Under the pieces are notes generated by a model that worked only from the letters and a program-made list of their open reading frames with translations, was not told the DNA's origin and made no database searches. A stretch of DNA of 64,000 nt, taken from the IMG/VR virus record IMGVR_UViG_3300012582_000004, positions 124,001 to 188,000 of that record; one strand, given 5' to 3'. Below, one piece after another: positions 1 to 64,000 of the stretch; position 1 is the first letter of the stretch; every line of letters begins with the position of its first letter. The position numbers and the translations under genes are program-made. This DNA comes from a virus.

Positions 1-3000
1 CATTATACCATACGCCATTATTAAAACGTCCCATTTTCCAAATACCACCATAGAAATCACCTTTATCCCACACACCGTTATACCATGTAGAATTTGCATA
101 ATTAATGGATGCTATAGTTTTACCATTTACATCAATAGTTAATCCTGAATGGAATTCACCACCTTTCCACCAACCATATTCCCATATTGCTTTATGTAAT
201 AAAGATGCTTTAGTACCAAATCTTGATTTAACTCTAACTGTTTGATCCCAAATACCATTTTCCCAAACACCATTTTCAAAATCTCCACCAAGCCATGTTC
301 CATAATGCCATATAGACGGGAACATTGATTCTGAGAAAGTTCCTGATAACCATGTTCCTCCAAAAAATTCACCCCCCATAAATGTACCATTGTACCATGT
401 ACCATCAAGAAATTGACCATTGTACCATAATCCATCATATCTATTTCCTTTATTAAATGTACCATTGTACCACGTGCCATTATAAAAATTACCTGAACCA
501 AATAATCCTTTATACCAAATTGAATTTGATGCATCATCACCTGGTATAACTTCAATTAAGTTAAAATTATTAATTGTTCTATATGAATAAAAATCACCTT
601 TTATCCATTCAATATTAAATGCTCTACCTGAATACCATGTACCATCTTCCCAAATTCCACATAACCAATCACCTTGATACCAAACAAGTCCTTTATCATT
701 TTCTCCAATAATAGCATTGCGCATATCAGCATTTAATATCCAGTAATATTTCTTCTCTAGTTGTTGTAATGTTAAACCATCGACTAAACGATAATTATAC
801 TTTTCAATGTCAATATTTTTTAATATTAATCTATTCGAATCAACACCTAAATTTTTAGGCTCTACTGATATTGCTTTCTTAAATATTTTATCAATACCTA
901 ATTCGTGTAAATCAACTGGGCGATAATATAAATTAGGATCAGTTTTCCAATCTATAATATTTATATTCCAATCGCTATCATTATCTAAATACACAACAGC
1001 AGATATATTATTTCTAATGTTAACATCATTTAAAATATATGGTGCGTATGCTGTAGCAGTCTTAGTTTGATTAAAATATGAATTATTAAAGAATTCTACA
1101 CCATTTGTTCCACCATTTGGTAATGGGAACATTAAATCATCTGTAAATTCTAAGTCTTGACTTATTTCTTTTAGTGTATTTCTAGTTCTTAAAGAAACTG
1201 TCGTAGATGAATCATGTAATTTATTTTCTAATTCATAATTAAAATGTAATACATATCTCTTTTTATCAGGATACTTAGAATAAGATATTATTTCTATTTT
1301 AGATAAATATGTTCTTCTAACTGATTTAGCACCTCTTACAATATCAATGAATGTACCTGGTACAAAATTTAATGCATCTATTAAATCATTACCTATATAA
1401 ATTTTATTACCTACAATAGTAAATTCTTTGAATTCATTTAGATTATTTCTTAATAAATTATTATATGTGAAATTATGTGATGGCAAATTAAACGAGTAAT
1501 TTTCATCGAATATTGGATTAATATTATTCAAGAATGATATTAAATCATACTTAGGACCATACACGACATCTTCACTATAAGCTATAGGATAGATAGTTTC
1601 TGAACCATTAATACCAACTTTTAAATAAGATTCTAAATTGTAATATTTAGTTAAATCATTTACAAATCCTTCGACATAAATATTATCAGATTTATTAACA
1701 TCGAGTATATATGACTGTGCTAACAAATGTTCAGAAAATACTTCTTCTAAATGAAGTAAATTACCATTAAAATAATTTAAGTTTTTTAATAATAATTTAG
1801 AGCCATAACGAGCATCTTCTATAATATCTTGTTCAAATAATGTCCATAAAGTTATCGTTTGATTAACTACATTGTAATCTCTAACAATAAAATTATCACT
1901 CAATATTAATATACCACATTCAACTTGTATATCATTTAATGTTGATGTTGGTAATACATTTTCAGCTTCGTAATTATTAATAGTTAACAAAACAACATTC
2001 TTAATATAATCTATAAGTGTTAAAACATTTCTTGTTGATAAGCTATTTGTATTAATATTTAAATATCCTACTTTTAAGAATCCAATATCATTTATCTTAA
2101 CGTGACTATCCATATTAAATTCATTATATGGTGTATTTATGTTTAATTGTATATCATAACCATTTTGAATTGATAAAGATTTATCACTTTTTGTTAATGT
2201 TAGTTTAATAACATCCCCTTGTGTTGTAGCAAATGTAAATGAATCAAGTTGAATTTTAGTTGAATAACTTCTTTCGTGTAAGGCAGAACCATTATAAGAA
2301 CCTGAAACAAATGTTTCACCACTTGTACTATTAACTAAATCATTTACAATTCTAAAGAAATTAGTTCCATTAATAGTATTAGTTAAGAAGTTAGTTCCAC
2401 TAGTACTTTCAGTAAATAATCCTTCATTAAATTCACCATTCCATAAATAATTATCTAAGTATCCTGATGTTGAAGCTGCTGAAATTCTCTTGTTATATTT
2501 TATCCAAGGTTCTATTTTAGCGAATTTATCTAATCCACCGTCCAATACCCTACGATTCAAATAGAAGTAATCTTGAAATGCTAAGAAGTTATTTTGATTA
2601 TTGACTGTACCATAATCAGTAAATTCAATATAATCATCAGGTAAGAAATAATAACATGCAAGCAAACTCTTAGGAAAATATGTTTTAGGTACTTCAAAAC
2701 CACCTTCTTCTAAATGAAGATTGATCTTTCTTCCTAAATAATAATCAAGGAATAATAACTTTGGTTGGAATATTTTATTTAAATTTTGTTCTTCAAATGC
2801 AGAATTATCTTCAACATAATATAATAAATCGCCATATCCAGATGTACTACTATCTACTTTGAATAAACTTTTTCTTATTGCATTTACTCTATCACCAACC
2901 GTAAATAAATAATTATTATTAATATCAATTTTATTTAAAGGTGAGTCATTTGTAAAGAATAAATCAATTTCTATATCATGTATATTACTATTAGTATCAA

Positions 3001-6000
3001 CAACAATCCTATCATATTCAAAAGAATATATATTTTTATTACTTAAAATAAATGCTCGCTTCTCATTTGTTTCAAAATTTATATATGGTTTTATTTCTCT
3101 CCAATCTGTTAAATTGTTTGTTTTAAAGAAATTTAATGTAGGTTCTTTGTAATTTAATTTAGTAACCAATTCTAACTGTAATAACAAATCTCTATCGCCG
3201 CAAATTAAGAATTTATTATCCCCTAAATATTTAACATCATTTAATGTTTGTTGATATTGATCAGCATCCATTGATGTTTTCATATCTAAATGAATAGAAT
3301 TATTCAAATCGGAATCGAGTATTTGTTTATCTATTGTATTTAACTCCAATTTATTTAAAATTTTATCAACACTCCAAATAAAATCTTTCCTTGTTAAATG
3401 TACCAAAGTTCCACCATTACCTAATAGTATAGCACTATTAGATGAATATATTAATACTTTTTGCCAATCTCTATTTTTTATTTCTTCTGGTAAAACAATT
3501 GATTCGAATGATTCACCGCCTGTAAAAGTAGCAAGAATAACACCACTATCACCTGATAGTAATCCATTTTTATTTCCAAAAAATGATATAGAATTTAAAT
3601 TTTGACTTACACCAGTTTCTTGAACTGCCCATGAAATACCATTATCAATACTTTTTATTAAAATACCATTCTTTCCAATCATCCATATAACACCTGACCA
3701 AGATGGAACTACATAGCCTTTATCTCTTAGTGAGTCTTCTATAAAAACTTCAATATCAGAAAAATCATTTTTATATAATAAATTTTGTAATTCTATTGAC
3801 CAAGAAGTTGAACTATTATCTTTAAATAGTATTCCAGAATCTCCAATAATTAATCCATCAGTATCTTGTTCATATGTCAAACAATCTTCCCATAAATTGT
3901 AATCGTCTGATGTATTTTTCATAGATGATAAATATAATTTATTACTTCCACTTTGTGAAAGAATACTAATTTTAGTATTTGCATCTGATCCTGTAAATGA
4001 ATCTATCGCTATAGGAGTTTTATTACTCGTCCATTTTTTAGTCCACGGTAAACAAGTCCAAGAAAATTTATTATCTCTTTGTAATTTAAACCATGTTATT
4101 GATTTATTTAATGGGTTTAATATTGTGATAAACTCTTCATTATTAACAGTATGGTATGTTAAATCAACATTATATGCTAACTTAAGCATAGTTGCATTAC
4201 CTTTATTATCAATAAATCTTTTACTTGCTCCTGTAGTATTATTATATTGCCATAATTGAATTTCATCGTAAATAGTAGAAACTAATATTAAAACTTTATT
4301 CTGTCTATTATAAATTCCGTGTATAGTTTTTAAATTTTTTGTCCATAAACTATTATTTAAATCTAAATTTAAGTTATCTCTGTAAATATTTAATCCATCT
4401 ATAATAAAGCTATTTGTACCATTAACTAAGTATTTATTACTTTTTAATGGATAAGTACCTATGTAATCAAGAGTTTGTAATCCCGATGTAGTATTTAAAT
4501 ATTCATCTGATAATAAATGTATATTACCATTAATATCCAATAAGTAAATATTTAGTAAATAATTTGAAATATCGGAAATTGTTCCTTGACTTTTACCGTA
4601 AATAGTTTTTATTTGTGCTATATTGTTATTAAATAATGACGATGTTGAATTACTACCATTATTGTAAATATTATCATCACTATTATATAAATATGGAAGA
4701 CTATTAACTACAGTAAAATCTTCTATAGTGCCAGTTCCATTATGGAAAATATTTGTTGATGAATATGTAGTATTAAATTTAAATATTTTATTGTTTTCTA
4801 GAAAATATAAATCATAATTCTCTAAATAAATTGATTTTATATTATTAGATGTGCTATAAATTTTATAAATTTTTTCATCATTTAAATCAATTCTATAAAT
4901 AACATCTTTTATACCATTAGTACCACTAGCAGAATCATTTTCTAATACAAATAAATTATTAGAAAATTCTTGTATTTGTGATACGCTTTGTATAGTAGGT
5001 AATATGGCATCCCTATTTAAACCACCAAAAAAAATATTGTTTGTGGTAGTATTAGATATTGTTTCAAGATGATATGAATTTTTATCATCTAATTTCCAAT
5101 ATCCCTTTAAATTAGAATAAATAACATCCGTTGGATTTATAGTTTTACCCATTCTCGAATTTAACTGTGATGGATTTAATTCTTTATCCCATATTCTAAA
5201 TTGAGATATATCACCTCTATAATTAGGGAATTTAAAATCAGATTTGCCTATAAGACAAGTATCAAGTATTAAATTTTTAATTGATAATGGTGTTTTAAAT
5301 GAATTTTTTTGATCTACTATAGTACCAACTAAAACTGGTGAAATTTCATTTTCTTCTTTAAAATATAATTTACCTGTTGCTTTATTGGCTGTATATTGCC
5401 AAGTAAATGCAACACTTAATGATACATTTTCTCTAATTACTCTATTCGCTTTTAATTTAATAAAATTAGTATAATTTTCAGACATTACTAAATATGGAAA
5501 TCCATCACCATCTTTTAAAATAAATGACATATAACTTAGTACTGGTAATTGAAAAGAAAAACTAAATCCAAAAAACGAATATGTGAATGTTTTTGATTTT
5601 TCACCAAAATAAAATACAGGCATTTGATTTCTTATACCATTTGGTTTAATCTTAAATTCTACGGTAAATGAACCATTTCCGTTTATAATAGTAGACATAG
5701 GAACTTTTGACATATCGGAATAATCATTAATACCATCATATGTTCTATAATCACCATTTGAAATTTTAGGGACTAATAAATTAAAATTTGATCCACTTAT
5801 ACCATCAAGTAAATTAGTTATACGAGAATTTTTCAAATATAAATTGGTGCTATTTCTGTATATGTTAACTTCAAAATCATCGTACCATGTATTTGGAGAA
5901 CTTGGTGGATTCCATGCATAAGTATTAACATAAATATCACTCATATCAGCAGGTGTACCATCTTCATTATAAAGAATATTAGGTACTGTAACAGTTACAG

Positions 6001-8224
6001 TTAGTTTTTGGTAATTAAATCCTGTTCCTGTATATTGTGCAGGAAACCACGTTTGCGTACCACCAGCGATACCAGTAGTGCTGGCATAATGAAAATTCCC
6101 GTTAACATTAGTTAATGAATTAACTAAAAGTCCAGCAGCAGTATTGCTACTTGCCCATATGGTTGATTGAATCACATCACCACTTTTAACATGACGATTA
6201 ACACCTGGTCCATATTGATCACTACCCAATTTAATAGCATTTGAAGAATTAGGATTTATTGAATAATTTACATGTGTATTATCTATTTTTGATGAATAAT
6301 TATCATTATGAAATAATTCATAATCACCACCATCAAAACTAGTTTTTATGCTTGTAATTAGAGTTGTAATTGGATCTTTTATTTCCCAATCATTTATTTT
6401 TTCTTTACTGAAGAAATTTAATTCATAATCTTTATCTTTTTGCCAACCCAATAAATTAATTAAATTAGTTTCATCTATACAAAATTCTTCTGGTTTACCA
6501 TTTACTAAATATGAAATATGTATAGTAGAACCGTCAATATCTACTCTTAATTTTTTAATATTACCTATAACATTTTTAATTGTATAAGTACTTCCATTAT
6601 AAAACAAATTAACTGATGTGGAATTTATAAAGAAATAGTATTCATTTCCATTATTTAAATATTCAAATTCTATAGCACCATTTAAAGTAATTGGTGTCAT
6701 AAATGATGTGGAATTAAAAATAATACCTTGTATTATAGCATGTGTATAAGAACCAACAATATCATTAGTAAGGAAAATTCCAGATGAACCGCTTAATAAT
6801 TTAAAATCAACTACATTTGATGGTAATGTACTAGCAATATTAAAATAATTATATACTAAACTAGTTCCTTCTGTACCTGCTATTGTAGGTGTTTCAATAT
6901 TATCTTTAAATAAAAAGAAATTGTTATCTTTTTTACCTACCAAATAAATATCACTACCGATATTTTCAATTTTAGAAATAAATTGTGTATTATCATAATA
7001 ATTTTTATATTGAACAAAATTAGTACCATTACTATAGTCTAATGTTCTATAATTAGCATTAACTGAATAGAAATCTGTACCATTTGTACCATAAATATTT
7101 TCAGTAAAATCAAAATTAGTTAATGGTTCATTTTTAGTAAAATAAACCAAATCAGAAAAACTATGATTTTGAAGTAATCTATAACTTAATCTATTTCTTA
7201 CGATATAATTAGTAGACTCTATAAATATTTTAGGTTCGTCAAGAGATGGATATTCGCCATTTTGTTCTCTATCTAAAAAGAACTGTTTTTCTCTATTGAA
7301 AATTCCTTCTTTAACATATACCGAATATAAATAATAATCTTCTATTGTATCGAAAGATATATCTAATGTCAATTTTTGATTTAAATATTCATAAACACCA
7401 TTTTCTGTTGTATTTATCTGGTTTTTAAGCAATATTTTATGTTTAGATACTGCTAATGTACCATCAACATTCAAAATTGGATAAATTTTATTAATATCGA
7501 TATTTTCAGTCGTAGCTAAATCAATTAAAGTGAAATTCTTCAATAATTTAGTTAAAATCTTTTCTGAAGTAAACAAATTTCTTTGGGAATATCCCCACTC
7601 ACCTTCAACCCACGAATCTTGGTAATAATTTTTCCATGAACTTAGTGTATAAGAACTATTAATTAGAATATGATTGAAACTTGTCCCATAAGTACCAAAA
7701 TCCCATGTAACAACAGTTGTAATCGTATTGTCAATGAAGTTAGTGCCTTGTATTAACCCTCCCGAAGATGATGTATTCAATACGGGAGCATTAGTACCAT
7801 TAGTACCATAATAAGTTGTTATAATAGGCTGATAGACGGTAAAAAAGGTATCTGCACCATCTTCTTCAAACAACAAAGAATTAGCAGCTTTGATATATCC
7901 GCTATCCATGTAATTTTTCAAATCTTGTGAATTCAAGATTGTATCATCTGATAAATCTTTAGATAAATTATAATAGAATCCCTTCTTTAATTCTAAACCT
8001 TCTAAAAGGATGATTTCTGGTGCAACATTTGTTAAAGATACCCAAAATGCGTGCTGATATTTCAAAACATTATATACGTCTTCTAATGTATTAGTAACTG
8101 AATATCCAGAAGCATTAATACATTTAGAGTAAGTTTTAAGTTTATCTAAAATATTTACAAAAAAGTCGGTATCACGCAGATTATCCTTTTTAGAATAAGT
8201 ATAGTTCTCTTTATTCCAAAGCAT
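1..8224 (-). CDS. Giant virion protein, partial (C-terminus beyond left edge): LamG-like, beta-propeller-like and MORN-like repeats
   Basis: An uninterrupted minus-strand frame of 2741 codons starts at the ATG at 8224 (MLWNKENYTYSK) and is still open at base 1. I checked the frame at both ends and at about 4200. A LamG/concanavalin-like part lies near residues 820-1030 (YDGINDYSD, then an FxxWDKELNPSQL-type motif). Photosystem-assembly/BNR-like propeller blades lie near 1440-1610 (IWMIGKNGILIKSIDNGISW). The last 200 visible residues are MORN-like repeats of the form GTWYNGTFxxG. Many GTNGT tracts interrupt it. These domains and its size suggest a tail fibre or baseplate-attached adhesin on the virion surface; that role is inferred. 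A phage-type TATATATA element lies 18-31 bases upstream. An opposite reading of the MORN-coding DNA (139-555) is only a shadow frame. Confidence 0.85.
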   Translation of the reverse strand, partial: MLWNKENYTYSKKDNLRDTDFFVNILDKLKTYSKCINASGYSVTNTLEDVYNVLKYQHAFWVSLTNVAPEIILLEGLELKKGFYYNLSKDLSDDTILNSQDLKNYMDSGYIKAANSLLFEEDGADTFFTVYQPIITTYYGTNGTNAPVLNTSSSGGLIQGTNFIDNTITTVVTWDFGTYGTSFNHILINSSYTLSSWKNYYQDSWVEGEWGYSQRNLFTSEKILTKLLKNFTLIDLATTENIDINKIYPILNVDGTLAVSKHKILLKNQINTTENGVYEYLNQKLTLDISFDTIEDYYLYSVYVKEGIFNREKQFFLDREQNGEYPSLDEPKIFIESTNYIVRNRLSYRLLQNHSFSDLVYFTKNEPLTNFDFTENIYGTNGTDFYSVNANYRTLDYSNGTNFVQYKNYYDNTQFISKIENIGSDIYLVGKKDNNFFLFKDNIETPTIAGTEGTSLVYNYFNIASTLPSNVVDFKLLSGSSGIFLTNDIVGSYTHAIIQGIIFNSTSFMTPITLNGAIEFEYLNNGNEYYFFINSTSVNLFYNGSTYTIKNVIGNIKKLRVDIDGSTIHISYLVNGKPEEFCIDETNLINLLGWQKDKDYELNFFSKEKINDWEIKDPITTLITSIKTSFDGGDYELFHNDNYSSKIDNTHVNYSINPNSSNAIKLGSDQYGPGVNRHVKSGDVIQSTIWASSNTAAGLLVNSLTNVNGNFHYASTTGIAGGTQTWFPAQYTGTGFNYQKLTVTVTVPNILYNEDGTPADMSDIYVNTYAWNPPSSPNTWYDDFEVNIYRNSTNLYLKNSRITNLLDGISGSNFNLLVPKISNGDYRTYDGINDYSDMSKVPMSTIINGNGSFTVEFKIKPNGIRNQMPVFYFGEKSKTFTYSFFGFSFSFQLPVLSYMSFILKDGDGFPYLVMSENYTNFIKLKANRVIRENVSLSVAFTWQYTANKATGKLYFKEENEISPVLVGTIVDQKNSFKTPLSIKNLILDTCLIGKSDFKFPNYRGDISQFRIWDKELNPSQLNSRMGKTINPTDVIYSNLKGYWKLDDKNSYHLETISNTTTNNIFFGGLNRDAILPTIQSVSQIQEFSNNLFVLENDSASGTNGIKDVIYRIDLNDEKIYKIYSTSNNIKSIYLENYDLYFLENNKIFKFNTTYSSTNIFHNGTGTIEDFTVVNSLPYLYNSDDNIYNNGSNSTSSLFNNNIAQIKTIYGKSQGTISDISNYLLNIYLLDINGNIHLLSDEYLNTTSGLQTLDYIGTYPLKSNKYLVNGTNSFIIDGLNIYRDNLNLDLNNSLWTKNLKTIHGIYNRQNKVLILVSTIYDEIQLWQYNNTTGASKRFIDNKGNATMLKLAYNVDLTYHTVNNEEFITILNPLNKSITWFKLQRDNKFSWTCLPWTKKWTSNKTPIAIDSFTGSDANTKISILSQSGSNKLYLSSMKNTSDDYNLWEDCLTYEQDTDGLIIGDSGILFKDNSSTSWSIELQNLLYKNDFSDIEVFIEDSLRDKGYVVPSWSGVIWMIGKNGILIKSIDNGISWAVQETGVSQNLNSISFFGNKNGLLSGDSGVILATFTGGESFESIVLPEEIKNRDWQKVLIYSSNSAILLGNGGTLVHLTRKDFIWSVDKILNKLELNTIDKQILDSDLNNSIHLDMKTSMDADQYQQTLNDVKYLGDNKFLICGDRDLLLQLELVTKLNYKEPTLNFFKTNNLTDWREIKPYINFETNEKRAFILSNKNIYSFEYDRIVVDTNSNIHDIEIDLFFTNDSPLNKIDINNNYLFTVGDRVNAIRKSLFKVDSSTSGYGDLLYYVEDNSAFEEQNLNKIFQPKLLFLDYYLGRKINLHLEEGGFEVPKTYFPKSLLACYYFLPDDYIEFTDYGTVNNQNNFLAFQDYFYLNRRVLDGGLDKFAKIEPWIKYNKRISAASTSGYLDNYLWNGEFNEGLFTESTSGTNFLTNTINGTNFFRIVNDLVNSTSGETFVSGSYNGSALHERSYSTKIQLDSFTFATTQGDVIKLTLTKSDKSLSIQNGYDIQLNINTPYNEFNMDSHVKINDIGFLKVGYLNINTNSLSTRNVLTLIDYIKNVVLLTINNYEAENVLPTSTLNDIQVECGILILSDNFIVRDYNVVNQTITLWTLFEQDIIEDARYGSKLLLKNLNYFNGNLLHLEEVFSEHLLAQSYILDVNKSDNIYVEGFVNDLTKYYNLESYLKVGINGSETIYPIAYSEDVVYGPKYDLISFLNNINPIFDENYSFNLPSHNFTYNNLLRNNLNEFKEFTIVGNKIYIGNDLIDALNFVPGTFIDIVRGAKSVRRTYLSKIEIISYSKYPDKKRYVLHFNYELENKLHDSSTTVSLRTRNTLKEISQDLEFTDDLMFPLPNGGTNGVEFFNNSYFNQTKTATAYAPYILNDVNIRNNISAVVYLDNDSDWNINIIDWKTDPNLYYRPVDLHELGIDKIFKKAISVEPKNLGVDSNRLILKNIDIEKYNYRLVDGLTLQQLEKKYYWILNADMRNAIIGENDKGLVWYQGDWLCGIWEDGTWYSGRAFNIEWIKGDFYSYRTINNFNLIEVIPGDDASNSIWYKGLFGSGNFYNGTWYNGTFNKGNRYDGLWYNGQFLDGTWYNGTFMGGEFFGGTWLSGTFSESMFPSIWHYGTWLGGDFENGVWENGIWDQTVRVKSRFGTKASLLHKAIWEYGWWKGGEFHSGLTIDVNGKTIASINYANSTWYNGVWDKGDFYGGIWKMGRFNNGVWYN

Positions 8225-8241
8225 CAAAATTTGATATTTTG

Positions 8242-8255
8242 AAATATATATAAAG
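8242..8255 (-). promoter_or_regulatory. Putative phage-type promoter of the giant virion gene
   Basis: On the minus strand this reads CTTTATATATATTT, 18 bases before the ATG at 8224. It belongs to the TAATATATA-like class that recurs 15-40 bases before virion genes in this window. It is inferred from recurrence alone. Confidence 0.45.
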
Positions 8256-8318
8256 AATAGTTATCCCTGACTAAAAGATTTAATAAGAATTTTGTTTTAA
8301 AAATTATCTATAATTATT

Positions 8319-9383
8319 TTATTTTTTCTCAAAATGTAATATTATAAATTTCATATTTTTATCAGAATATCCATCCATAATTCTTTTACTTTTAAACTCA
8401 TAACCATCAATGTTTTGCATTATTTTAATAGCATTATGGAGTTTAAACTCAATTTCTGGATCATTACTCGTAAATTCTACAACAATCTCATATTCATTAA
8501 CTGTAGCTCTACCAAAACCAAATTCATTAAATTTTACAGGTTCTAAATTAATATCACAATTCTTTAAAATTTCACTTATTTTACCACAAATTTCTTTTTT
8601 ATATTCTTCTTCTTTCTTGTCCGATGGTTCATGTAATTCTTTTCTTCTTTTTTTCCAAAATACATCATACTCGGATTCAGTCATATTAGAAAGCATTTTT
8701 CTAATTTCTTGTTCATTATCACCTAATCTTAAATCAAATGTTAGTAATCTACCATCTTTACCTTTAACTTCGATATGTTTAATTATAGGCTTAATACCTT
8801 TTTCTATATTTTTTATACTCATAGAATTCTTATATTTAGATGATTTTAAATCAGGATATTGAATATTAAATTCTTCTATAAAATAATCAAATAATTGATT
8901 TGCTATATCTGATGAAATATTATATTTATCTACTTTTTCGTTAAATCGTTGTTTTTGTGTACCATCCAAATTTTCAAAATTCTTTATATCATTAACTGTA
9001 ACATTTGTTAATTTAATTCTTGATGTATTAAAAGCCTTTTCTAACTCATTTTTTTTAAGAACAATAAAAAATGGAATATTATCTATTATAACTCTTCTAT
9101 CACCATGTTCAATATTACTTGAAAATACATCTCTTTTAATTGGGTGATACTTTCCAAAAACGTAATTTATTGTATAATTTTTACCGATAGTGAGATTATT
9201 CAATGATATATTAGTCCCGCCCCTATCAACAATTTTGATTTTTTTTAAGTCACTACCATACTTTTCAAAGTCATTTGAAATATCATGAAAAAGTTGCACA
9301 GCTTTTTCATCATTTTCTTTTCTTTCAGGACTTAATCTAGCTAAATTTCCCCAAAATCCTTCATATGTTTTTAAATATTTCAT
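8319..9383 (-). CDS. Unknown protein with capsid-targeting-like N-terminus
   Basis: 354 residues. I chose the ATG at 9383 over an upstream in-frame TTG at 9410 because it lies two bases after the stop of the preceding gene and gives the N-terminus MKYLKTYEGFWGN, which recurs in other proteins here. The rest is highly charged and lysine-rich with no fold I recognise. A C-terminal stretch near residues 260-350 (INLEPVKFNEFGFGRATVNE) looks like a small alpha/beta domain. There is no signal peptide or membrane segment. The N-terminus resembles the T4 capsid-targeting peptide (MKTYQEF), so I infer packaging in the capsid. It follows the 75-residue gene with almost no gap, suggesting co-transcription. 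Confidence 0.75.
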   Translation of the reverse strand: MKYLKTYEGFWGNLARLSPERKENDEKAVQLFHDISNDFEKYGSDLKKIKIVDRGGTNISLNNLTIGKNYTINYVFGKYHPIKRDVFSSNIEHGDRRVIIDNIPFFIVLKKNELEKAFNTSRIKLTNVTVNDIKNFENLDGTQKQRFNEKVDKYNISSDIANQLFDYFIEEFNIQYPDLKSSKYKNSMSIKNIEKGIKPIIKHIEVKGKDGRLLTFDLRLGDNEQEIRKMLSNMTESEYDVFWKKRRKELHEPSDKKEEEYKKEICGKISEILKNCDINLEPVKFNEFGFGRATVNEYEIVVEFTSNDPEIEFKLHNAIKIMQNIDGYEFKSKRIMDGYSDKNMKFIILHFEKK

Positions 9384-9385
9384 AA

Positions 9386-9613
9386 TTATCGTTTTATTTT
9401 TAATATCCAAGACTTTTTCTCTTTAGTAAGAACATATATTTGCTCTTTAATTTTAATTCCAGAATCTAATAAGTTAGAAAGGATCTTATTTGTAAAATCT
9501 TCTAAAAGGTAAATTTCCTCCATATATTCCATTAACTTAATTTCATACTCCTCTTCGTTAAGAAATATCAAATCATATAATAATTTCTGTTCCTTGGTTA
9601 ATTCATTACTCAT
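9386..9613 (-). CDS. Small acidic helical protein, unknown
   Basis: 75 residues from the ATG at 9613, predominantly alpha-helical and rich in Glu, Leu and Lys (MSNELTKEQKLLYDLIFLNE). I recognise no family. It is the first gene of a two-gene minus-strand unit with the 354-residue protein and starts from the divergent intergenic region shared with phoH. That region carries one copy of the 26-base repeat, 24 bases upstream of this start. Confidence 0.6.
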   Translation of the reverse strand: MSNELTKEQKLLYDLIFLNEEEYEIKLMEYMEEIYLLEDFTNKILSNLLDSGIKIKEQIYVLTKEKKSWILKIKR

Positions 9614-9636
9614 TTTAATAAAAGATTTTTATCAAC

Positions 9637-9662
9637 TTTATACAAGATCATGATATATATTA
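9637..9662. repeat. 26-base repeat, copy 1, in a divergent intergenic region
   Basis: It contains TTTATACAAGATCATGATAT and continues ATATTA; the whole 26 bases recur identically at 46190-46215. Both copies lie between divergently transcribed genes. It includes the palindrome ATCATGAT, and its TAATATATAT part on the minus strand matches the phage-type promoter class. It is probably a promoter or operator rather than coding sequence. Confidence 0.7.
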
Positions 9663-9744
9663 ATAATATTATATGTTTTATTATTATTATTATTTTGTGG
9701 AATAGTATATTTATAGATATATAATTAAAAAAAGTAATTGATAT

Positions 9745-10548
9745 ATGTCAAAGAAAGCTTCTACAAAAAGAACTACTAGAACATCATCTAGAAAAACTAA
9801 TAAAATGGAAATGGAAATGGAAATGATGGAAGATATTAGAATTAATACTAATAAAAAATCACAAGACTTGACTTATAATCTAAATACAAAATTTAAAAAT
9901 GTTAAACAAAAAGAATTATACAATGCTATATTAGATAATAGAATTATTTTTGTAAAAGGTAGTGCTGGAACAGGTAAAACTTTTGTTGCTTTGTTTGCAG
10001 CATTAAACTGTTTAAAAACTAAATCTTTTAATATAAAGAAGATTATATTAACAAAACCATATTTACAAGTTGGTAATAATAATAATAGTACTGGTTATTT
10101 GAAAGGTACTCTGGAGGAAAAGATTCAACCATATTTTACTTCATTTTATAGTAATTTAAATAAATTAATTGGTGGCACGTGGACAAATAGTTTAAAAGAA
10201 GCTGGATTTATAGAAGATAAACTTTTAAATTTTGTTAGAGGTGAAACTTTTGGTGAGCACGATTCTAATGGTAATCCATTAGGTTGTGTAGCTATATTAG
10301 ATGAAGGTCAAAATACCACAGTTAGTGAAATGAAGACGTATATTTCAAGAATGGGAGAAGATACTAAACTTATAATTTTGGGTGATTCTGACCAAATTGA
10401 TATTAAGCTTGGTAGAAATGAAATTAGTGGCTTAGATGATGCATTTGAAAGATTTAAAGATATAGATGGTATAGCATTTATAGAATTTAATGAAGAAGAT
10501 ATTGTAAGAGATAAATTTTTAATTGAAATAATGAAAAGATATAAATAA
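9745..10548 (+). CDS. phoH: PhoH-like ATPase
   Basis: 267 residues, a P-loop NTPase of the PhoH family. The Walker A motif GSAGTGKT is at residues 72-79 and the Walker B region with the PhoH-typical DEGQN is near residue 184; a GDSDQID sensor-like motif follows. PhoH proteins are RNA/DNA-associated ATPases common in phages, with uncertain phage function. The N-terminal 45 residues are basic and disordered and include MEMEMEMM, encoded by a tandem ATGGAA hexanucleotide at 9805-9828. It probably shares a transcript with the next gene, two bases downstream. Confidence 0.9.
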   Translation: MSKKASTKRTTRTSSRKTNKMEMEMEMMEDIRINTNKKSQDLTYNLNTKFKNVKQKELYNAILDNRIIFVKGSAGTGKTFVALFAALNCLKTKSFNIKKIILTKPYLQVGNNNNSTGYLKGTLEEKIQPYFTSFYSNLNKLIGGTWTNSLKEAGFIEDKLLNFVRGETFGEHDSNGNPLGCVAILDEGQNTTVSEMKTYISRMGEDTKLIILGDSDQIDIKLGRNEISGLDDAFERFKDIDGIAFIEFNEEDIVRDKFLIEIMKRYK

Positions 10549-10550
10549 TT

Positions 10551-11012
10551 ATGAGACCAGTAAGAATTAATTTAACAGAAATAACAGAAGATAAATTTTT
10601 ATATATGATGTTAAAATATTTTCCATCAGTAGAAGAATCACACGTTGATTGGATAAAACAGTTTTATATGGAAATGTCTGAAAGATATTTCCAAGTAATA
10701 TTAGATTTGGATTCTGGTGAAGTAATTCAAGCTTTTTTACCAGATGGAACATGGGCTTTGTCTAAGTTTTATATTGATTTAGTACCAACACCAGATAAAC
10801 TTGACGAGAATGGTTTTGAAAAAATAGATGATATGAAATATCTTGATAAAGAATTTAATAATATAAATAAATTGAATAAACCTAAGAAAAAAGAAATTGT
10901 TATTGATGAAAAGAAAATTGATAAAATATTAGATAAAATTTCTAAAAATGGTAGAGAATCTTTATCTATACAAGAAGAACAAATATTAAAATTGTATGCT
11001 AAAAAAAAATAA
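10551..11012 (+). CDS. Unknown protein with DUF6576-like C-terminal tail
   Basis: 153 residues. It starts two bases after the phoH stop, so the pair is probably translationally linked. The N-terminal 85 residues form an uncharacterised alpha/beta region, followed by a lysine-rich linker. The last 30 residues (ILDKISKNGRESLS, then a QEEQILKLY helix) resemble the tail found on many Bacteroidota proteins (DUF6576, typically LDKISxxGxxSLTxEE). That is a lineage clue about the host. The function of the tail is not established. A bidirectional terminator follows immediately. Confidence 0.8.
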   Translation: MRPVRINLTEITEDKFLYMMLKYFPSVEESHVDWIKQFYMEMSERYFQVILDLDSGEVIQAFLPDGTWALSKFYIDLVPTPDKLDENGFEKIDDMKYLDKEFNNINKLNKPKKKEIVIDEKKIDKILDKISKNGRESLSIQEEQILKLYAKKK

Positions 11013-11013
11013 T

Positions 11014-11043
11014 AAAAAAGGAGTTTAAAAACTCCTTTTTTAT
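11014..11043. terminator. Bidirectional intrinsic terminator
   Basis: GGAGTTTAAAAACTCC hairpin flanked by A6 on the left and T6 on the right, between the phoH operon (plus) and uvsW (minus). The symmetric A and T tracts would terminate transcription from both sides. Confidence 0.85.
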
Positions 11044-11059
11044 TTAACATAGAATGTAT

Positions 11060-12631
11060 TTAATTTAAATTTATTTTTAATTCTTCATATGGATAATTTC
11101 TTTCTCCATAAAATCTTTTCCTTTCAATATAATGTTTATATAAAATATTGGAAGGTGTTTTATCGAATGTGTCAACTATATCAAAAACATTCGCACATTC
11201 TTTATCATCGTGTAACCTTAAAATTCTACCCACACTTTGAATTATTATCTGTTCTGATTTATAAGATTCTAAAAATATTACATTAGATAATGATTTTATT
11301 GATATACCAACTGCCAATATACCAAACGATGCAACTAATATCTTTGGATTACCTGTGGTAATTTCCATCTCAGTTTTAATATACTTTCTATTTTCTGATT
11401 TAACATCACCATCAATATAATGAACATCTATATTTTCTAATTTTTCTCTACATGTATGATAAAATGATGTTCCATAATCTTTAATATTAAAGAGAACTAG
11501 TGTATTTTTAGTTATCTTAGATAAAAGTTTTTCGATAATAAAATTTGTTCTTTTAGCAGACGCTTGTACATATTTTCGTTCAAGTTCAAAACATGCTTTA
11601 CCATTACCACCTCTTCTAATCAAACTAATATTATCATTGAATTCAGAATCTTGATGATTTAAAATTAATGCTTTTATTTTTACTGGTGTAATAACACCTT
11701 TTTTCATTAATTCATCTGCTCTAACTTCTGATATTTTAGGGCCCATCAAAGATTGAATAGTAAGGTGATCTATAGTTTCCTTATTTGGAAATGTGCCACT
11801 CATACCAAATCTTATATGCGCAGAGCCGAAAGTATTACCTAAAACTTTAGCAACCATTTTAATATCAGTAGAATTCCCTGAACCTGATTTATGTGCTTCG
11901 TCTCCTGCTATGCCATAAAATTGATTAAACCATTCTTTATCTCTTTTTTCCAAGCTTTGGTATGTTCCTATAACAATATTAGCTTCGCCCTCGCTACGTC
12001 TTGGTTTATCCGACATTATTTCATCCATTTTAATAATAAGTGGTTCAGTATTTGTATTATCGAAACCGAAGTTATAATCCAATATATCATCATAGAATTG
12101 AGTTACTAAGCTTATATTTGGTACTATTAATAAAAATTTAGCATTTGGATTAATATATTTTATTGTATAAAAAGCAATTATAGCAAATATTAATGATTTT
12201 CCACCACCTGTAGCTACTTCGGTTATACAATATCTATTTTTTAGAATTTTATATGCTGTTTGTATTTGATGTTCATATGGAGTAAATATTTCACCCTTTC
12301 TTGTAATATGATTTTTAAAAAAGTCTTTACAAAAATCTTCAACATTTTCTAATGTGATATTTTTATTAATTGGGAAATCTTCTTTGTTTTCGATTTCAAA
12401 TTTCCAACTATTCATTTTACATAAATCAAAACATTCTCTCCAAAGACCTAAATTTATTTGACCATTATTAAAATGTGATATAGTACCATCCCACACACCT
12501 AAACGAAATCGAGGTTGATATTTATAATTTTTTACATGTCTAGTCAAATGTAATTTTAACTGATGATATTCGGTCCTAGTAGAATCTACAATTATAAGCT
12601 TTTCTTTTTCTAAGTCTAATCTAAATTTCAT
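11060..12631 (-). CDS. uvsW: UvsW-type superfamily 2 helicase
   Basis: 523 residues from the ATG at 12631 (a TTG directly before it could add one residue). In order: an N-terminal UvsW-like domain (YQPRFRLGVWDG, residues 39-50), Walker A ATGGGKS near 140-146, a DEAHKSG box near 243, an SGTFP motif III, and C-terminal motifs including a QSVGRILR motif VI. In T4, UvsW remodels branched DNA (R-loops, Holliday junctions, stalled forks) and helps the switch to recombination-dependent replication. Length and motif order match that family. It is divergent from adk, and an inverted repeat sits in its promoter region. Confidence 0.9.
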   Translation of the reverse strand: MKFRLDLEKEKLIIVDSTRTEYHQLKLHLTRHVKNYKYQPRFRLGVWDGTISHFNNGQINLGLWRECFDLCKMNSWKFEIENKEDFPINKNITLENVEDFCKDFFKNHITRKGEIFTPYEHQIQTAYKILKNRYCITEVATGGGKSLIFAIIAFYTIKYINPNAKFLLIVPNISLVTQFYDDILDYNFGFDNTNTEPLIIKMDEIMSDKPRRSEGEANIVIGTYQSLEKRDKEWFNQFYGIAGDEAHKSGSGNSTDIKMVAKVLGNTFGSAHIRFGMSGTFPNKETIDHLTIQSLMGPKISEVRADELMKKGVITPVKIKALILNHQDSEFNDNISLIRRGGNGKACFELERKYVQASAKRTNFIIEKLLSKITKNTLVLFNIKDYGTSFYHTCREKLENIDVHYIDGDVKSENRKYIKTEMEITTGNPKILVASFGILAVGISIKSLSNVIFLESYKSEQIIIQSVGRILRLHDDKECANVFDIVDTFDKTPSNILYKHYIERKRFYGERNYPYEELKINLN

Positions 12632-12647
12632 CAATTGTCCTATTTTA

Positions 12648-12664
12648 GGTATATATTATATACC
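12648..12664. promoter_or_regulatory. Palindrome in the uvsW/adk divergent promoter region
   Basis: A perfect 8-1-8 inverted repeat GGTATATATTATATACC centred 25 bases upstream of the uvsW ATG. On the minus strand it contains the TAATATATA phage-type promoter core, so it could be a promoter with an embedded operator. Being AT-rich, chance cannot be excluded. Confidence 0.45.
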
Positions 12665-12766
12665 AAATCATTGTTCGGTTTTATAAATTTTGTAGTTATT
12701 TCAGTATTTTTATAATATTATTATATTATTTTTAAACTTTTTATAAATGTTAATGTATAATACACA

Positions 12767-13345
12767 ATGAAAAATATTGTTTTATTCGGATCACCAGGTA
12801 GTGGTAAAGGTACACAAAGCCAAATATTAACTAATACTTATGGTTTGGTACATTTTAATATGGGTGAGATTTTAAGAAAAGAGTATGAAGATGGTACAGA
12901 ATTAGGAATAGTGGCAGCATCCTATTGGTTAAAAGGAAACTTATCGCCTAATGATATTGTAATAAATATTTTCGATGCAAACTTAAAAAAATATGATGAT
13001 AATTGTACAGGATTTATATTTGATGGATTTCCAAGAACAATAGAACAAGCAATATCATTAGATAATCTATTAGATAAATTTAATACTAAAATACATCATA
13101 TGATTTTATTAGATGTTAATAATGAATTATTAACAGAGAGATTAATAGAAAGAGGAAAAACATCAAATAGACATGATGATAAAGATACTGTTATAATTGA
13201 AAAAAGATTACAAGTTTATAGTAAAAATACTTTACCTGTTGCTGAATTTTATAAAGCGCAAAACAAACTCAACGTGATAAATGGAGTTGGAACTATCCAA
13301 GAAATTGCGGATAGAATATTTACCGTTATCCACCAAACAATTTAA
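12767..13345 (+). CDS. adk: Adenylate kinase
   Basis: 192 residues. The P-loop GSPGSGKGT is at residues 8-16, DGFPRT near 85-90, and a short LID with the RHDD signature follows ERGKTSN. It interconverts ATP plus AMP and two ADP. Length and the short LID match the small adenylate kinase form lacking the zinc-binding insertion. All the main nucleotide-binding arginine motifs seem present, so I expect an active enzyme. It heads a plus-strand run with the FKBP gene 16 bases downstream. A full-length adk in a phage is unusual and suggests a role in nucleotide or energy balance during infection. Confidence 0.93.
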   Translation: MKNIVLFGSPGSGKGTQSQILTNTYGLVHFNMGEILRKEYEDGTELGIVAASYWLKGNLSPNDIVINIFDANLKKYDDNCTGFIFDGFPRTIEQAISLDNLLDKFNTKIHHMILLDVNNELLTERLIERGKTSNRHDDKDTVIIEKRLQVYSKNTLPVAEFYKAQNKLNVINGVGTIQEIADRIFTVIHQTI

Positions 13346-13361
13346 AAAATAAAATATTAAT

Positions 13362-13961
13362 ATGAGTGAAAAAATTGAAAATGTAAGCTACAGTTTAGGT
13401 GTAAATGTAGGAACTAATCTAAAGAAAGAAGGATTTGGTGAATTAAATATTGAAAAATTTGCTAAGGCAATTGAAGATGTTTTTGCTGCAAGAGATTTGG
13501 AAATTCCTGTAGAAAAAACGGATGAAATTATCAATACATTCTTTGCAACTTTACAAAAAGAAAAATTTGAAAACAATGCTAAAGATGGTGTAGATTTTTT
13601 AGCTACTAATGCTACAAGAGATGGTGTAACAGTACTTCCAAGTGGATTGCAATACGAAGTTATTACAGAAGGTAATGGTGCTATTCCAACTGCTGATAAT
13701 ACAGTAACAACACATTATCATGGTACATTGATTGATGGTACAGTATTTGATTCGTCTGTTAATAGAAATGAACCTGCAACATTTGCGGTCAATCAGGTTA
13801 TTAAAGGATGGGTTGAAGTATTACAATTAATGCCTGTTGGTTCTAAATGGAGAATTTTCATTCCATCAGAATTAGCTTATGGTGAAAGAGGTGCAGGTAA
13901 AGCTATTGCACCACATTCAACATTAATTTTCGAAATTGAATTATTAGAAATTGCTGAGTAA
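13362..13961 (+). CDS. FKBP-type peptidyl-prolyl isomerase (FklB-like)
   Basis: 199 residues. Residues 1-90 are the helical dimerisation domain of the FklB/Mip/FkpA type (YSLGVNVGTNLKKEG). Residues 105-199 are the FKBP domain with GLQYEV, VTTHYHGTLIDGTVFDSS, GWVEVLQLMPVG and ELAYGERG motifs. There is no signal peptide, so it should act in the cytoplasm as a foldase or chaperone. The sequence is very close to bacterial family members, consistent with acquisition from a host, although codon use has the AT bias of its neighbours. It ends 11 bases inside the next gene. Confidence 0.92.
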   Translation: MSEKIENVSYSLGVNVGTNLKKEGFGELNIEKFAKAIEDVFAARDLEIPVEKTDEIINTFFATLQKEKFENNAKDGVDFLATNATRDGVTVLPSGLQYEVITEGNGAIPTADNTVTTHYHGTLIDGTVFDSSVNRNEPATFAVNQVIKGWVEVLQLMPVGSKWRIFIPSELAYGERGAGKAIAPHSTLIFEIELLEIAE

Positions 13962-14385
13962 TATAAAAACATATTTTAAGTGGCTATGGTTATACTTCTT
14001 ATTGTGGAAACACTTTAGGAAGTATACTATTTTTTCTATTAAATTTAGAATAGAAAATTATACTGCTAATTTTACATTTAGATTTAATTTAAAAGATTCT
14101 CCGATATTATCTTTTTGGATTCCAAAAGAAGAAGATGCTGTAATATTTTTTCATATAGCATCCTTATTAAAATATTCTAATAAAGGATATTATTCTGAAA
14201 TATACACATTTGGTGATAATTTTACTCCATATGAAGCATTAGAATATCTTGTTAAATTTATACCATTATTTATTGAAAATTATAATTCTATACAATCTGA
14301 TAATCGAGATCAGATGGAAACTAATATAGTTAATTTAGTAAAAAGTATGAATAGGAAAAATATAATAGATTCTATAATAGAATAG
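13951..14385 (+). CDS. Unknown protein with hydrophobic N-terminus
   Basis: 144 residues. The only suitable start is a TTG at 13951, overlapping the FKBP stop by 11 bases, which suggests translational coupling. The N-terminus (YFKWLWLYFLLWKHFRKY) is aromatic and hydrophobic and could be a membrane-associated helix, but it is short and flanked by charges. The rest looks like a small alpha/beta domain with no family I recognise. It is convergent with the next minus-strand gene, with no intervening terminator visible. Confidence 0.65.
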   Translation: MLSNIKTYFKWLWLYFLLWKHFRKYTIFSIKFRIENYTANFTFRFNLKDSPILSFWIPKEEDAVIFFHIASLLKYSNKGYYSEIYTFGDNFTPYEALEYLVKFIPLFIENYNSIQSDNRDQMETNIVNLVKSMNRKNIIDSIIE

Positions 14386-14871
14386 TTATTGCAAGTATGT
14401 CATAAATCCAAGTTTGTTCTTAACTGCATAGCCTATATTATCACATGCTACACGAGTTTCTCTTAAAAATTCAACATGTAGTTCGAGCATTTCCATACTT
14501 CTTTGTGTTTGTGCTAAATCACGATTTATCATTTCCCTTTGTTGTCTATCAGTAGTTTTCATACCAAACCCATGCATATAATATTCAGTTCTATCTGCAA
14601 GACATTTATTTAATTTAGTTTTATCTTTAGAAATTTTACTTAAATAATTAGTTATTTCTTCTGTTAATTTTTGTCTTAGTGACAATGAATTTGCTTGTAT
14701 ATCAAGAAACATTTTAGCATCACTTGATCTTAATGCATCAAATAAAGGGTGTATTTCATTTGACCATTTTTGTCTTTGTTGATCTAAAAAATCTTGTATT
14801 TTATCGTTTGCTCCTAAAACTTTATCGTTCTGTTGATCTACTGAGGGTCTATCTGCTTTTGAATAATCCAT
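14386..14871 (-). CDS. Helical protein, possible UvsY-like recombination mediator
   Basis: 161 residues, almost wholly alpha-helical. Its C-terminal half has the layout of T4 UvsY and cyanophage homologues: a basic residue then EYY and a glycine, a charged helix, L-x-x-x-x-EF, and finally GYAVKNK where T4 has GFAIKHI. UvsY loads the UvsX recombinase onto gp32-coated single-stranded DNA, and T4 uvsY also sits close to baseplate genes, as here. The match is by eye and partial; the N-terminal region (DKIQDFLDQQRQKW) does not align obviously. An unrelated helical virion or chaperone protein is the alternative. Confidence 0.45.
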   Translation of the reverse strand: MDYSKADRPSVDQQNDKVLGANDKIQDFLDQQRQKWSNEIHPLFDALRSSDAKMFLDIQANSLSLRQKLTEEITNYLSKISKDKTKLNKCLADRTEYYMHGFGMKTTDRQQREMINRDLAQTQRSMEMLELHVEFLRETRVACDNIGYAVKNKLGFMTYLQ

Positions 14872-14912
14872 ATGATATTATATCTTTTTTTCTTATAAAG
14901 TTTAATATACAA

Positions 14913-15668
14913 TTAAGCCTTTTTATATACTATGTTGAAATAATAATCAAATTTAGAATTTAATGACGACTCAGTAGCTTTATATAATACTGTAGCAGTA
15001 GTTTGTGAAGAATTTGTAGTCATTTGAAAGCTAGTTGCCTTAATTTGTTTTTTAAATGCTATAACTCTATTTTGATACTGCGTAGTATTTTCACCAGCAA
15101 GCGGTATAGGTGTTATTAAATCTTCTCTAAATTTATTTTGATATTGTAATGCTATTTCACCATTTTCTTGTTTAGTTCCTATTTTATAATATCTTACAAA
15201 TAATTCAATTGTATCAAATTTTATTCTTGGTATAACATTATAGTCTATGTAGTCATAAATACTTCTATCAATATCATTAAATCTTGTTTTATCATTTGAT
15301 ATACCTGAAAATGTTTTATTCTTTTTTAGTTGTGCGAATAAATATTGTCTAATACAATTACTTAAATCAAATGTAAATTCCCATCGAGTAAATTCAACTT
15401 TGTCTTGATCACTTTGATTAGGATAAATTCTAAGGCTATGTGATTCAGATTTTAAATTGAATGTATCTAATATTCTATTTTCACTATCAACACCAAGTCC
15501 TTGTGTTTTGTCTATAGATTCGTTCCATATAATATCATTTTCATCAACAGATATAACATCTTCTAATTCAAGAATTTTAGAAGTAAAAAAAGTTCTTACT
15601 TCTTTCATATTATGTGTTCCAGCGACAAGCTCAACAGAAAATTCTTTTGATATAAAATTCTTTTTCAT
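14913..15668 (-). CDS. Virion-associated protein, unknown (251 aa)
   Basis: Soluble alpha/beta protein (MKKNFISKEFSVELVAG) with no family I recognise. It starts three bases after the stop of the 2458-residue virion gene. An unusually good ribosome-binding sequence, AAAGGAGGAAATAATTT, precedes the ATG; it also encodes the KRRK tail of the upstream protein, so it may be coincidental. The position at the 3' end of a structural operon suggests a baseplate or tail-completion role, which is inference from context only. Confidence 0.75.
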   Translation of the reverse strand: MKKNFISKEFSVELVAGTHNMKEVRTFFTSKILELEDVISVDENDIIWNESIDKTQGLGVDSENRILDTFNLKSESHSLRIYPNQSDQDKVEFTRWEFTFDLSNCIRQYLFAQLKKNKTFSGISNDKTRFNDIDRSIYDYIDYNVIPRIKFDTIELFVRYYKIGTKQENGEIALQYQNKFREDLITPIPLAGENTTQYQNRVIAFKKQIKATSFQMTTNSSQTTATVLYKATESSLNSKFDYYFNIVYKKA

Positions 15669-15671
15669 AAA

Positions 15672-18600
15672 TTATTTCCTCCTTTTATTGAATAATGATT
15701 TAATTACATCTGCAAATTTAGATGGTGCTTTAGCAATTGTTTGTATAATTTTAGTTGGTTCTACTATTTTAACATTTCCTATATATTGAACTGCACTAAA
15801 TGCTGATGTTTTTCCTTGTTCTATAACTTTTTGAAGCCATGTTTGACTATGATATTGTGCTGTGGGTAATTTCGTATTAAGTACTAATGTTTGAAGATTA
15901 GTAACTGGTTTACTTTTTTTAGCAAGCATAAATTCATTCTTCTTAAATGTAGGCTTCTGTTCAATTACAATAGATTCTTTTGTGCTTGGTGGTGGTGGTG
16001 TCGATACATAACGCTCATCACTAAATCCTACAATATTGGCATCCGAAACTATCCAATTTAAACTATCTACATTCACTTGTATATCAGAAGCAGGGAAGTA
16101 TGCTGATTCGAAATGGAAGTATGCAACTTCATCTTTTTCATTTTCTTTAAATCCGTCATTTGAAAAAGATGTTTTTATTCTTGCCCATCTTGACATATCA
16201 GCAATCATTTTACCACCCATTAAATCTTTTAAAGTACTTGAACCTTTTCCTTCATCAAATCTATAATATGCAACAAGTGATTTAAGTGGGTCTAAATATG
16301 ATTCTGGTCTCAAAATAAATGTATAGTTAGTATTTATTTGTTCACCACTTCTTACATAATTCCAATATCTTAATTCATCTAAACCACCTTTAAATGTTCT
16401 TCTGCCTAATGCTATTGTACTATCTGTTCCAATGAGTAATGACCAACTATTATTAATATCAACATTTAAATAATAATCCAATGATGTAAAATTATCTTGA
16501 AATTCTCTATAAGCATCGTCTATAGTAATGCCTAATTCTTTTTCTTGTAATTGTTTATCCCAATAATCAAGTTCTCTATAACCTCTTATAGAATCAAGCC
16601 AGTATAACGTTTTATTATCTTGTAAATCGTTTCTTATTTTAGAAGCTAATGTTTGAAAATCAGGGAATTTTGAAATATTTTCTGATTTAGGGTAGAATCT
16701 TTTTCTATTTTCAATAAATAAAGCTACTAATTCTTTTTCTGATGGTTTTGTATAACTTTCGGATAAGAAATCATTAATTTTAGCATCTAAAGAACCATCG
16801 ATGTAAATACTTTTTAATGATGTGAATGTATCCACTACACACGCTACATGATGCCATGCACCATCACTAATATCTGTTGTAGATATTAAATTATGTTTTT
16901 CATATTGACCATTTAATTTTCTATGACATGTTCTAAATGCTAATTTATCATCTTTTCCATTTTTACCAATAATAAAAGTGAAATTATTAAATGTATTATT
17001 AGTCCATGGATCATCGGATGTATCCTCACCTTTATATAAAATAGTTTCGTAATCTTTTGTCCAACCATCAATTCTAACCCAAAATTCAATTGTAATGTCA
17101 GCCATATATCCAGTTGTTCTTATATCAGCGTTTTTAAGTGAAGTTTTATTATGTTTTTCACTTATAGTACTTTCGATATTAGCTATAACAGGAATTCCAA
17201 CTGTTGATAAATGGCTACTTTTAATTTCAATTATGAAGTTATAATATGATCCTGGATTTCTTGATATAATTTTAAATGATTTAAAGTTTCCTTTAAAAAT
17301 ATTTCCAAATATAGGAGAAGATGTATCAACTTCTATAGCTTCATAATTAGGTGTAATTACATTATTAATTAATCCTATAATCTGTGTCATATCTAATGCA
17401 CTATTATCATCGGGGTGTCTCGAATTTACAATAACTGAAATTTTATCACCATTGTCTGGAACAATATTAAATTCTATTGTTTCATTTATAGATTTACTAT
17501 TAATTAAACTTTCGTGTATATTTGAAATAAGTTGTTGAGGTGATGGAATAGGTATTGGTTGGAAATTTAAACCAGGTACAAATAATACTTTACCTAATGG
17601 TTGTATATGGGTAGGATTAGTTAACAACTTATTCTTAGCATTTTCTGCTGCTATTTTAGCTTCTAAATCAGTTAATGCTTTTATATCACTAGGTCTCTTA
17701 AAGAACGGATCTCTTCTTAGTTGTTCTTTTAATTGTCTTTCCTTTTCTAATAACTGTAGAATATTACTTTGTGGTGGTATAAATGGTTTTGGTTCAAAGA
17801 AATATTTCTGTTTAATTTTTGTATTAATAACACCTGGTATGAAAGGTAATTTAACTCTTTGTGATATATTTTTAAATAATCCATTTTTTCTTCTATTAAT
17901 TTCAGGTTCGAAAGCATGTAATTTTATAGTATTTATATAAGTTTTAGGACTTTTAATATTAGTAAACCACTTCAATGTCCATTCAGGATTTAAATTAGAA
18001 TCTCCTAAATTTATTGTTTGTCCAACATATACAATAGAATTCCCATCTAAAATATTTGTCCATCTTTCTGGTTCAAATGAGAATGGTTCAGTGTGTGAAA
18101 TTCTTAAATAAGGACCAGTTTTATTTGTTAAATAAGTTCCATTACTACCAGCATCAACAATAAAACCTCTTGATAATAAATCAGAAGTTGTTTTAGTAAT
18201 ACCACCTATTATAGCCGAAGAAGATTTTATATTACTAACTAATGTTGGGAATGTTGAATATTTTTCTCTTCCTATCAGACGGAATGGGAATGTATGTACA
18301 TCACCAACTTCAGTATCTTTTTTAATATAACCACCCCATGTTCCGATTAAATCATTTTCATAAATTATTCCACCAGTACCATTTGTTGCACCCACATTAA
18401 TGTCTAAGAAATTATCAACAACAGAACTCAATTGTAATTTCATAGGATAAATATCTATAGTCCCTGTACCATTTACTAATTTGAAATTTATTTTAGCATT
18501 TATTATATTACCATATACATAATAATTTTCTAAATTCGAGCCTGATGACCCATTATATGATAATAAATTATTACCACTATATGTAAGTGTTGGTGTATAT

Positions 18601-21600
18601 TTATATGTTTTAAATGAATTTGTAGTTGATGTACCATTAGGTGTAATTGTTTGATAATTAGCAGCCAAAATATATTTAGTACTAGATTGATTAACATCTT
18701 GTGGATCATTTATTAATTCAATCCATACATTCAGTGCTGTTGCTGAACCAACTTTATTAAAGAAATCTAATGTTAATGTATAATCTTGATTAGCTAATAA
18801 TTTAACATTAATTGATTTAATATCAGATGATGGAACACCGATTATAGTTTGTCTAAAAAAGCTTCTTTCACCTTCTGGTTCATTTAAAATGAAATTTTCA
18901 TAATTTAGATTATCTGTGTAATGTCTTTCTAAATTAAATTTAGGCGCATCTTGAATTCTTAAATAATCTTTTATACCATCATAAAGAACTGTATAGCCAG
19001 CAATACCAGGATATACATTAGATTCAACTTCAACTTTTCTTGATTGGTAATAGAAGCCTGGTTCCCAGTTAGAAGAAAATAAATATCTTGAGTCAAATTC
19101 ATAACCATATTCATCAACCATCGGATAAATACTTTTTCCGTTACCGCTATCTATTTTAAGAATATTACTTTCAGTATTACATTTAGAAAAAATCAATTCA
19201 TTAATAGAACCAAAATTAACTACATTTGGAGATTCTGTTGAACTTGATGGATCATAGAATTTCCAATTACCACTTTCTTTAATACTTGGTACACCATTAG
19301 TTAATTTCGTTAATTCGATATAACCCATCGGTCTAAATAATGGAACTGTTCTAAATATAGGAACATAAGGACCTGAATATCTAAATACTGATGGATCTAA
19401 ATCATTATCCAATTCCCATGTTTGTCTATTATCTTTACCATCCACAATTTCTTTAGCAATAGGATAATAGTTATATGAGTTTACATCCAATAAACTTCCC
19501 ACTCTGAATCCATCGGATGTAAAATTCACATTATTAGTAGGACTATCGGTATCGTCGTCTAATACAATTCTATTTTTAAATGTATTATTTATATCTATGT
19601 CAACATTAATGGGATTTACACTAAATGCATTTTGCTTTATAATTGTTTCTTCTGGTAATTTATACTTAATTATAACATCTGTTGTTTCGTATGTCATTGG
19701 ATTTGAAATTGTGCCATCGTTATAAATATGAATATATTTTGTATCGTCTTTACCTTCTGGTGGATTATAGTTAAAATTATTTAAATTAAATAAAAATGTT
19801 TGTAGCATAAAATCACGAGGTCTTGATACAACAGAACTATTTACCTTAAATCCAGTATTATCCCATTTAATAGGACTTACTTCTTCTCTTTCTATGTTAT
19901 CATTATACCAAACATCTATTTCACATGTTTCAGCGTTTATAGCAGTACCGCTCGTTCCATCAGTTAATTGACTAATTTGAATAGTTTCTTCAGTGTCAAC
20001 ATAAAGATGTATCAGAACATTTTTCCAATAATCATTTACATAAATATCAACTCCACTATTATTATTACCACTACCATTTAGCTTTCTTCCAAAAACTATA
20101 GCGAATTTATAATCTTCATAATTTATATTCACTTTAGTTATAATATCATCAATGAGTGTTGAATTACTTTCCTCATCACTAAATTTAATTTTATCTACAT
20201 CGAATATTGTATACTTAACACCTCTAAATATTGTATAAGGATCATTAAATTCATTTGCTGATATAAATGTTGAATATTTAGTTGTTAGTTCTAAACCATC
20301 AATTGTTTCTTGATCTGATTTGAATATGTATTCGAAATAATCGTAATCAGTTGAAACGTATTTTGATAAATCGAAAAAAGGTTCTTTTAAATGTAAAGAA
20401 TAAAATTTATAATCTTTAGCATTATTTAAACCAAAACGATAAAAATAATCTAAATCTAAATTACTTCTTATAGGAAAATTATTTCCAGTAAATATACTGG
20501 GTTCTCTATTAAAGATACCAGCCATATCTAAACTATAATTCAATCTATATGGATAGTCATGTAAACCTTGACTATTTAAAAATCCCCATTTACATATTGA
20601 TTGATTTTTTCTCCAAATTTCTGTCAGATCATTTTGATTTATTTCCCATAATTCATCAGAAGAAATATATTCAGAAGAAACTGGAATATAATTAGTATCA
20701 ACCGATTTATTAGGATCTTGTTTAGATTTAATTAATGAAGATTTAATTTTAGCGTCACTTATTTCTCCTTTACCATCTAATCCCCAAGTAAGAACATCTT
20801 CTAAATTTGCTGGATCTGAATTTGATTTAAAATCGAATTCGTAAGTTTTCAAGTTATCATCAACTCTCCAAACATATTGTTCTTCTCTATAATATCTTCT
20901 TTTTAATGATACTTGTCTATCTGTAACACCACCCCAATTAGTACCATCAATAGTTCCAGAAAATAATGACCAACTCGAATCATACTCTCTTCTAAATAAT
21001 TCAAAATCCTCATATGGTTTTTGTGTAAATGGATTTATTTCACCTATTTGATCTCTTATGGTATATGGTCTATTATTTAAATCTGTGATAGGAATTCTTC
21101 TCGCTCTGTCATTAGTACCAATTAAAGAACGAACTTTTACTATAATATCTCTATATTCTGTTGCATATAATTTAGGTTCTAATGAATTATTTAATTCAAA
21201 CTTCTTTTCATATTCAAAATTAGCATAATCAGTTTCAACTCTATCAAAATCAAAATCTTTTATGTCTGTGAAATTTATTCTTAAAATATCAAAATATGGG
21301 GGTATTGAATCGGATTTAGTTGATTCTATATTTACTCTTTTGTAATAAGCAGGATTTTTATTTATATAACCATTATTTATCCAAGATACAATATCTCTAT
21401 CATTAACATTTATTGACCAGTCTGTTTGTATGTAATATTTACCTTTTAAATTTGGATTTGTATTTGGGTATTGTTTAACAACATGATAATTATTATCAAT
21501 ATTAATTAAAAATAAGTCAGCATTATTAAAGTTGGGAATTGTGAAATCATTTGAAAAACTTAACGTATTTATTCTAAATAATAATGTAGGAATTCCATCA

Positions 21601-23048
21601 ACTAAAACAGTATCAAATAATCTTTGATATGATGTAAATAATGGATTTACACTTTGAATAATATTAGTTCCTAAAGTATTATTAATTTTTTGTGAATTTA
21701 CTACTATTTTATGTTTACCTGTTGTAAGTTCATTTATTAAAATTTTCTTAAATTGTGATAATGTTTTATCATCTATTGTATTTGTTGTAAAGAATTCATT
21801 ATTTTCATCTGACATTAATTCGCCGTCAACAATTCTTTGAACGATTGTAGAAGTTGTAGTTTTGGTAATTTTTAATTTATGTTCAATGATAATATCAGAT
21901 ACCACTCTATAAATGAAATCACCTATAATACCATCAAGTTTAAAAACATCCTTATCTGGATTTTCAATTCTTTCAATTCTATAAAATTTACCTTTCCATT
22001 CTACCCAATAAGTAAGAGTATCTTTCCATCCTTTTTTAATAGGATTAAATGAATATAATCTACCTTTAGCTTCTCTTACAAATTTATTATCTTTCAAAAA
22101 TGGTATTTCACTAACTTCAATGGCTGATAAATCTTTAAGAGTCTCTTCAGTAACTTTACTTAATTCTGATGCTTGATATGGTGATACTGTTTTAACAGTT
22201 GGTTTATCATCTACATAAAATCCAATATAGCGATTTATCGACCACTTTCTTAAAGATGTAGGTGTAGCAGGAGTATCATCGAATAAAAATTTCATATTAA
22301 TTATGTGTGGATATACTAAATTATTGTCCTGCCATAACTGTGTGAAATATTCTTCTGTCTTGAATATTGGTGTGTTTTTACTTTGAACATCTTTTAAACT
22401 TAAATACTTTTTTACCCATCCACCATTAATGGTGTCTATGCCAGAAATTTCTGATAAATCGTCACCATGATTTACAAATAAAGGGAATTTAGGATAATCT
22501 TCATCAGATATAAAATTTCTTTTAATCCACACGCCTAAATCAGTATTCTCAGTTAAATCATACATGGAAACAAATTTCCAATTATCAATAATCTGACTTC
22601 TAAAATTAGATGCATCCGAGTCTTGATTTAATGAACCTGATCCATCAACACGTAATATTATAAAATTCTTAGGTAAAGCATTATTTTTTATGTATAGAGG
22701 AGCTAAATATTCATACTCTTCATTATAATAAGTATCTTCTGTAAAGAAAGCACCCGAATGATAAGTATCATCAAATTGATGTCTATAATCATCATATACT
22801 TCCGATGTATCATTATCAAATTTAACATCAAAAACAGTTTTACTTTCAATATCTTGAAAAAAATATGGTATTACTTCTTTCCAATATTCTTCTTTTTTTA
22901 TTTCAACATGTTGTAGTCTTTGTTGTCCTAAAGTCTTATTAATAGCAAAGCTTTCTAAAAACAATTTGTAATCAGAACTCACTACTAATTTGATGTTACC
23001 TGTTAAAGCTGGATTAGTACGTACTAAAAAGAAGCTCCTATCTATCAT
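15672..23048 (-). CDS. Giant virion protein with C-terminal LamG-like domain (2458 aa)
   Basis: A single ORF of 2458 residues. Most is beta-rich with repeated short aromatic motifs. A LamG/concanavalin-like domain lies near residues 1980-2260: DITIEFWVRIDGW, then DGAWHHVACVVD, GGLDELRYWN and VAYYRFDEGKG are its classical strands. It contains GTSGT and TNGTGG inserts. A proline-rich linker (STPPPPSTKE) and a basic tail follow. LamG domains bind glycans, so a host-surface-binding baseplate or fibre component is likely. It shares LamG architecture with the giant gene at 1-8224, and the two could assemble together. A phage-type promoter precedes it. Confidence 0.88.
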   Translation of the reverse strand: MIDRSFFLVRTNPALTGNIKLVVSSDYKLFLESFAINKTLGQQRLQHVEIKKEEYWKEVIPYFFQDIESKTVFDVKFDNDTSEVYDDYRHQFDDTYHSGAFFTEDTYYNEEYEYLAPLYIKNNALPKNFIILRVDGSGSLNQDSDASNFRSQIIDNWKFVSMYDLTENTDLGVWIKRNFISDEDYPKFPLFVNHGDDLSEISGIDTINGGWVKKYLSLKDVQSKNTPIFKTEEYFTQLWQDNNLVYPHIINMKFLFDDTPATPTSLRKWSINRYIGFYVDDKPTVKTVSPYQASELSKVTEETLKDLSAIEVSEIPFLKDNKFVREAKGRLYSFNPIKKGWKDTLTYWVEWKGKFYRIERIENPDKDVFKLDGIIGDFIYRVVSDIIIEHKLKITKTTTSTIVQRIVDGELMSDENNEFFTTNTIDDKTLSQFKKILINELTTGKHKIVVNSQKINNTLGTNIIQSVNPLFTSYQRLFDTVLVDGIPTLLFRINTLSFSNDFTIPNFNNADLFLINIDNNYHVVKQYPNTNPNLKGKYYIQTDWSINVNDRDIVSWINNGYINKNPAYYKRVNIESTKSDSIPPYFDILRINFTDIKDFDFDRVETDYANFEYEKKFELNNSLEPKLYATEYRDIIVKVRSLIGTNDRARRIPITDLNNRPYTIRDQIGEINPFTQKPYEDFELFRREYDSSWSLFSGTIDGTNWGGVTDRQVSLKRRYYREEQYVWRVDDNLKTYEFDFKSNSDPANLEDVLTWGLDGKGEISDAKIKSSLIKSKQDPNKSVDTNYIPVSSEYISSDELWEINQNDLTEIWRKNQSICKWGFLNSQGLHDYPYRLNYSLDMAGIFNREPSIFTGNNFPIRSNLDLDYFYRFGLNNAKDYKFYSLHLKEPFFDLSKYVSTDYDYFEYIFKSDQETIDGLELTTKYSTFISANEFNDPYTIFRGVKYTIFDVDKIKFSDEESNSTLIDDIITKVNINYEDYKFAIVFGRKLNGSGNNNSGVDIYVNDYWKNVLIHLYVDTEETIQISQLTDGTSGTAINAETCEIDVWYNDNIEREEVSPIKWDNTGFKVNSSVVSRPRDFMLQTFLFNLNNFNYNPPEGKDDTKYIHIYNDGTISNPMTYETTDVIIKYKLPEETIIKQNAFSVNPINVDIDINNTFKNRIVLDDDTDSPTNNVNFTSDGFRVGSLLDVNSYNYYPIAKEIVDGKDNRQTWELDNDLDPSVFRYSGPYVPIFRTVPLFRPMGYIELTKLTNGVPSIKESGNWKFYDPSSSTESPNVVNFGSINELIFSKCNTESNILKIDSGNGKSIYPMVDEYGYEFDSRYLFSSNWEPGFYYQSRKVEVESNVYPGIAGYTVLYDGIKDYLRIQDAPKFNLERHYTDNLNYENFILNEPEGERSFFRQTIIGVPSSDIKSINVKLLANQDYTLTLDFFNKVGSATALNVWIELINDPQDVNQSSTKYILAANYQTITPNGTSTTNSFKTYKYTPTLTYSGNNLLSYNGSSGSNLENYYVYGNIINAKINFKLVNGTGTIDIYPMKLQLSSVVDNFLDINVGATNGTGGIIYENDLIGTWGGYIKKDTEVGDVHTFPFRLIGREKYSTFPTLVSNIKSSSAIIGGITKTTSDLLSRGFIVDAGSNGTYLTNKTGPYLRISHTEPFSFEPERWTNILDGNSIVYVGQTINLGDSNLNPEWTLKWFTNIKSPKTYINTIKLHAFEPEINRRKNGLFKNISQRVKLPFIPGVINTKIKQKYFFEPKPFIPPQSNILQLLEKERQLKEQLRRDPFFKRPSDIKALTDLEAKIAAENAKNKLLTNPTHIQPLGKVLFVPGLNFQPIPIPSPQQLISNIHESLINSKSINETIEFNIVPDNGDKISVIVNSRHPDDNSALDMTQIIGLINNVITPNYEAIEVDTSSPIFGNIFKGNFKSFKIISRNPGSYYNFIIEIKSSHLSTVGIPVIANIESTISEKHNKTSLKNADIRTTGYMADITIEFWVRIDGWTKDYETILYKGEDTSDDPWTNNTFNNFTFIIGKNGKDDKLAFRTCHRKLNGQYEKHNLISTTDISDGAWHHVACVVDTFTSLKSIYIDGSLDAKINDFLSESYTKPSEKELVALFIENRKRFYPKSENISKFPDFQTLASKIRNDLQDNKTLYWLDSIRGYRELDYWDKQLQEKELGITIDDAYREFQDNFTSLDYYLNVDINNSWSLLIGTDSTIALGRRTFKGGLDELRYWNYVRSGEQINTNYTFILRPESYLDPLKSLVAYYRFDEGKGSSTLKDLMGGKMIADMSRWARIKTSFSNDGFKENEKDEVAYFHFESAYFPASDIQVNVDSLNWIVSDANIVGFSDERYVSTPPPPSTKESIVIEQKPTFKKNEFMLAKKSKPVTNLQTLVLNTKLPTAQYHSQTWLQKVIEQGKTSAFSAVQYIGNVKIVEPTKIIQTIAKAPSKFADVIKSLFNKRRK

Positions 23049-23070
23049 TAATAACTAATTTATTATTATC

Positions 23071-23086
23071 GTTATATATAAAAAAG
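23071..23086 (-). promoter_or_regulatory. Putative phage-type promoter of the 2458-residue virion gene
   Basis: On the minus strand TTTTTTATATATAAC, 22 bases before the ATG at 23048. The same TTTTTTATATATAAC string precedes the next virion gene, at 25777-25792. Confidence 0.5.
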
Positions 23087-23140
23087 AATAGTATCTTTGA
23101 TGTTTATTTTTTAATTTAAAGAAAAATTATGACGTTTTCG

Positions 23141-25756
23141 TTATGCTATTCTAAAACTTATTCCACTTAAACTTACCCACCCAGAATTACCTTGTAAAAT
23201 CATAACTAAACCATTAGGAAAAACATCAATTCTACCATATGTTACATCTAATAATGATTGTGGATTATCTGAACAAACTATTTGATATATTTCTTTTTGT
23301 GCTGGTCTGTATCCAACAGGTAATATAGCAATTCTTGACCATGTTGTGTTAATAGGTGTTCTGTAAACTCTAATAGCCTCATTTGGATATTTATCATTAG
23401 CATCATCGTTATCATCATTATTTAATATAACTCTAATTAATCCTGATAAATAAACTCTAGCTTCATGCTTATAGAATTTTGCAGTTCCGAAACCATTTAC
23501 GTAATTTTCCCATGGTTGTTCTAAAACCATATCTTGTGTAGTTTCTACATTTTCGGCAGTTTCAATTTGTCTTATTTTATCAGTTAAATTTATAATTCTA
23601 CCTGAAGCATCGCGAATAGCTATATTATCTGCAAAGTGTGGGAAATATTTATTTTCAACAACAGTGAAATCGCCTAAATGTTGATCAAGTGTCTTACCAT
23701 TTAATTCTGTCATAATTCTATTTCTTACAGATTCAAGTTCAGCATTTTTAATAATTAAATCTTCTGGCTTTCTACCAGTTAATAATTCATCTGGGAATGT
23801 TAGAACAATTGAATTTGACCAATCACTTTCGATTGGCGCATTATCAATACCAACTTCGCTAATAGATTTGACTCTTATTTCAATTTGCTCATTAGGTGAA
23901 ATTGGTATTTGGATAGAGTTAATATTTGGTGAGTCAATATTAGATAAATCTTCTTGTTCCCAAACATATGATTGTGTGGTAACATTAAAACTTCTATCTC
24001 TAAGAGTTGATATAATTGGTTTCCATGGAGAAAATACTGCATTAGTTATAGTTCCATCCGAGTTGGTAACTTTAAATACTCCATTTTCACTTTCTTGTCC
24101 CGATTTAGAAGCTTTTTTATATTCGAGATGAAATTTAACAATTTCTTGTGGTCTTGTTTTACCATTTTCTATAGGTAAAGGTATTTGCCAAAATCCTTCT
24201 ACAGCAAATATCGGATCAACAGCATTATTAGATTGATTCGCAGCTAATATTTCACTAACAGTAGAAGATAATAACTCAGTTTTACTCTGTATATCTTGTG
24301 TAATTTTAGTAATTTGAGTATCTAAATTTTGTTTATCTTTTTGATTTTTAAATGTTTTACCAAATAATTCTTTTCTCTTTTCAGTAAGAGTTTTATTTAA
24401 TTCATCTAAGTTAGAACGTAAGCTATTTGCTTGTGAATGCTGTTTTCTATTTTTCTCAAGTTCTGGCGTATCAGTAGCATGTTTGTTAATTTGCCTAATT
24501 CTAAAATTATTAATATCAAGAGTTGGTACTGTTGGTTTTAATCCTAAGTGTCTTGGGATATATCTGTTTACTAAATCTTTTAATATTTCGCCAAAATCTT
24601 TAACTTGGTTAATATAGAATTCTGTCATAGATTTACCATTATCACCAATTCCACTATCAGATTGTAAAATTAAATCATTTGTATAATAAGCTGTTCCTGG
24701 ACTCCAATTTCTTGCTATTAAATAATTCTCGGTGTTAATAGGTTTAACAAAAAGAACATTATATTCATTAAATCCAATTGAAATATCAACTTTCTTATTG
24801 ATAATAATAGGGCTATAATATTTCATACCACCGACAATTGCAACAGGAATAGGTTCTTCACCTTCAACTCTTTCGAATCTAACTCTTATTTCAGAAGCAT
24901 CTTTATTAATTTCTATAATTCTATATCTTGTAGTTGAAAAAGCAGTATTTATGATAAGTTCATCATTTAACTGTAAAGTTTTTTTAGTTCGAGTTTTAAT
25001 TTCATAATAATCTAAAGTATCAAGTAAATACCATTCTTTTCTATTTACTTTATCATCAAATATGCCTAAAATAGTAAAGAAGCCTTCAAATTGTAATTCA
25101 TTAGCATCTAATGTAAATTCTTGTTCATCATAATTACCAACTGAATTTGCAACAACGCCAGGAGTATTACCAATCCATGTTTCAAGCTCAATTATAGTAA
25201 CATTTGTTCTATTTTTGAAATTTTTATTGAATAAATCAATAGCTTGTTGACCTCTTGTTGTAAAATCTCCATTAGAATTTAATTCAAAATCTATAATGTA
25301 TCTTCTTGATAAGACTTTTCTAACATTATTTTCAACTTTACCACTTAAATCAATTCTAATTATCAATAAAGGATTTAGTAAGGCATCAAAAAACCAGTTT
25401 TTTTCAGTTAAAAAATTTGAAATATTACTTAGTTCTCCCAAAGAATTAGGTTCTCTATTTAAATCAACTTTAATTATTTTTGAATATTCATTTCTTGCTG
25501 GTTGTATTGTTGCACCTCTTTGATCTACACTTGATAATGTGCGTAAGTTTTGATTTAATCTTTCTAATTCGGATTTTATATATCCCAATGATGGAAGATT
25601 GACTGTTTGAACTTGTTGATTTTCGTCAACTATTTGAACTTGAATATTATTTTCTGTACTACTAATAGCTTGATTTAAAGATGCTATTACTGTTAATGAA
25701 TTATTTTGAAGATCAATTATCTGTTGACTTAATGATATAAAAGAATTTCTTACCAT
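23141..25756 (-). CDS. Tail-fibre-like virion protein with coiled coil, FN3-like and tip domains (871 aa)
   Basis: The N-terminus (residues 1-70) is a helical, coiled-coil-like segment. A beta-rich region follows, then a second coiled coil near 430-500 (LDELNKTLTEKRKELFGK). A fibronectin-III-like part lies near 520-680, with EQIEIRVKSISEVG followed by ESDWSNS. The last 100 residues resemble the distal tip of phage tail fibres: KFYKHEARVYLSG, ILPVGYRPA, DVFPNGLVMI and a terminal GWVSLSGISF. I infer a trimeric fibre or central spike with the receptor-contacting end at the C-terminus. It lies just upstream of the 2458-residue gene on the same strand, with its own phage-type promoter. Confidence 0.85.
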   Translation of the reverse strand: MVRNSFISLSQQIIDLQNNSLTVIASLNQAISSTENNIQVQIVDENQQVQTVNLPSLGYIKSELERLNQNLRTLSSVDQRGATIQPARNEYSKIIKVDLNREPNSLGELSNISNFLTEKNWFFDALLNPLLIIRIDLSGKVENNVRKVLSRRYIIDFELNSNGDFTTRGQQAIDLFNKNFKNRTNVTIIELETWIGNTPGVVANSVGNYDEQEFTLDANELQFEGFFTILGIFDDKVNRKEWYLLDTLDYYEIKTRTKKTLQLNDELIINTAFSTTRYRIIEINKDASEIRVRFERVEGEEPIPVAIVGGMKYYSPIIINKKVDISIGFNEYNVLFVKPINTENYLIARNWSPGTAYYTNDLILQSDSGIGDNGKSMTEFYINQVKDFGEILKDLVNRYIPRHLGLKPTVPTLDINNFRIRQINKHATDTPELEKNRKQHSQANSLRSNLDELNKTLTEKRKELFGKTFKNQKDKQNLDTQITKITQDIQSKTELLSSTVSEILAANQSNNAVDPIFAVEGFWQIPLPIENGKTRPQEIVKFHLEYKKASKSGQESENGVFKVTNSDGTITNAVFSPWKPIISTLRDRSFNVTTQSYVWEQEDLSNIDSPNINSIQIPISPNEQIEIRVKSISEVGIDNAPIESDWSNSIVLTFPDELLTGRKPEDLIIKNAELESVRNRIMTELNGKTLDQHLGDFTVVENKYFPHFADNIAIRDASGRIINLTDKIRQIETAENVETTQDMVLEQPWENYVNGFGTAKFYKHEARVYLSGLIRVILNNDDNDDANDKYPNEAIRVYRTPINTTWSRIAILPVGYRPAQKEIYQIVCSDNPQSLLDVTYGRIDVFPNGLVMILQGNSGWVSLSGISFRIA

Positions 25757-25776
25757 TATGGTATTAAATATTTTTA

Positions 25777-25792
25777 GTTATATATAAAAAAA
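25777..25792 (-). promoter_or_regulatory. Putative phage-type promoter of the 871-residue fibre gene
   Basis: On the minus strand TTTTTTTATATATAAC, 20 bases upstream of the ATG at 25756. It is near-identical to the element at 23071-23086. Confidence 0.5.
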
Positions 25793-25816
25793 TTATGTTC
25801 TGATTGATTAAAATGG

Positions 25817-25846
25817 AAAAAACCGCACTAGGCGGTTAAAAAAAAT
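25817..25846 (-). terminator. Intrinsic terminator after the 70-residue gene
   Basis: Stem AACCGC/GCGGTT with a CTAGT-type loop, followed on the minus strand by TTTTTT. It lies just past the stop of the 25858-26070 gene. It is one of the few GC-rich stems in the window. Confidence 0.75.
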
Positions 25847-25857
25847 CTTATTAAAAT

Positions 25858-26070
25858 TTACTTCTTTTTTGGAGCTTTAGGCTTAAGTTTAGAGTGCTGT
25901 TTTTTAACAGTTTCTTCTACTTTTTTAGTTGTATCTTTAATTTTTTCAACAACTTGTGCTTCTTTTTCTTTTACTAATTTAACGAATTTTTCTGTTTTTG
26001 TATCAGTTTTAGCATCTTTAACAAAAACATATTTAACTTTTGTCCATAATTGTTTAAATAACTTCAACAT
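25858..26070 (-). CDS. Small lysine-rich helical protein (70 aa)
   Basis: Very basic, with a hydrophobic N-terminal helix (MLKLFKQLWTKVKYVFV), a long amphipathic Lys/Glu helix, and a disordered Lys/Pro tail ending KPKAPKKK. The composition resembles histone-H1-like or LEA-like proteins. DNA condensation, internal-head or membrane-surface roles are possible, and none can be chosen from sequence. It is followed by a clear terminator. Confidence 0.7.
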   Translation of the reverse strand: MLKLFKQLWTKVKYVFVKDAKTDTKTEKFVKLVKEKEAQVVEKIKDTTKKVEETVKKQHSKLKPKAPKKK

Positions 26071-26109
26071 AAAACTTATATATTTTTTATTATATAGTAA
26101 AATGTTATT

Positions 26110-26126
26110 TTTCCCTTATAGGGAAA
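26110..26126 (-). terminator. Stem-loop after the 188-residue gene, possible terminator
   Basis: Perfect TTTCCC/GGGAAA stem with a five-base loop, located four bases past the end of the 26130-26696 gene. The U-tract on the minus strand is poor, so it may be an RNA 3'-end stabiliser rather than a terminator. Confidence 0.4.
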
Positions 26127-26129
26127 CTA

Positions 26130-26696
26130 TTATTTGTATGAACCTATTCCATCAAATCCACCAGATGATTTAACAGGCTTTTTGATAAAATGTTTAGACA
26201 TTTTACCTAAATATACATCACAATCATTATCAAATGCTTGACAATTGCATTTTCTTGAAAATTCTTCTACTTTAGCAACAGCATCATCATAATGAAGTCC
26301 ACTACATACAACTTCGCAATCAGTATCACTTTGTTTATCAATACCTAATCTTTCACCATTATTTGTCATACATTTAATAATACACCAATCAGCTTTAGGT
26401 GTAGTAGAGAAATTGTCATTTGGATTAAATCCAGTAGAAACTGGTAAGTCGACTTCTGGTTTTGGACAAATTGCTATTACGCCATCTTCCATAGCATCAA
26501 TTTCTTCTTCTTTAGATGCATCACCTGTTTTAACTTTTACTTCAATTTCCAATGAATCTTCAACATTTTCAGCTTCGACATCATTTTCTACACCATATTC
26601 CAATTTATCTTCAATATCTTTAATGGTTTCTTCTTCATTTTCATTTAGATAACCATTTTTATAATTCTCGTATGTTTTTAAATATTTACTTTTCAT
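26130..26696 (-). CDS. Unknown protein: capsid-targeting-like peptide, acidic linker, Cys-rich domain (188 aa)
   Basis: The N-terminus MKSKYLKTYENYKNGYLNE matches the capsid-targeting-like motif of this phage. LNE is a plausible prohead-protease site (L-x-E). Residues 20-75 are extremely acidic (ENEEETIKDIEDKLEYG). The C-terminal 85 residues hold eight cysteines in spaced pairs (CIIKC, CEVVC, CNC, CDV) and could bind metal or form disulfides. I infer an internal virion protein; the enzymatic or binding role is unknown. A phage-type promoter-like element lies about 22 bases upstream. Confidence 0.75.
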   Translation of the reverse strand: MKSKYLKTYENYKNGYLNENEEETIKDIEDKLEYGVENDVEAENVEDSLEIEVKVKTGDASKEEEIDAMEDGVIAICPKPEVDLPVSTGFNPNDNFSTTPKADWCIIKCMTNNGERLGIDKQSDTDCEVVCSGLHYDDAVAKVEEFSRKCNCQAFDNDCDVYLGKMSKHFIKKPVKSSGGFDGIGSYK

Positions 26697-26717
26697 ATGA
26701 AAAAGTCTATGTTTTTC

Positions 26718-26733
26718 TGTATATATTAAAAAT
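26718..26733 (-). promoter_or_regulatory. Putative phage-type promoter of the 188-residue gene
   Basis: On the minus strand TTTTTAATATATACAG, containing the TAATATATA core, about 22 bases upstream of the ATG at 26696. Confidence 0.45.
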
Positions 26734-26784
26734 TATACTCATATTTCTAAACTTTGCTTATAAAATAATTATTATTATAATAAG

Positions 26785-26815
26785 TTGGAATTATGCTATT
26801 AAATACTTAACTTTG
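26785..26815 (+). promoter_or_regulatory. Bacteroidota-type promoter of the sigma-factor gene
   Basis: TTG at 26785-26787, a 20-base spacer, then TAACTTTG at 26808-26815. This matches the Bacteroidota primary-sigma consensus TTG-N19/20-TAnnTTTG. It lies 21 bases before the sigma ATG, so the host polymerase should read this gene early. Confidence 0.7.
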
Positions 26816-26836
26816 TATTATAGTTAATAAATAATT

Positions 26837-27379
26837 ATGAAAGAGGCGGACAAAAATAACGAGAGTGTAGTAACTTTATCTGTTAAAGAAATGACTGATA
26901 AGTTCATGGGCGTAAGAGGTGTGCTTTTTAGACATATTATGTTTAAATTCTATCTTAATAGAGATGATGCTGATGATTTACTTCAAGATGTATATTATAA
27001 AATGTTAAATAATATACACAAATTCAAATCTGATACAAATTTCAAAGCATGGGCTTATACAATTACGTCAAGATTGTTTATTGATAAGTATAGAGTTAGC
27101 AAAAAAAACCAATGTGTTGACGTGGAAGATGATACATTAGAATTAATGTTAAAATCTGATAGAAATGGGAGCGATTCGTTATTCTTAATACAGGATATTA
27201 AGAAAGCTATTGCCGCTATTAAGAATCCAAGAGATAAACGATTAGCTGAAATGTACTACGATGGCTTTAAATACGAAGAGATGGTAGATGAATTAAAAGT
27301 ACCTATGGGTACTATCAAAGGTAGGTTACATAATGTTAAAGCGTATTTGGCCAAAGAATTAGCAATGTATAATGTATAA
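26837..27379 (+). CDS. ECF-type sigma factor
   Basis: 180 residues with sigma-70 region 2 near residues 30-95 (RDDADDLLQDVYYKMLNNIHKF, then FKAWAYTITSRLFIDKYR) and region 4 near 125-178 (ERL-type helix EEMVDELKVPMGTIKGRLHNVKAYL). Regions 1 and 3 are absent, as in ECF sigmas and in T4 gp55-like late factors. It should direct host RNA polymerase to phage promoters. Here it has a host-type promoter and its own terminator, so it is likely made early and switches on the TAATATATA-type promoters seen before virion genes. That link is inference. Confidence 0.93.
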   Translation: MKEADKNNESVVTLSVKEMTDKFMGVRGVLFRHIMFKFYLNRDDADDLLQDVYYKMLNNIHKFKSDTNFKAWAYTITSRLFIDKYRVSKKNQCVDVEDDTLELMLKSDRNGSDSLFLIQDIKKAIAAIKNPRDKRLAEMYYDGFKYEEMVDELKVPMGTIKGRLHNVKAYLAKELAMYNV

Positions 27380-27382
27380 AAT

Positions 27383-27413
27383 AAAGGGAGATTTAATCTC
27401 CCTTTATTTTTTT
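27383..27413 (+). terminator. Intrinsic terminator after the sigma gene
   Basis: AAAGGGAGATTTAATCTCCCTTT hairpin (7-9 bp stem, short loop) followed by a T-rich run. It begins four bases past the sigma stop. Confidence 0.85.
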
Positions 27414-27427
27414 AATATAAAAATTAA

Positions 27428-27736
27428 ATGAAAATAATATTATCTATACCTGTTTATATTAATATTATTCCTAAAGGAGTTAATTATTATAAAAATATTG
27501 ATATTGAATGTACTTTTATTAAAAGAAAATATAACAATTTTAAATTGAATAAAGATGATTTAATTTCTAAATTGGGTGTATTTTTTTCGGATTCACATAA
27601 TCAAAAAATAAACATTAATTGTTCTACTTGCTTTACTTTGGAGTCGGGTATTAATTTAGAAGATTATCCAAACTTCATTATATTAGAAAGGACTTTAAAA
27701 AGTCATAGAGATATTATTATAGAATCTCTTCTATAG
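27428..27736 (+). CDS. Unknown small protein (102 aa)
   Basis: 102 residues, rich in Ile and Asn (MKIILSIPVYINIIPKGVNY), probably a compact alpha/beta protein; no family recognised. It lies just after the sigma terminator, and its 3' end overlaps the convergent HAD phosphatase gene by 20 bases. The overlap includes the small inverted repeat TATAGAA/TTCTATA around 27718-27735, which could limit read-through. Confidence 0.6.
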   Translation: MKIILSIPVYINIIPKGVNYYKNIDIECTFIKRKYNNFKLNKDDLISKLGVFFSDSHNQKININCSTCFTLESGINLEDYPNFIILERTLKSHRDIIIESLL

Positions 27737-28421
27737 CATTTTCAACTTTAATTGATTCGTATTCTACATTAGGAAATTTGGAAGCCATCATTTTATCTAC
27801 GGCTTTTATAGTTTTTCTATTATCATCATAAAAATATACTTTAGTTGGATTATATTCAAATATTAATTGCGATATAACATCCGATTTCCATTTAGGTGTT
27901 GTTCCTGAATTACCTGGATATGTAAATAAGCCTCTATTTGGTAATTCTAAATTAAATTTAGTCAAACAATCTTTAACTTTATCTTCCATTCTAAAACTTC
28001 TTGCTGTAATTATAGCTTTATTTTTAGCCATTTTGTATATATGTGCAATTTCGGGATTTACTTCAGTTGGTAAACTAATATCGGATAAGCTAAATTGTGT
28101 AGGACTTGTCATATAGATTCTACTACCTTTAACCACCCAATTTTTTACATTAGGTGTTATTTGGAAGCGTTGTTCATTGAGTACGTATATTCTACCATTT
28201 TCATGTTTTAAATCGTTTACAGAAGCTCCTATTTCATTTAAACAAATATTTAATAATGATGAAAGAGTGTGTCCTTCATTTAAAGTTTGAATAATCAAAT
28301 CATTAAAGTATGGAGACCTTACAAGGGTATCATCGAAGTCAAAAATATAGAGTTCTTCTATTTTATGCGATGCATTTTCAGCAGAAAAATTTTCAAATGT
28401 TTTAATGTGTTTACTTCCCAT
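27717..28421 (-). CDS. HAD-superfamily phosphatase with capsid-targeting-like N-terminus
   Basis: 234 residues. The catalytic motif IFDFDDTLV places the nucleophile at Asp28 and acid/base at Asp30. A lysine follows in the middle, and motif IV is VYFYDDN near residue 207. HAD enzymes hydrolyse phosphomonoesters; the cap is too divergent to name a substrate, although a swiss-army-knife RNA repair-like domain or a polynucleotide phosphatase are possible. The N-terminus MGSKHIKTFENFSAEN is very like the T4 capsid-targeting peptide, including an AE cleavage motif, so the enzyme may be packaged and injected. Confidence 0.85.
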   Translation of the reverse strand: MGSKHIKTFENFSAENASHKIEELYIFDFDDTLVRSPYFNDLIIQTLNEGHTLSSLLNICLNEIGASVNDLKHENGRIYVLNEQRFQITPNVKNWVVKGSRIYMTSPTQFSLSDISLPTEVNPEIAHIYKMAKNKAIITARSFRMEDKVKDCLTKFNLELPNRGLFTYPGNSGTTPKWKSDVISQLIFEYNPTKVYFYDDNRKTIKAVDKMMASKFPNVEYESIKVENAIEEIL

Positions 28422-28450
28422 TGTATTATATATTAATACTAAAGGGTTAT

Positions 28451-28484
28451 AAAAAAGGGGAAGTTTTTAACTCCCCCTTTTTTT
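28451..28484 (-). terminator. Intrinsic terminator after the 740-residue gene
   Basis: On the minus strand a GGGGGAGTTAAAAACTTCCCC hairpin with a TTTTTT tail, between the 740-residue gene and the HAD gene. Confidence 0.85.
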
Positions 28485-28488
28485 GATA

Positions 28489-30711
28489 TTAAATTTCAGC
28501 TATTAAATCATTACTTCTATAACCATTTTCTTCTCCGTTGCTCCATACAACGTTGTATGGATAATAATCGTCTTCCCATGGTTCGCGATTAAACACTTGT
28601 GTGATTGTTCCAATATTTTCTGGTGCTTGTTCATAAAACTTAGAATTGGTTTTAAGTTTTACACGAGTTTCTACACCTACTAAATTGGTATCAACAATGT
28701 CAACCCAAACCATTTTCTTTTTCAACTTCTTAATGAACGTTCTCACAGTTTCATAAGTATTGCCTGTTTTTTGAACAAGTAAATCATTTAAAGTATATGT
28801 GTTAGTATTTCCATTTTTCCAAGTAATTGAAATACTACCATTTGATTTAGTATTATCAACTACACCATTTGTACCTTGTGATTGATTTAAATATTGACTT
28901 CCTGGTTTTAGTTTAACTACATCACCTTTCTTTATTTCTTTAACTGATGTGAAGTCTCCTGATGAGTAATCCCAATCATAGCTCAATTCCAAAATCGCTG
29001 AACCATCATTTTTCATTAATAAATTTTCAACACCTGGCTCTAACCCATACGCGATTAGTTCTTCTACTTGAGCATGTGAAAGATTTAGCCACAGCTTATC
29101 TTCGCTATAAAATATATTAAATTTTGATGCTATCTTAGCAAGAACAGCACCATCAATAAGTTTAGTCTTGGCAAAGTCAACAACATTCTTAAGAGTGATT
29201 CTATCAGTAAAAGAATCATCAAATTTAGCCATCATTTTTAATTGAGAATCATTGTAATTATCAATTGACGATTTGAATAATTCTGGTTTTTCTTTAACAA
29301 TTTTTTCATTAAGTGTATCTGATGTAATATCAGTCATTAAAAAGTTTTGAGAATCACCTTTGATATTTCTAATCCAACCATTAACATTATTAACTCTAAC
29401 ATATGGATGTGTAAGAACATCAACTAATTGTTCGTGATATTCTTTGTTATATTTTTTCTTACTGATATTTTTAATTTTATCACCAAGTTGAAAACGTGTA
29501 AAGTCATTGCTGTCATAATTCATTGCAATGAAAGTGAGCGGAACATCATTTTTATCAAAAAGAACTAATACAGTATTGCAGTTATCCGTAAGATGTCCAC
29601 TTCCAGCATTGAAAATATTTTCGGGTGTTTCAATATCTGACCAATAGAAACCATTATCATATTTAATAAATGGCTTCTTGGGCAACATCTTGTTAAGAAT
29701 ATCTCTTTTCTTATGATAGTGACTATTACCTTGTGGTGTACCGTCAAGTCTATCCCATCTTTCGAGCCAATTCAAATCTTTAGGACTTCTATCTTTATCA
29801 TTTCTATGTGAGATAAGAACTGGTACAAGATTTTCACCTTCTAATTTATAACCAAAGAATCTCATTGTATCAGCATAAGGTTTTCTTATTCTAGAATAAT
29901 CTAGAATAGGAGGAATATAAACTAACATTTTAGGATCATTGTGTACTTTTACACCATCACTAATTTCTCTAAATGGGACATGTGTTTCTTGATTTGTACC
30001 TTGTCTCATTTTAAACCACCAACCTTTTTGAATAGCATAGTTTTTAAATGTTTCTTCCAATGGTGCATCCATAGTATAAATTCTATCCATGAATGTTACT
30101 TTACCTATATTCTCAATTCCAACATTTTCCCAAATCAAAGCTCTACCAATTAAAAGTCCTTTTTCATTGAAAAGACAAAGCATTGAAATGTCATCATTAT
30201 TTTCATAAACACTAAAAAATGTATTACATTTTTCGTGTCTCATACAAGAACCATACAAACTTCTTCCTGGATTTTGTCCTTCCCCGCTATATTGACTTAA
30301 ATCGTATGTTTCTTGATTGTAATATTTAGTGATGTCTTTACCTTTAACTAATTTAAAATTGTGTGGGTTTTGTGTGGTTTTATATTCATTGACAAATTGT
30401 TCAATTTCTTTGTCAATAAAATTAAGTCCTTTATTTTGAAGAAATGCTCTAATAACTTTACCAATAGCAACCTGTTGTCTACCTTTAGTCCACTTGTCTT
30501 TATCGGGCAATTCCTCTTTAGTTTTATGGCAAAACTCTTTCCCAGCAGGAAGCCATGAAATCATCCCATCTGCTTTATCGAAGTCAATATAAGAGTTCTC
30601 TAAAAGATTCTCTTTGTTATTGTGTGCATCAACAAGAATTTTAGCATATGGGTGTGTCATTTGTGATAACACGGAAATCAATTTGCTACTTAGTATGATT
30701 CTCTTTTCCAA
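28489..30711 (-). CDS. 740-residue protein of unknown function with two C-terminal SH3-like modules
   Basis: The start appears to be a TTG at 30711, because no ATG exists between the upstream stop and residue 17 and a host-type promoter lies 25 bases upstream. The central part carries SLYGSCMRHEKC and MLCLFNEKGLLIGRALIW, repeated in related form downstream (GSGHLTDNCNTVLVLFDKN), suggesting two copies of one fold. The C-terminal 160 residues hold two tandem modules (GDVVKLKPGSQ ending NGNTNTYTLNDL; TRVKLKTNSK ending NGEENGYRSNDL) that look like MIB/HERC2 or KOW-type SH3 barrels. I cannot name a function. Two tandem host-type promoters and a terminator make it a monocistronic, probably early gene. 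Confidence 0.85.
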   Translation of the reverse strand: MEKRIILSSKLISVLSQMTHPYAKILVDAHNNKENLLENSYIDFDKADGMISWLPAGKEFCHKTKEELPDKDKWTKGRQQVAIGKVIRAFLQNKGLNFIDKEIEQFVNEYKTTQNPHNFKLVKGKDITKYYNQETYDLSQYSGEGQNPGRSLYGSCMRHEKCNTFFSVYENNDDISMLCLFNEKGLLIGRALIWENVGIENIGKVTFMDRIYTMDAPLEETFKNYAIQKGWWFKMRQGTNQETHVPFREISDGVKVHNDPKMLVYIPPILDYSRIRKPYADTMRFFGYKLEGENLVPVLISHRNDKDRSPKDLNWLERWDRLDGTPQGNSHYHKKRDILNKMLPKKPFIKYDNGFYWSDIETPENIFNAGSGHLTDNCNTVLVLFDKNDVPLTFIAMNYDSNDFTRFQLGDKIKNISKKKYNKEYHEQLVDVLTHPYVRVNNVNGWIRNIKGDSQNFLMTDITSDTLNEKIVKEKPELFKSSIDNYNDSQLKMMAKFDDSFTDRITLKNVVDFAKTKLIDGAVLAKIASKFNIFYSEDKLWLNLSHAQVEELIAYGLEPGVENLLMKNDGSAILELSYDWDYSSGDFTSVKEIKKGDVVKLKPGSQYLNQSQGTNGVVDNTKSNGSISITWKNGNTNTYTLNDLLVQKTGNTYETVRTFIKKLKKKMVWVDIVDTNLVGVETRVKLKTNSKFYEQAPENIGTITQVFNREPWEDDYYPYNVVWSNGEENGYRSNDLIAEI

Positions 30712-30735
30712 TTGAGTTATAATTTAAATTCCTTA

Positions 30736-30765
30736 CAAATATACAAACCTTTTTTCAAAAAACAA
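30736..30765 (-). promoter_or_regulatory. Bacteroidota-type promoter, proximal, of the 740-residue gene
   Basis: On the minus strand TTG, a 19-base spacer, then TATATTTG (30743-30736), 24 bases before the TTG start codon. Confidence 0.7.
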
Positions 30766-30825
30766 AGAAATTAATAAAAATATTTAATTTCAAGCTATTT
30801 TCCCATAGTTTTTTGAGTTTAAATA

Positions 30826-30856
30826 CAAATATAGAGAAATGTTATCAACTATACAA
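30826..30856 (-). promoter_or_regulatory. Bacteroidota-type promoter, distal, of the 740-residue gene
   Basis: On the minus strand TTG, a 20-base spacer, then TATATTTG (30833-30826). It is a second consensus site 90 bases upstream of the proximal one. The TTG box lies next to the terminator of the neighbouring gene. Confidence 0.6.
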
Positions 30857-30858
30857 AT

Positions 30859-30886
30859 AAAAAAAGGAGTTTTTCAACTCCTTTTA
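30859..30886 (-). terminator. Intrinsic terminator of the membrane coiled-coil gene
   Basis: On the minus strand AAAAGGAGTTGAAAAACTCCTTTTTTT. The hairpin overlaps the stop codon of the 30884-32002 gene. Confidence 0.85.
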
Positions 30887-32002
30887 ATCTATTTTAAGAT
30901 AATCTTTAATTTTTTCTTGGGCAGTTTCTTTATCGACTTTTATTATTTTCTTGTTACCCTTTTTTTGTAGTATATTTAAATGTGTTAAAATTTTACTAGC
31001 ATCCTCCAATTCTTTACCTGTTAAATCAGCATTAGACATTTTCATAATCTTATTTAGCTGCGCCATATATGGTATAGAATCACCTATTTTAGTATCACTT
31101 GAAAAAATAATATCGATAAGTGTATTGTATTGTGAGAATGTTTTATATTTAGTATCTTTTTGTATTTTGGTTTCAAAATCAGTTACTCCTCTATGATTAT
31201 AGTAATTTTTAAACCAAATACCAATAATTATAAATACTTCTATAATTGTAGAGAAAATTAAAAATCTAATAGAATTATCAGCATTCGAAGAAATAGATTC
31301 ATTTGCTTTATTTTCTGTACTTTCTTTATGATTTGTTAATAAGTCATTACGTTCTTTTTTTAATTCTTTTATCTTAGCATCATTTTTTTCTATAAGAGCT
31401 TGATTCTCTTTTATTTGCTCTCTATAATATTTTTTATCTCTTTGAGTTGTAGCATCATCTGATTTCTCTTCATAATCTAATTTCTTTTTTGATAAAAATT
31501 CTGAAGCAGAGTCTAATTTACTAATTTTATTATCGTATAGTGTTGTTGTAGAATCTTGGTATGTTTTAACTGTTATTTCAGTAGTTTCTTTTATTTCATC
31601 GGTTTTCGCTGCATATGATCTTGCACCATTTAAAGATAAATAAAAACTTATACTTATACATACCATTGCACTTAGAGCTAATACTTTAATTTCAGTGCCA
31701 TTAAATTTAAATTTCTCTCTTATGAATGCTAAACTAAATTTATCGAATAAATATCTTTTAAAAAATTCTAATCCTGATAAAATTAAAACACAAATAATTA
31801 ATGCTATTGCTAAAGTAGATGGTGATTGTGTAGTAATAGCTTGTTTTAATATTTTATCTGCATGAAAATAAGCAAATACAATACTAAAAATATTAGCAAC
31901 AAAGCTAGCATAAAATAAAATTTTAGTCAATCCTCTGTAATTGGAAAAGAAATCTTTATTTTTTACTTCTTCTTTTAATTTTTTATAGTCATTAAAGTTC
32001 AT
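30884..32002 (-). CDS. Membrane protein with four TM segments and a coiled coil (372 aa)
   Basis: Hydrophobic segments lie near residues 26-48, 62-80, 104-124 and 245-262. Between the third and fourth is a long charged coiled coil (residues 150-235; KKLDYEEKSDDATTQRDKKY). The C-terminal 110 residues are soluble and lysine-rich. With no signal peptide and two hairpins bracketing a coiled coil, it could organise a membrane-attached complex or sense membrane state. I recognise no family. It lies downstream of the ClpC-like gene, separated by a long inverted repeat. Confidence 0.8.
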   Translation of the reverse strand: MNFNDYKKLKEEVKNKDFFSNYRGLTKILFYASFVANIFSIVFAYFHADKILKQAITTQSPSTLAIALIICVLILSGLEFFKRYLFDKFSLAFIREKFKFNGTEIKVLALSAMVCISISFYLSLNGARSYAAKTDEIKETTEITVKTYQDSTTTLYDNKISKLDSASEFLSKKKLDYEEKSDDATTQRDKKYYREQIKENQALIEKNDAKIKELKKERNDLLTNHKESTENKANESISSNADNSIRFLIFSTIIEVFIIIGIWFKNYYNHRGVTDFETKIQKDTKYKTFSQYNTLIDIIFSSDTKIGDSIPYMAQLNKIMKMSNADLTGKELEDASKILTHLNILQKKGNKKIIKVDKETAQEKIKDYLKID

Positions 32003-32015
32003 ATTAAATATAGTT

Positions 32016-32075
32016 TTACGAATATTGTATTCCTAATTTTAGATTTGTTTTAAAATAGGGATACAATATTCGTAA
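32016..32075. repeat. 60-base near-perfect inverted repeat (large hairpin)
   Basis: Outer arms TTACGAATATTGTAT (32016-32030) and ATACAATATTCGTAA (32061-32075) are exact reverse complements. Pairing continues inward (TCCTA with TAGGG; TTTTA with TAAAA, one bulged A), giving a stem of about 25 pairs and a five-base loop. It lies between the ClpC-like gene and the membrane protein gene, 14 bases before the latter's ATG. No U-tract follows, so it is not a standard terminator. Confidence 0.85.
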
Positions 32076-32097
32076 TTATCTATTATATATCTGATAA

Positions 32098-34044
32098 TCA
32101 AGCTTCTTTCTCTTCTTTCAATCCTACAGATATTGCATCATTTTCTATATTAATAACAAGTGTAGAATCATTTTCAGGAGCGTTTACAAGTAAGAATTCA
32201 CAAAGAGCATCGGTAATTTCATTCTGAATAGTTCTTTTTAAGAATCTTGCACCATATTCTTCACTATATCCCTTATCAACCAAATATGTTTTAGCCTTTT
32301 TAGTGATTTTAAGATTATATCCTCTATTATCTTTAAGCATTTTTCTAACGCTATCAATCTCAATCTCCATAATTTCAGCCATCTGATCTTTTTTCAATTG
32401 TTCGAATACTATTATATCATCAATCCTATTCCATATTTCTGGGGTAAAGAATTTCTTAGCAGTTTCGATACTTTTATCACGAAGTTTATTATCGTCTTTA
32501 GCAAATCCAACAGATTTAATAGCAGTTTCTCTTGCACCAAGATTAGAAGTCATAATGACAATACAATTTCTAAAGTTAATTTTTTTACCACTACCATCCG
32601 TCAATTCACCAACATCTAACATTTGAAGAAGAGTGTTTAATACTTCTGGATTTGCTTTTTCTACTTCATCTAATAAAACTAAACTATACGGATTCCTTCT
32701 TAATTGTTCAAACTTACCACCTTTATCATGCCCAACATATCCTGGAGGCGCACCAATTAAAGCTGATGAACTAATCTTTTCCATGAATTCTGACATATCA
32801 AGTCTTAACAATGCACCGTTATACCAAGATTCTGCTAAAACTTTTGCAAGTTCTGTTTTACCCGTGCCTGTCATACCAAGGAACAAAAAACTAGCAACGG
32901 GTTTGTTTGGTGAGTTAATCCCAAGAACACTCCTTCTTAATGCCTTAACGATTTTATCTTTTGCTTCTTGTTGACCAATGATACGTTCATCAAAATTTTT
33001 AATAAGTGTTTTTATTTTATCACCACCATTAAGTGTCATATCATCAAGAGGGATTTTTGATTGTAAAGATATAACTTTAAGAATATCCTCTCTATTAATA
33101 ACTCTTTTATTCTCCTCTCTTTTGGTTTCCCATTTATTAATTTCTTTAGTTAAAGATGTTTGAGTCTTTTTAATAGACTTCTTTAATAGCATAATATCTT
33201 GCCATCTCTCTTCTACTATTATAGATTTCTTTTCTTCATTTAAATCAGCAAGTTCTTGTTCAAGTTTTGATACTTTATCAGGGAAAGACATTGATTCTAT
33301 ATTAGCTTTTGCACCAGCTTCATCAACTAAGTCTATAGCTGAATCTGGTAAATGTCTGTCAGGTAAAAATCTTTTTGCAAGAAATGGAATTTCGGCTAAA
33401 ACATCGTCGGGATAAACAACAGAATGATATTGTTCATAGCTTTCTTTACAATTTTGTAAAATTTTTACAGTTGTTTCGGGTGTTGGATCTTCGACGCTAA
33501 GTTTTTGAAATCTTCTCGCCATTGCACCATCCTTTTCAAAATATTTTTTACATTCATCGTGTGTAGTAGCACCTATACATTGAATAGTACCATTACTCAA
33601 ATGTGGTTTGAGTATATTTGCAATATTCATTGAGTTATTACTACTGCTATCCATAATAATATGAATTTCATCAATGAATAGAATTATTTGTTTATTTTTA
33701 GCACAATAATCAGAAATAGATTTTAATCTCTCTTCCATCTGTCCTCTATATTGAGTACCAGCCATTATTGATCCAATATCTAAACTAAAAATTATTTTAT
33801 CTTGTAAGACGTGTGGCACATCTTTGGATGCAATACGTTGTGCTATAAGCTCAACCATTGCTGTTTTACCAGAACCAGGATTTCCTATAAAAAGCAAATT
33901 ATTCTTTTTTCTTCTGCTTAAAATTTGAACAGAGCGTTCGATTTCTTCTTCTCTACCATACACTTTATCTAGTTTACCAGCCTTAGCTTTCTCAGTTAAA
34001 TTAACACCGTAATTCAATAGAGGATTTTCTATAGTTTTCTCCAT
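32098..34044 (-). CDS. ClpC/ClpA-like AAA+ unfoldase lacking the N-domain
   Basis: 648 residues with two AAA+ modules. D1: Walker A GNPGSGKT at 54-61, Walker B ILFIDEIH. D2: Walker A GMTGTGKT near 392, Walker B LVLLDEVEKA, sensor TSNLGA, and a C-terminal GARFLKR arginine. A short middle coiled-coil lies between them, as in ClpC rather than ClpB. Near residue 510 the D2 loop reads KSVGFAKDDN, aligning with the ClpP-binding loops of ClpA (SIGL) and ClpC (VGF); ClpB lacks such a loop. The Clp N-domain is absent: the protein begins at the D1 linker. I infer an ATP-driven unfoldase that can engage host ClpP with altered substrate choice. Confidence 0.9.
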   Translation of the reverse strand: MEKTIENPLLNYGVNLTEKAKAGKLDKVYGREEEIERSVQILSRRKKNNLLFIGNPGSGKTAMVELIAQRIASKDVPHVLQDKIIFSLDIGSIMAGTQYRGQMEERLKSISDYCAKNKQIILFIDEIHIIMDSSSNNSMNIANILKPHLSNGTIQCIGATTHDECKKYFEKDGAMARRFQKLSVEDPTPETTVKILQNCKESYEQYHSVVYPDDVLAEIPFLAKRFLPDRHLPDSAIDLVDEAGAKANIESMSFPDKVSKLEQELADLNEEKKSIIVEERWQDIMLLKKSIKKTQTSLTKEINKWETKREENKRVINREDILKVISLQSKIPLDDMTLNGGDKIKTLIKNFDERIIGQQEAKDKIVKALRRSVLGINSPNKPVASFLFLGMTGTGKTELAKVLAESWYNGALLRLDMSEFMEKISSSALIGAPPGYVGHDKGGKFEQLRRNPYSLVLLDEVEKANPEVLNTLLQMLDVGELTDGSGKKINFRNCIVIMTSNLGARETAIKSVGFAKDDNKLRDKSIETAKKFFTPEIWNRIDDIIVFEQLKKDQMAEIMEIEIDSVRKMLKDNRGYNLKITKKAKTYLVDKGYSEEYGARFLKRTIQNEITDALCEFLLVNAPENDSTLVINIENDAISVGLKEEKEA

Positions 34045-34124
34045 AATTACTTTATATATGTAAATAAAACCGTTTAGTTTTGTTTTTTCTAACTTTTTTT
34101 AGAAAAAATATAATATATAGTTAT

Positions 34125-34316
34125 ATGAAATGTGCTAAATGTAAATCTGAAAATTTAACCTTTATGGTCCCTGTATATCTCGAAATGCCCATAAAACATT
34201 ATAGGAGAATCACTAAGCTCACTCTTAGAGAAAAGTCTACAAAAATTATGGGTGCTAATTGGGAGAATGAAACTATAAGGTGTTTAGATTGTGGGAATAT
34301 AGAAAAAATGAAATAA
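34125..34316 (+). CDS. Small zinc-ribbon protein (63 aa)
   Basis: From the ATG at 34125 (MKCAKCKSENLTF); the in-frame extension to 34080 is not needed. Two CxxC pairs, CAKC near the N-terminus and CLDC near the C-terminus, form a typical treble-clef/zinc-ribbon. A TAATATATAG element ends only four bases before the ATG, so the transcript may be nearly leaderless. A DNA- or RNA-binding adaptor is likely; the target is unknown. Confidence 0.7.
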   Translation: MKCAKCKSENLTFMVPVYLEMPIKHYRRITKLTLREKSTKIMGANWENETIRCLDCGNIEKMK

Positions 34317-34325
34317 TTATTATTA

Positions 34326-35246
34326 TTATTTAATATTAAACCATCTTTCGCAATCAATAGCAGCTTTACAACCATCACCCGATGCAGTTATAGCTTGTCT
34401 ATAATAATTATCTCCGACATCACCAGCAATAAAAATACCTGGTATTTCAGACATAGTTCTATGTTTAGGTACTAAATAACCAAAGTCATCTGATGTAATA
34501 ATATCTTTAAGTAGCTCAGAATTAGGTGTATGGCCAATTGCTACAAATAGTGCATCTATAATTAAACGTCTTTTACTAATACCGTCTTTAGTAGGGAGTA
34601 AGTATATACCACCTAAATTATTATTTAGTATTGCAAAACTACAGATTTGATAATCAGTTAAGAATTCTATATTACTAATTGTTTTACACCTATCTACCAT
34701 AATTTTAGATGCTTTAAAATTATCTGATCGGTGTATGATATAAACTTTATTAGCAATATTACTTAAATACGATGCTTCTTCCATTGCGGTATCACCACCA
34801 CCAACTACTGCAACATCTTTCCCTTTATAAAAAAATCCATCGCATGTCGCACATGTATGTAAACCATAACCAAGTAATTCTTTCTCACCTTCTATGTTTA
34901 GCATTTTTGGAGTAGATCCAGTTGCTATTATAACAGCATCAAAAGATTCTTCTATTTTATCATAACTAACTATGAATGAATTATTTTCTATTTTTATTGA
35001 TTGAACTATAGTGTGTATTAATTCAGAACCAAATCGTTGTGCTTGCTTCATCATATTAGACATTAATTCACTACCGTTTATTCCGTCAATAAATCCTGGA
35101 AAGTTTTCAATTTCTGTTGTTTGAGTTAATTGACCACCAGCCAATTGTCCTAAGAAATTTTTCACTTTTATATTTGCTCTCGATAAATAAATTGATGCTG
35201 TTAATCCAGCAGGACCAGAACCAATTACTGCTACTTTCTTACTCAT
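34326..35246 (-). CDS. trxB: Thioredoxin reductase
   Basis: 306 residues. FAD-binding GSGPAG at 9-14, the redox-active CATC at 132-135 in HTCATCDGFF, NADPH-binding GGGDTA at 149-154, and the C-terminal FAD motif FIAGDVGD followed by RQAITASGDG. Everything needed to reduce thioredoxin with NADPH is present. Length matches the low-molecular-weight bacterial family. No thioredoxin is seen in the window, so it may serve host thioredoxin (for example for ribonucleotide reduction) or a phage one elsewhere. It is the last gene of a minus-strand run starting with the polymerase fragment. Confidence 0.95.
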   Translation of the reverse strand: MSKKVAVIGSGPAGLTASIYLSRANIKVKNFLGQLAGGQLTQTTEIENFPGFIDGINGSELMSNMMKQAQRFGSELIHTIVQSIKIENNSFIVSYDKIEESFDAVIIATGSTPKMLNIEGEKELLGYGLHTCATCDGFFYKGKDVAVVGGGDTAMEEASYLSNIANKVYIIHRSDNFKASKIMVDRCKTISNIEFLTDYQICSFAILNNNLGGIYLLPTKDGISKRRLIIDALFVAIGHTPNSELLKDIITSDDFGYLVPKHRTMSEIPGIFIAGDVGDNYYRQAITASGDGCKAAIDCERWFNIK

Positions 35247-35249
35247 AAA

Positions 35250-35564
35250 TTAAATTTTTGCTCTTCCTGTTATTCTTTCCCATATAGACAATTTTTTAGT
35301 TAAATGTGATTTTAAAAAACTTATTTGTGTATTTTGAAAATCTATTTTTTTTTCTAAAGATTCTATCTTAATATTTAATTCTTTTAATATCTTATCTCTA
35401 TGATGAAGTTCGTGTTTTATCCAACTATTGTTTTCTTGAATTTGTCTATAATAAAATTGATAATAATTCAAGAATTCTATCAATTCTGGATATGAATAAC
35501 CATAATGACTTTTAAAATCTGCCGTTAATAGAAAATCTAAAATTCCTTCTTTATTCTTATTCAT
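35250..35564 (-). CDS. Small coiled-coil protein (104 aa)
   Basis: Helical; residues 45-90 have a heptad pattern (HRDKILKELNIKIESLEKKI). No recognised family. It lies three bases upstream of trxB and 28 bases downstream of the polymerase fragment, so it is probably in the same transcript. Confidence 0.65.
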   Translation of the reverse strand: MNKNKEGILDFLLTADFKSHYGYSYPELIEFLNYYQFYYRQIQENNSWIKHELHHRDKILKELNIKIESLEKKIDFQNTQISFLKSHLTKKLSIWERITGRAKI

Positions 35565-35592
35565 TTAAATATTATTTTTTTAATCTACATTA

Positions 35593-36819
35593 TTAAAATA
35601 ATGATAATGTAAATGTTAACTTAGAATCAAGTTCTGATAGACCTAGAACTACATTGAATCTATTTATAAGTGCTAATATACATTTCTCAAACTGTGTGTC
35701 ATAATCAATCGGTGCATGTAGCATAGCAATTTCTTTTGGGTATTGTCCTGCCATATATGCAAACTCATTACATATAGGATTGCTTGTATAATAATATTTG
35801 ATTTTAGAACCAGATTTAATCAAATTATATTTACTCTTATATTTAGGATTTTGATTCAATAGGTAATTATGTAATGCTGATGCTTTAACACCATGATGTG
35901 CTCCTTTAGCAAGCAGTAAAGAAGTTTGATCATTCAAAACCATTTGACCATATTTATTACATGAAGTACTCATACTAATGTCTTCTATACTAGCAATTTT
36001 AAATTGGCTTTTTAATTCTCTTATAATTTTTACTAAGTCTCTATCGTTATAAGTATTAGGATTTTTAAAATAATATTTTATAATGTCATACACTTTTTGT
36101 CTAGCGAATAATGGAGAACTTGAACGTACTAAGTCAATGCCCTTTGATTGTATATTACTTTCATGTTCAAAGAAAGTACCTTTTTTCTGCCATTCTGGAT
36201 TTGCATCATTTGGTGAACCATCCTCCCATACAGCATTTTTAACATACATTTTTTTCTCTAAGAAAATAATAGATTTACATACTTGCTCCAATTCAAAATC
36301 TTGTACATTCTTAACTTTGTATTTTTGTGCATACAAATCTAATACATTTTTAAAATATCCAGATAATCTATGACTACAAACTGTATGTAGGAACTCTAAT
36401 GGATCACCTTCCCAACCACAGCTTTCCATTGCAGGTTTCATTGTAAAGAAATTTGAATCAGTGTCTACATAAACACAACATTCAACATCAGTAGGAATTG
36501 GTTTCACGTCAGTTACTCCAAGAATTTTATGAAGTTCTGTATCTAAATGCCATTTTTTCTTAAAATAATGATTGCCTGCTCTATCCATGATTTTAATTAA
36601 ATCTCTACCATGTGCAGTAATTGTCGATGCAACTCCGTTACAAAAACAAACAAAATGACGGTTTGCGAACGCACCGTAAGATCCATTAAGTGACAATTTT
36701 AATGCAAGTTGCATAGAATTGAATGAATCTGCTTGTTTTTTTAAGATTTCTATCTGATTTTTCTTTTCTTCAATTAAGACTTTTAATTGCTTTTTTCTTT
36801 CTGCTTTTGTAATTTCCAT
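35593..36819 (-). CDS. DNA polymerase family B, C-terminal half (split gene)
   Basis: 408 residues aligning with the palm and thumb of T4 gp43. Motif B is KLSLNGSYG at 41-49 (T4: KILINSLYG), motif C is VYVDTDS at 116-122, and a KKMY (KKxY-type) motif follows. It ends in a hydrophobic FTLSLF tail that could be a clamp-binding peptide. The exonuclease domain and motif A (DxxSLYP) are missing, and the first 35 residues are a charged helix. It has its own ATG and a phage-type promoter-like element, and the upstream gene is unrelated. I therefore infer a split polymerase whose N-terminal half lies elsewhere, rather than a decayed copy. Confidence 0.85.
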   Translation of the reverse strand: MEITKAERKKQLKVLIEEKKNQIEILKKQADSFNSMQLALKLSLNGSYGAFANRHFVCFCNGVASTITAHGRDLIKIMDRAGNHYFKKKWHLDTELHKILGVTDVKPIPTDVECCVYVDTDSNFFTMKPAMESCGWEGDPLEFLHTVCSHRLSGYFKNVLDLYAQKYKVKNVQDFELEQVCKSIIFLEKKMYVKNAVWEDGSPNDANPEWQKKGTFFEHESNIQSKGIDLVRSSSPLFARQKVYDIIKYYFKNPNTYNDRDLVKIIRELKSQFKIASIEDISMSTSCNKYGQMVLNDQTSLLLAKGAHHGVKASALHNYLLNQNPKYKSKYNLIKSGSKIKYYYTSNPICNEFAYMAGQYPKEIAMLHAPIDYDTQFEKCILALINRFNVVLGLSELDSKLTFTLSLF

Positions 36820-36834
36820 ATTTTAATTATATCT

Positions 36835-36850
36835 ACTATATATGACAAAA
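36835..36850 (-). promoter_or_regulatory. Putative promoter of the polymerase fragment / trxB run
   Basis: On the minus strand TTTTTGTCATATATAG, a TATATA element 16-31 bases before the ATG at 36819. It is a weaker match to the phage-type class. Confidence 0.35.
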
Positions 36851-36914
36851 ATGATATAAGTTTAAAAACAATATGAACAAATTATCTCTAATGTAGACAA
36901 ATAAAACTAATTAA

Positions 36915-37280
36915 CTATTCTTCTTTATCATCTCTTTTATTTTTAGCATCTATAGATGAATATTTCACACCAACCCAATCGGTAGGTAATTTATTCTGAA
37001 TACTTTTAAAAACATCTTTATTAATTGGCTTATCCATATCTTTAAGTCTCTTTTTAAAAGAATATTCCATTGAATTTAAAATTGTGTTAATTTCATCTTC
37101 GTTAAAAGTTGCTTTATTTCCATTTAATAGTTTAAATAGTGCATTTTTAGAGTTTTCGGCAGTTTTTTTCTTAGAATATTCGACTTTGCTCCAAAGGTAT
37201 TCTCTTTCTTCTTTATTTATAGAAACTGATTCGTTCATATTTTCATTATTTTTATGAAATTCTTCAAAATTTTTAATCAT
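36915..37280 (-). CDS. Unknown helical protein with capsid-targeting-like N-terminus (121 aa)
   Basis: Start taken at the ATG at 37280 (MIKNFEEFHKNNENMNE), not the upstream TTG at 37292, because the former places NFEEF in the register seen in the capsid-targeting-like group, followed by an MNE possible cleavage site. The rest is charged and helical (EEREYLWSKVEYSKKKTAEN) with no recognised family. It is divergent from the small-gene operon at 37355. Confidence 0.65.
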   Translation of the reverse strand: MIKNFEEFHKNNENMNESVSINKEEREYLWSKVEYSKKKTAENSKNALFKLLNGNKATFNEDEINTILNSMEYSFKKRLKDMDKPINKDVFKSIQNKLPTDWVGVKYSSIDAKNKRDDKEE

Positions 37281-37317
37281 GTAAATATACAATTTTATTT
37301 ATATATTGTCAAATTTT

Positions 37318-37348
37318 TTGGAAAAATGTAAAATTAATAGTATATTTA
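37318..37348 (+). promoter_or_regulatory. Bacteroidota-type promoter of the smpB operon
   Basis: TTG at 37318-37320, a 20-base spacer, then TATATTTA at 37341-37348, six bases before the first ATG at 37355. It drives the run of small genes through smpB and the C39-like peptidase. Confidence 0.6.
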
Positions 37349-37354
37349 TAAATT

Positions 37355-37453
37355 ATGAGCATAAATATTAAAAGTCTTACATATGAAGATGTTAAAAATA
37401 TGTATCAAACAATTGATAATGAACAAACTAAAATATGGAAAATAAAGATTTAA
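37355..37453 (+). CDS. Possible 32-residue leader or microprotein
   Basis: The first ATG after the host-type promoter opens a 32-codon frame (MSINIKSLTYEDVKNMYQTI) that overlaps the next gene by 19 bases. It could be a real microprotein or a leader coupling translation of the downstream gene. Its very short distance from the promoter supports translation; there is no homology evidence. Confidence 0.45.
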   Translation: MSINIKSLTYEDVKNMYQTIDNEQTKIWKIKI

Positions 37454-37695
37454 TCAATGTAGGTTTTCAAGAGATATCTCATTTTACTATTGGTAATACT
37501 CTTATATTTCCATTGGGAAGAGATAGACATTTATCGGCAAGTAATATAGGAACTCCCAATGAATTTCTATATATTTGTAGTACGGATGATAAAGATTCTA
37601 AGAAAATTACGGATTTAATATGCTTACATAATTATGATTATGATGGCTATTTAACTATGGAAAAAATTATAGGCTTAATAAAAATATTAAAATAA
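37435..37695 (+). CDS. Unknown small protein (86 aa)
   Basis: 86 residues (MENKDLINVGFQEISHFTIG), soluble alpha/beta, no family recognised. The ending EKIIGLIKIL is helical. It overlaps the 32-residue frame and ends one base before smpB, so it belongs to the same operon. Confidence 0.65.
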   Translation: MENKDLINVGFQEISHFTIGNTLIFPLGRDRHLSASNIGTPNEFLYICSTDDKDSKKITDLICLHNYDYDGYLTMEKIIGLIKILK

Positions 37696-37696
37696 A

Positions 37697-38131
37697 ATGG
37701 AATTAAAGAATAGAAAAGCTAGTTTTGATTATCATTTCGAAGATACTGAAATTGCTGGGATTGTGTTAACTGGTTCTGAAATAAAATCATTACGTGAGGG
37801 TAAAGCTAGTTTAGTAGAAGGCTTTATATTCATTGACGATGATAATGAAATGTGGTTGAAAAAAATGTATATTGCACCATACGAAAATGGTGGATATGCA
37901 AACCACGAGCCTGTTAGAGATAGAAAACTTCTAATGACTAAGAAGCAGATTCAAAAATGGGATAAAGAGGTTCAGACATCAAATTTAACTATTATTCCAG
38001 TTAAAGGATTTTTTAATAAGAAAGGTATATTCAAATTAGAAATCGCTCTTGCTAAGGGTAAAAAACAATATAATAAAAAAGAATCTATAAAAGCTAAAGA
38101 TATTAAAAGGGATTTAGATAGAAATTTATAA
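37697..38131 (+). CDS. smpB: SmpB, tmRNA-binding protein
   Basis: 144 residues matching SmpB throughout: NRKASFDYHFEDTEIAGIVL, TGSEIKSLREGKASL, the YENGGYANHEP loop, and a C-terminal KGKKQYNKKESIKAKDIKRD tail that in bacteria enters the ribosomal mRNA channel. SmpB with tmRNA rescues stalled ribosomes and tags nascent chains for ClpXP/ClpAP-type proteases. The length is near the bacterial norm. No tmRNA was recognised in this window, so it would pair with host tmRNA or a phage copy elsewhere. Its presence in a phage is unusual. The stop overlaps the next start (ATAATGG). Confidence 0.93.
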   Translation: MELKNRKASFDYHFEDTEIAGIVLTGSEIKSLREGKASLVEGFIFIDDDNEMWLKKMYIAPYENGGYANHEPVRDRKLLMTKKQIQKWDKEVQTSNLTIIPVKGFFNKKGIFKLEIALAKGKKQYNKKESIKAKDIKRDLDRNL

Positions 38132-38595
38132 TGGAAAAAGGTAAACACTTTTTACAAAAAACTGAGTATACATGTGGGCCTGCTTGTATGAGAATGGTTT
38201 TATCAGATTTTGATATTGAATCAACTGAGATTGAATTGAAGAAGATGATGGATACCAACGAAAAAACTGGTACAACATACGAAAATATAATTACTTGTGG
38301 TATTGATAAATATAATTTATATTGTAAAAGTGGTGAAGACGGCTCTCTCGAATTATTGGAATATTTAGCAAAGACTGGATGGAGCGTAATTGTTTGTTAT
38401 ACGTTAGGTACTATGCCACACTATGCATTATATGGAAATAGTAATGGTCAACATATATTTCTTCGTGATCCAGCTTTTTCAAAAAGAAATTCTATAACAA
38501 TACATAAATTTTTGAAATCTTGGAGAGTCGATATGAAATCTTTTAAGAAATTAAACTCATTTAGATGGTACACAGCATTTAAAGACATAAGATAA
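38131..38595 (+). CDS. C39-like cysteine peptidase
   Basis: 154 residues with the papain-like C39 pattern: Gln9 (oxyanion), Cys15 in YTCGPACMRM, His97 in MPHYALYG and Asp113 in FLRDP. C39 domains usually cleave double-glycine leaders or isopeptides. This one is free-standing, without transporter or signal peptide, so it should be cytoplasmic. It overlaps smpB by one base and the next gene by one base. The substrate is unknown; it could process a phage or host protein. An acyltransferase of the BtrH type is the alternative. Confidence 0.8.
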   Translation: MEKGKHFLQKTEYTCGPACMRMVLSDFDIESTEIELKKMMDTNEKTGTTYENIITCGIDKYNLYCKSGEDGSLELLEYLAKTGWSVIVCYTLGTMPHYALYGNSNGQHIFLRDPAFSKRNSITIHKFLKSWRVDMKSFKKLNSFRWYTAFKDIR

Positions 38596-39110
38596 TGAAA
38601 GAGATAAAAAGAATTAGAGAAATTACGATTATGGTGAATAAACAAAGTGAAGGTTATACGTTTGATTTACATCCATTATCATTAAAAGAAGTTCGTGAAT
38701 ATTCACCAATGGCATTACGTGGTGCTATATTTGTATCGTATGATACTAAGATAGATTTTGAAATTTTTCAAGACAATGTATTGCCTCGTGTAATAGAAAT
38801 ATTGACTAATATGGATAACGAAAAATTACTCCATATTGATATTAAACTTATTATTCCTTATTCAGGTGAAGAAATATACATTAATAATTCAAAATCATGT
38901 TATGCATCCGATAATACTGTATTAGAAATTATCTTCGCAGAAGAAGAGAATATTGATGCAAGATATTGGTTTAGAGATATTGGTAAAGCTATAATTGAAA
39001 GAGAATATTTAGAAAATTACCATATATTAATATCTAAATATAGAATTTCTATAGTTTTAGGTAGTAGATGGTTTGTTAAACCTAATTATTATACTTTTTT
39101 AGGAGAATAA
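38595..39110 (+). CDS. Unknown protein (171 aa)
   Basis: Soluble alpha/beta protein (MKEIKRIREITIMVNKQSEG). The ATG overlaps the stop of the C39-like gene by one base, showing translational coupling. Motifs such as DARYWFRDIGKAI and YRISIVLGSRWF are not ones I recognise. Operon position suggests a link with SmpB and the peptidase, nothing more. Confidence 0.65.
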   Translation: MKEIKRIREITIMVNKQSEGYTFDLHPLSLKEVREYSPMALRGAIFVSYDTKIDFEIFQDNVLPRVIEILTNMDNEKLLHIDIKLIIPYSGEEIYINNSKSCYASDNTVLEIIFAEEENIDARYWFRDIGKAIIEREYLENYHILISKYRISIVLGSRWFVKPNYYTFLGE

Positions 39111-39111
39111 T

Positions 39112-39142
39112 TTGTAAAATTGTGATAATTTATTTATATTTA
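39112..39142 (+). promoter_or_regulatory. Bacteroidota-type promoter of the phosphoesterase gene
   Basis: TTG at 39112-39114, a 20-base spacer, TATATTTA at 39135-39142, then only four bases before the ATG at 39147. Transcription should begin at or next to the start codon, so the mRNA is predicted to be leaderless. Confidence 0.6.
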
Positions 39143-39146
39143 TAAT

Positions 39147-39716
39147 ATGCACTTAAATAAAGATAATATATTTTTCATATCGGATACTCATTTTTGGCAT
39201 AAAAATGTAATAAAATTCGATAATCGACCATTCAAATCTGTCGAAGAAATGAATGAAGCTTTGATATTAAATTGGAATAATGTTGTTAAAAAGGATAATA
39301 TAGTATTCTTTTTGGGTGATTTTGCATTTGCAGGAATAACAAAAACAAAAGAGATTGCGGATAGACTTAATGGGATTATACATGTAATTACAGGAAATCA
39401 TGATAATACAAAATTATTAGCTAAAACTGGTAGATTTGTATCTATAGAAGGATATAAAGAGATATGGATAGAAGGTACTTTGATATGTATGTCTCACTAC
39501 CCTATGATAGTATGGAATTCACATCACAGAGGTTCTATCCATCTGCACGGACATTCTCACGGTAGTTTAATTCCAACCGAATTTGGTAAAACTTATTATA
39601 AAAGAAAAGTAATAGATGTTGGATGTAATAATATTAATTATACACCTATATCTTATTTAGATATTTGTAAAATAATGAATGAAAAGGCTATTATTACTAT
39701 TGATAATCATAAATAA
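39147..39716 (+). CDS. Calcineurin-like metallophosphoesterase
   Basis: 189 residues with the full set of metal ligands: FISDTHFWHKN (Asp13, His15), FLGDFAFAG, ITGNHDN, MSHYPM and HGHSHG. Phages often carry such enzymes; substrates range from nucleic-acid ends to cyclic nucleotides, and the specific one here cannot be read. The predicted mRNA is leaderless from a host-type promoter, suggesting early expression. Confidence 0.92.
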   Translation: MHLNKDNIFFISDTHFWHKNVIKFDNRPFKSVEEMNEALILNWNNVVKKDNIVFFLGDFAFAGITKTKEIADRLNGIIHVITGNHDNTKLLAKTGRFVSIEGYKEIWIEGTLICMSHYPMIVWNSHHRGSIHLHGHSHGSLIPTEFGKTYYKRKVIDVGCNNINYTPISYLDICKIMNEKAIITIDNHK

Positions 39717-39756
39717 AATTTTAAAACTTTTATAAGTCATTTTACATATAATATAC

Positions 39757-40233
39757 ATGTCGAGTATAATCTTTGGTGCATCATTACTATTAGCAGTTTT
39801 AGTTTTTCTATTAATATTGGAAATTTTTTTTCTATTATTTAGTAAATCTGTATCATGTATAAATAAAGTTTATAATTTATTAAAAAATATAAACAATTTG
39901 GTATATGTTGGTAATTGTTTTTACTATAACTTCTATTATACTGATGATAAACATTTCTGGATTTTACAATATTCACCAAGAAGTCCTAAAATATTTAGGT
40001 TATATAAATGGGAAGATAACAGTTTAGACAACAAACATTTTTACTGTCAATTAGGACAACCCATTTCAGGTATTATGTTTCATATCATAACAAACAAGCT
40101 GGATAAAATTATAATTCCATTGAGTGGAGGAAGTAATACGGATGACATTAGAAAGGAGGCATCTATTATGAATTCTTATATAGAATTTAAAAGGATTTCA
40201 AAGCGTAAGAATTTAATTGATGAACTAATGTAA
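39757..40233 (+). CDS. Membrane-anchored protein, unknown (158 aa)
   Basis: A single long N-terminal hydrophobic segment (residues 3-29, SSIIFGASLLLAVLVFLLIL) anchors a 125-residue cytoplasmic or periplasmic beta-rich domain (FYYTDDKHFWILQYSPR). There is no cleavable signal-peptide site. No family recognised. Inner-membrane superinfection-exclusion or lysis-related proteins have this shape, but nothing specific supports either. Confidence 0.7.
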   Translation: MSSIIFGASLLLAVLVFLLILEIFFLLFSKSVSCINKVYNLLKNINNLVYVGNCFYYNFYYTDDKHFWILQYSPRSPKIFRLYKWEDNSLDNKHFYCQLGQPISGIMFHIITNKLDKIIIPLSGGSNTDDIRKEASIMNSYIEFKRISKRKNLIDELM

Positions 40234-40278
40234 TGTAGATGCTTTCTTTTTATAAATAAATTAAATAATAGGTACTGA

Positions 40279-40929
40279 ATGTCTTTATTTAATTTAGAGT
40301 CTAAAAAAATTCTTCTCGATTTTCGATATGCAAAAGAGGAACTAAACATAAAGAAAGAGATGATTGAAGAAATGAATGGACTCTTTAATAAAGCGGTTTC
40401 TGAATATCTTCAAAATGACATTGAATTGAAAACTCAATGGGATTTGTACCTTAAAAAGTCTGATGATAATATATCTAAAATATTGGATTTACAGAAATTT
40501 GAAGGTGATGTATATAAAATTGAAGATAATAATGAATCTATACAAGAAGTATTTGAAATAGAAGAAACAATAGAAAGCGAATTAGATAATTTTTTAAGAC
40601 ACGTTTATAGAGAAATTGTAAAGAAAACCCATCCTGATAAAACTACACATCTTTCAGAAGAAGAAAGAAATGTGAGGGATAAATTATACTTGGATGCTAC
40701 AGTTGCATATGAGATAAAAAGTTTAGCTGATATTTTATATTGTGCATACATACTTAAAATTCCATTTGAAATAAATAAAGATTATGTGGAATCTTTAAAA
40801 GATTCTTTACAAAGATGTAAAATGGAATCTATTTTTTTAGAAAAAACATATACATGGCAATGGTATCATGTTGATGAAATAATTAAACAAGAACTAATAT
40901 TTAAGTTTGTGAAACATTCAGTAAAGTAA
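40279..40929 (+). CDS. J-domain-like protein
   Basis: 216 residues. The region near 104-145 (FLRHVYREIVKKTHPDKTTH, then a second helix ending ATVAYEIKS) carries the HPD tripeptide at 118-120 between helices, as in DnaJ-type J-domains that stimulate DnaK. No Gly/Phe or zinc region is present. A coiled coil occupies residues 10-75. I infer a DnaK co-chaperone that could redirect the host Hsp70. A TATAAATA string at 40251-40258, like the T4 late promoter, lies 20 bases upstream. Confidence 0.7.
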   Translation: MSLFNLESKKILLDFRYAKEELNIKKEMIEEMNGLFNKAVSEYLQNDIELKTQWDLYLKKSDDNISKILDLQKFEGDVYKIEDNNESIQEVFEIEETIESELDNFLRHVYREIVKKTHPDKTTHLSEEERNVRDKLYLDATVAYEIKSLADILYCAYILKIPFEINKDYVESLKDSLQRCKMESIFLEKTYTWQWYHVDEIIKQELIFKFVKHSVK

Positions 40930-40934
40930 AAATA

Positions 40935-41894
40935 TTATGATAAGTATTTAATTTCCACATAATCATCTACATCAATTATGTATGGTAAATACGTTAAATC
41001 AAAATAAAGTGTAGATGTTGTTGTTGGTTTGTAATTACTTACCGAATCGAAATAATAATCTTGTTTTTTTAATTTAACACCATTAATGAATATATCGGCA
41101 TCAGTTACAGCATTTATAGGATATGTAAACGTTCCACCGTAAGTAACTGCTCCAGATGTTCCAGATAAAGAAAAGCCTGTTTGCTCTAACCAAATATTTT
41201 GATTTAATGCTGAACCACTTACAGCATTATCAACATAAGCTTTATCAACAAGTGAGCGATTAGTATAAGTAGAAGAATAATCAGCAGCATATTTAAATCC
41301 GCCATTAGTACCAGATACATCCGTATATAAACCTCCACCATTTAAATGTAATGTTGCTAATGGTGAAGATAATGCTATAGCAGATGCAATGATATTTACA
41401 TTACCACTACTTGATGTTATATTAGTATTAAATGTCGATACTATATTAACGATACCATTTGTTGCACTTGTACCATTACTGTATAAATTTATGCTATTTG
41501 CTGTAATATTATTATAACCATTTGAAGCTATTAATGATATACCATCAGTGTTTGTAGTAGTTAAACTAATTTTATCAGAATCGGAATAATTTTGAATATT
41601 AAGTACTACACTATCGGATTCTATTGCAATACCAGAACCAACATTTACATTAATTATACCAGATGTAGAATCACCAGATAGTCCTGCGCCAGCAAGAGTT
41701 GTAGTGTTTGACGTTGCGGTATTAATTTTGCTATCTACATAATCTTTTGTAGTAAATTCTCTTACATCTACAATTTCGCTGATTGTTTTATCAGAACCTA
41801 AAGTAGCAGTATCAGGTAAAATTTTACTACCACTGCGTATTTTTTCTAAATCTAATGAATCATTCTTAATCTGCTTCCCTTTAATTTGTCCCAT
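40935..41894 (-). CDS. Virion fibre-like protein (319 aa)
   Basis: Starts MGQIKGKQIKNDSLDLEKI, an N-terminus typical of phage fibre or baseplate-wedge trimers that anchor to the virion. The middle is a repetitive Asn/Thr/Ser/Ile beta-helix-like region (NGIVNIVSTFNTNITSSSGN). The C-terminal 50 residues (DIFINGVKLKKQDYYF, ending VDDYVEIKYLS) form a module shared with the 49625-50164 protein. Probably a trimeric fibre segment. A phage-type promoter precedes it. Confidence 0.8.
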   Translation of the reverse strand: MGQIKGKQIKNDSLDLEKIRSGSKILPDTATLGSDKTISEIVDVREFTTKDYVDSKINTATSNTTTLAGAGLSGDSTSGIINVNVGSGIAIESDSVVLNIQNYSDSDKISLTTTNTDGISLIASNGYNNITANSINLYSNGTSATNGIVNIVSTFNTNITSSSGNVNIIASAIALSSPLATLHLNGGGLYTDVSGTNGGFKYAADYSSTYTNRSLVDKAYVDNAVSGSALNQNIWLEQTGFSLSGTSGAVTYGGTFTYPINAVTDADIFINGVKLKKQDYYFDSVSNYKPTTTSTLYFDLTYLPYIIDVDDYVEIKYLS

Positions 41895-41913
41895 TAAATT
41901 CTTTAGGATTTAA

Positions 41914-41929
41914 TGTATATATAAAAAAA
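41914..41929 (-). promoter_or_regulatory. Putative phage-type promoter of the 319-residue fibre gene
   Basis: On the minus strand TTTTTTTATATATACA, 20 bases upstream of the ATG at 41894, nearly the same as the elements at 23071 and 25777. Confidence 0.5.
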
Positions 41930-41943
41930 TTGAAATATTTAAT

Positions 41944-42504
41944 TTAAATATTCTTAAAATATTCTAAACAAAGTGCTGTAATAGTATCAGATGGATTTAA
42001 ATTTTTAACAAATTTAACATCAATTCTGACAGAAATACTTTTATCTTCTATTTCAGAACCATCCCCTTTAGCTAATACTTTTTCATAATCAGTATCATTT
42101 AAAGGAACATAATAAATATGATATTGCGCTGTACATCCTTTATTAAAAAATAGTTGATTTAACTTTTTAAATCCTCTGTAATGGGTGTGTAGTTTTATTC
42201 CAGCTTCTTCTTCAAGTTCTCTAATTAATGTTCTTTCCGCAGTTTCACCTTCTTCTATAGCACCTGATAAAATAGTTAAGTAGAATTCTTTCTTATTAAC
42301 CCAATTATATGTAGGTACATATTCCTTTCTTAATACTAATTCATCATGTTCTAATAGATATACTATAGCGACAATGCAATCTTTTTCGCACACACCTTCC
42401 CAACCATCTAATTCTTTAATTTTAATGTAACTTCCCTTCCAAAGGTAGTTATCATCATCTTTAAGTTTTTTATTTGATTGAAATAATTTAGAGAACTTAT
42501 CCAT
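41944..42504 (-). CDS. NUDIX hydrolase
   Basis: 186 residues. A complete Nudix box at residues 81-103 (GAIEEGETAERTLI, then RELEEEAGI) fits Gx5Ex7REUxEExGU. The surrounding fold resembles ADP-sugar pyrophosphatases (GDP-mannose/ADP-ribose type: a YVPTYNWVNKKEFYLTILSG strand leading into the box). It hydrolyses a nucleoside diphosphate linked to another group; NADH, ADP-ribose, nucleotide-sugar or mRNA-cap-like substrates are possible. It follows the transglycosylase gene by four bases. Confidence 0.92.
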   Translation of the reverse strand: MDKFSKLFQSNKKLKDDDNYLWKGSYIKIKELDGWEGVCEKDCIVAIVYLLEHDELVLRKEYVPTYNWVNKKEFYLTILSGAIEEGETAERTLIRELEEEAGIKLHTHYRGFKKLNQLFFNKGCTAQYHIYYVPLNDTDYEKVLAKGDGSEIEDKSISVRIDVKFVKNLNPSDTITALCLEYFKNI

Positions 42505-42508
42505 TTAA

Positions 42509-43405
42509 TTAAGCAACATTTTTTGGAATATCCTTTTTAACATAATCTTTAAATTCTCCAACAGTAATTTGCCCATCTTTATTTAAATCTACACCTGGAT
42601 TTTGTTGAGCTACCTTCTTACCACCTAATGCATCATCATCATCTTTACCTAATCCAATAGGATAAAAAGTTATCATATAGAGGTCTTCTACTGAATGAAT
42701 TTTACCTGTATATTTTTCAAAATATTTAAAAATTAAATCTAGCTGATTTAAGGCTGGCATTTTACGAATTTCTTCTACAGATGTATTTAACCCTCGTGCT
42801 GTTGATGGTATAAATTGTAACAAGCCACTAGCACCTGAGTATTTGTTCACTATAGTTGGTGAAAAACTTGATTCTTTTTTAATTACATAGGATAACCAAT
42901 TAGCTTTAATTTGTAATTTCTTACTTATCTCATACAATTTAGCTATAAATTCTTCTGGGTTTTCTATATTTTTAACAATTAAATCTTGGTAAATTAACTC
43001 ACTATCATTTTCTAATTGTTTAGACAATTCTTCAAAATGTTTTTTAATTATTTCTTTAGCCTTATCATTTTGAGCCAACTGATAAATAATTGATTGTTGT
43101 TCTGGTGTTACTGTATTATTTTTTATTTCTAAATCACCTTTAACAAGATTAGATAAATCTTTATTGGTTTTAATTAAATGTAATAGTGATTTAACCTGTC
43201 CCATCGTTTCTGCGCCAAAAATACTATCTATATAAAAGCGTGTTAAATGAAATCCTAATATTTCAAGTGATGTTTGTAAATTTTTAACACCTTCTGAATT
43301 TTGCATCCATGTAATAGATTTATATAATTCTTTAGCATCCTTTTCAGCTTCTATTTTATCATTTCCCCAAAAAAGGAATTCATTTACAGTTTTGAAATAT
43401 TTCAT
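42509..43405 (-). CDS. Lytic transglycosylase with PG-binding domain, EF-hand and capsid-targeting-like N-terminus
   Basis: 298 residues. N-terminus MKYFKTVNEFLFWGN matches the capsid-targeting-like group. Residues 40-78 are a PG_binding_1 domain (VKNLQTSLEILGF, DSIFGAET). Residues 165-240 are an SLT lysozyme-like domain with catalytic Glu178 in KKESSFSP and GASGLLQFIPST. Residues 273-284 are a classical EF-hand loop, DLNKDGQITVGE, so calcium may control activity. It should cut peptidoglycan during entry or lysis; virion packaging is inferred from the N-terminus. Confidence 0.9.
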   Translation of the reverse strand: MKYFKTVNEFLFWGNDKIEAEKDAKELYKSITWMQNSEGVKNLQTSLEILGFHLTRFYIDSIFGAETMGQVKSLLHLIKTNKDLSNLVKGDLEIKNNTVTPEQQSIIYQLAQNDKAKEIIKKHFEELSKQLENDSELIYQDLIVKNIENPEEFIAKLYEISKKLQIKANWLSYVIKKESSFSPTIVNKYSGASGLLQFIPSTARGLNTSVEEIRKMPALNQLDLIFKYFEKYTGKIHSVEDLYMITFYPIGLGKDDDDALGGKKVAQQNPGVDLNKDGQITVGEFKDYVKKDIPKNVA

Positions 43406-43406
43406 A

Positions 43407-43427
43407 ATGTATATATTATATTATAAG
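43407..43427 (-). promoter_or_regulatory. Putative phage-type promoter of the transglycosylase/NUDIX pair
   Basis: On the minus strand TATAATATAATATATACA, immediately before the ATG at 43405. Its TAATATATA core is only a few bases from the start, so the leader would be very short. Confidence 0.4.
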
Positions 43428-43536
43428 TTCTTTTTTACTGTGTTTATTATATTCCGTAAAATTGTATCATATAGTCCATTTATATAGAAAAGGAAAAAAT
43501 ATATAACCGTTTTATATAATGTTTTAGCTTAAATTT

Positions 43537-46074
43537 TTAAAATTTGTAAGCATTCGATATAATTTTTCTATTAGAATTGTCAATTAGTAACGCCATTCTT
43601 GTATCACGCAGGATGTATTGGTTTAGCGATTTTGAAAATTTATCCTTCTCAACTACATCACTAAATATTCTAAGATTGGTATAGTACATATTAGATCCTA
43701 ACAATTCCACTACTAAATTCGTATTATCCCATGTTTGTGGAATGTATGCTGAACCTCCTTCTGATACTAATTTCAATTCTGATGATGAGGATGAACCTGG
43801 TTGAGTATCACCATAACGCTCATATAAAGCCCAATCAATTTTATGTTGTCTTTGATTTAAATTAATTATTATACCATACCATTTATTTTGAACTACGCTC
43901 ATATCATATTCATATAATGTAGCATTAACAACTATTTGTAATTTACCGTCTTTGTATCCAATTTTATACCCATTATCATTTTTAAAATTGTGTATGAAAT
44001 TATAATATTGACCTGAAACTAAATCAACTATATTAAACCAATTCATAAAACATCTATTTTCACCTTCTATTAGATAATTATCTAGCTTCGCATAAGTAAT
44101 AGCTGGTATACCAACAAAATTGCTTAAATCATAAAAATTGAGGGATATAATATTAGGGCCATTTTCCAATTCAAAATCAATAATAGGTGCTTTTATACTT
44201 AATCTCACTATTTCTTCTGTTAAATTTTGTTGTGTTATTTTATCTGAAATTTTATTCTTCTCTTCTTGTACTTGTTCACCAATAAGAGTTTCTAAAGCAT
44301 TATCTGTTGTAGCATCATGAATTTCTTGATCGAATTCTCGTCTATCAATAGAAGTATCTGTTTCGTGTTTAGTGAGAATAACTTTATAGTATACTGATGA
44401 ATTCATGAAATTTTTTGACATTTGTGCATGTTCCACTCTATACCATCTATTTGTCAAACAAAAGAAAATAATATCTTTTTTAGCAGGTCTTTCTGTAATA
44501 CCAAACGCATTATGAAATTCATCTTTAGTGATATTAATTTCAGATGATTCGAATAAAGCTAAATCAAAACTTGTAAAATTTACAGTATTTTCTGGTATTT
44601 TATTTTCAGGAAATAATATTTTTATTCTCTTTTTATTACTAAGGTTCATCGTACCATATTCATGTAATATATTATCGACACCAGAACCATCAGGTGTTGC
44701 TTTATAATAATCAACTTCCCAACCATAAACATTAGTTACATCATTTGCTAATTTATTATACAAATCAATTGGTTGACTAAAATTATATGGGTTATATGTA
44801 GGTGCGCATGAATTAGCCCACTCATTTTTAATTTCATCAAATGTAGCTATGCTATCAGGTGTATCAACATTATTAGTTGAACCACAACTTGGACATTCAC
44901 AGTCAACATTATATAAACAATCCATTCTCAATCCTAATTTATTCATTTTCGCATAATCATTTGTGATATTTTGAAAATCTCCTTCGAATATAATATCTCT
45001 TAATCCAATTGATCCTGTATTATCTGTACCATTTCTCGTAAATGCTATTTCTATATAAAAGAAAGATAGCATATCTGTTTTAATTGTTGAAAAATTTGCT
45101 TGTGTGAATGGAGTCCATTGACTCCATTGTTTTTTATTTTTAGAATACCTGTATTGAATATCCATCATTCTTGTAGAAGTTTCACCAATAATTGATATTT
45201 GATAACCAGTAAATTTGAATGCTTTAAAAACAAAAGGAGGTTGTAAAATTATTCTATCTCCTATTTTATATAAGTCAAATATGGTATCAGTAAATATGTT
45301 AGATTGTTCTGCTAAAAATTTAACTTCATTTAGATAAATTCTTTTTTTATAATTATTATCTAAACTTCTTTCTGTATAAATTATTTGAAGAATTTCACCA
45401 CCTATAAGAGTAATTCCAGCAAAAAGTGGATTAATGTATATAAAATCACCTTTATTAATTATACTATCAGCAGTTAATAAACTTGTTCCGAATAATATAG
45501 AGTTACTATCCAATAATACGCTATCAAGAACGAATCCATAACTACCTTGTGTGGGATAATCTCTATCGAATTGAAAGAAACTACTACCATCAAATACATT
45601 TGTCCATCCTAATGTTTTAGGTTTATCCACTACTATAGAAAATGTAAAATTTCTATCTACTGGTATACAGCTATATTTAAACTCAAACCATGCATCATAT
45701 CCTTTAATAGTATTAAAATTTTCTAAATCTATAATAAGCCAATCTGACCAAGTTATGTTATCGAATGAGTATCTAAATTGTTTTTCAAAATATAAAAAAT
45801 CGGTATCACCAATAACATTATCGATGAAATCTTTCCATTCTAAAATATTTTCAATTTTTTCCGTTGTTCTCCATTGAATTACTTCATTTTCATATGCGAG
45901 CGATACTAAATTTGTACCTGATGTACCTTCCAAACTAGGAAATATAGGAATACCATTAGTACCATCATCATCCCATAAATAAGGAATTTGAACTAATGAT
46001 GGTGAAAATATAAAAGATAGTGATACATTTTCATTCAAGTCGTTGTTTACTATAGGATTAAGTATGATACTCAA
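43537..46074 (-). CDS. Virion protein with Cys cluster and C-terminal LamG-like domain (845 aa)
   Basis: The best start is a TTG at 46074 (MSIILNPIVNND): no ATG lies in frame between it and the upstream stop at 46201, and a promoter-like TATATAAC element is 20-odd bases upstream. A cysteine cluster near residue 383 (CLYNVDCECPSCGS) may bind zinc. The C-terminal third is LamG-like (CFMNWFNIVDL to KWYGIIINLNQRQHKIDW). GTNG and GTSGTN inserts occur near the N-terminus. Probably a baseplate or fibre-hub component. Confidence 0.82.
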   Translation of the reverse strand: MSIILNPIVNNDLNENVSLSFIFSPSLVQIPYLWDDDGTNGIPIFPSLEGTSGTNLVSLAYENEVIQWRTTEKIENILEWKDFIDNVIGDTDFLYFEKQFRYSFDNITWSDWLIIDLENFNTIKGYDAWFEFKYSCIPVDRNFTFSIVVDKPKTLGWTNVFDGSSFFQFDRDYPTQGSYGFVLDSVLLDSNSILFGTSLLTADSIINKGDFIYINPLFAGITLIGGEILQIIYTERSLDNNYKKRIYLNEVKFLAEQSNIFTDTIFDLYKIGDRIILQPPFVFKAFKFTGYQISIIGETSTRMMDIQYRYSKNKKQWSQWTPFTQANFSTIKTDMLSFFYIEIAFTRNGTDNTGSIGLRDIIFEGDFQNITNDYAKMNKLGLRMDCLYNVDCECPSCGSTNNVDTPDSIATFDEIKNEWANSCAPTYNPYNFSQPIDLYNKLANDVTNVYGWEVDYYKATPDGSGVDNILHEYGTMNLSNKKRIKILFPENKIPENTVNFTSFDLALFESSEINITKDEFHNAFGITERPAKKDIIFFCLTNRWYRVEHAQMSKNFMNSSVYYKVILTKHETDTSIDRREFDQEIHDATTDNALETLIGEQVQEEKNKISDKITQQNLTEEIVRLSIKAPIIDFELENGPNIISLNFYDLSNFVGIPAITYAKLDNYLIEGENRCFMNWFNIVDLVSGQYYNFIHNFKNDNGYKIGYKDGKLQIVVNATLYEYDMSVVQNKWYGIIINLNQRQHKIDWALYERYGDTQPGSSSSSELKLVSEGGSAYIPQTWDNTNLVVELLGSNMYYTNLRIFSDVVEKDKFSKSLNQYILRDTRMALLIDNSNRKIISNAYKF

Positions 46075-46090
46075 AGTTATTCTATCATTT

Positions 46091-46106
46091 TTGTTATATA
46101 TTAATT
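46091..46106 (-). promoter_or_regulatory. Putative phage-type promoter of the 845-residue gene
   Basis: On the minus strand AATTAATATATAACAA, 17 bases before the TTG at 46074. It supports that non-ATG start. Confidence 0.45.
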
Positions 46107-46189
46107 TTGGTGGTAATAAAATAAAATGACAATTAAGATGAAAATATTCCTTTTGACAAGTCGCAATATTAAATTTTGATATTAATGAG

Positions 46190-46215
46190 TTTATACAAGA
46201 TCATGATATATATTA
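46190..46215. repeat. 26-base repeat, copy 2, in a divergent intergenic region
   Basis: Identical over 26 bases to 9637-9662 (core TACAAGATCATGATATATAT). It lies between the divergent 845-residue and 625-residue virion genes, 48 bases before the plus-strand ATG. Confidence 0.75.
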
Positions 46216-46231
46216 TAATATTAATTATATA

Positions 46232-46250
46232 ATTTAATATATAGAGAAAA
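46232..46250 (+). promoter_or_regulatory. Putative phage-type promoter of the 625-residue gene
   Basis: ATTTAATATATAGAGAAAA, 12 bases upstream of the ATG at 46263. The same TTTAATATATAGA string precedes the gene at 55278. Confidence 0.5.
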
Positions 46251-46262
46251 TAGGTTATTATA

Positions 46263-48140
46263 ATGTGTAATAATAGTTTAGTTAAACCTTTTAGTAAGTA
46301 TATTAAATTATATAAAGAAGATTTTGTTGCAATTGAAGGTTCAAATACTAAAAATAAATTGTCTTTATCGGATTTAAAAATACCGTATGAGCAGTATTTA
46401 TATACAGAAGTAATGCTTAAAGAAGATTCTTATCATCATGAAATTCCTTATGGAGCTTTGGGTGATGAAGTAACTATTTTAATTGTTAAAATTACATATG
46501 TTCCTGTAGTAAAAACATTAACTCCTGATCCAGAAGTTCCATATGTACAATATTTTTTTAGAAATAATGAAGAAGAAATAAGAAATATTGATAGTCTTTT
46601 GATTTTATCTGGAACTAAAGATAAGAAATTACCTAAAATATATTTAAACAATCCTAATAAGAAATATAGAGCTAAAGTTGAAATATTTACTGCTACACAA
46701 GAAGTTGTATTTGGTACTGGTGTAACATTTGTTCCTATTAATGAATCGGTATTTAGTATTCAGGATTTAGAATATACTAATATAGTTTCTGATGCGAATG
46801 GAGTATCTATAATAGTTCAAACTGATAGTAATACGCCATTAGCTAATATTGCAATTGATAGAATTTCTAATATTGAAATTAGTGGAAGGTTATTAATTAT
46901 AGATGATACAGCAATAGGTAAAATTAATTTATTTTTTATAAATGATTTTCATTGTTTACAAGCGTTTTCGTTAATTAACTGGGCTATTAAAGATCCTCAG
47001 AATAATATTATTACAATATCAACTGGTCCTGATTTAATTGCACCTGTTATTACTTATGCATCAACTTTTACAACCAGTATTTCATTATTGGATTATCCAG
47101 TTGGAACAAGTGGAACAGCAGGTTATTTGATTACTAAACAAAATTTAATTAATTTGTTTATTGATAATATAGAAGATAATAGAGATGGATTAGTATATGT
47201 TGATTCATCAAATGTTACTATTACGAAAGTAAATCAAAATTTAAAGAGAGAAAGTATTTCAGAAATAGGTAAATATAATTATACATTAGATGTTTTTGAT
47301 ACGGCTGGTAATTTAACATCGGATTCATTTATATTGAATATTACTGATAATAACCCACCACAAATCATTTTAAATACCTTGGGTTACGAATTATATCAAA
47401 ATAGTACATCTGGTACTGGTGGTACATCAGGATTTGTATTACAGCCACATATTTATTTAGAAGATTTTAGTTCTAATATTATAGATAAACAAGATTTAAT
47501 AGATTTGTTAATATCTATGGTACTTGATACTGCTGATGGTGTTATTACTGCAAACACTAATAATATTGAAATAACTATAACTGATTTCCAAGGGGTTACT
47601 ATTGTTAGTGAAATAGATTCACCTGGATATTATGATATTTACTTTCAAGCAGTAGATTTAAATAATAATGTTTCAACATCTTTATGGAAAGATATTGATA
47701 CTGAGTTATTAGATTTATCTAATGCACCATTCACTAATCTTTCAATTGAAATTAGAGCAAATCAACCACCAGTTGTTAATTTCTTTAGTACGATACCAAA
47801 TATTAGTTTAATGGCTCAAGGGGGTATAGTATCAAAATCTGTATTACAAAATCTATTAATTGATAATATTACTGATGATAGAGATGGTATTATCACATCT
47901 AATATATTGAATATCAGCTTATTTAAAACATATTTTTGGGATAGCACGGCTGGTACAGCGGGAGCTGGTACGGCTGGTGTTGTAGTTGTAGATGGTTTTA
48001 ATACATATGTTTTTGAGCCTATACCTGCTGTTGAGATGATTGCAACAACAACTGAGGGTATTTATATAGTAAAAGTTCTTGTAGTAGATAGTGATGGTGG
48101 ATTAGCATTAGAAGAAGTTTCTGTAAATATTCTCACTTAA
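46263..48140 (+). CDS. Virion surface protein with three Ig/cadherin-like repeats (625 aa)
   Basis: The N-terminal 260 residues are beta-rich. Three related domains of about 115 residues follow (starting near PVITYASTF, PQIILNTLG and PVVNFFSTI), each with DxxDGxI/V and a DxxGN/GG type strand, like DUF5011/HYR-type Ig-like domains. GTSGTAG, STSGTGGTSG and STAGTAGAGTAG inserts sit at different places in the three copies. Such domains decorate tails, fibres or capsids and bind carbohydrate. The role is inferred from structure type. Confidence 0.8.
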   Translation: MCNNSLVKPFSKYIKLYKEDFVAIEGSNTKNKLSLSDLKIPYEQYLYTEVMLKEDSYHHEIPYGALGDEVTILIVKITYVPVVKTLTPDPEVPYVQYFFRNNEEEIRNIDSLLILSGTKDKKLPKIYLNNPNKKYRAKVEIFTATQEVVFGTGVTFVPINESVFSIQDLEYTNIVSDANGVSIIVQTDSNTPLANIAIDRISNIEISGRLLIIDDTAIGKINLFFINDFHCLQAFSLINWAIKDPQNNIITISTGPDLIAPVITYASTFTTSISLLDYPVGTSGTAGYLITKQNLINLFIDNIEDNRDGLVYVDSSNVTITKVNQNLKRESISEIGKYNYTLDVFDTAGNLTSDSFILNITDNNPPQIILNTLGYELYQNSTSGTGGTSGFVLQPHIYLEDFSSNIIDKQDLIDLLISMVLDTADGVITANTNNIEITITDFQGVTIVSEIDSPGYYDIYFQAVDLNNNVSTSLWKDIDTELLDLSNAPFTNLSIEIRANQPPVVNFFSTIPNISLMAQGGIVSKSVLQNLLIDNITDDRDGIITSNILNISLFKTYFWDSTAGTAGAGTAGVVVVDGFNTYVFEPIPAVEMIATTTEGIYIVKVLVVDSDGGLALEEVSVNILT

Positions 48141-48144
48141 TTTC

Positions 48145-48175
48145 TTGTATTTTTGAATAATTTGGTTTATATTTG
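48145..48175 (+). promoter_or_regulatory. Bacteroidota-type promoter of the UVR-motif membrane protein
   Basis: TTG at 48145-48147, 20-base spacer, TATATTTG at 48168-48175, 19 bases before the ATG at 48195. Full match to the consensus. Confidence 0.7.
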
Positions 48176-48194
48176 TATATAAAATTGGAAAATT

Positions 48195-48605
48195 ATGTAT
48201 AAAGATAGAACCCAATTACTTAAAGAAATTGAAAAATTACAAGAAGAAAGACATTCATTAAGGCTTAAAGAAGCTCAAATTTACAGAATTTTAGCTATAG
48301 TTATTGGTGTTGTTACTGCTGGTTTAATATTCAATTCTTTTATAGGAGTAACAACGAATCAGATATATGTTTCTATTTTTTTAAACATAGTTTCATGTTT
48401 CTATATAATCAGAGAATTAGTAAAGAAAAATACAAAAGTTAGTATAAATGATAGTTCACCTATTAATGTTTTCGAAAAAGGTGAGAAATTATATACTTTA
48501 TCTGAAGGTAGATTAAACGAACTATTATCTATTTGTGTAGAGAAAGAAAACTATGAAATAGCCTCAAAAGTGAGGGATGAATTAAAAAAGTTTAAAAATA
48601 ATTGA
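48195..48605 (+). CDS. Membrane protein with coiled coil and UVR-like motif (136 aa)
   Basis: An N-terminal coiled coil (TQLLKEIEKLQEERHSL), two hydrophobic segments near residues 30-50 and 55-75, and a C-terminal helical pair at 105-135 (LNELLSICVEKENYEIASKVRDEL) matching the UVR motif of UvrB, UvrC and ClpC-family adaptors. UVR motifs mediate protein pairing. Here the motif is tethered to the membrane, so it may recruit a UVR-binding host protein (UvrA/B/C or a Clp/McsA-type partner). The partner is unknown. Confidence 0.65.
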   Translation: MYKDRTQLLKEIEKLQEERHSLRLKEAQIYRILAIVIGVVTAGLIFNSFIGVTTNQIYVSIFLNIVSCFYIIRELVKKNTKVSINDSSPINVFEKGEKLYTLSEGRLNELLSICVEKENYEIASKVRDELKKFKNN

Positions 48606-48631
48606 AATTCTAATATAAATTATTATATTTG
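48602..48631 (+). promoter_or_regulatory. Bacteroidota-type promoter, near-leaderless gene at 48636
   Basis: TTG at 48602-48604, 19-base spacer, TATATTTG at 48624-48631, then four bases before the ATG at 48636. The predicted transcript is leaderless. The same four-base spacing occurs at 39142/39147. Confidence 0.65.
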
Positions 48632-48635
48632 TAAT

Positions 48636-48980
48636 ATGCTTGATGTAAAAGGAGAAAATTTATTCAGATTTTTAAGGAAAACTGTACTTAATGGTTTATA
48701 TTGTAAATCAATTGAGAGTGGTGATGATATTCAATATACCGATGCGGAACTTAATCGTATTATGGGATATATTAGTGTATTGCAACCGCAGGATAAAGTT
48801 CTTCTTTTAAATGTTATGAAGAAAAGCAAATTTCCTGATGATTTTTTAGGTTTGTTTGAGGAAGAAATGAAATTTATAAAAAAGAATTATAAAAATGATA
48901 AATGGGATTTCTTTACTAAAAAAGGCTTCAAAGACGAAATTAAGAAGGTTTTCAAAGTTGAAGAAACTGAACAAGGTTAA
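48636..48980 (+). CDS. Unknown helical protein (114 aa)
   Basis: 114 residues (MLDVKGENLFRFLRKTVLNG), soluble, helical, lysine-rich C-terminus (KKGFKDEIKKVFKVEE). No family recognised. First gene of a small-gene run with its own host-type promoter, so probably early. Confidence 0.65.
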   Translation: MLDVKGENLFRFLRKTVLNGLYCKSIESGDDIQYTDAELNRIMGYISVLQPQDKVLLLNVMKKSKFPDDFLGLFEEEMKFIKKNYKNDKWDFFTKKGFKDEIKKVFKVEETEQG

Positions 48981-48982
48981 AT

Positions 48983-49213
48983 ATGATGTTTGCGATAGGA
49001 GATAAAGTAAAATGTAATTCGTCTGATATTCATACAATATTACGTATTGGTGCTGAAGAAATTCTTATTGTTAGAAAATCTACTTATGATATAGAAACAA
49101 ATAAATTTTACTTAAAATTCGAAGATAAGGATTTTTTTTATGGAATATCTGAAGATTGTTTTACCTTAGTTACAAATAGAAAAAATAGAATAGAAAATCT
49201 TTTTAGTGAATAA
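48983..49213 (+). CDS. Small SH3-like protein (76 aa)
   Basis: Begins MMFAIGDKVKCNSSDIHTIL and continues as a small beta barrel (ILIVRKSTYDIE, KFYLKFEDKDFFYGI), like KOW or SH3 modules; the second ATG at 48986 is equally possible. It lies two bases after the previous stop. Function unknown. Confidence 0.65.
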   Translation: MMFAIGDKVKCNSSDIHTILRIGAEEILIVRKSTYDIETNKFYLKFEDKDFFYGISEDCFTLVTNRKNRIENLFSE

Positions 49214-49241
49214 ACTTTTTATATTTTTATACTATAATGGT

Positions 49242-49592
49242 ATGAAAATTAGAGTATTTTCCGATATTATCGGAACATCCATTTTTATTAATAATAAATT
49301 AGCCGAACATGATATATTAGTAAAGTCTGTGTGGGTTTTATTGATATTGGTTAAATATGGTATTATTCCACATGATACAGACTCGGTATCAAAATTAATA
49401 CATAAATATGGTGATTTTAGTAAAATTCCGAGTATTCATGAGTTTATAACAAATGATATGGTGAATGATGATAAATTCAAGTTTAATATTGATATTAAAT
49501 CTATTAAAATAAATATTGATAAAAAACATCCTAAACTTTTTTCTACTCTACAAAAATATTTAATCAAAAAGCACAATATAGATTTTCAATAA
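49242..49592 (+). CDS. Unknown small protein (116 aa)
   Basis: From the ATG at 49242 (MKIRVFSDIIGTSIFINNK); a GTG at 49206 would add 12 hydrophobic residues and overlap the upstream gene. Alpha/beta with a lysine-rich end (KKHPKLFSTLQKYLIKKH). No recognised family. Last of the small-gene run before the next virion block. Confidence 0.55.
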   Translation: MKIRVFSDIIGTSIFINNKLAEHDILVKSVWVLLILVKYGIIPHDTDSVSKLIHKYGDFSKIPSIHEFITNDMVNDDKFKFNIDIKSIKINIDKKHPKLFSTLQKYLIKKHNIDFQ

Positions 49593-49608
49593 AAATATAT
49601 AACGTAAA
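49593..49608 (+). promoter_or_regulatory. Putative phage-type promoter of the 179-residue virion gene
   Basis: AAATATATAACGTAAA, 16 bases upstream of the ATG at 49625. The TATATAACG string matches the element before the 2458-residue gene (minus strand, 23071). Confidence 0.4.
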
Positions 49609-49624
49609 TGAGATTAAAGTTGAA

Positions 49625-50164
49625 ATGGCTAATTATAGCAAATTAAATTTTTGTGTTCCCGCAGGAGATTCGACATCTCTTAGAATTAGAGATTCTAAAG
49701 GTAATATTAAATATACTATTTATAATAGTAATGAGACATTATTTTTTAATAATAATAATTTGATTGTTATTAGAACTGAAGGTGATGCAACTGATATTAT
49801 GTTAGATTTCTCATCTAAACCAGAAGCTATACAGTCGTTGGCTATATTAAATACAGAATATAGTAAAATAAAAAAAAATTATGAAGATAAGAAAATATCG
49901 ACAATAATAGAAAATATTGGTGAAGGTATAACACCTGACATAAAAGAAATTATTTTTAGTAGTGAATCAGGTGCAAATCCTATTACAAATGGACAGACAG
50001 TTTTTAATATTCCGAATTCTGTAGCAATAGATTCTGTTATATTTAATGGTATTGTAATAAATGACTATTCTTTTAATATTATTGATAAAAACATCACATT
50101 GGATGTTGTTAATATTGGATATGATATTGAAGATACCGATGAAATCTTTATAAAATATTATTAA
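49625..50164 (+). CDS. Small virion protein with shared C-terminal module (179 aa)
   Basis: The N-terminal 85 residues (MANYSKLNFCVPAGDSTSLR) are beta-rich. After a helical linker, the last 45 residues (VIFNGIVINDYSFN, ending EDTDEIFIKYY) match in pattern the end of the 40935-41894 fibre protein (INGVKLKKQDYYF, ending VDDYVEIKYLS). That points to a shared capping or trimerisation module. Probably a fibre or decoration protein, in a plus-strand virion run. Confidence 0.7.
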   Translation: MANYSKLNFCVPAGDSTSLRIRDSKGNIKYTIYNSNETLFFNNNNLIVIRTEGDATDIMLDFSSKPEAIQSLAILNTEYSKIKKNYEDKKISTIIENIGEGITPDIKEIIFSSESGANPITNGQTVFNIPNSVAIDSVIFNGIVINDYSFNIIDKNITLDVVNIGYDIEDTDEIFIKYY

Positions 50165-50194
50165 ATTGTTTATTTTTATTTCTATTTTACTTGA

Positions 50195-50210
50195 TTAATA
50201 TATACACTAT
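50195..50210 (+). promoter_or_regulatory. Putative phage-type promoter of the 548-residue fibre gene
   Basis: ATTAATATATACACTA, 20 bases before the ATG at 50231; TAATATATA core. Confidence 0.45.
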
Positions 50211-50230
50211 ATTAAAAATTTAGATAGAAT

Positions 50231-51877
50231 ATGTCAAAATTAATAAAAAGAAAACAGATAGATTTAAAATTAAAAGCTGCACCCGATGGTTCTTATGGGT
50301 TTTCGTCTAATATACCAAATGTTTTACAAGGAGATGATTTAGAATCTGCTATTGATAAAATTGTTTCGGTATTAGATAAATTATCACCTGTAATGCCACC
50401 ATTATTAAATCAGCTTACATTATCAATATCTGTTGCTGGTGGTACTACAACACCAACTACTGGGTTATTAACATCTGATGGAACTACTAAAACGAATGTT
50501 CATAAATTTGTTAACAATTCAACTTTAACATGGACTACAACAGGAATATTTAATAGTGTTTCAACAAGAAATGGACATTTTAGAAATGGTGATTCAACTA
50601 CAGCTAAATTAAGAATTACACATTTATATAATTCAATAGTTAAACAAGCAACTATTAGCAATATTGATACTATTGCTATAGATGGTACTTCCTCAGCATC
50701 CGATAATATTAATTATAATGTCAGAGTTGATATTATAGAAAAAAAAGATTATTATTCTGATGATGTTTCTTCAGCAACTAAATCTAATTTTTATAAATCA
50801 ATTAAAGGTGCTATACTTGCTACAATGGCTACAACACAAAATGATTCCGATATTTTAGAAAGAACAATTATGATTGAGTATTCAGAAAATGGATCATTTT
50901 CTGATACTATTTATTTAACAGGAACTTATAGAATTGAAAGTGCATCAACACCAACAGCATCTATTAATTCTGTTACTATTCCCTCTATGTCAGGACAAAA
51001 AGTTTCTGGTGTTCCTACATTAAATAATGGACAAATTATTTCAATTAGTGCTAATATTAGTAATGGTATTAAATATTATTATCCATCTATTATAGCTTCT
51101 TCAACTGTAACATCGGCTAGTACATTAAGTGTTACAATATCAGGTAGTCAAACACCAAATAGTACATATAATTATGTAAGAAATCATACAATATCTGGTT
51201 CTGTGACTGTGGAATCTATTACATCATCTGTAACTCCAAATGATATTTTTGGTAGTGGTTCAGCAATACTATCTACGGATACAAGTAAGCGTATTGATAC
51301 TGTAGGTGTTGCTAAAATAACTACTGACACATCTATCAGAAAATTATCACCTGTGACAGGTGGTCAATATGAAACTATTTCGGGTACTTATGGGTTAGTT
51401 CAACATGATAATACATTAAATTCTGTATCTGATGCTTATTCATATCAATTACAAGTTTATGGTAATAATTATAGATACCCATCGGGAAATTTTACAGCAT
51501 TTGGTGGACCAAATTATACATCATTAACACAAAATTCATGGAGATACTCAGATTTTTCGGTAACTTCTATTTCAAATAAAACAAATATAGATTTAACAAT
51601 AGTAGGTGCAACAGGTATTACTGTAAATCCTTATGGTACTGCTAATTTTAGATTGTATGTTAAAATTGAGGGTGTGACAGGCTGGTTGGATGCTAATGCT
51701 GCATGGGCAGCAGGAACGCCTATTAGTGATGGTGATGCGTCTGTTGATGTTGGAAACTCTACATCTGCTACAGTGAGACGTATTACATTTGGTGCTAACC
51801 GTACAGGTAATATTAGTGTGAGAGTTGGAATTAATAGTGGTTCGGCAATTACATTTAGTGGAATAACAATAGCGTAA
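50231..51877 (+). CDS. Fibre-like virion protein (548 aa)
   Basis: The N-terminus (MSKLIKRKQIDLKLKAAPDG, then a helical DDLESAIDKIVSVLDKLSP) looks like a virion-anchoring segment, as in T4-like fibre and whisker proteins. The remainder is Ser/Thr/Asn/Ile-rich beta structure with at least two repeated Ig-like units, ending NISVRVGINSGSAITFSG. A tail or neck fibre is likely. It is followed 17 bases later by another virion gene of similar composition. Confidence 0.78.
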   Translation: MSKLIKRKQIDLKLKAAPDGSYGFSSNIPNVLQGDDLESAIDKIVSVLDKLSPVMPPLLNQLTLSISVAGGTTTPTTGLLTSDGTTKTNVHKFVNNSTLTWTTTGIFNSVSTRNGHFRNGDSTTAKLRITHLYNSIVKQATISNIDTIAIDGTSSASDNINYNVRVDIIEKKDYYSDDVSSATKSNFYKSIKGAILATMATTQNDSDILERTIMIEYSENGSFSDTIYLTGTYRIESASTPTASINSVTIPSMSGQKVSGVPTLNNGQIISISANISNGIKYYYPSIIASSTVTSASTLSVTISGSQTPNSTYNYVRNHTISGSVTVESITSSVTPNDIFGSGSAILSTDTSKRIDTVGVAKITTDTSIRKLSPVTGGQYETISGTYGLVQHDNTLNSVSDAYSYQLQVYGNNYRYPSGNFTAFGGPNYTSLTQNSWRYSDFSVTSISNKTNIDLTIVGATGITVNPYGTANFRLYVKIEGVTGWLDANAAWAAGTPISDGDASVDVGNSTSATVRRITFGANRTGNISVRVGINSGSAITFSGITIA

Positions 51878-51894
51878 AAAATAAAATATTAAAA

Positions 51895-53262
51895 ATGGCA
51901 TTAAATGTAAACCAAATAGCAGACATATTATTTAAAAAAATAGCCGCTGGTAAAGCAACTACTGAATTTGGTAGATTTTATGGTAATGGTGAAGAACCAT
52001 ATTCAGGAAGATCTTTTGTTGATTTAAGTCAAATATGGGTTGAATCAAATTTAATTCCTTCTGTAGCTTCTGAAGTTGCAAATATTGTAGTTAAAATTAA
52101 TAATATACAATTAACAAATATACCAGGTTCATCATCGTTTACACATGCATCATTGAAGAATGTCATACCATTCAATTATGGTGATGGTTTATCATATACT
52201 TATACACTTAAAAGAAATGATGGTGCAACTGTTATACCACCAGGTGTCAATGATTGGTATTTGGATACAGAAACAGGTGTTCTTACATTCTTTTTTGGTG
52301 ATACTGCTACACCTGGCTTACCAGGTACATTACCAACAGGTGTATCAACGGTATCAGGTCCATATATAACATGTTATAAATATGTTGGTAAAACTGCATT
52401 AGATACTGGTTTGTCTGGTGGGAGCGGTTCGGCTAATATTTCAATGGGTGAATGGCAAAATTCAGTTTATAGTTTAATTACATCATTACCTGGTTCTTCT
52501 GTTAATGGTGATAGATATATTTGGAATTCTACATCTGGAACTAATGCTAATATAATAAATCCTTCAACAGAAGTTGTAACATTAGGAACTATAAATCCTT
52601 ATGATATTATTGATTGGTATGCAACTTCGAGTGGTACGGCAGGATGGGTAAATATACCTGCCACAACTGGAATGTTTACATCAATTGATAGTTTATCTAA
52701 TGCGATTTATTTTTATAATACCACAAATAAATGGTCTAAATATGAAGGTGAAAAAACATATCCAACGGAATTAGTTTTAATAGCACAAGATACATTTACA
52801 CAAGAAGTGGATAATTATGATCATGTAATTTCTGATACAACTGTAGTTCAAGAAGGAACACCTGATAGTGATTATAATTTGAGTATTAATGGTATTAAAA
52901 CAACTGATAATAGCTTTGATATTCGACCTTTAATAAATAGAGCACTATCTTACAGTTCATCTACTATTGTTGATATTACTTTTTCTTCTATAGGTTCAGC
53001 ATCATTAGGTGATCCAATTAGAATTTTAACTTCAACTGAAATTATATGGAGAGTCGTTAAAGCTATAAACACAAATACTATAACATTTACAGGAACACCA
53101 ATTTTAAGTATAACTGGAGCACAAGTATATTCTAAAGATACTGTTAGTTTATACCCACACACAGGTGATTATATTTTAGTGAAATATAACTTAGGTTTTG
53201 ATATTGAAAGTGGTTTAGATCCTGATAATTTATCATTAACATATGTAAGACCAATAGTATAA
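51895..53262 (+). CDS. Fibre-like virion protein (455 aa)
   Basis: The N-terminal 170 residues (MALNVNQIADILFKKIAAGK onwards) contain an insertion-rich beta domain including GLPGTLPTGVST. The middle has SSVNGDRYIWNSTSGTNAN, similar to fibre sequences that carry GTxGT inserts. The C-terminal 120 residues are beta-rich. Probably a distal fibre or its partner. It ends three bases before the stop of the convergent pckA, with no terminator visible between them. Confidence 0.75.
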   Translation: MALNVNQIADILFKKIAAGKATTEFGRFYGNGEEPYSGRSFVDLSQIWVESNLIPSVASEVANIVVKINNIQLTNIPGSSSFTHASLKNVIPFNYGDGLSYTYTLKRNDGATVIPPGVNDWYLDTETGVLTFFFGDTATPGLPGTLPTGVSTVSGPYITCYKYVGKTALDTGLSGGSGSANISMGEWQNSVYSLITSLPGSSVNGDRYIWNSTSGTNANIINPSTEVVTLGTINPYDIIDWYATSSGTAGWVNIPATTGMFTSIDSLSNAIYFYNTTNKWSKYEGEKTYPTELVLIAQDTFTQEVDNYDHVISDTTVVQEGTPDSDYNLSINGIKTTDNSFDIRPLINRALSYSSSTIVDITFSSIGSASLGDPIRILTSTEIIWRVVKAINTNTITFTGTPILSITGAQVYSKDTVSLYPHTGDYILVKYNLGFDIESGLDPDNLSLTYVRPIV

Positions 53263-53264
53263 TA

Positions 53265-54839
53265 TTATATCTTAGGTTCAGCGGATAATATATCTTCTGA
53301 TGTATTTTCTCTATATTGATTAAAATTATTTATAAATGATGTAGCTAATTTAGCTAATTGTTCATTATATTCATTTTCACTACTCCATAAATATTTTTGA
53401 TTTAATACTTTAAATGGGACATCCTCACATGATGTTGGATAGCTTAAATTAAATATTGGTAAATTATCAAATTCTATATTATCAAAATCACCATTCAGTG
53501 CAGCGTTAATTAATAATCTTGTATACTTTAATTCAATTCTATTACCAATACCGTATCCACCACCTATCCATCCAGTATTTACTAACCAAACGTTTACTTT
53601 ATGTTCGTGAATTTTTTTACCAAACATTTCGGCATATTTCGATGGGTGTAATGGTAAAAATGCTTTACCAAAACATGCAGAAAATGTTAATTGTGGTTCG
53701 GTAATATTCATCTCAGTACCCGCAACTTTTGATGTATATCCTGAAATAAAATGATACATTGCTTGTTCTGTAGTTAATTTTGAAATTGGTGGTAATACAC
53801 CAGTTGCATCACAAGTCAAAAAGAAAATGTTATTAGGTATATTTCCAATAGATGGTGATATAGCATTATCAATAAATGATAAAGGGTATGATACTCTTGT
53901 ATTTTCTGTTATTGATACATCTGAGAAATTAACTTTATTTGAATTTTCAAAGAATTTAATATTCTCTAATATAGATCCATATTTAATTGCTTTGAATACC
54001 GCTGGTTCTTTTTCTTCGGATAAATTTGCTGTTTTAGCATAACAACCACCTTCAAAGTTAAAAACACTTTTATCTGACCAACCATGTTCATCATCACCAA
54101 TGAGTTTTCTATTTGGAACATTTGAAATTGTAGATTTTCCCGTCCCAGAAAGCCCGTAATATAAAGCAGTATCACCACTCTCCCCAATATTAGCTGAACA
54201 GTGCATGGGTAATACATTGTGTTCATTTGGTAGTATGTAATTTAAAATAGTAAATATACCTTTTTTAATTTCTCCTGTATAACCACTACCACCAATTAAT
54301 AATATTTTTTTACTAAAATTGATGATGGTGAAATTATGCTGTCTTGTACCATCTTTCAGTGGGTTTGCTTTGAATGATGGTACGCATAATATTATCCAAT
54401 CATGTTTAAATGTCTTCAATTCATCTTCGGTAGGCCTTAAAAACATATTGTAAGCAAAAAGATTTGACCAAGGTTTCTCAGTAATTACTTTAATATTAAG
54501 TTTATATTTTTCATCAGCACATACATAGCTATCTCTAATATAAATTTCTTTATGTTTAAGATAGCTAATCATTTTGTTGTAAATTTTGTTGAAGTTATCG
54601 GCTTCAAATTTATTATTTACATCACCCCACCATATAGTATCTTTTGTAATATCATCATAAACAACATATTTATCTTTTGGTGAGCGGCCAGTAAATTCAC
54701 CAGTATCTATTGCTAAACTATCAGTAGAAGTTATAACACCTTCTCCAATACTAACAGTTTTATCAATTAGTTTGGATGGTGATAAATTATAATAAATTTT
54801 GGAATTATTAAGTCCTATGCTTTTTATAAAATTTTTCAT
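53265..54839 (-). CDS. pckA: ATP-dependent phosphoenolpyruvate carboxykinase
   Basis: 524 residues, full length for the bacterial ATP-PEPCK family. Substrate Arg motif TGRSPKDKYVV at 50-60; GGSGYTGEIKKG at 183-194 with the metal-binding lysine; MHCSAN at 212-217 with His213; kinase P-loop GLSGTGKS at 229-236; metal/nucleotide motif GDDEHGW at 248-254; ENTRVSYP with Arg315; and NTGWIGGGYG at 421-430. It converts oxaloacetate plus ATP to PEP, CO2 and ADP, or the reverse. The only substitution noticed in a conserved segment is Asn where many homologues have Lys (GIGNR). Nothing suggests decay, so I infer an active auxiliary metabolic gene. It sits between fibre genes, behind a small unknown gene. 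Confidence 0.95.
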   Translation of the reverse strand: MKNFIKSIGLNNSKIYYNLSPSKLIDKTVSIGEGVITSTDSLAIDTGEFTGRSPKDKYVVYDDITKDTIWWGDVNNKFEADNFNKIYNKMISYLKHKEIYIRDSYVCADEKYKLNIKVITEKPWSNLFAYNMFLRPTEDELKTFKHDWIILCVPSFKANPLKDGTRQHNFTIINFSKKILLIGGSGYTGEIKKGIFTILNYILPNEHNVLPMHCSANIGESGDTALYYGLSGTGKSTISNVPNRKLIGDDEHGWSDKSVFNFEGGCYAKTANLSEEKEPAVFKAIKYGSILENIKFFENSNKVNFSDVSITENTRVSYPLSFIDNAISPSIGNIPNNIFFLTCDATGVLPPISKLTTEQAMYHFISGYTSKVAGTEMNITEPQLTFSACFGKAFLPLHPSKYAEMFGKKIHEHKVNVWLVNTGWIGGGYGIGNRIELKYTRLLINAALNGDFDNIEFDNLPIFNLSYPTSCEDVPFKVLNQKYLWSSENEYNEQLAKLATSFINNFNQYRENTSEDILSAEPKI

Positions 54840-54844
54840 ATTGT

Positions 54845-55195
54845 TTAAAGTTCATCAATTCTTAATTGTCTTATACTACTTTTAGATGTAATAACATCAG
54901 CTATTATTTTTATATCATTTCTTACACCAATATATTTTGACTGTAATACAACAGTATTAACATTTTGCATTTCTTCATTGATAAGGAAATCTTTAATTAT
55001 TTTTATACTTTGTTTAGCATCATTTAAATATATTTCACCATATTCTGTTAAACAACACGACATTTTAGGAAATTCAATATCATACTCTTTCCATAGATAA
55101 TTTACATCCAAACCTCTGTATAACAATTTTACTCTAATATCCCTACTAGATAGTGTAAATGTTTTAAAATTCCCTAAATTATCCAAATCAATCAT
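54845..55195 (-). CDS. Unknown protein upstream of pckA (116 aa)
   Basis: 116 residues (MIDLDNLGNFKTFTLSSRDI), compact alpha/beta with a CCLTEYGEIYLND segment; no family recognised. It ends five bases before the pckA start on the same strand, so the pair is probably one operon. A regulator or partner of pckA is conceivable but unsupported beyond position. Confidence 0.65.
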   Translation of the reverse strand: MIDLDNLGNFKTFTLSSRDIRVKLLYRGLDVNYLWKEYDIEFPKMSCCLTEYGEIYLNDAKQSIKIIKDFLINEEMQNVNTVVLQSKYIGVRNDIKIIADVITSKSSIRQLRIDEL

Positions 55196-55248
55196 TTTTT
55201 ATTTAATACTTATATTAATGAAAAATTAAATAGTTTTAAAAAATGAAA

Positions 55249-55269
55249 TTTAATATATAGAAAAAAGGG
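55249..55269 (+). promoter_or_regulatory. Putative phage-type promoter of the aspartic-protease gene
   Basis: Contains TTTAATATATAGAAAAAAGG, eight bases before the ATG at 55278. Nearly identical to the element at 46232-46250. Confidence 0.5.
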
Positions 55270-55277
55270 ATATTTAA

Positions 55278-55937
55278 ATGATTTTACTATTTGAAGAGTA
55301 TAATCCTCTTATGGATTTGAATAATGATGTAAAGGATCATTTATCTCAATTTCCTTACTTAAGTTATACTATAAAGGATGAAGATAATGGTATAGTATTA
55401 ACATTTAATAAAGATGTTTCATTAAAATACGTTAAAGGTATTTTAGATCCTTTCAAAATTGAAGTTAAAAATGAATTTCCAGTAAAAATTAAAGTTATTT
55501 CTAAAAAACTAGTTGATTCTTTTGAAGAATTTAACGGTAAGCTTATAATTGGTCCTACAGAGAAAATTGATATTCCAACATTAAATTTAAAAGGAATTTC
55601 GGTAAAAATTGATAGCGGAGCGACCTGTTCTAGTATGGGTGTGTCTTGGTTACATGTAGATAAAAAAAATAAAAAAGTTAGTTTTTTACCATTGGATAAA
55701 ACATATCCACAATATGTAAATAAAAAATTTACTTTACCTTTGATTGAAGAAGTTAGTGTTCAAAACTCTAGTGGTAAACAAGAATTAAGACCATTAATTA
55801 AATTAGATATTATAATTAAGGGTAAAACATACGAAACATTTTTTTCATTAGCTAGTCGTAGAGAATTAGAATTTCCTATATTAATTGGTCGTGATGCGTT
55901 ATCTGGAAGATTTTTAATAGATATTTCTACTATATAA
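55278..55937 (+). CDS. Retropepsin-like aspartic protease (RimK-associated 'zinc protease' family)
   Basis: 219 residues. The C-terminal 130 residues follow the pattern of the pfam05618 family: a first strand IIGPTEKIDIPTLN, the aspartic DSGATCSSM motif at 112-120, QNSSGKQELRPLI, and FPILIGRDALSGRFLID at the end. Established members are predicted aspartyl proteases. A 90-residue N-terminal domain precedes it, starting MILLFEEYNPLMDLNND, loosely like the capsid-targeting peptides. Possible roles are virion maturation or cleavage of an injected or host protein; neither is proven. It directly precedes the 1575-residue virion gene. Confidence 0.8.
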   Translation: MILLFEEYNPLMDLNNDVKDHLSQFPYLSYTIKDEDNGIVLTFNKDVSLKYVKGILDPFKIEVKNEFPVKIKVISKKLVDSFEEFNGKLIIGPTEKIDIPTLNLKGISVKIDSGATCSSMGVSWLHVDKKNKKVSFLPLDKTYPQYVNKKFTLPLIEEVSVQNSSGKQELRPLIKLDIIIKGKTYETFFSLASRRELEFPILIGRDALSGRFLIDISTI

Positions 55938-55962
55938 AATATAGTTCCGTGAAGTGATAATA

Positions 55963-55980
55963 TTGTAATATATAAACCCA
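55963..55980 (+). promoter_or_regulatory. Putative phage-type promoter of the 1575-residue gene
   Basis: TTGTAATATATAAACCCA, 19 bases before the ATG at 56000; TAATATATA core. A small TAAACC/GGTTTA hairpin (55973-55990) begins inside it. Confidence 0.45.
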
Positions 55981-55999
55981 AATAGGTTTAAAGCAACTC

Positions 56000-58900
56000 A
56001 TGCCAGATTTTAAATTCAGTGGTAATAAGTTTTATTTTAGTATATTAAATGATCCAAATGGTAAACACCCTCTTTTAGTACCATTAGTAACTAATCCTAA
56101 TTTTATTGATACTAAAACATTTAAAGTAACAGGTCCACCTGGTATTAAAGAATTGATAGAAGGTGATTTAGGTATTACCGAATTATTAATGTCTAAAATT
56201 ATGGAGCCAGTATTTGCTTCATTAAAAATTAATACTCTCCTTTCTGAATTTTTAGCAAATCAACCAGATCCTTTAGAAAAAGCTAATCCTAATGCTGTAC
56301 CAACACAATTAAAGGGGTCTGATGCATTTAATAAAGCTAAAAAGAAATTATTAGCAAGTGCTATACCTGGTTCTGTATATTTACAATCGGGTGGTGAGCC
56401 AACAGGACTTAAATCTTTAGAAAAAACTATTATAACATCTATGATGGAATCATATAAGCCATTAATGGATTTTGCTAAAATATTAATAGAATTATTAAGC
56501 GTTGGTGAAGATGTTGTATGTAGATTTTTAGGAAGCTCTATTAAAATATTAGGTAAAGAAATAGGTTCACCATCAAAGAATCCTGCATATTGGAGTCAGG
56601 ATTTAGGATATGCCAAAACTATGACTTATTCTAAAAAAGAATTTGATGATGCTATTGCTGGTGGTTTAGCAGAATTTAATAAATCAATGGCTAAAAACAA
56701 TCCAATAAAGGAAAATCTTAAAAATGGTGATTCCACACCAGGTGATATTGTATCAGATGAAAAAGAGGCTTTATATGTTGGTTATTTTGATGAAACAGGA
56801 AATTATATAGATCCTCCACAATGGGTTAAGAATAGTAACAAATGGTTGGAAATACTCGATAGAAATAATAATAGGATTGGTGCGCCATTTGATCAATTAT
56901 CTACTAATTTACATGATGGTGCTGAACAAGTAAGAAGTTATCACGAAAAAGCAATTGAGAGAATTAAAACACAAAAAGTTTTAATGCTTGAAGAGATTAC
57001 TAAAAGAGCTACTGATATAAATTCTAAATATGATGCACTTATAAAAGCGACTAATGAAAATACATCATATACTACAGAAGTAAAAGCATCTGAGCTTAAA
57101 ACCATAGCGAATAAAAAAGTAGAAGATATAAAAGTATTAGAAGAAGAAAAAAAACAATCAGCTAGTGAATTTGATGATTTAATACAAACATTAATAGATG
57201 TGATAGATGGTACAAATGTAGCAGGTAATAATTGGGAAGATGATAATGATAAATCTAAAGGTGTTAATCCACCAAGCGTAATATCTGAATGGATTGCTAA
57301 AACAAGAGGGTCTCAATTAAGACAAAAATATTTTCCTGAAACAGTATCTACCGCACAAACGATTATTAAAAGTAATGGCGAAGGTAAAGAACCATATGTA
57401 TTTATTCCTAAATTTGCAGCAGATTATAGAGGTAGGTCAGTTCAATTAGAAGTACCGTTGATTTATAGTAATCAAATTAGACAAGAAGAAGTGAGAAGTA
57501 GTAGTGAATTTTTTGATTCGCGTGAAAGAAAACCTCTTAATAAAGGGGGGTATAGATATTCTATGAGAAATGTTATTGATAATATTGATTTATTTTATAA
57601 TACGGATGCCAATGAACCATATCGTGAAAATAATATTACATATTTTAGACATGATAATAAAACTGATTATTACATACCAGATAAATTAAAAACTTTTTAT
57701 TTACCTATTGAATGGGAAGAAATAAGAGAGTTTGAAGTTAGATATAAAAACGATCCTTCTAAAGTTATTAGAACTGAAACTGAAGTAATATTACATAAAA
57801 TTGATATAGAAAATGATTATGAGCTTCGTGTAATAAAAGTAGTTAATTTACCATTATTACCGCCTGCTGGACAAGCAGGCTTATTAGAATTCTTTCCAAG
57901 TAATAATGATTTACTTATAATGAGAAGTCAAAATCAAATACAATTTTTGAATGTAAGTGAAAATCCTATCATAGAATCAGTTGAACTTTTAGATGTAACT
58001 AATACTGTGACATCGACAACAAGTGGTTCAACAATAACAAATATTAATGCTACAAGATTTAAAACTAGTAATCGTTATGTAGATGAAGCATATTATACGA
58101 AAGATTCATTCTTTTATTTAAGAAAAGAGAATTCGAAATGGGGTGATGAAGTAAAAAATAAAGATGTTGATGATTCTGAAATATATCAAGTTAAATCAAT
58201 AAATAAGCAATGGGCATCCAAATCAATTACATTCACATATAATCCTAGATTGGGTGTAGTAGGTAGTCAAAGAATGGTTGAAAATGGTACTGATTTTTCG
58301 CAACATATTATTATAAATAATTCCAATAAAACAATACAGATACACTCATCTAAAGTATCAGATTTACCAAAATTTATATTAGAATCTAAAAGTAATCAAT
58401 TTAAAATACTTTCGGGTAAAAATGCAAATAGAGAAATTAGAATAACTAATTGGGATAGTACAACTGAATATGCTATCTTTAAATATGAAGGTGAACTTAT
58501 AGATGAAATATTTAGTACTTCTGCGCAGTATGATAATTCGGGTTTATTAACTAAATTTGATACAACTGTATGGAATTATCAATATGCAGAATTTTCACAT
58601 GTTGAAACATATCAAACATTTACACACGAAAGAACATTCAATGCTATAATATATCCAATTAGAGACATTAATTACGTACCAGCAATATTGAAACAAACAC
58701 CGCGTGCCATTGTAATTCAAGGTATGAATGATAGTAGTATTTTAGCATCATTGACAGATAAAGTTAAAAGAACTGGTGTTGATTTGAAAAAATTTAATAA
58801 ACCCGATTTACAAGTAGACGGTATATTTAATATTTCATCTGTTAAAACAGTAAAAACTAAAAAGGGGGTTCTCGTTAAAGTATTGCAAGTAAATGAGACT

Positions 58901-60727
58901 ATAGAAAATAAATTTTTGAATAGAGCTTATTCTGGTAATAGAAATGATAAATTTTATTTTCCATTAAGAATTGTAGGTATATCGAATGACTTAAATGATA
59001 TTGGTATAAAGAATGCTGATAATCCATTAACTAAAACAGGTACATTATATACATATAACAATAATATACCAGATGATTTAATTCAGCAAGAAGATGGTAC
59101 ATCACCCATTGGTAATTTACATTCTACACCTGATATTAATGAAAGTAATTATCTTAAAGAGGGTACGATTTTCCATGGGCTTGATCCAAGATTTGTACAT
59201 AGAACTAAATATAAAGTTTTTTGGTTAGTAGAAGCTTTGAAGAAAGATAATAGTGGTATTGCAGCAATTAATAAAAAATATAATCCAAAGGATTTAGCAT
59301 CGGCACAAGATACAGCTAAAAAAACTGGTGGCGGAGGTGCGTCACGTGGTAAAGAATGGTATACACTTATAGATAAATTTACTGCTATTCCAATACTTAT
59401 ATCGAAACTTGTTCCTATAATAGCGGGTAAATTAATTCCTTTAATAGTTAAAATAATACAATTGATTTCTAATCCAAGTAAGATAACAGAATTATTAACT
59501 GATTTAATTACGGATAAAAGTATTAGTAAAGTTCCAATTAATTTTCCAGTTTTCGATAAAGATAAAGGTACTTTGAGTAAAGTAATTAAATATAAATCAA
59601 CAAAACTTCCAAAGACATTTGATGATGGAAAACCTATATCAGACAATCCTTATTATTATGCAGGTCCACAAGTAGGTGTTGATAACCCTAAATTGGTTTC
59701 TATGATGGATGGTAAAGCTGTTGCTGATTTTGGAAAAGGATTAAGTGCTAGTAAGAAACCATTATTTAGTTTTGGTATTGATACAAATTTTGCTGGATCA
59801 CCACCATTTAAACTCATTACTAAAAAAGCCAAGCAAACAGATTTCACAAAACCTGCAATAGATAAAACACAACCTTTATTTGAATTAATAATGAATTTTA
59901 TAAAAATGCCATTCGAAATTATATTCATGATATTTAAATGGGTTATGAAATGGGTTAAGAAATTACTTAATCCAACGAAAATTCCATCAGCAGTATCGGA
60001 GCTATTATCTTTTAAATGGCTAATAGATATAATTGGTAAAAATAGTTTATTCCAAATATTAGGAATAGAAGATCCTTTAGAGAGTAGTAAAGTTGCTAAG
60101 GGTATGGATGATGTAATAAATGCAAACGGAAAAAATGCACAAGGATTATTTAATAATCTTATTAAAGCAATGGCTGGTGGTACACCTGAATATAGTGAAA
60201 TATTAATATATCATTTATTTAAAAATGGTGTATTTTTAAAAGAAGAAACAGTAGTGCGACCATATAATGGCTCTATTAATGATCCTAATTTGAGTGGTAA
60301 TACTTCTGATAAAAATAGAAATAACAATTTGAATAATGCTAATAATCCACCATTACAGTCGGCAAGTAATAAAGAAGGTGATGGTGATGGTGCAATAGGT
60401 AATTTAAATTTCAATCCACTTGCTTTATGTGGACCAAGATTTTTTAATATTAATGATTTAGTTCCAATACCGTTCTGGTCAGCAATGCCATCTTTTAATA
60501 TGTGTGAATTACCACAGATATTTTTAAAACCATTAGAATTGATTTTAGGTACATTAAAACTAATACAAGAATTATTAAATTCTTTAATAAGTATGCCTAT
60601 ATCTATATTAGGATTGGATCCACAAATACCTATTCCTAAATTTGGTAAAGAGATACCATTTGCTAATGTATTTGAAGATAAATTAAATCAATTGAAAAGT
60701 AAGCTTCAACAAATAAAAACAGCTTAA
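56000..60727 (+). CDS. Large virion protein (1575 aa), possible baseplate hub or tail component
   Basis: The N-terminus (MPDFKFSGNKFYFSILNDPN) is followed by a helical region and a charged coiled coil near residues 310-400 (YHEKAIERIKTQKVLMLEEI). A long beta-rich middle follows. Near 1125-1180 and 1300-1340 there are hydrophobic segments (ISKLVPIIAGKLIPLIVKI; MPFEIIFMIFKWVMKWVKK). The last 140 residues contain PLALCGPRFF and a Pro/Leu-rich tail ending in a coiled coil. Large size, coiled coil and hydrophobic helices recall tape-measure or hub proteins, but the beta-rich core argues against a pure tape measure. Role unknown. Confidence 0.75.
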   Translation: MPDFKFSGNKFYFSILNDPNGKHPLLVPLVTNPNFIDTKTFKVTGPPGIKELIEGDLGITELLMSKIMEPVFASLKINTLLSEFLANQPDPLEKANPNAVPTQLKGSDAFNKAKKKLLASAIPGSVYLQSGGEPTGLKSLEKTIITSMMESYKPLMDFAKILIELLSVGEDVVCRFLGSSIKILGKEIGSPSKNPAYWSQDLGYAKTMTYSKKEFDDAIAGGLAEFNKSMAKNNPIKENLKNGDSTPGDIVSDEKEALYVGYFDETGNYIDPPQWVKNSNKWLEILDRNNNRIGAPFDQLSTNLHDGAEQVRSYHEKAIERIKTQKVLMLEEITKRATDINSKYDALIKATNENTSYTTEVKASELKTIANKKVEDIKVLEEEKKQSASEFDDLIQTLIDVIDGTNVAGNNWEDDNDKSKGVNPPSVISEWIAKTRGSQLRQKYFPETVSTAQTIIKSNGEGKEPYVFIPKFAADYRGRSVQLEVPLIYSNQIRQEEVRSSSEFFDSRERKPLNKGGYRYSMRNVIDNIDLFYNTDANEPYRENNITYFRHDNKTDYYIPDKLKTFYLPIEWEEIREFEVRYKNDPSKVIRTETEVILHKIDIENDYELRVIKVVNLPLLPPAGQAGLLEFFPSNNDLLIMRSQNQIQFLNVSENPIIESVELLDVTNTVTSTTSGSTITNINATRFKTSNRYVDEAYYTKDSFFYLRKENSKWGDEVKNKDVDDSEIYQVKSINKQWASKSITFTYNPRLGVVGSQRMVENGTDFSQHIIINNSNKTIQIHSSKVSDLPKFILESKSNQFKILSGKNANREIRITNWDSTTEYAIFKYEGELIDEIFSTSAQYDNSGLLTKFDTTVWNYQYAEFSHVETYQTFTHERTFNAIIYPIRDINYVPAILKQTPRAIVIQGMNDSSILASLTDKVKRTGVDLKKFNKPDLQVDGIFNISSVKTVKTKKGVLVKVLQVNETIENKFLNRAYSGNRNDKFYFPLRIVGISNDLNDIGIKNADNPLTKTGTLYTYNNNIPDDLIQQEDGTSPIGNLHSTPDINESNYLKEGTIFHGLDPRFVHRTKYKVFWLVEALKKDNSGIAAINKKYNPKDLASAQDTAKKTGGGGASRGKEWYTLIDKFTAIPILISKLVPIIAGKLIPLIVKIIQLISNPSKITELLTDLITDKSISKVPINFPVFDKDKGTLSKVIKYKSTKLPKTFDDGKPISDNPYYYAGPQVGVDNPKLVSMMDGKAVADFGKGLSASKKPLFSFGIDTNFAGSPPFKLITKKAKQTDFTKPAIDKTQPLFELIMNFIKMPFEIIFMIFKWVMKWVKKLLNPTKIPSAVSELLSFKWLIDIIGKNSLFQILGIEDPLESSKVAKGMDDVINANGKNAQGLFNNLIKAMAGGTPEYSEILIYHLFKNGVFLKEETVVRPYNGSINDPNLSGNTSDKNRNNNLNNANNPPLQSASNKEGDGDGAIGNLNFNPLALCGPRFFNINDLVPIPFWSAMPSFNMCELPQIFLKPLELILGTLKLIQELLNSLISMPISILGLDPQIPIPKFGKEIPFANVFEDKLNQLKSKLQQIKTA

Positions 60728-60760
60728 TTTTTGATATATAATAAAAATAAGATATATTTT

Positions 60761-60934
60761 ATGGAAAATGATGAAATGAATGAAAAAGTTGAATATGGTA
60801 AAAAAGAAATTAAACAGAAAGAAGATAATGTTAATGAAGTATTTAGCGCACCAAAAAATCTCGATTTAATTGAAAAGAAGGTAAAAATTAAGAAACCTGA
60901 GAAATTTAAAAAAGAAGATGGTATTAGAGAATAA
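60761..60934 (+). CDS. Small charged protein (57 aa)
   Basis: From the ATG at 60761 (MENDEMNEKVEYGKKEIKQK); a TTG at 60731 would lengthen it. Extremely rich in Lys and Glu with no hydrophobic core, so probably disordered or a short helix. Lies just downstream of the 1575-residue gene and before a terminator. Function unknown. Confidence 0.55.
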   Translation: MENDEMNEKVEYGKKEIKQKEDNVNEVFSAPKNLDLIEKKVKIKKPEKFKKEDGIRE

Positions 60935-60936
60935 TT

Positions 60937-60967
60937 TAAAAAAGAAGTAGAAATTACTTCTTTTTTC
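60937..60967. terminator. Bidirectional intrinsic terminator
   Basis: GAAGTA/TACTTC stem with a five-base loop, preceded by A6 and followed by T6, between the convergent 60761-60934 and 60954-61364 genes. Confidence 0.75.
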
Positions 60968-61364
60968 TTTTTAGCTTCTTTGTAACTATGTTTTTTTCAA
61001 TTTCCTTTTCTCTTTCTATTTTATAATCGATTTCTTTTTGATAAAAATTCTCTAAAATATATTTATCTATATCATCAATATCTTTCATAGAATCTAAATA
61101 ACTTTTTTCTTGCTTAGATTTTTTTACTCTTGGATAATACCAATCGGGTGTTAAAGTGGTTCTTTGTGCATAATTAAACCATATATCCATAGCCAATGCA
61201 CCATCAATACCATTTTTATTTAAAGCCTCAGCATTATGTGGTAAAGCTCTACCCATATATCTATTTAAAGGAAAAAATAACATTTCTTTATCTTTTTCGT
61301 CTATATTGTAATATAAATGTTTTTTTTCAAAAATTGCTTTAGTAAGAGAGCTAAAATCTATCAT
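60954..61364 (-). CDS. Unknown protein, possible gp62-like clamp-loader small subunit (136 aa)
   Basis: 136 residues. The central sequence FFPLNRYMGRALPHNAEALN followed by GIDGALAMDIWFNYAQRT and WYYP resembles the conserved core of T4-like gp62 (PF-x-NR, then a leucine/asparagine helix and an aromatic W/K region), but it is shorter than the 187-residue T4 protein and I cannot align it with certainty. The C-terminal 35 residues are a basic coiled coil. It is divergent from the AAA+ gene. No firm function. Confidence 0.4.
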   Translation of the reverse strand: MIDFSSLTKAIFEKKHLYYNIDEKDKEMLFFPLNRYMGRALPHNAEALNKNGIDGALAMDIWFNYAQRTTLTPDWYYPRVKKSKQEKSYLDSMKDIDDIDKYILENFYQKEIDYKIEREKEIEKNIVTKKLKRKKK

Positions 61365-61386
61365 TTGGTTATTATTTTGTATTTTT

Positions 61387-61439
61387 AGTTAAAATATGAT
61401 AAAAGTTTATGATTGTGTAGAAATAAAAATATTTTAACT
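61387..61439. repeat. Inverted repeat with 11-base arms in a divergent intergenic region
   Basis: AGTTAAAATAT (61387-61397) is the exact reverse complement of ATATTTTAACT (61429-61439), with a 31-base loop, between the 136-residue gene and the AAA+ gene. T9 follows on the plus strand. AT-rich, so chance is possible. Confidence 0.5.
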
Positions 61440-61523
61440 TTTTTTTAAAAAACATGAAAAAAACAAAACTTTTGATTTATTAAATACTATATGTTAAAAA
61501 TTAAAACAATTAAATAACAGGAT

Positions 61524-62627
61524 ATGAAATTTACAGAAGAACAATTGAGTAGATTGAATGAGAAAGAACGTTCATATTTAAATATGATGGCCCCTCAATA
61601 TGGAGTATTATATATTACGTCTAAACCAGGATTAGCTAAGTCTGCTATTGCGAGAAGTATAGCCAGAAAATTAGAATTAAATTATTATGATATTCGTTTA
61701 AGTATGGTAGATGAAACCGATGTTGGATTGTACCCTACAGTAAGTGATATTGAAGTTAATGGTACGAAAACAAAGGTGTTAGAATTCGTAGTGCCTGAGT
61801 GGGCTATTAGAGCGAATGAAGCACCATGTATCATTCACTTTGAAGAATTAAATAGAGCCTCTTTACAAGTAAGAAATGCCGCACTACAACTCTTACTAGA
61901 AAGATGTATAGGCACTAAATTTAAGTTCAATGATAATGTACTTATGTTATCTTCTGGTAATTTAGGTGAAGAAGATGGTACTGACGTAGAAGAATTTGAT
62001 TCGGCACTAAATAATCGTCTAATTCACGTAAAACATGAATTAACTGCACAAGAATGGATAGATTCATATGCCAAAGATAATGTTCATCCATTAATAGTAA
62101 ACTTCGTTAAGAATTATCCAGAAGAATTCTATAGAAGAGGAAAAGAAGATGTTCGCGCATATGCAACACCACGTACATGGACATTCTTGAGTAGCTTTAT
62201 AAATACCACATTGGGTGAAAATTCAAATAATATTGAAGCTGTTAAAGAATTGGTACAAAAAAATGGATTCTCTTATATTGGTAATTCGCAAGTGAAGTTT
62301 AACAAGTATCTTGAAGAAACAATGAGATTATCTATTAATGATGTACTTAAATCATTCGATAAAGTAAAATCAGCATTAGAAAAATCTAATAGAGATAAAA
62401 AATCTGAGTTGTTGAATAACTTACGTGAAATGAAGTTAAATAGCTTAACTGAAAATGAAGTTTCTAATTTAATTAGCTTCTTAAATATTCTTGATGAAGA
62501 TGAATTAATCGGTTATTTAACGTACCTAATTGATGGTGGAATGGATGATGAATTGAAGAAATATCCATATAAAAACATTCTACAATCATTTAAGGTAATC
62601 TTGAAAAAGATTTCATCAATGAGCTAA
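61524..62627 (+). CDS. RavA/MoxR-like AAA+ ATPase
   Basis: 367 residues. P-loop SKPGLAKS at 33-40, with A before the lysine as in RavA-type GPPGIAKS, but S replacing the first glycine. Walker B is IIHFEELNRA near 112-121 (Asp replaced by Glu), and sensor and arginine-finger positions follow (SSGN, FDSALNNRLI). MoxR-family ATPases act as chaperones that insert metals or remodel complexes, usually with a VWA-domain partner, not seen here. The C-terminal 100 residues are helical. No clear promoter recognised; flanked by a bidirectional terminator downstream. Confidence 0.88.
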   Translation: MKFTEEQLSRLNEKERSYLNMMAPQYGVLYITSKPGLAKSAIARSIARKLELNYYDIRLSMVDETDVGLYPTVSDIEVNGTKTKVLEFVVPEWAIRANEAPCIIHFEELNRASLQVRNAALQLLLERCIGTKFKFNDNVLMLSSGNLGEEDGTDVEEFDSALNNRLIHVKHELTAQEWIDSYAKDNVHPLIVNFVKNYPEEFYRRGKEDVRAYATPRTWTFLSSFINTTLGENSNNIEAVKELVQKNGFSYIGNSQVKFNKYLEETMRLSINDVLKSFDKVKSALEKSNRDKKSELLNNLREMKLNSLTENEVSNLISFLNILDEDELIGYLTYLIDGGMDDELKKYPYKNILQSFKVILKKISSMS

Positions 62628-62646
62628 TATATTTGGGTTTAGTAAT

Positions 62647-62682
62647 AAAAGAACCACATCTGATAAAGGTGTGGTTCTTTTA
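62647..62682. terminator. Bidirectional intrinsic terminator
   Basis: AGAACCACA/TGTGGTTCT stem flanked by AAAA and TTTTA, between the AAA+ gene (plus) and the 78-residue gene (minus). The strongest hairpin of this type in the window. Confidence 0.85.
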
Positions 62683-62916
62683 TTGAACAATATAACCAAT
62701 ATGTTGTAATAGTCTTACTAGACAAGACTCGAAATCTTTTTCACCACCTATATTTTTTTCTTGTAGTGTTTGTGGATAATAAAAATTATTTTTAGATTTA
62801 AAGTAGATTTTACCAATTTTAAGCCATTTTTCATCTTTAAAAATGTAAATATATTCAAACGAGTCTATATAGCACCCATATTTTTTACAAATAATGTTTA
62901 AATCTTTGTTTTTCAT
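62680..62916 (-). CDS. Unknown small protein (78 aa)
   Basis: From the ATG at 62916 (a GTG lies just before it). MKNKDLNIICKKYGCYIDSF and a beta-rich end (IYIFKDEKWLKIGKIYF), with several cysteines. No recognised family. Overlaps the terminator at its 3' end. Divergent from the metallopeptidase gene. Confidence 0.6.
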   Translation of the reverse strand: MKNKDLNIICKKYGCYIDSFEYIYIFKDEKWLKIGKIYFKSKNNFYYPQTLQEKNIGGEKDFESCLVRLLQHIGYIVQ

Positions 62917-62943
62917 CACACCAGTAGAAATTCTTCATAAAAT

Positions 62944-62963
62944 CAAGATATATATTAATATTT
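62944..62963. repeat. Degenerate relative of the 26-base repeat
   Basis: CAAGATATATATTAATATTT lacks the central CATGAT of the repeat at 9637 and 46190 but keeps its two flanks, again in a divergent intergenic region. Confidence 0.45.
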
Positions 62964-62973
62964 CTTAAAATAA

Positions 62974-63004
62974 TTGTTTTTTATATAAAAAATTTATACC
63001 TTTG
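62974..63004 (+). promoter_or_regulatory. Bacteroidota-type promoter of the metallopeptidase gene
   Basis: TTG at 62974-62976, 20-base spacer, TACCTTTG at 62997-63004. Full consensus. It would give a leader of about 90 bases before the ATG at 63103, with a small GACT/AGTC hairpin at 63040-63050. Confidence 0.7.
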
Positions 63005-63072
63005 TGTTAAATAAAACCATATTTGATACTCCGAATACAGACTTTTAGTCCGATGAGAAATTAAAGAGGTAG

Positions 63073-63093
63073 TTTTAATATATAATAAAAATA
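63073..63093 (+). promoter_or_regulatory. Putative phage-type promoter of the metallopeptidase gene
   Basis: Contains TTTAATATATAATAAAAATA ten bases upstream of the ATG at 63103. Together with the host-type promoter, it suggests this gene is read both early and late. Confidence 0.5.
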
Positions 63094-63102
63094 GAATCGC
63101 AA

Positions 63103-64000
63103 ATGGATTTTAAAAAGACATTTATTAGTCTTACGCAGTGGACAATACCTCATGGATATGAGGAAAGTATTGCACATTTGCTACCTAAAGGAGTACAAAA
63201 AGACGGTATTGGTAATTATCATATTACCATTGGTGAAAATAGTAAAACATTGTTTACTTGTCATTTAGATACTGTTTCTAAAAGAGAGAAAATTCATCAT
63301 GTTATTAGTGGTAATATTATTAAAACTAATGGTAAAACTATTTTAGGTGGTGACAATAAAGCTGGTGTATGTATTTTGATGTATCTAATTGAACAAAATG
63401 TTCCTGGTACATATTACTTCTTTGTTGGCGAAGAGTGTGGAACAATAGGTTCAAGATGGGCATTACAAAATAATACTGAATTTTTTAAAGGATTTAAGAG
63501 AGCCGTTGCATATGATAGAAGAGAGCAAGGTTCAATTATTACATATCAAAGAGGTAGAAGATGTTGTTCTGATGATTTTGCTAATGCTTTATCAATGGAT
63601 TTTGCAAAAAATAGAATGGAATATCATATAGATCCCAATGGAGTTTATACGGATACTGCTGTATTTGTGAATGTAATACCAGAGTGTACTAATTTGTCTG
63701 CTGGTGTTGTTGGTGAGCATACTAATAGCGAACATGTAGATATTGAATATTGTGAAAGAGTAGCTAAAGCTTCTGTTAAAATAGATTGGGAAAATTTACC
63801 TGCTATTAGAGAAGCAAAAGAGGAAGATTATAGTAATTATTATAATAGAGGTAATTCACAATTCAGAGGTGGTTATACTGTATATGATTACAGAAAGAGG
63901 AATGGATTACTTGGTAATAGTAAATGGAAAAAATCAAGAGATCCAGAAGAGGAGGAAGAAGAGGATGATGATTCGATATTAGCTAATGATGATCATTATC
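63103..64000 (+). CDS. M42/M20-type metallopeptidase, partial (C-terminus beyond right edge)
   Basis: 299 codons visible, open at the right edge. The metal-binding pattern of M20/M28/M42 peptidases is present: CHLDTVS (His and Asp), GGDNKAGV (bridging Asp), GEECGT (catalytic Glu pair), YDRRE (Asp) and GEHTNSEHVD (His). The arrangement is closest to peptidase T or M42 aminopeptidases. The visible C-terminal part becomes very acidic (DPEEEEEEDDDS), unusual for the family. Likely a cytoplasmic aminopeptidase; substrate unknown. It has both host-type and phage-type promoters. Confidence 0.88.
   Translation, partial: MDFKKTFISLTQWTIPHGYEESIAHLLPKGVQKDGIGNYHITIGENSKTLFTCHLDTVSKREKIHHVISGNIIKTNGKTILGGDNKAGVCILMYLIEQNVPGTYYFFVGEECGTIGSRWALQNNTEFFKGFKRAVAYDRREQGSIITYQRGRRCCSDDFANALSMDFAKNRMEYHIDPNGVYTDTAVFVNVIPECTNLSAGVVGEHTNSEHVDIEYCERVAKASVKIDWENLPAIREAKEEDYSNYYNRGNSQFRGGYTVYDYRKRNGLLGNSKWKKSRDPEEEEEEDDDSILANDDHY

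What the first reader, a model, noticed from the sequence alone, without database searches (positions are those of the whole stretch)
32098..34044. Phage ClpC-like unfoldase keeps a ClpP-docking VGF loop but has lost the adaptor domain
In D2, KSVGFAKDDN lines up with the ClpA SIGL and ClpC VGF loop known to bind ClpP; ClpB disaggregases lack it. The Clp N-domain, which recruits adaptors and substrates, is missing. So the phage protein may capture host ClpP while ignoring host adaptors and redirect proteolysis.
Basis: partly seen in the sequence, partly recalled or inferred. Interest (0 to 1): 0.72.

Follow-up and report, generated by a model that had tools for sequence, protein, structure and literature searches.

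The report
Huge phage's own Clp protease machinery
The gene encodes a stripped-down protein-unfolding motor that keeps its docking peg for the ClpP protease, and the complete 636-kb genome of this phage carries its own ClpP proteases and its own stalled-ribosome tagging system, so the phage probably runs a self-supplied protein-degradation pathway rather than merely hijacking the host's.

Summary
ORF 32098-34044(-) is a ClpC-type double-ring AAA+ unfoldase (648 aa) that starts just before D1. It has no Clp N-domain, and V512-G513-F514 (window 32503-32511) sits at the ClpC/ClpA ClpP-docking loop. In 80 non-redundant N-domain-less phage relatives the GF is 100% invariant within an otherwise variable loop.

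The interpretation needs changing. The window is identical (41.9 kb compared) to LR756504.1, a published, complete, circular 636-kb Mahaphage predicted to infect Bacteroidetes. That genome encodes two intact ClpPs, a divergent third ClpP-like protein, a second N-domain-less unfoldase (ClpX with a VGF loop), SmpB (3.7 kb from the ClpC gene), a tmRNA and a diverged ClpS adaptor. Related huge phages share much of this set. The likeliest partner is therefore phage ClpP, although host ClpP cannot be excluded.

Phage tmRNA tags read here are 20-34 residues long, mostly ending in hydrophobic-Ala; three Bacteroidota tmRNAs encode 9-residue tags. N-domain loss should remove docking of ClpS-type adaptors but spare pore-recognised C-terminal degrons. 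Best reading: an adaptor-insensitive, phage-encoded ClpCP serving phage trans-translation and quality control. Phage Clp sets are known (Atu_ph07), so this is a new variant. Function is inferred from sequence.

The parts
32098..34044 (-). N-domain-less ClpC-type AAA+ unfoldase, 648 aa
   Evidence: fold matches to ClpC-ClpP assemblies; phrog_4871 'ATP-dependent protease' E 3e-207
32503..32511 (-). V512-G513-F514, the ClpP-docking tripeptide in D2
   Evidence: GF invariant in 80 of 80 non-redundant relatives
32497..32520 (-). flexible loop (residues 509-516) that carries VGF between two D2 helices
   Evidence: AlphaFold model
33295..33963 (-). D1 AAA+ module (about residues 28-250)
   Evidence: Pfam AAA 50-162 and AAA_lid_9 189-282; invariant Walker, arginine-finger columns
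33112..33288 (-). short ClpC-type M-domain (about residues 253-311); its key aromatic is W281 here, Tyr in 77 of 80 relatives
   Evidence: two helices 256-278 and 281-311; alignment to ClpC
32170..32904 (-). D2 AAA+ module and small domain (residues 381-625)
   Evidence: Pfam AAA_2 381-544, ClpB_D2-small 550-625
34045..34325 (.). gap between the ClpC start and the next gene: no room for, and no trace of, an N-domain
   Evidence: in-frame stops upstream; Clp_N absent from the complete genome
37697..38131 (+). SmpB, the protein partner of tmRNA (144 aa)
   Evidence: Pfam SmpB E 2e-50; above both NCBIfam SmpB cut-offs

Best explanation
The protein is an active, N-domain-less ClpC that docks by its VGF loop on a ClpP tetradecamer, mainly the phage's own Bacteroidota-type ClpPs, forming a phage ClpCP protease. 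With the N-domain gone it should take substrates directly at the pore (unstructured C-terminal degrons such as SsrA tags) and escape N-domain-docking adaptors such as ClpS. The same genome encodes tmRNA and SmpB, so the most natural clients are truncated proteins tagged by the phage tmRNA on stalled ribosomes, along with general quality control during infection. Shown by sequence: the loop, the missing domain, ClpP genes, tmRNA, SmpB, ClpX, ClpS. Inferred: complex formation, partner choice, substrates, timing.
For: (1) GF invariant in 80 non-redundant phage relatives; loop between two helices of D2. (2) Window 12101-54044 = LR756504.1 over 41,944 bp with 0 mismatches; Al-Shayeb et al. describe a complete circular 636-kb Mahaphage with predicted Bacteroidetes host (PMC7162821). 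(3) That genome encodes ClpP1 (259 aa, 55.7% to E. coli ClpP) and ClpP2 (229 aa, 46.9%), triads intact, pocket residues mostly those of Bacteroidota ClpP; both pass NCBIfam ClpP subfamily NF001368 and fall below the head-maturation cut-off. (4) 10 of 11 N-domain-less records of >=200 kb have a ClpP-family gene, 8 of them strongly; the 735-kb phage with a loopless, ClpB-like ATPase has no ClpP. (5) A second unfoldase, ClpX (385 aa), also lacks its N-terminal zinc domain and has VGF at the IGF position. (6) tmRNA and SmpB present; neighbours in relatives: tmRNA then smpB in G018, clpP then tmRNA in G033, clpC about 2.3 kb from tmRNA in G037. (7) N-domain-deleted mycobacterial ClpC1 unfolds an SsrA substrate like full length (PMC6274998); E. 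coli ClpA without N-domain and linker degrades GFP-SsrA more efficiently, and Leptospira ClpA without N-domain keeps ClpP binding and is not inhibited by ClpS (PMC12493166).
Against: No experiment. The ClpP genes are far from clpC, so there is no operon link in this genome. The window ClpC has a very long branch (1.77 changes per column), so divergence of function is possible. The 385-kb record G027 has the unfoldase and no detected ClpP, though it may be a fragment. W05 and G023 have only divergent ClpP-like proteins. The tmRNA has an atypical T-arm and ARAGORN misses it. Firmicute ClpC needs MecA for activation; how an N-domain-less ClpC would be activated is unknown.
Confidence: 0.68

Rival explanations
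1. One reading: the phage unfoldase docks mainly on host ClpP and redirects host proteolysis; the phage ClpPs serve elsewhere.
For: Pocket residues of phage and Bacteroidota ClpP are nearly the same, so host ClpP should fit; ClpP1 lies beside a tail-sheath gene; G027 has the unfoldase without a detected ClpP.
Against: Two full ClpPs in the complete genome; ClpP-family genes in 10 of 11 large records.
Confidence: 0.17
2. The phage ClpPs are capsid-maturation proteases of the ClpP fold, and the ClpC works as a ClpP-independent remodelling chaperone (ClpB-like).
For: PHROGs matches of the phage ClpPs are head-maturation proteases; ClpP1 is near a structural gene.
Against: ClpP1 and ClpP2 score 299 and 253 bits on the NCBIfam ClpP subfamily (cut-off 249) and only 88 and 98 on the head-maturation model (cut-off 120); the GF of the docking loop is invariant, which a chaperone without protease would not need.
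Confidence: 0.08
3. The fast-evolving window protein is a decayed copy on its way to loss.
For: Very long branch; non-consensus residues in the M-domain.
Against: Intact 648-aa ORF, both ATPase sites, arginine fingers, pore loops and GF kept; identical in three independent records.
Confidence: 0.05

Closest known systems
ClpC of ClpCP (B. subtilis, S. aureus; M. tuberculosis ClpC1)
   Same: D1, short M-domain, D2 and VGF loop; best sequence and fold match
   Different: no N-domain; about 40-46% identity; long branch; viral genome that also carries ClpP, tmRNA and SmpB
Clp set of jumbo phage Atu_ph07 (PMC6102473)
   Same: one phage genome with ClpX, ClpA-type ATPases, ClpP and ClpS (ClpP and ClpS confirmed)
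   Different: its main ClpA-type protein keeps a Clp_N domain; ours, and a whole family in huge phages, lack it, and ours sits with SmpB and tmRNA
SPO1 Gp53, phage adaptor of host ClpC (PMC6873191)
   Same: a phage acts on the ClpCP pathway
   Different: Gp53 changes host ClpC's adaptor use; here the phage supplies unfoldase and protease itself
N-domain-deleted ClpA/ClpC1 made in the laboratory
   Same: same architecture: D1-D2 with ClpP loop, no N-domain (PMC12493166, PMC6274998)
   Different: natural, recurrent, and long maintained in phages

Membership tests
ClpC (ClpP-partner Hsp100, class I) | two AAA+ modules with intact Walker A/B and arginine fingers | tested here: met
ClpC (ClpP-partner Hsp100, class I) | [VIL]GF ClpP loop in D2 | tested here: met
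ClpC (ClpP-partner Hsp100, class I) | short one-wing M-domain between D1 and D2 | tested here: met
ClpC (ClpP-partner Hsp100, class I) | Clp N-domain (adaptor docking) | tested here: not met
   Clp_N absent; hence 'ClpC-derived', not a canonical ClpC
ClpC (ClpP-partner Hsp100, class I) | clusters with ClpC in a tree | tested here: inconclusive
   inside a Bacteroidota and phage ClpC group (SH-aLRT 98), but on a long branch
ClpB disaggregase | no ClpP loop, long two-wing M-domain | tested here: not met
   loop present; short M-domain
ATP-dependent ClpCP protease complex | a ClpP peptidase with catalytic triad available in the same genome | tested here: met
ATP-dependent ClpCP protease complex | physical and functional ClpC-ClpP complex | not testable with these tools
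   needs biochemistry or complex prediction
trans-translation (tmRNA-SmpB) | SmpB gene | tested here: met
trans-translation (tmRNA-SmpB) | tmRNA with tag frame | tested here: met
   Rfam 65.2 bits, gathering 47; open tag frame
trans-translation (tmRNA-SmpB) | canonical tRNA-like domain | tested here: inconclusive
   acceptor stem with G.U pair read by eye; odd T-arm; ARAGORN finds none

The most novel reading that the evidence does not exclude
Huge Bacteroidota phages run a private tag-and-destroy line: phage tmRNA-SmpB adds a phage-specific tag 2-4 times longer than the 9-residue Bacteroidota tags, N-domain-less phage ClpC and ClpX recognise it directly at their pores and feed phage ClpP, and phage ClpS switches the host's N-domain-bearing unfoldase away from such substrates.
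Probability: 0.2. Interest if true: 0.87.

Novelty: new variant of a known kind. Interest (0 to 1): 0.62.

Why it matters
It would show that very large phages replace not only parts of translation but also its quality control: ribosome rescue, tagging and ATP-dependent proteolysis. The widespread absence of the adaptor domain beside an invariant ClpP loop is a natural version of the laboratory N-domain deletions, and makes it directly testable whether a virus uses an adaptor-proof protease with its own degradation tag.

Tried and rejected
ClpP search in the window's own 347-kb record gave none; at face value this would have supported host capture, but the record is a fragment of a complete 636-kb genome that has ClpPs outside it. 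Hidden N-domain upstream or elsewhere: none. ARAGORN tag peptides for L114 and L117 were set aside for the frame aligned to the Rfam resume codon, supported by the shared [G/D]N start in relatives; the W05 tag stays unsure. The ClpS hit was considered as ribosomal L7/L12 (similar fold): only ClpS matches in Pfam, though it is below the NCBIfam ClpS equivalog cut-offs and finds no PDB sequence match. Many hits in the 'phages' collection (e.g. Listeria phage LM 4-11-1) look like bacterial contamination and were not used as phage evidence. Number of N-domain losses: the tree needs up to 5 changes and does not rule out 1.

Full report
What is there. The ORF at 32098-34044(-) gives a 648-aa protein with two AAA+ modules. 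phmmer aligns residues 13-636 with B. subtilis ClpC 167-799, through a short M-domain, and puts VGF of 'KSVGFAKDD' on the ClpC VGF loop. VGF is residues 512-514, window 32503-32511. The protein begins a few residues before D1; stops lie in frame within about 20 codons upstream, and Pfam Clp_N has no match in the complete genome. AlphaFold (mean pLDDT 83) makes 509-516 a low-confidence loop between helices 504-510 and 518-532, and Foldseek's best PDB matches are ClpC-ClpP assemblies. A review places the ClpA IGL/F motif in a helix-loop-helix of NBD2 and notes its absence from ClpB and Hsp104 (PMC5540906).

Is the loop more than chance? Two scans of IMG/VR together with the phage records gave 147 distinct viral homologues, 115 of them without N-domain. 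In 80 of these that are under 90% identical, G513 and F514 are invariant and position 512 is V/I/L/M in 79, while most neighbouring loop columns reach only about 25-70%. ClpB-type homologues lack the motif. This is strong conservation of a ClpP-docking signature across a large family of phage proteins that are only 42-48% identical to the window's.

Which phage? Window 12101-54044 matches LR756504.1 (636,363 bp) over 41,944 bp with no mismatch. Al-Shayeb et al. 2020 describe a 636-kb phage genome that is complete, circular and manually curated, in the Mahaphage clade, with a predicted Bacteroidetes host (PMC7162821); the accession itself is not named in the main text, so the identity rests on length and description. 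The window's own 347-kb record is a fragment, which is why no ClpP is found in it.

The rest of the machine. The complete genome has ClpP1 (370.7-371.4 kb, 259 aa) and ClpP2 (291.8-292.5 kb, 229 aa), 55.7% and 46.9% identical to E. coli ClpP, and a third divergent ClpP-like protein at 146 kb. ClpP1 and ClpP2 keep the Ser-His-Asp triad and most of the pocket residues that receive the loop, in the Bacteroidota version. They pass the NCBIfam ClpP subfamily cut-off and fall short of the head-maturation model. A 385-aa ClpX passes the ClpX equivalog cut-offs but lacks the zinc-binding N-domain and carries VGF at the IGF position. SmpB is in the window at 37697-38131. A tmRNA lies at 280.5-280.9 kb (65.2 bits, cut-off 47). 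So both unfoldases lack the N-terminal recruitment domain and both keep the ClpP peg.

Tags. Reading from the Rfam resume codon, the tmRNA encodes (A)DNVNSFEQSILNELFAPVEMAVAA. Related phages give GNVYNNMEIAGILATSKVAA, GNVYNNMETAGILATSNVAVA, GNVINKLSAVGLIRAEEAVVA, GNTNFWSLVNESVNAPVTEELLAA, GETFAKLQAVGLLRTEEVAVA, DNDLFVSENFFDEAVMVSTRELAVA, GESYIDAEGNIVLNGQPVEFADYELA and a 34-residue tag. Three Bacteroidota tmRNAs read here give GENNYALAA, GESNYALAA and GENNYALAA. The phage tags are long and mostly end in a hydrophobic residue followed by Ala.

Neighbourhoods and co-occurrence. In G018 tmRNA is followed at once by smpB; in G033 clpP is followed by tmRNA; in G037 the N-domain-less clpC lies about 2.3 kb from tmRNA. 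Of 11 N-domain-less records of 200 kb or more, 10 have a ClpP-family gene, 8 strongly. The 735-kb phage LR756501 has an N-domain-bearing, loopless ATPase that groups with ClpB, and no ClpP. This is a small sample and large phages often carry ClpP-fold proteins, so I use it as support, not proof.

The ClpS puzzle. The genome also has a 94-aa ClpS-family protein (Pfam 54 bits, cut-off 23; below the NCBIfam equivalog cut-offs) with the Asn-Asp and His pocket positions kept, as do five related records with N-domain-less ClpC. Canonical ClpS docks on the N-domain that the phage ClpC lacks, and it shifts ClpAP from SsrA substrates to N-degrons (PMC9663308). It may act on the host's unfoldase, or on the phage ClpC M-domain as in mycobacteria (PMC6274998). 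This is not settled.

Mechanism. Published N-domain deletions show what to expect: mycobacterial ClpC1 without its N-domain unfolds an SsrA substrate like the full-length protein (PMC6274998); an E. coli ClpA lacking N-domain and linker degrades GFP-SsrA more efficiently, though other truncations are slower; Leptospira ClpA without its N-domain binds ClpP normally and its degradation of SsrA substrate is not affected by ClpS (PMC12493166). I therefore infer an adaptor-insensitive phage ClpCP acting on pore-recognised C-terminal degrons, with tmRNA-tagged proteins as likely clients. Complex formation and clients are inferred, not shown.

Origin. The window protein falls inside a group of Bacteroidota and phage ClpCs (SH-aLRT 98) on a very long branch; whether the N-domain was lost once or several times is unresolved.

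What is known. Phage Clp sets exist: Atu_ph07 has seven Clp proteins including ClpX, ClpA, ClpP and ClpS (PMC6102473), and tmRNA and SmpB in huge phages were reported (PMC7162821), whose main text does not mention Clp. A lineage of aquatic phages lists ClpA among its common genes (PMC12619734). I found no paper on N-domain-less phage Clp unfoldases in the held library; absence there is weak evidence. Verdict: a new variant of a known kind, with a testable idea of a private phage degradation pathway.

Noticed in passing
L351 2029-2313(-) (LR756504.1, about 200 kb): ClpS-family adaptor in the same genome whose ClpC lacks the ClpS-binding domain; also in W02, W03, G009, G023, G027.
   Followed up: partly
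L224 3588-4745(-) (also G000 about 295.6 kb): Phage ClpX of 385 aa without the zinc-binding domain, with VGF at the IGF loop.
   Followed up: yes
L115 1501-1857(-): tmRNA with an unusual T-arm (stem CUCGA/UCGAG, loop UGUCGUAA), missed by ARAGORN although Rfam scores it above cut-off.
   Followed up: partly
window 53265-54839(-): Phosphoenolpyruvate carboxykinase (PEPCK_ATP, E 6e-213) in a phage.
   Followed up: no
window 35593-36819(-): Part of a family B DNA polymerase as a separate 408-aa ORF; the rest is not adjacent (split gene?).
   Followed up: no
window 2-8227(-) and 15672-23048(-): Giant ORFs of at least 2,742 aa (open at the window edge) and 2,458 aa; function not examined.
   Followed up: no
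L222 6542-9126(-): Nicotinamide phosphoribosyltransferase followed by a Nudix protein: a probable NAD+ salvage pair in the same phage.
   Followed up: no
L222 2046-2121(-): tRNA-like gene with a four-base anticodon call (tcta) close to the tmRNA.
   Followed up: no
L116 1-296(+): GOLLD RNA (253 bits) about 1.2 kb upstream of the tmRNA in phage record G017.
   Followed up: no
window 34326-35246(-): Thioredoxin-reductase-like flavoprotein next to the ClpC gene.
   Followed up: no
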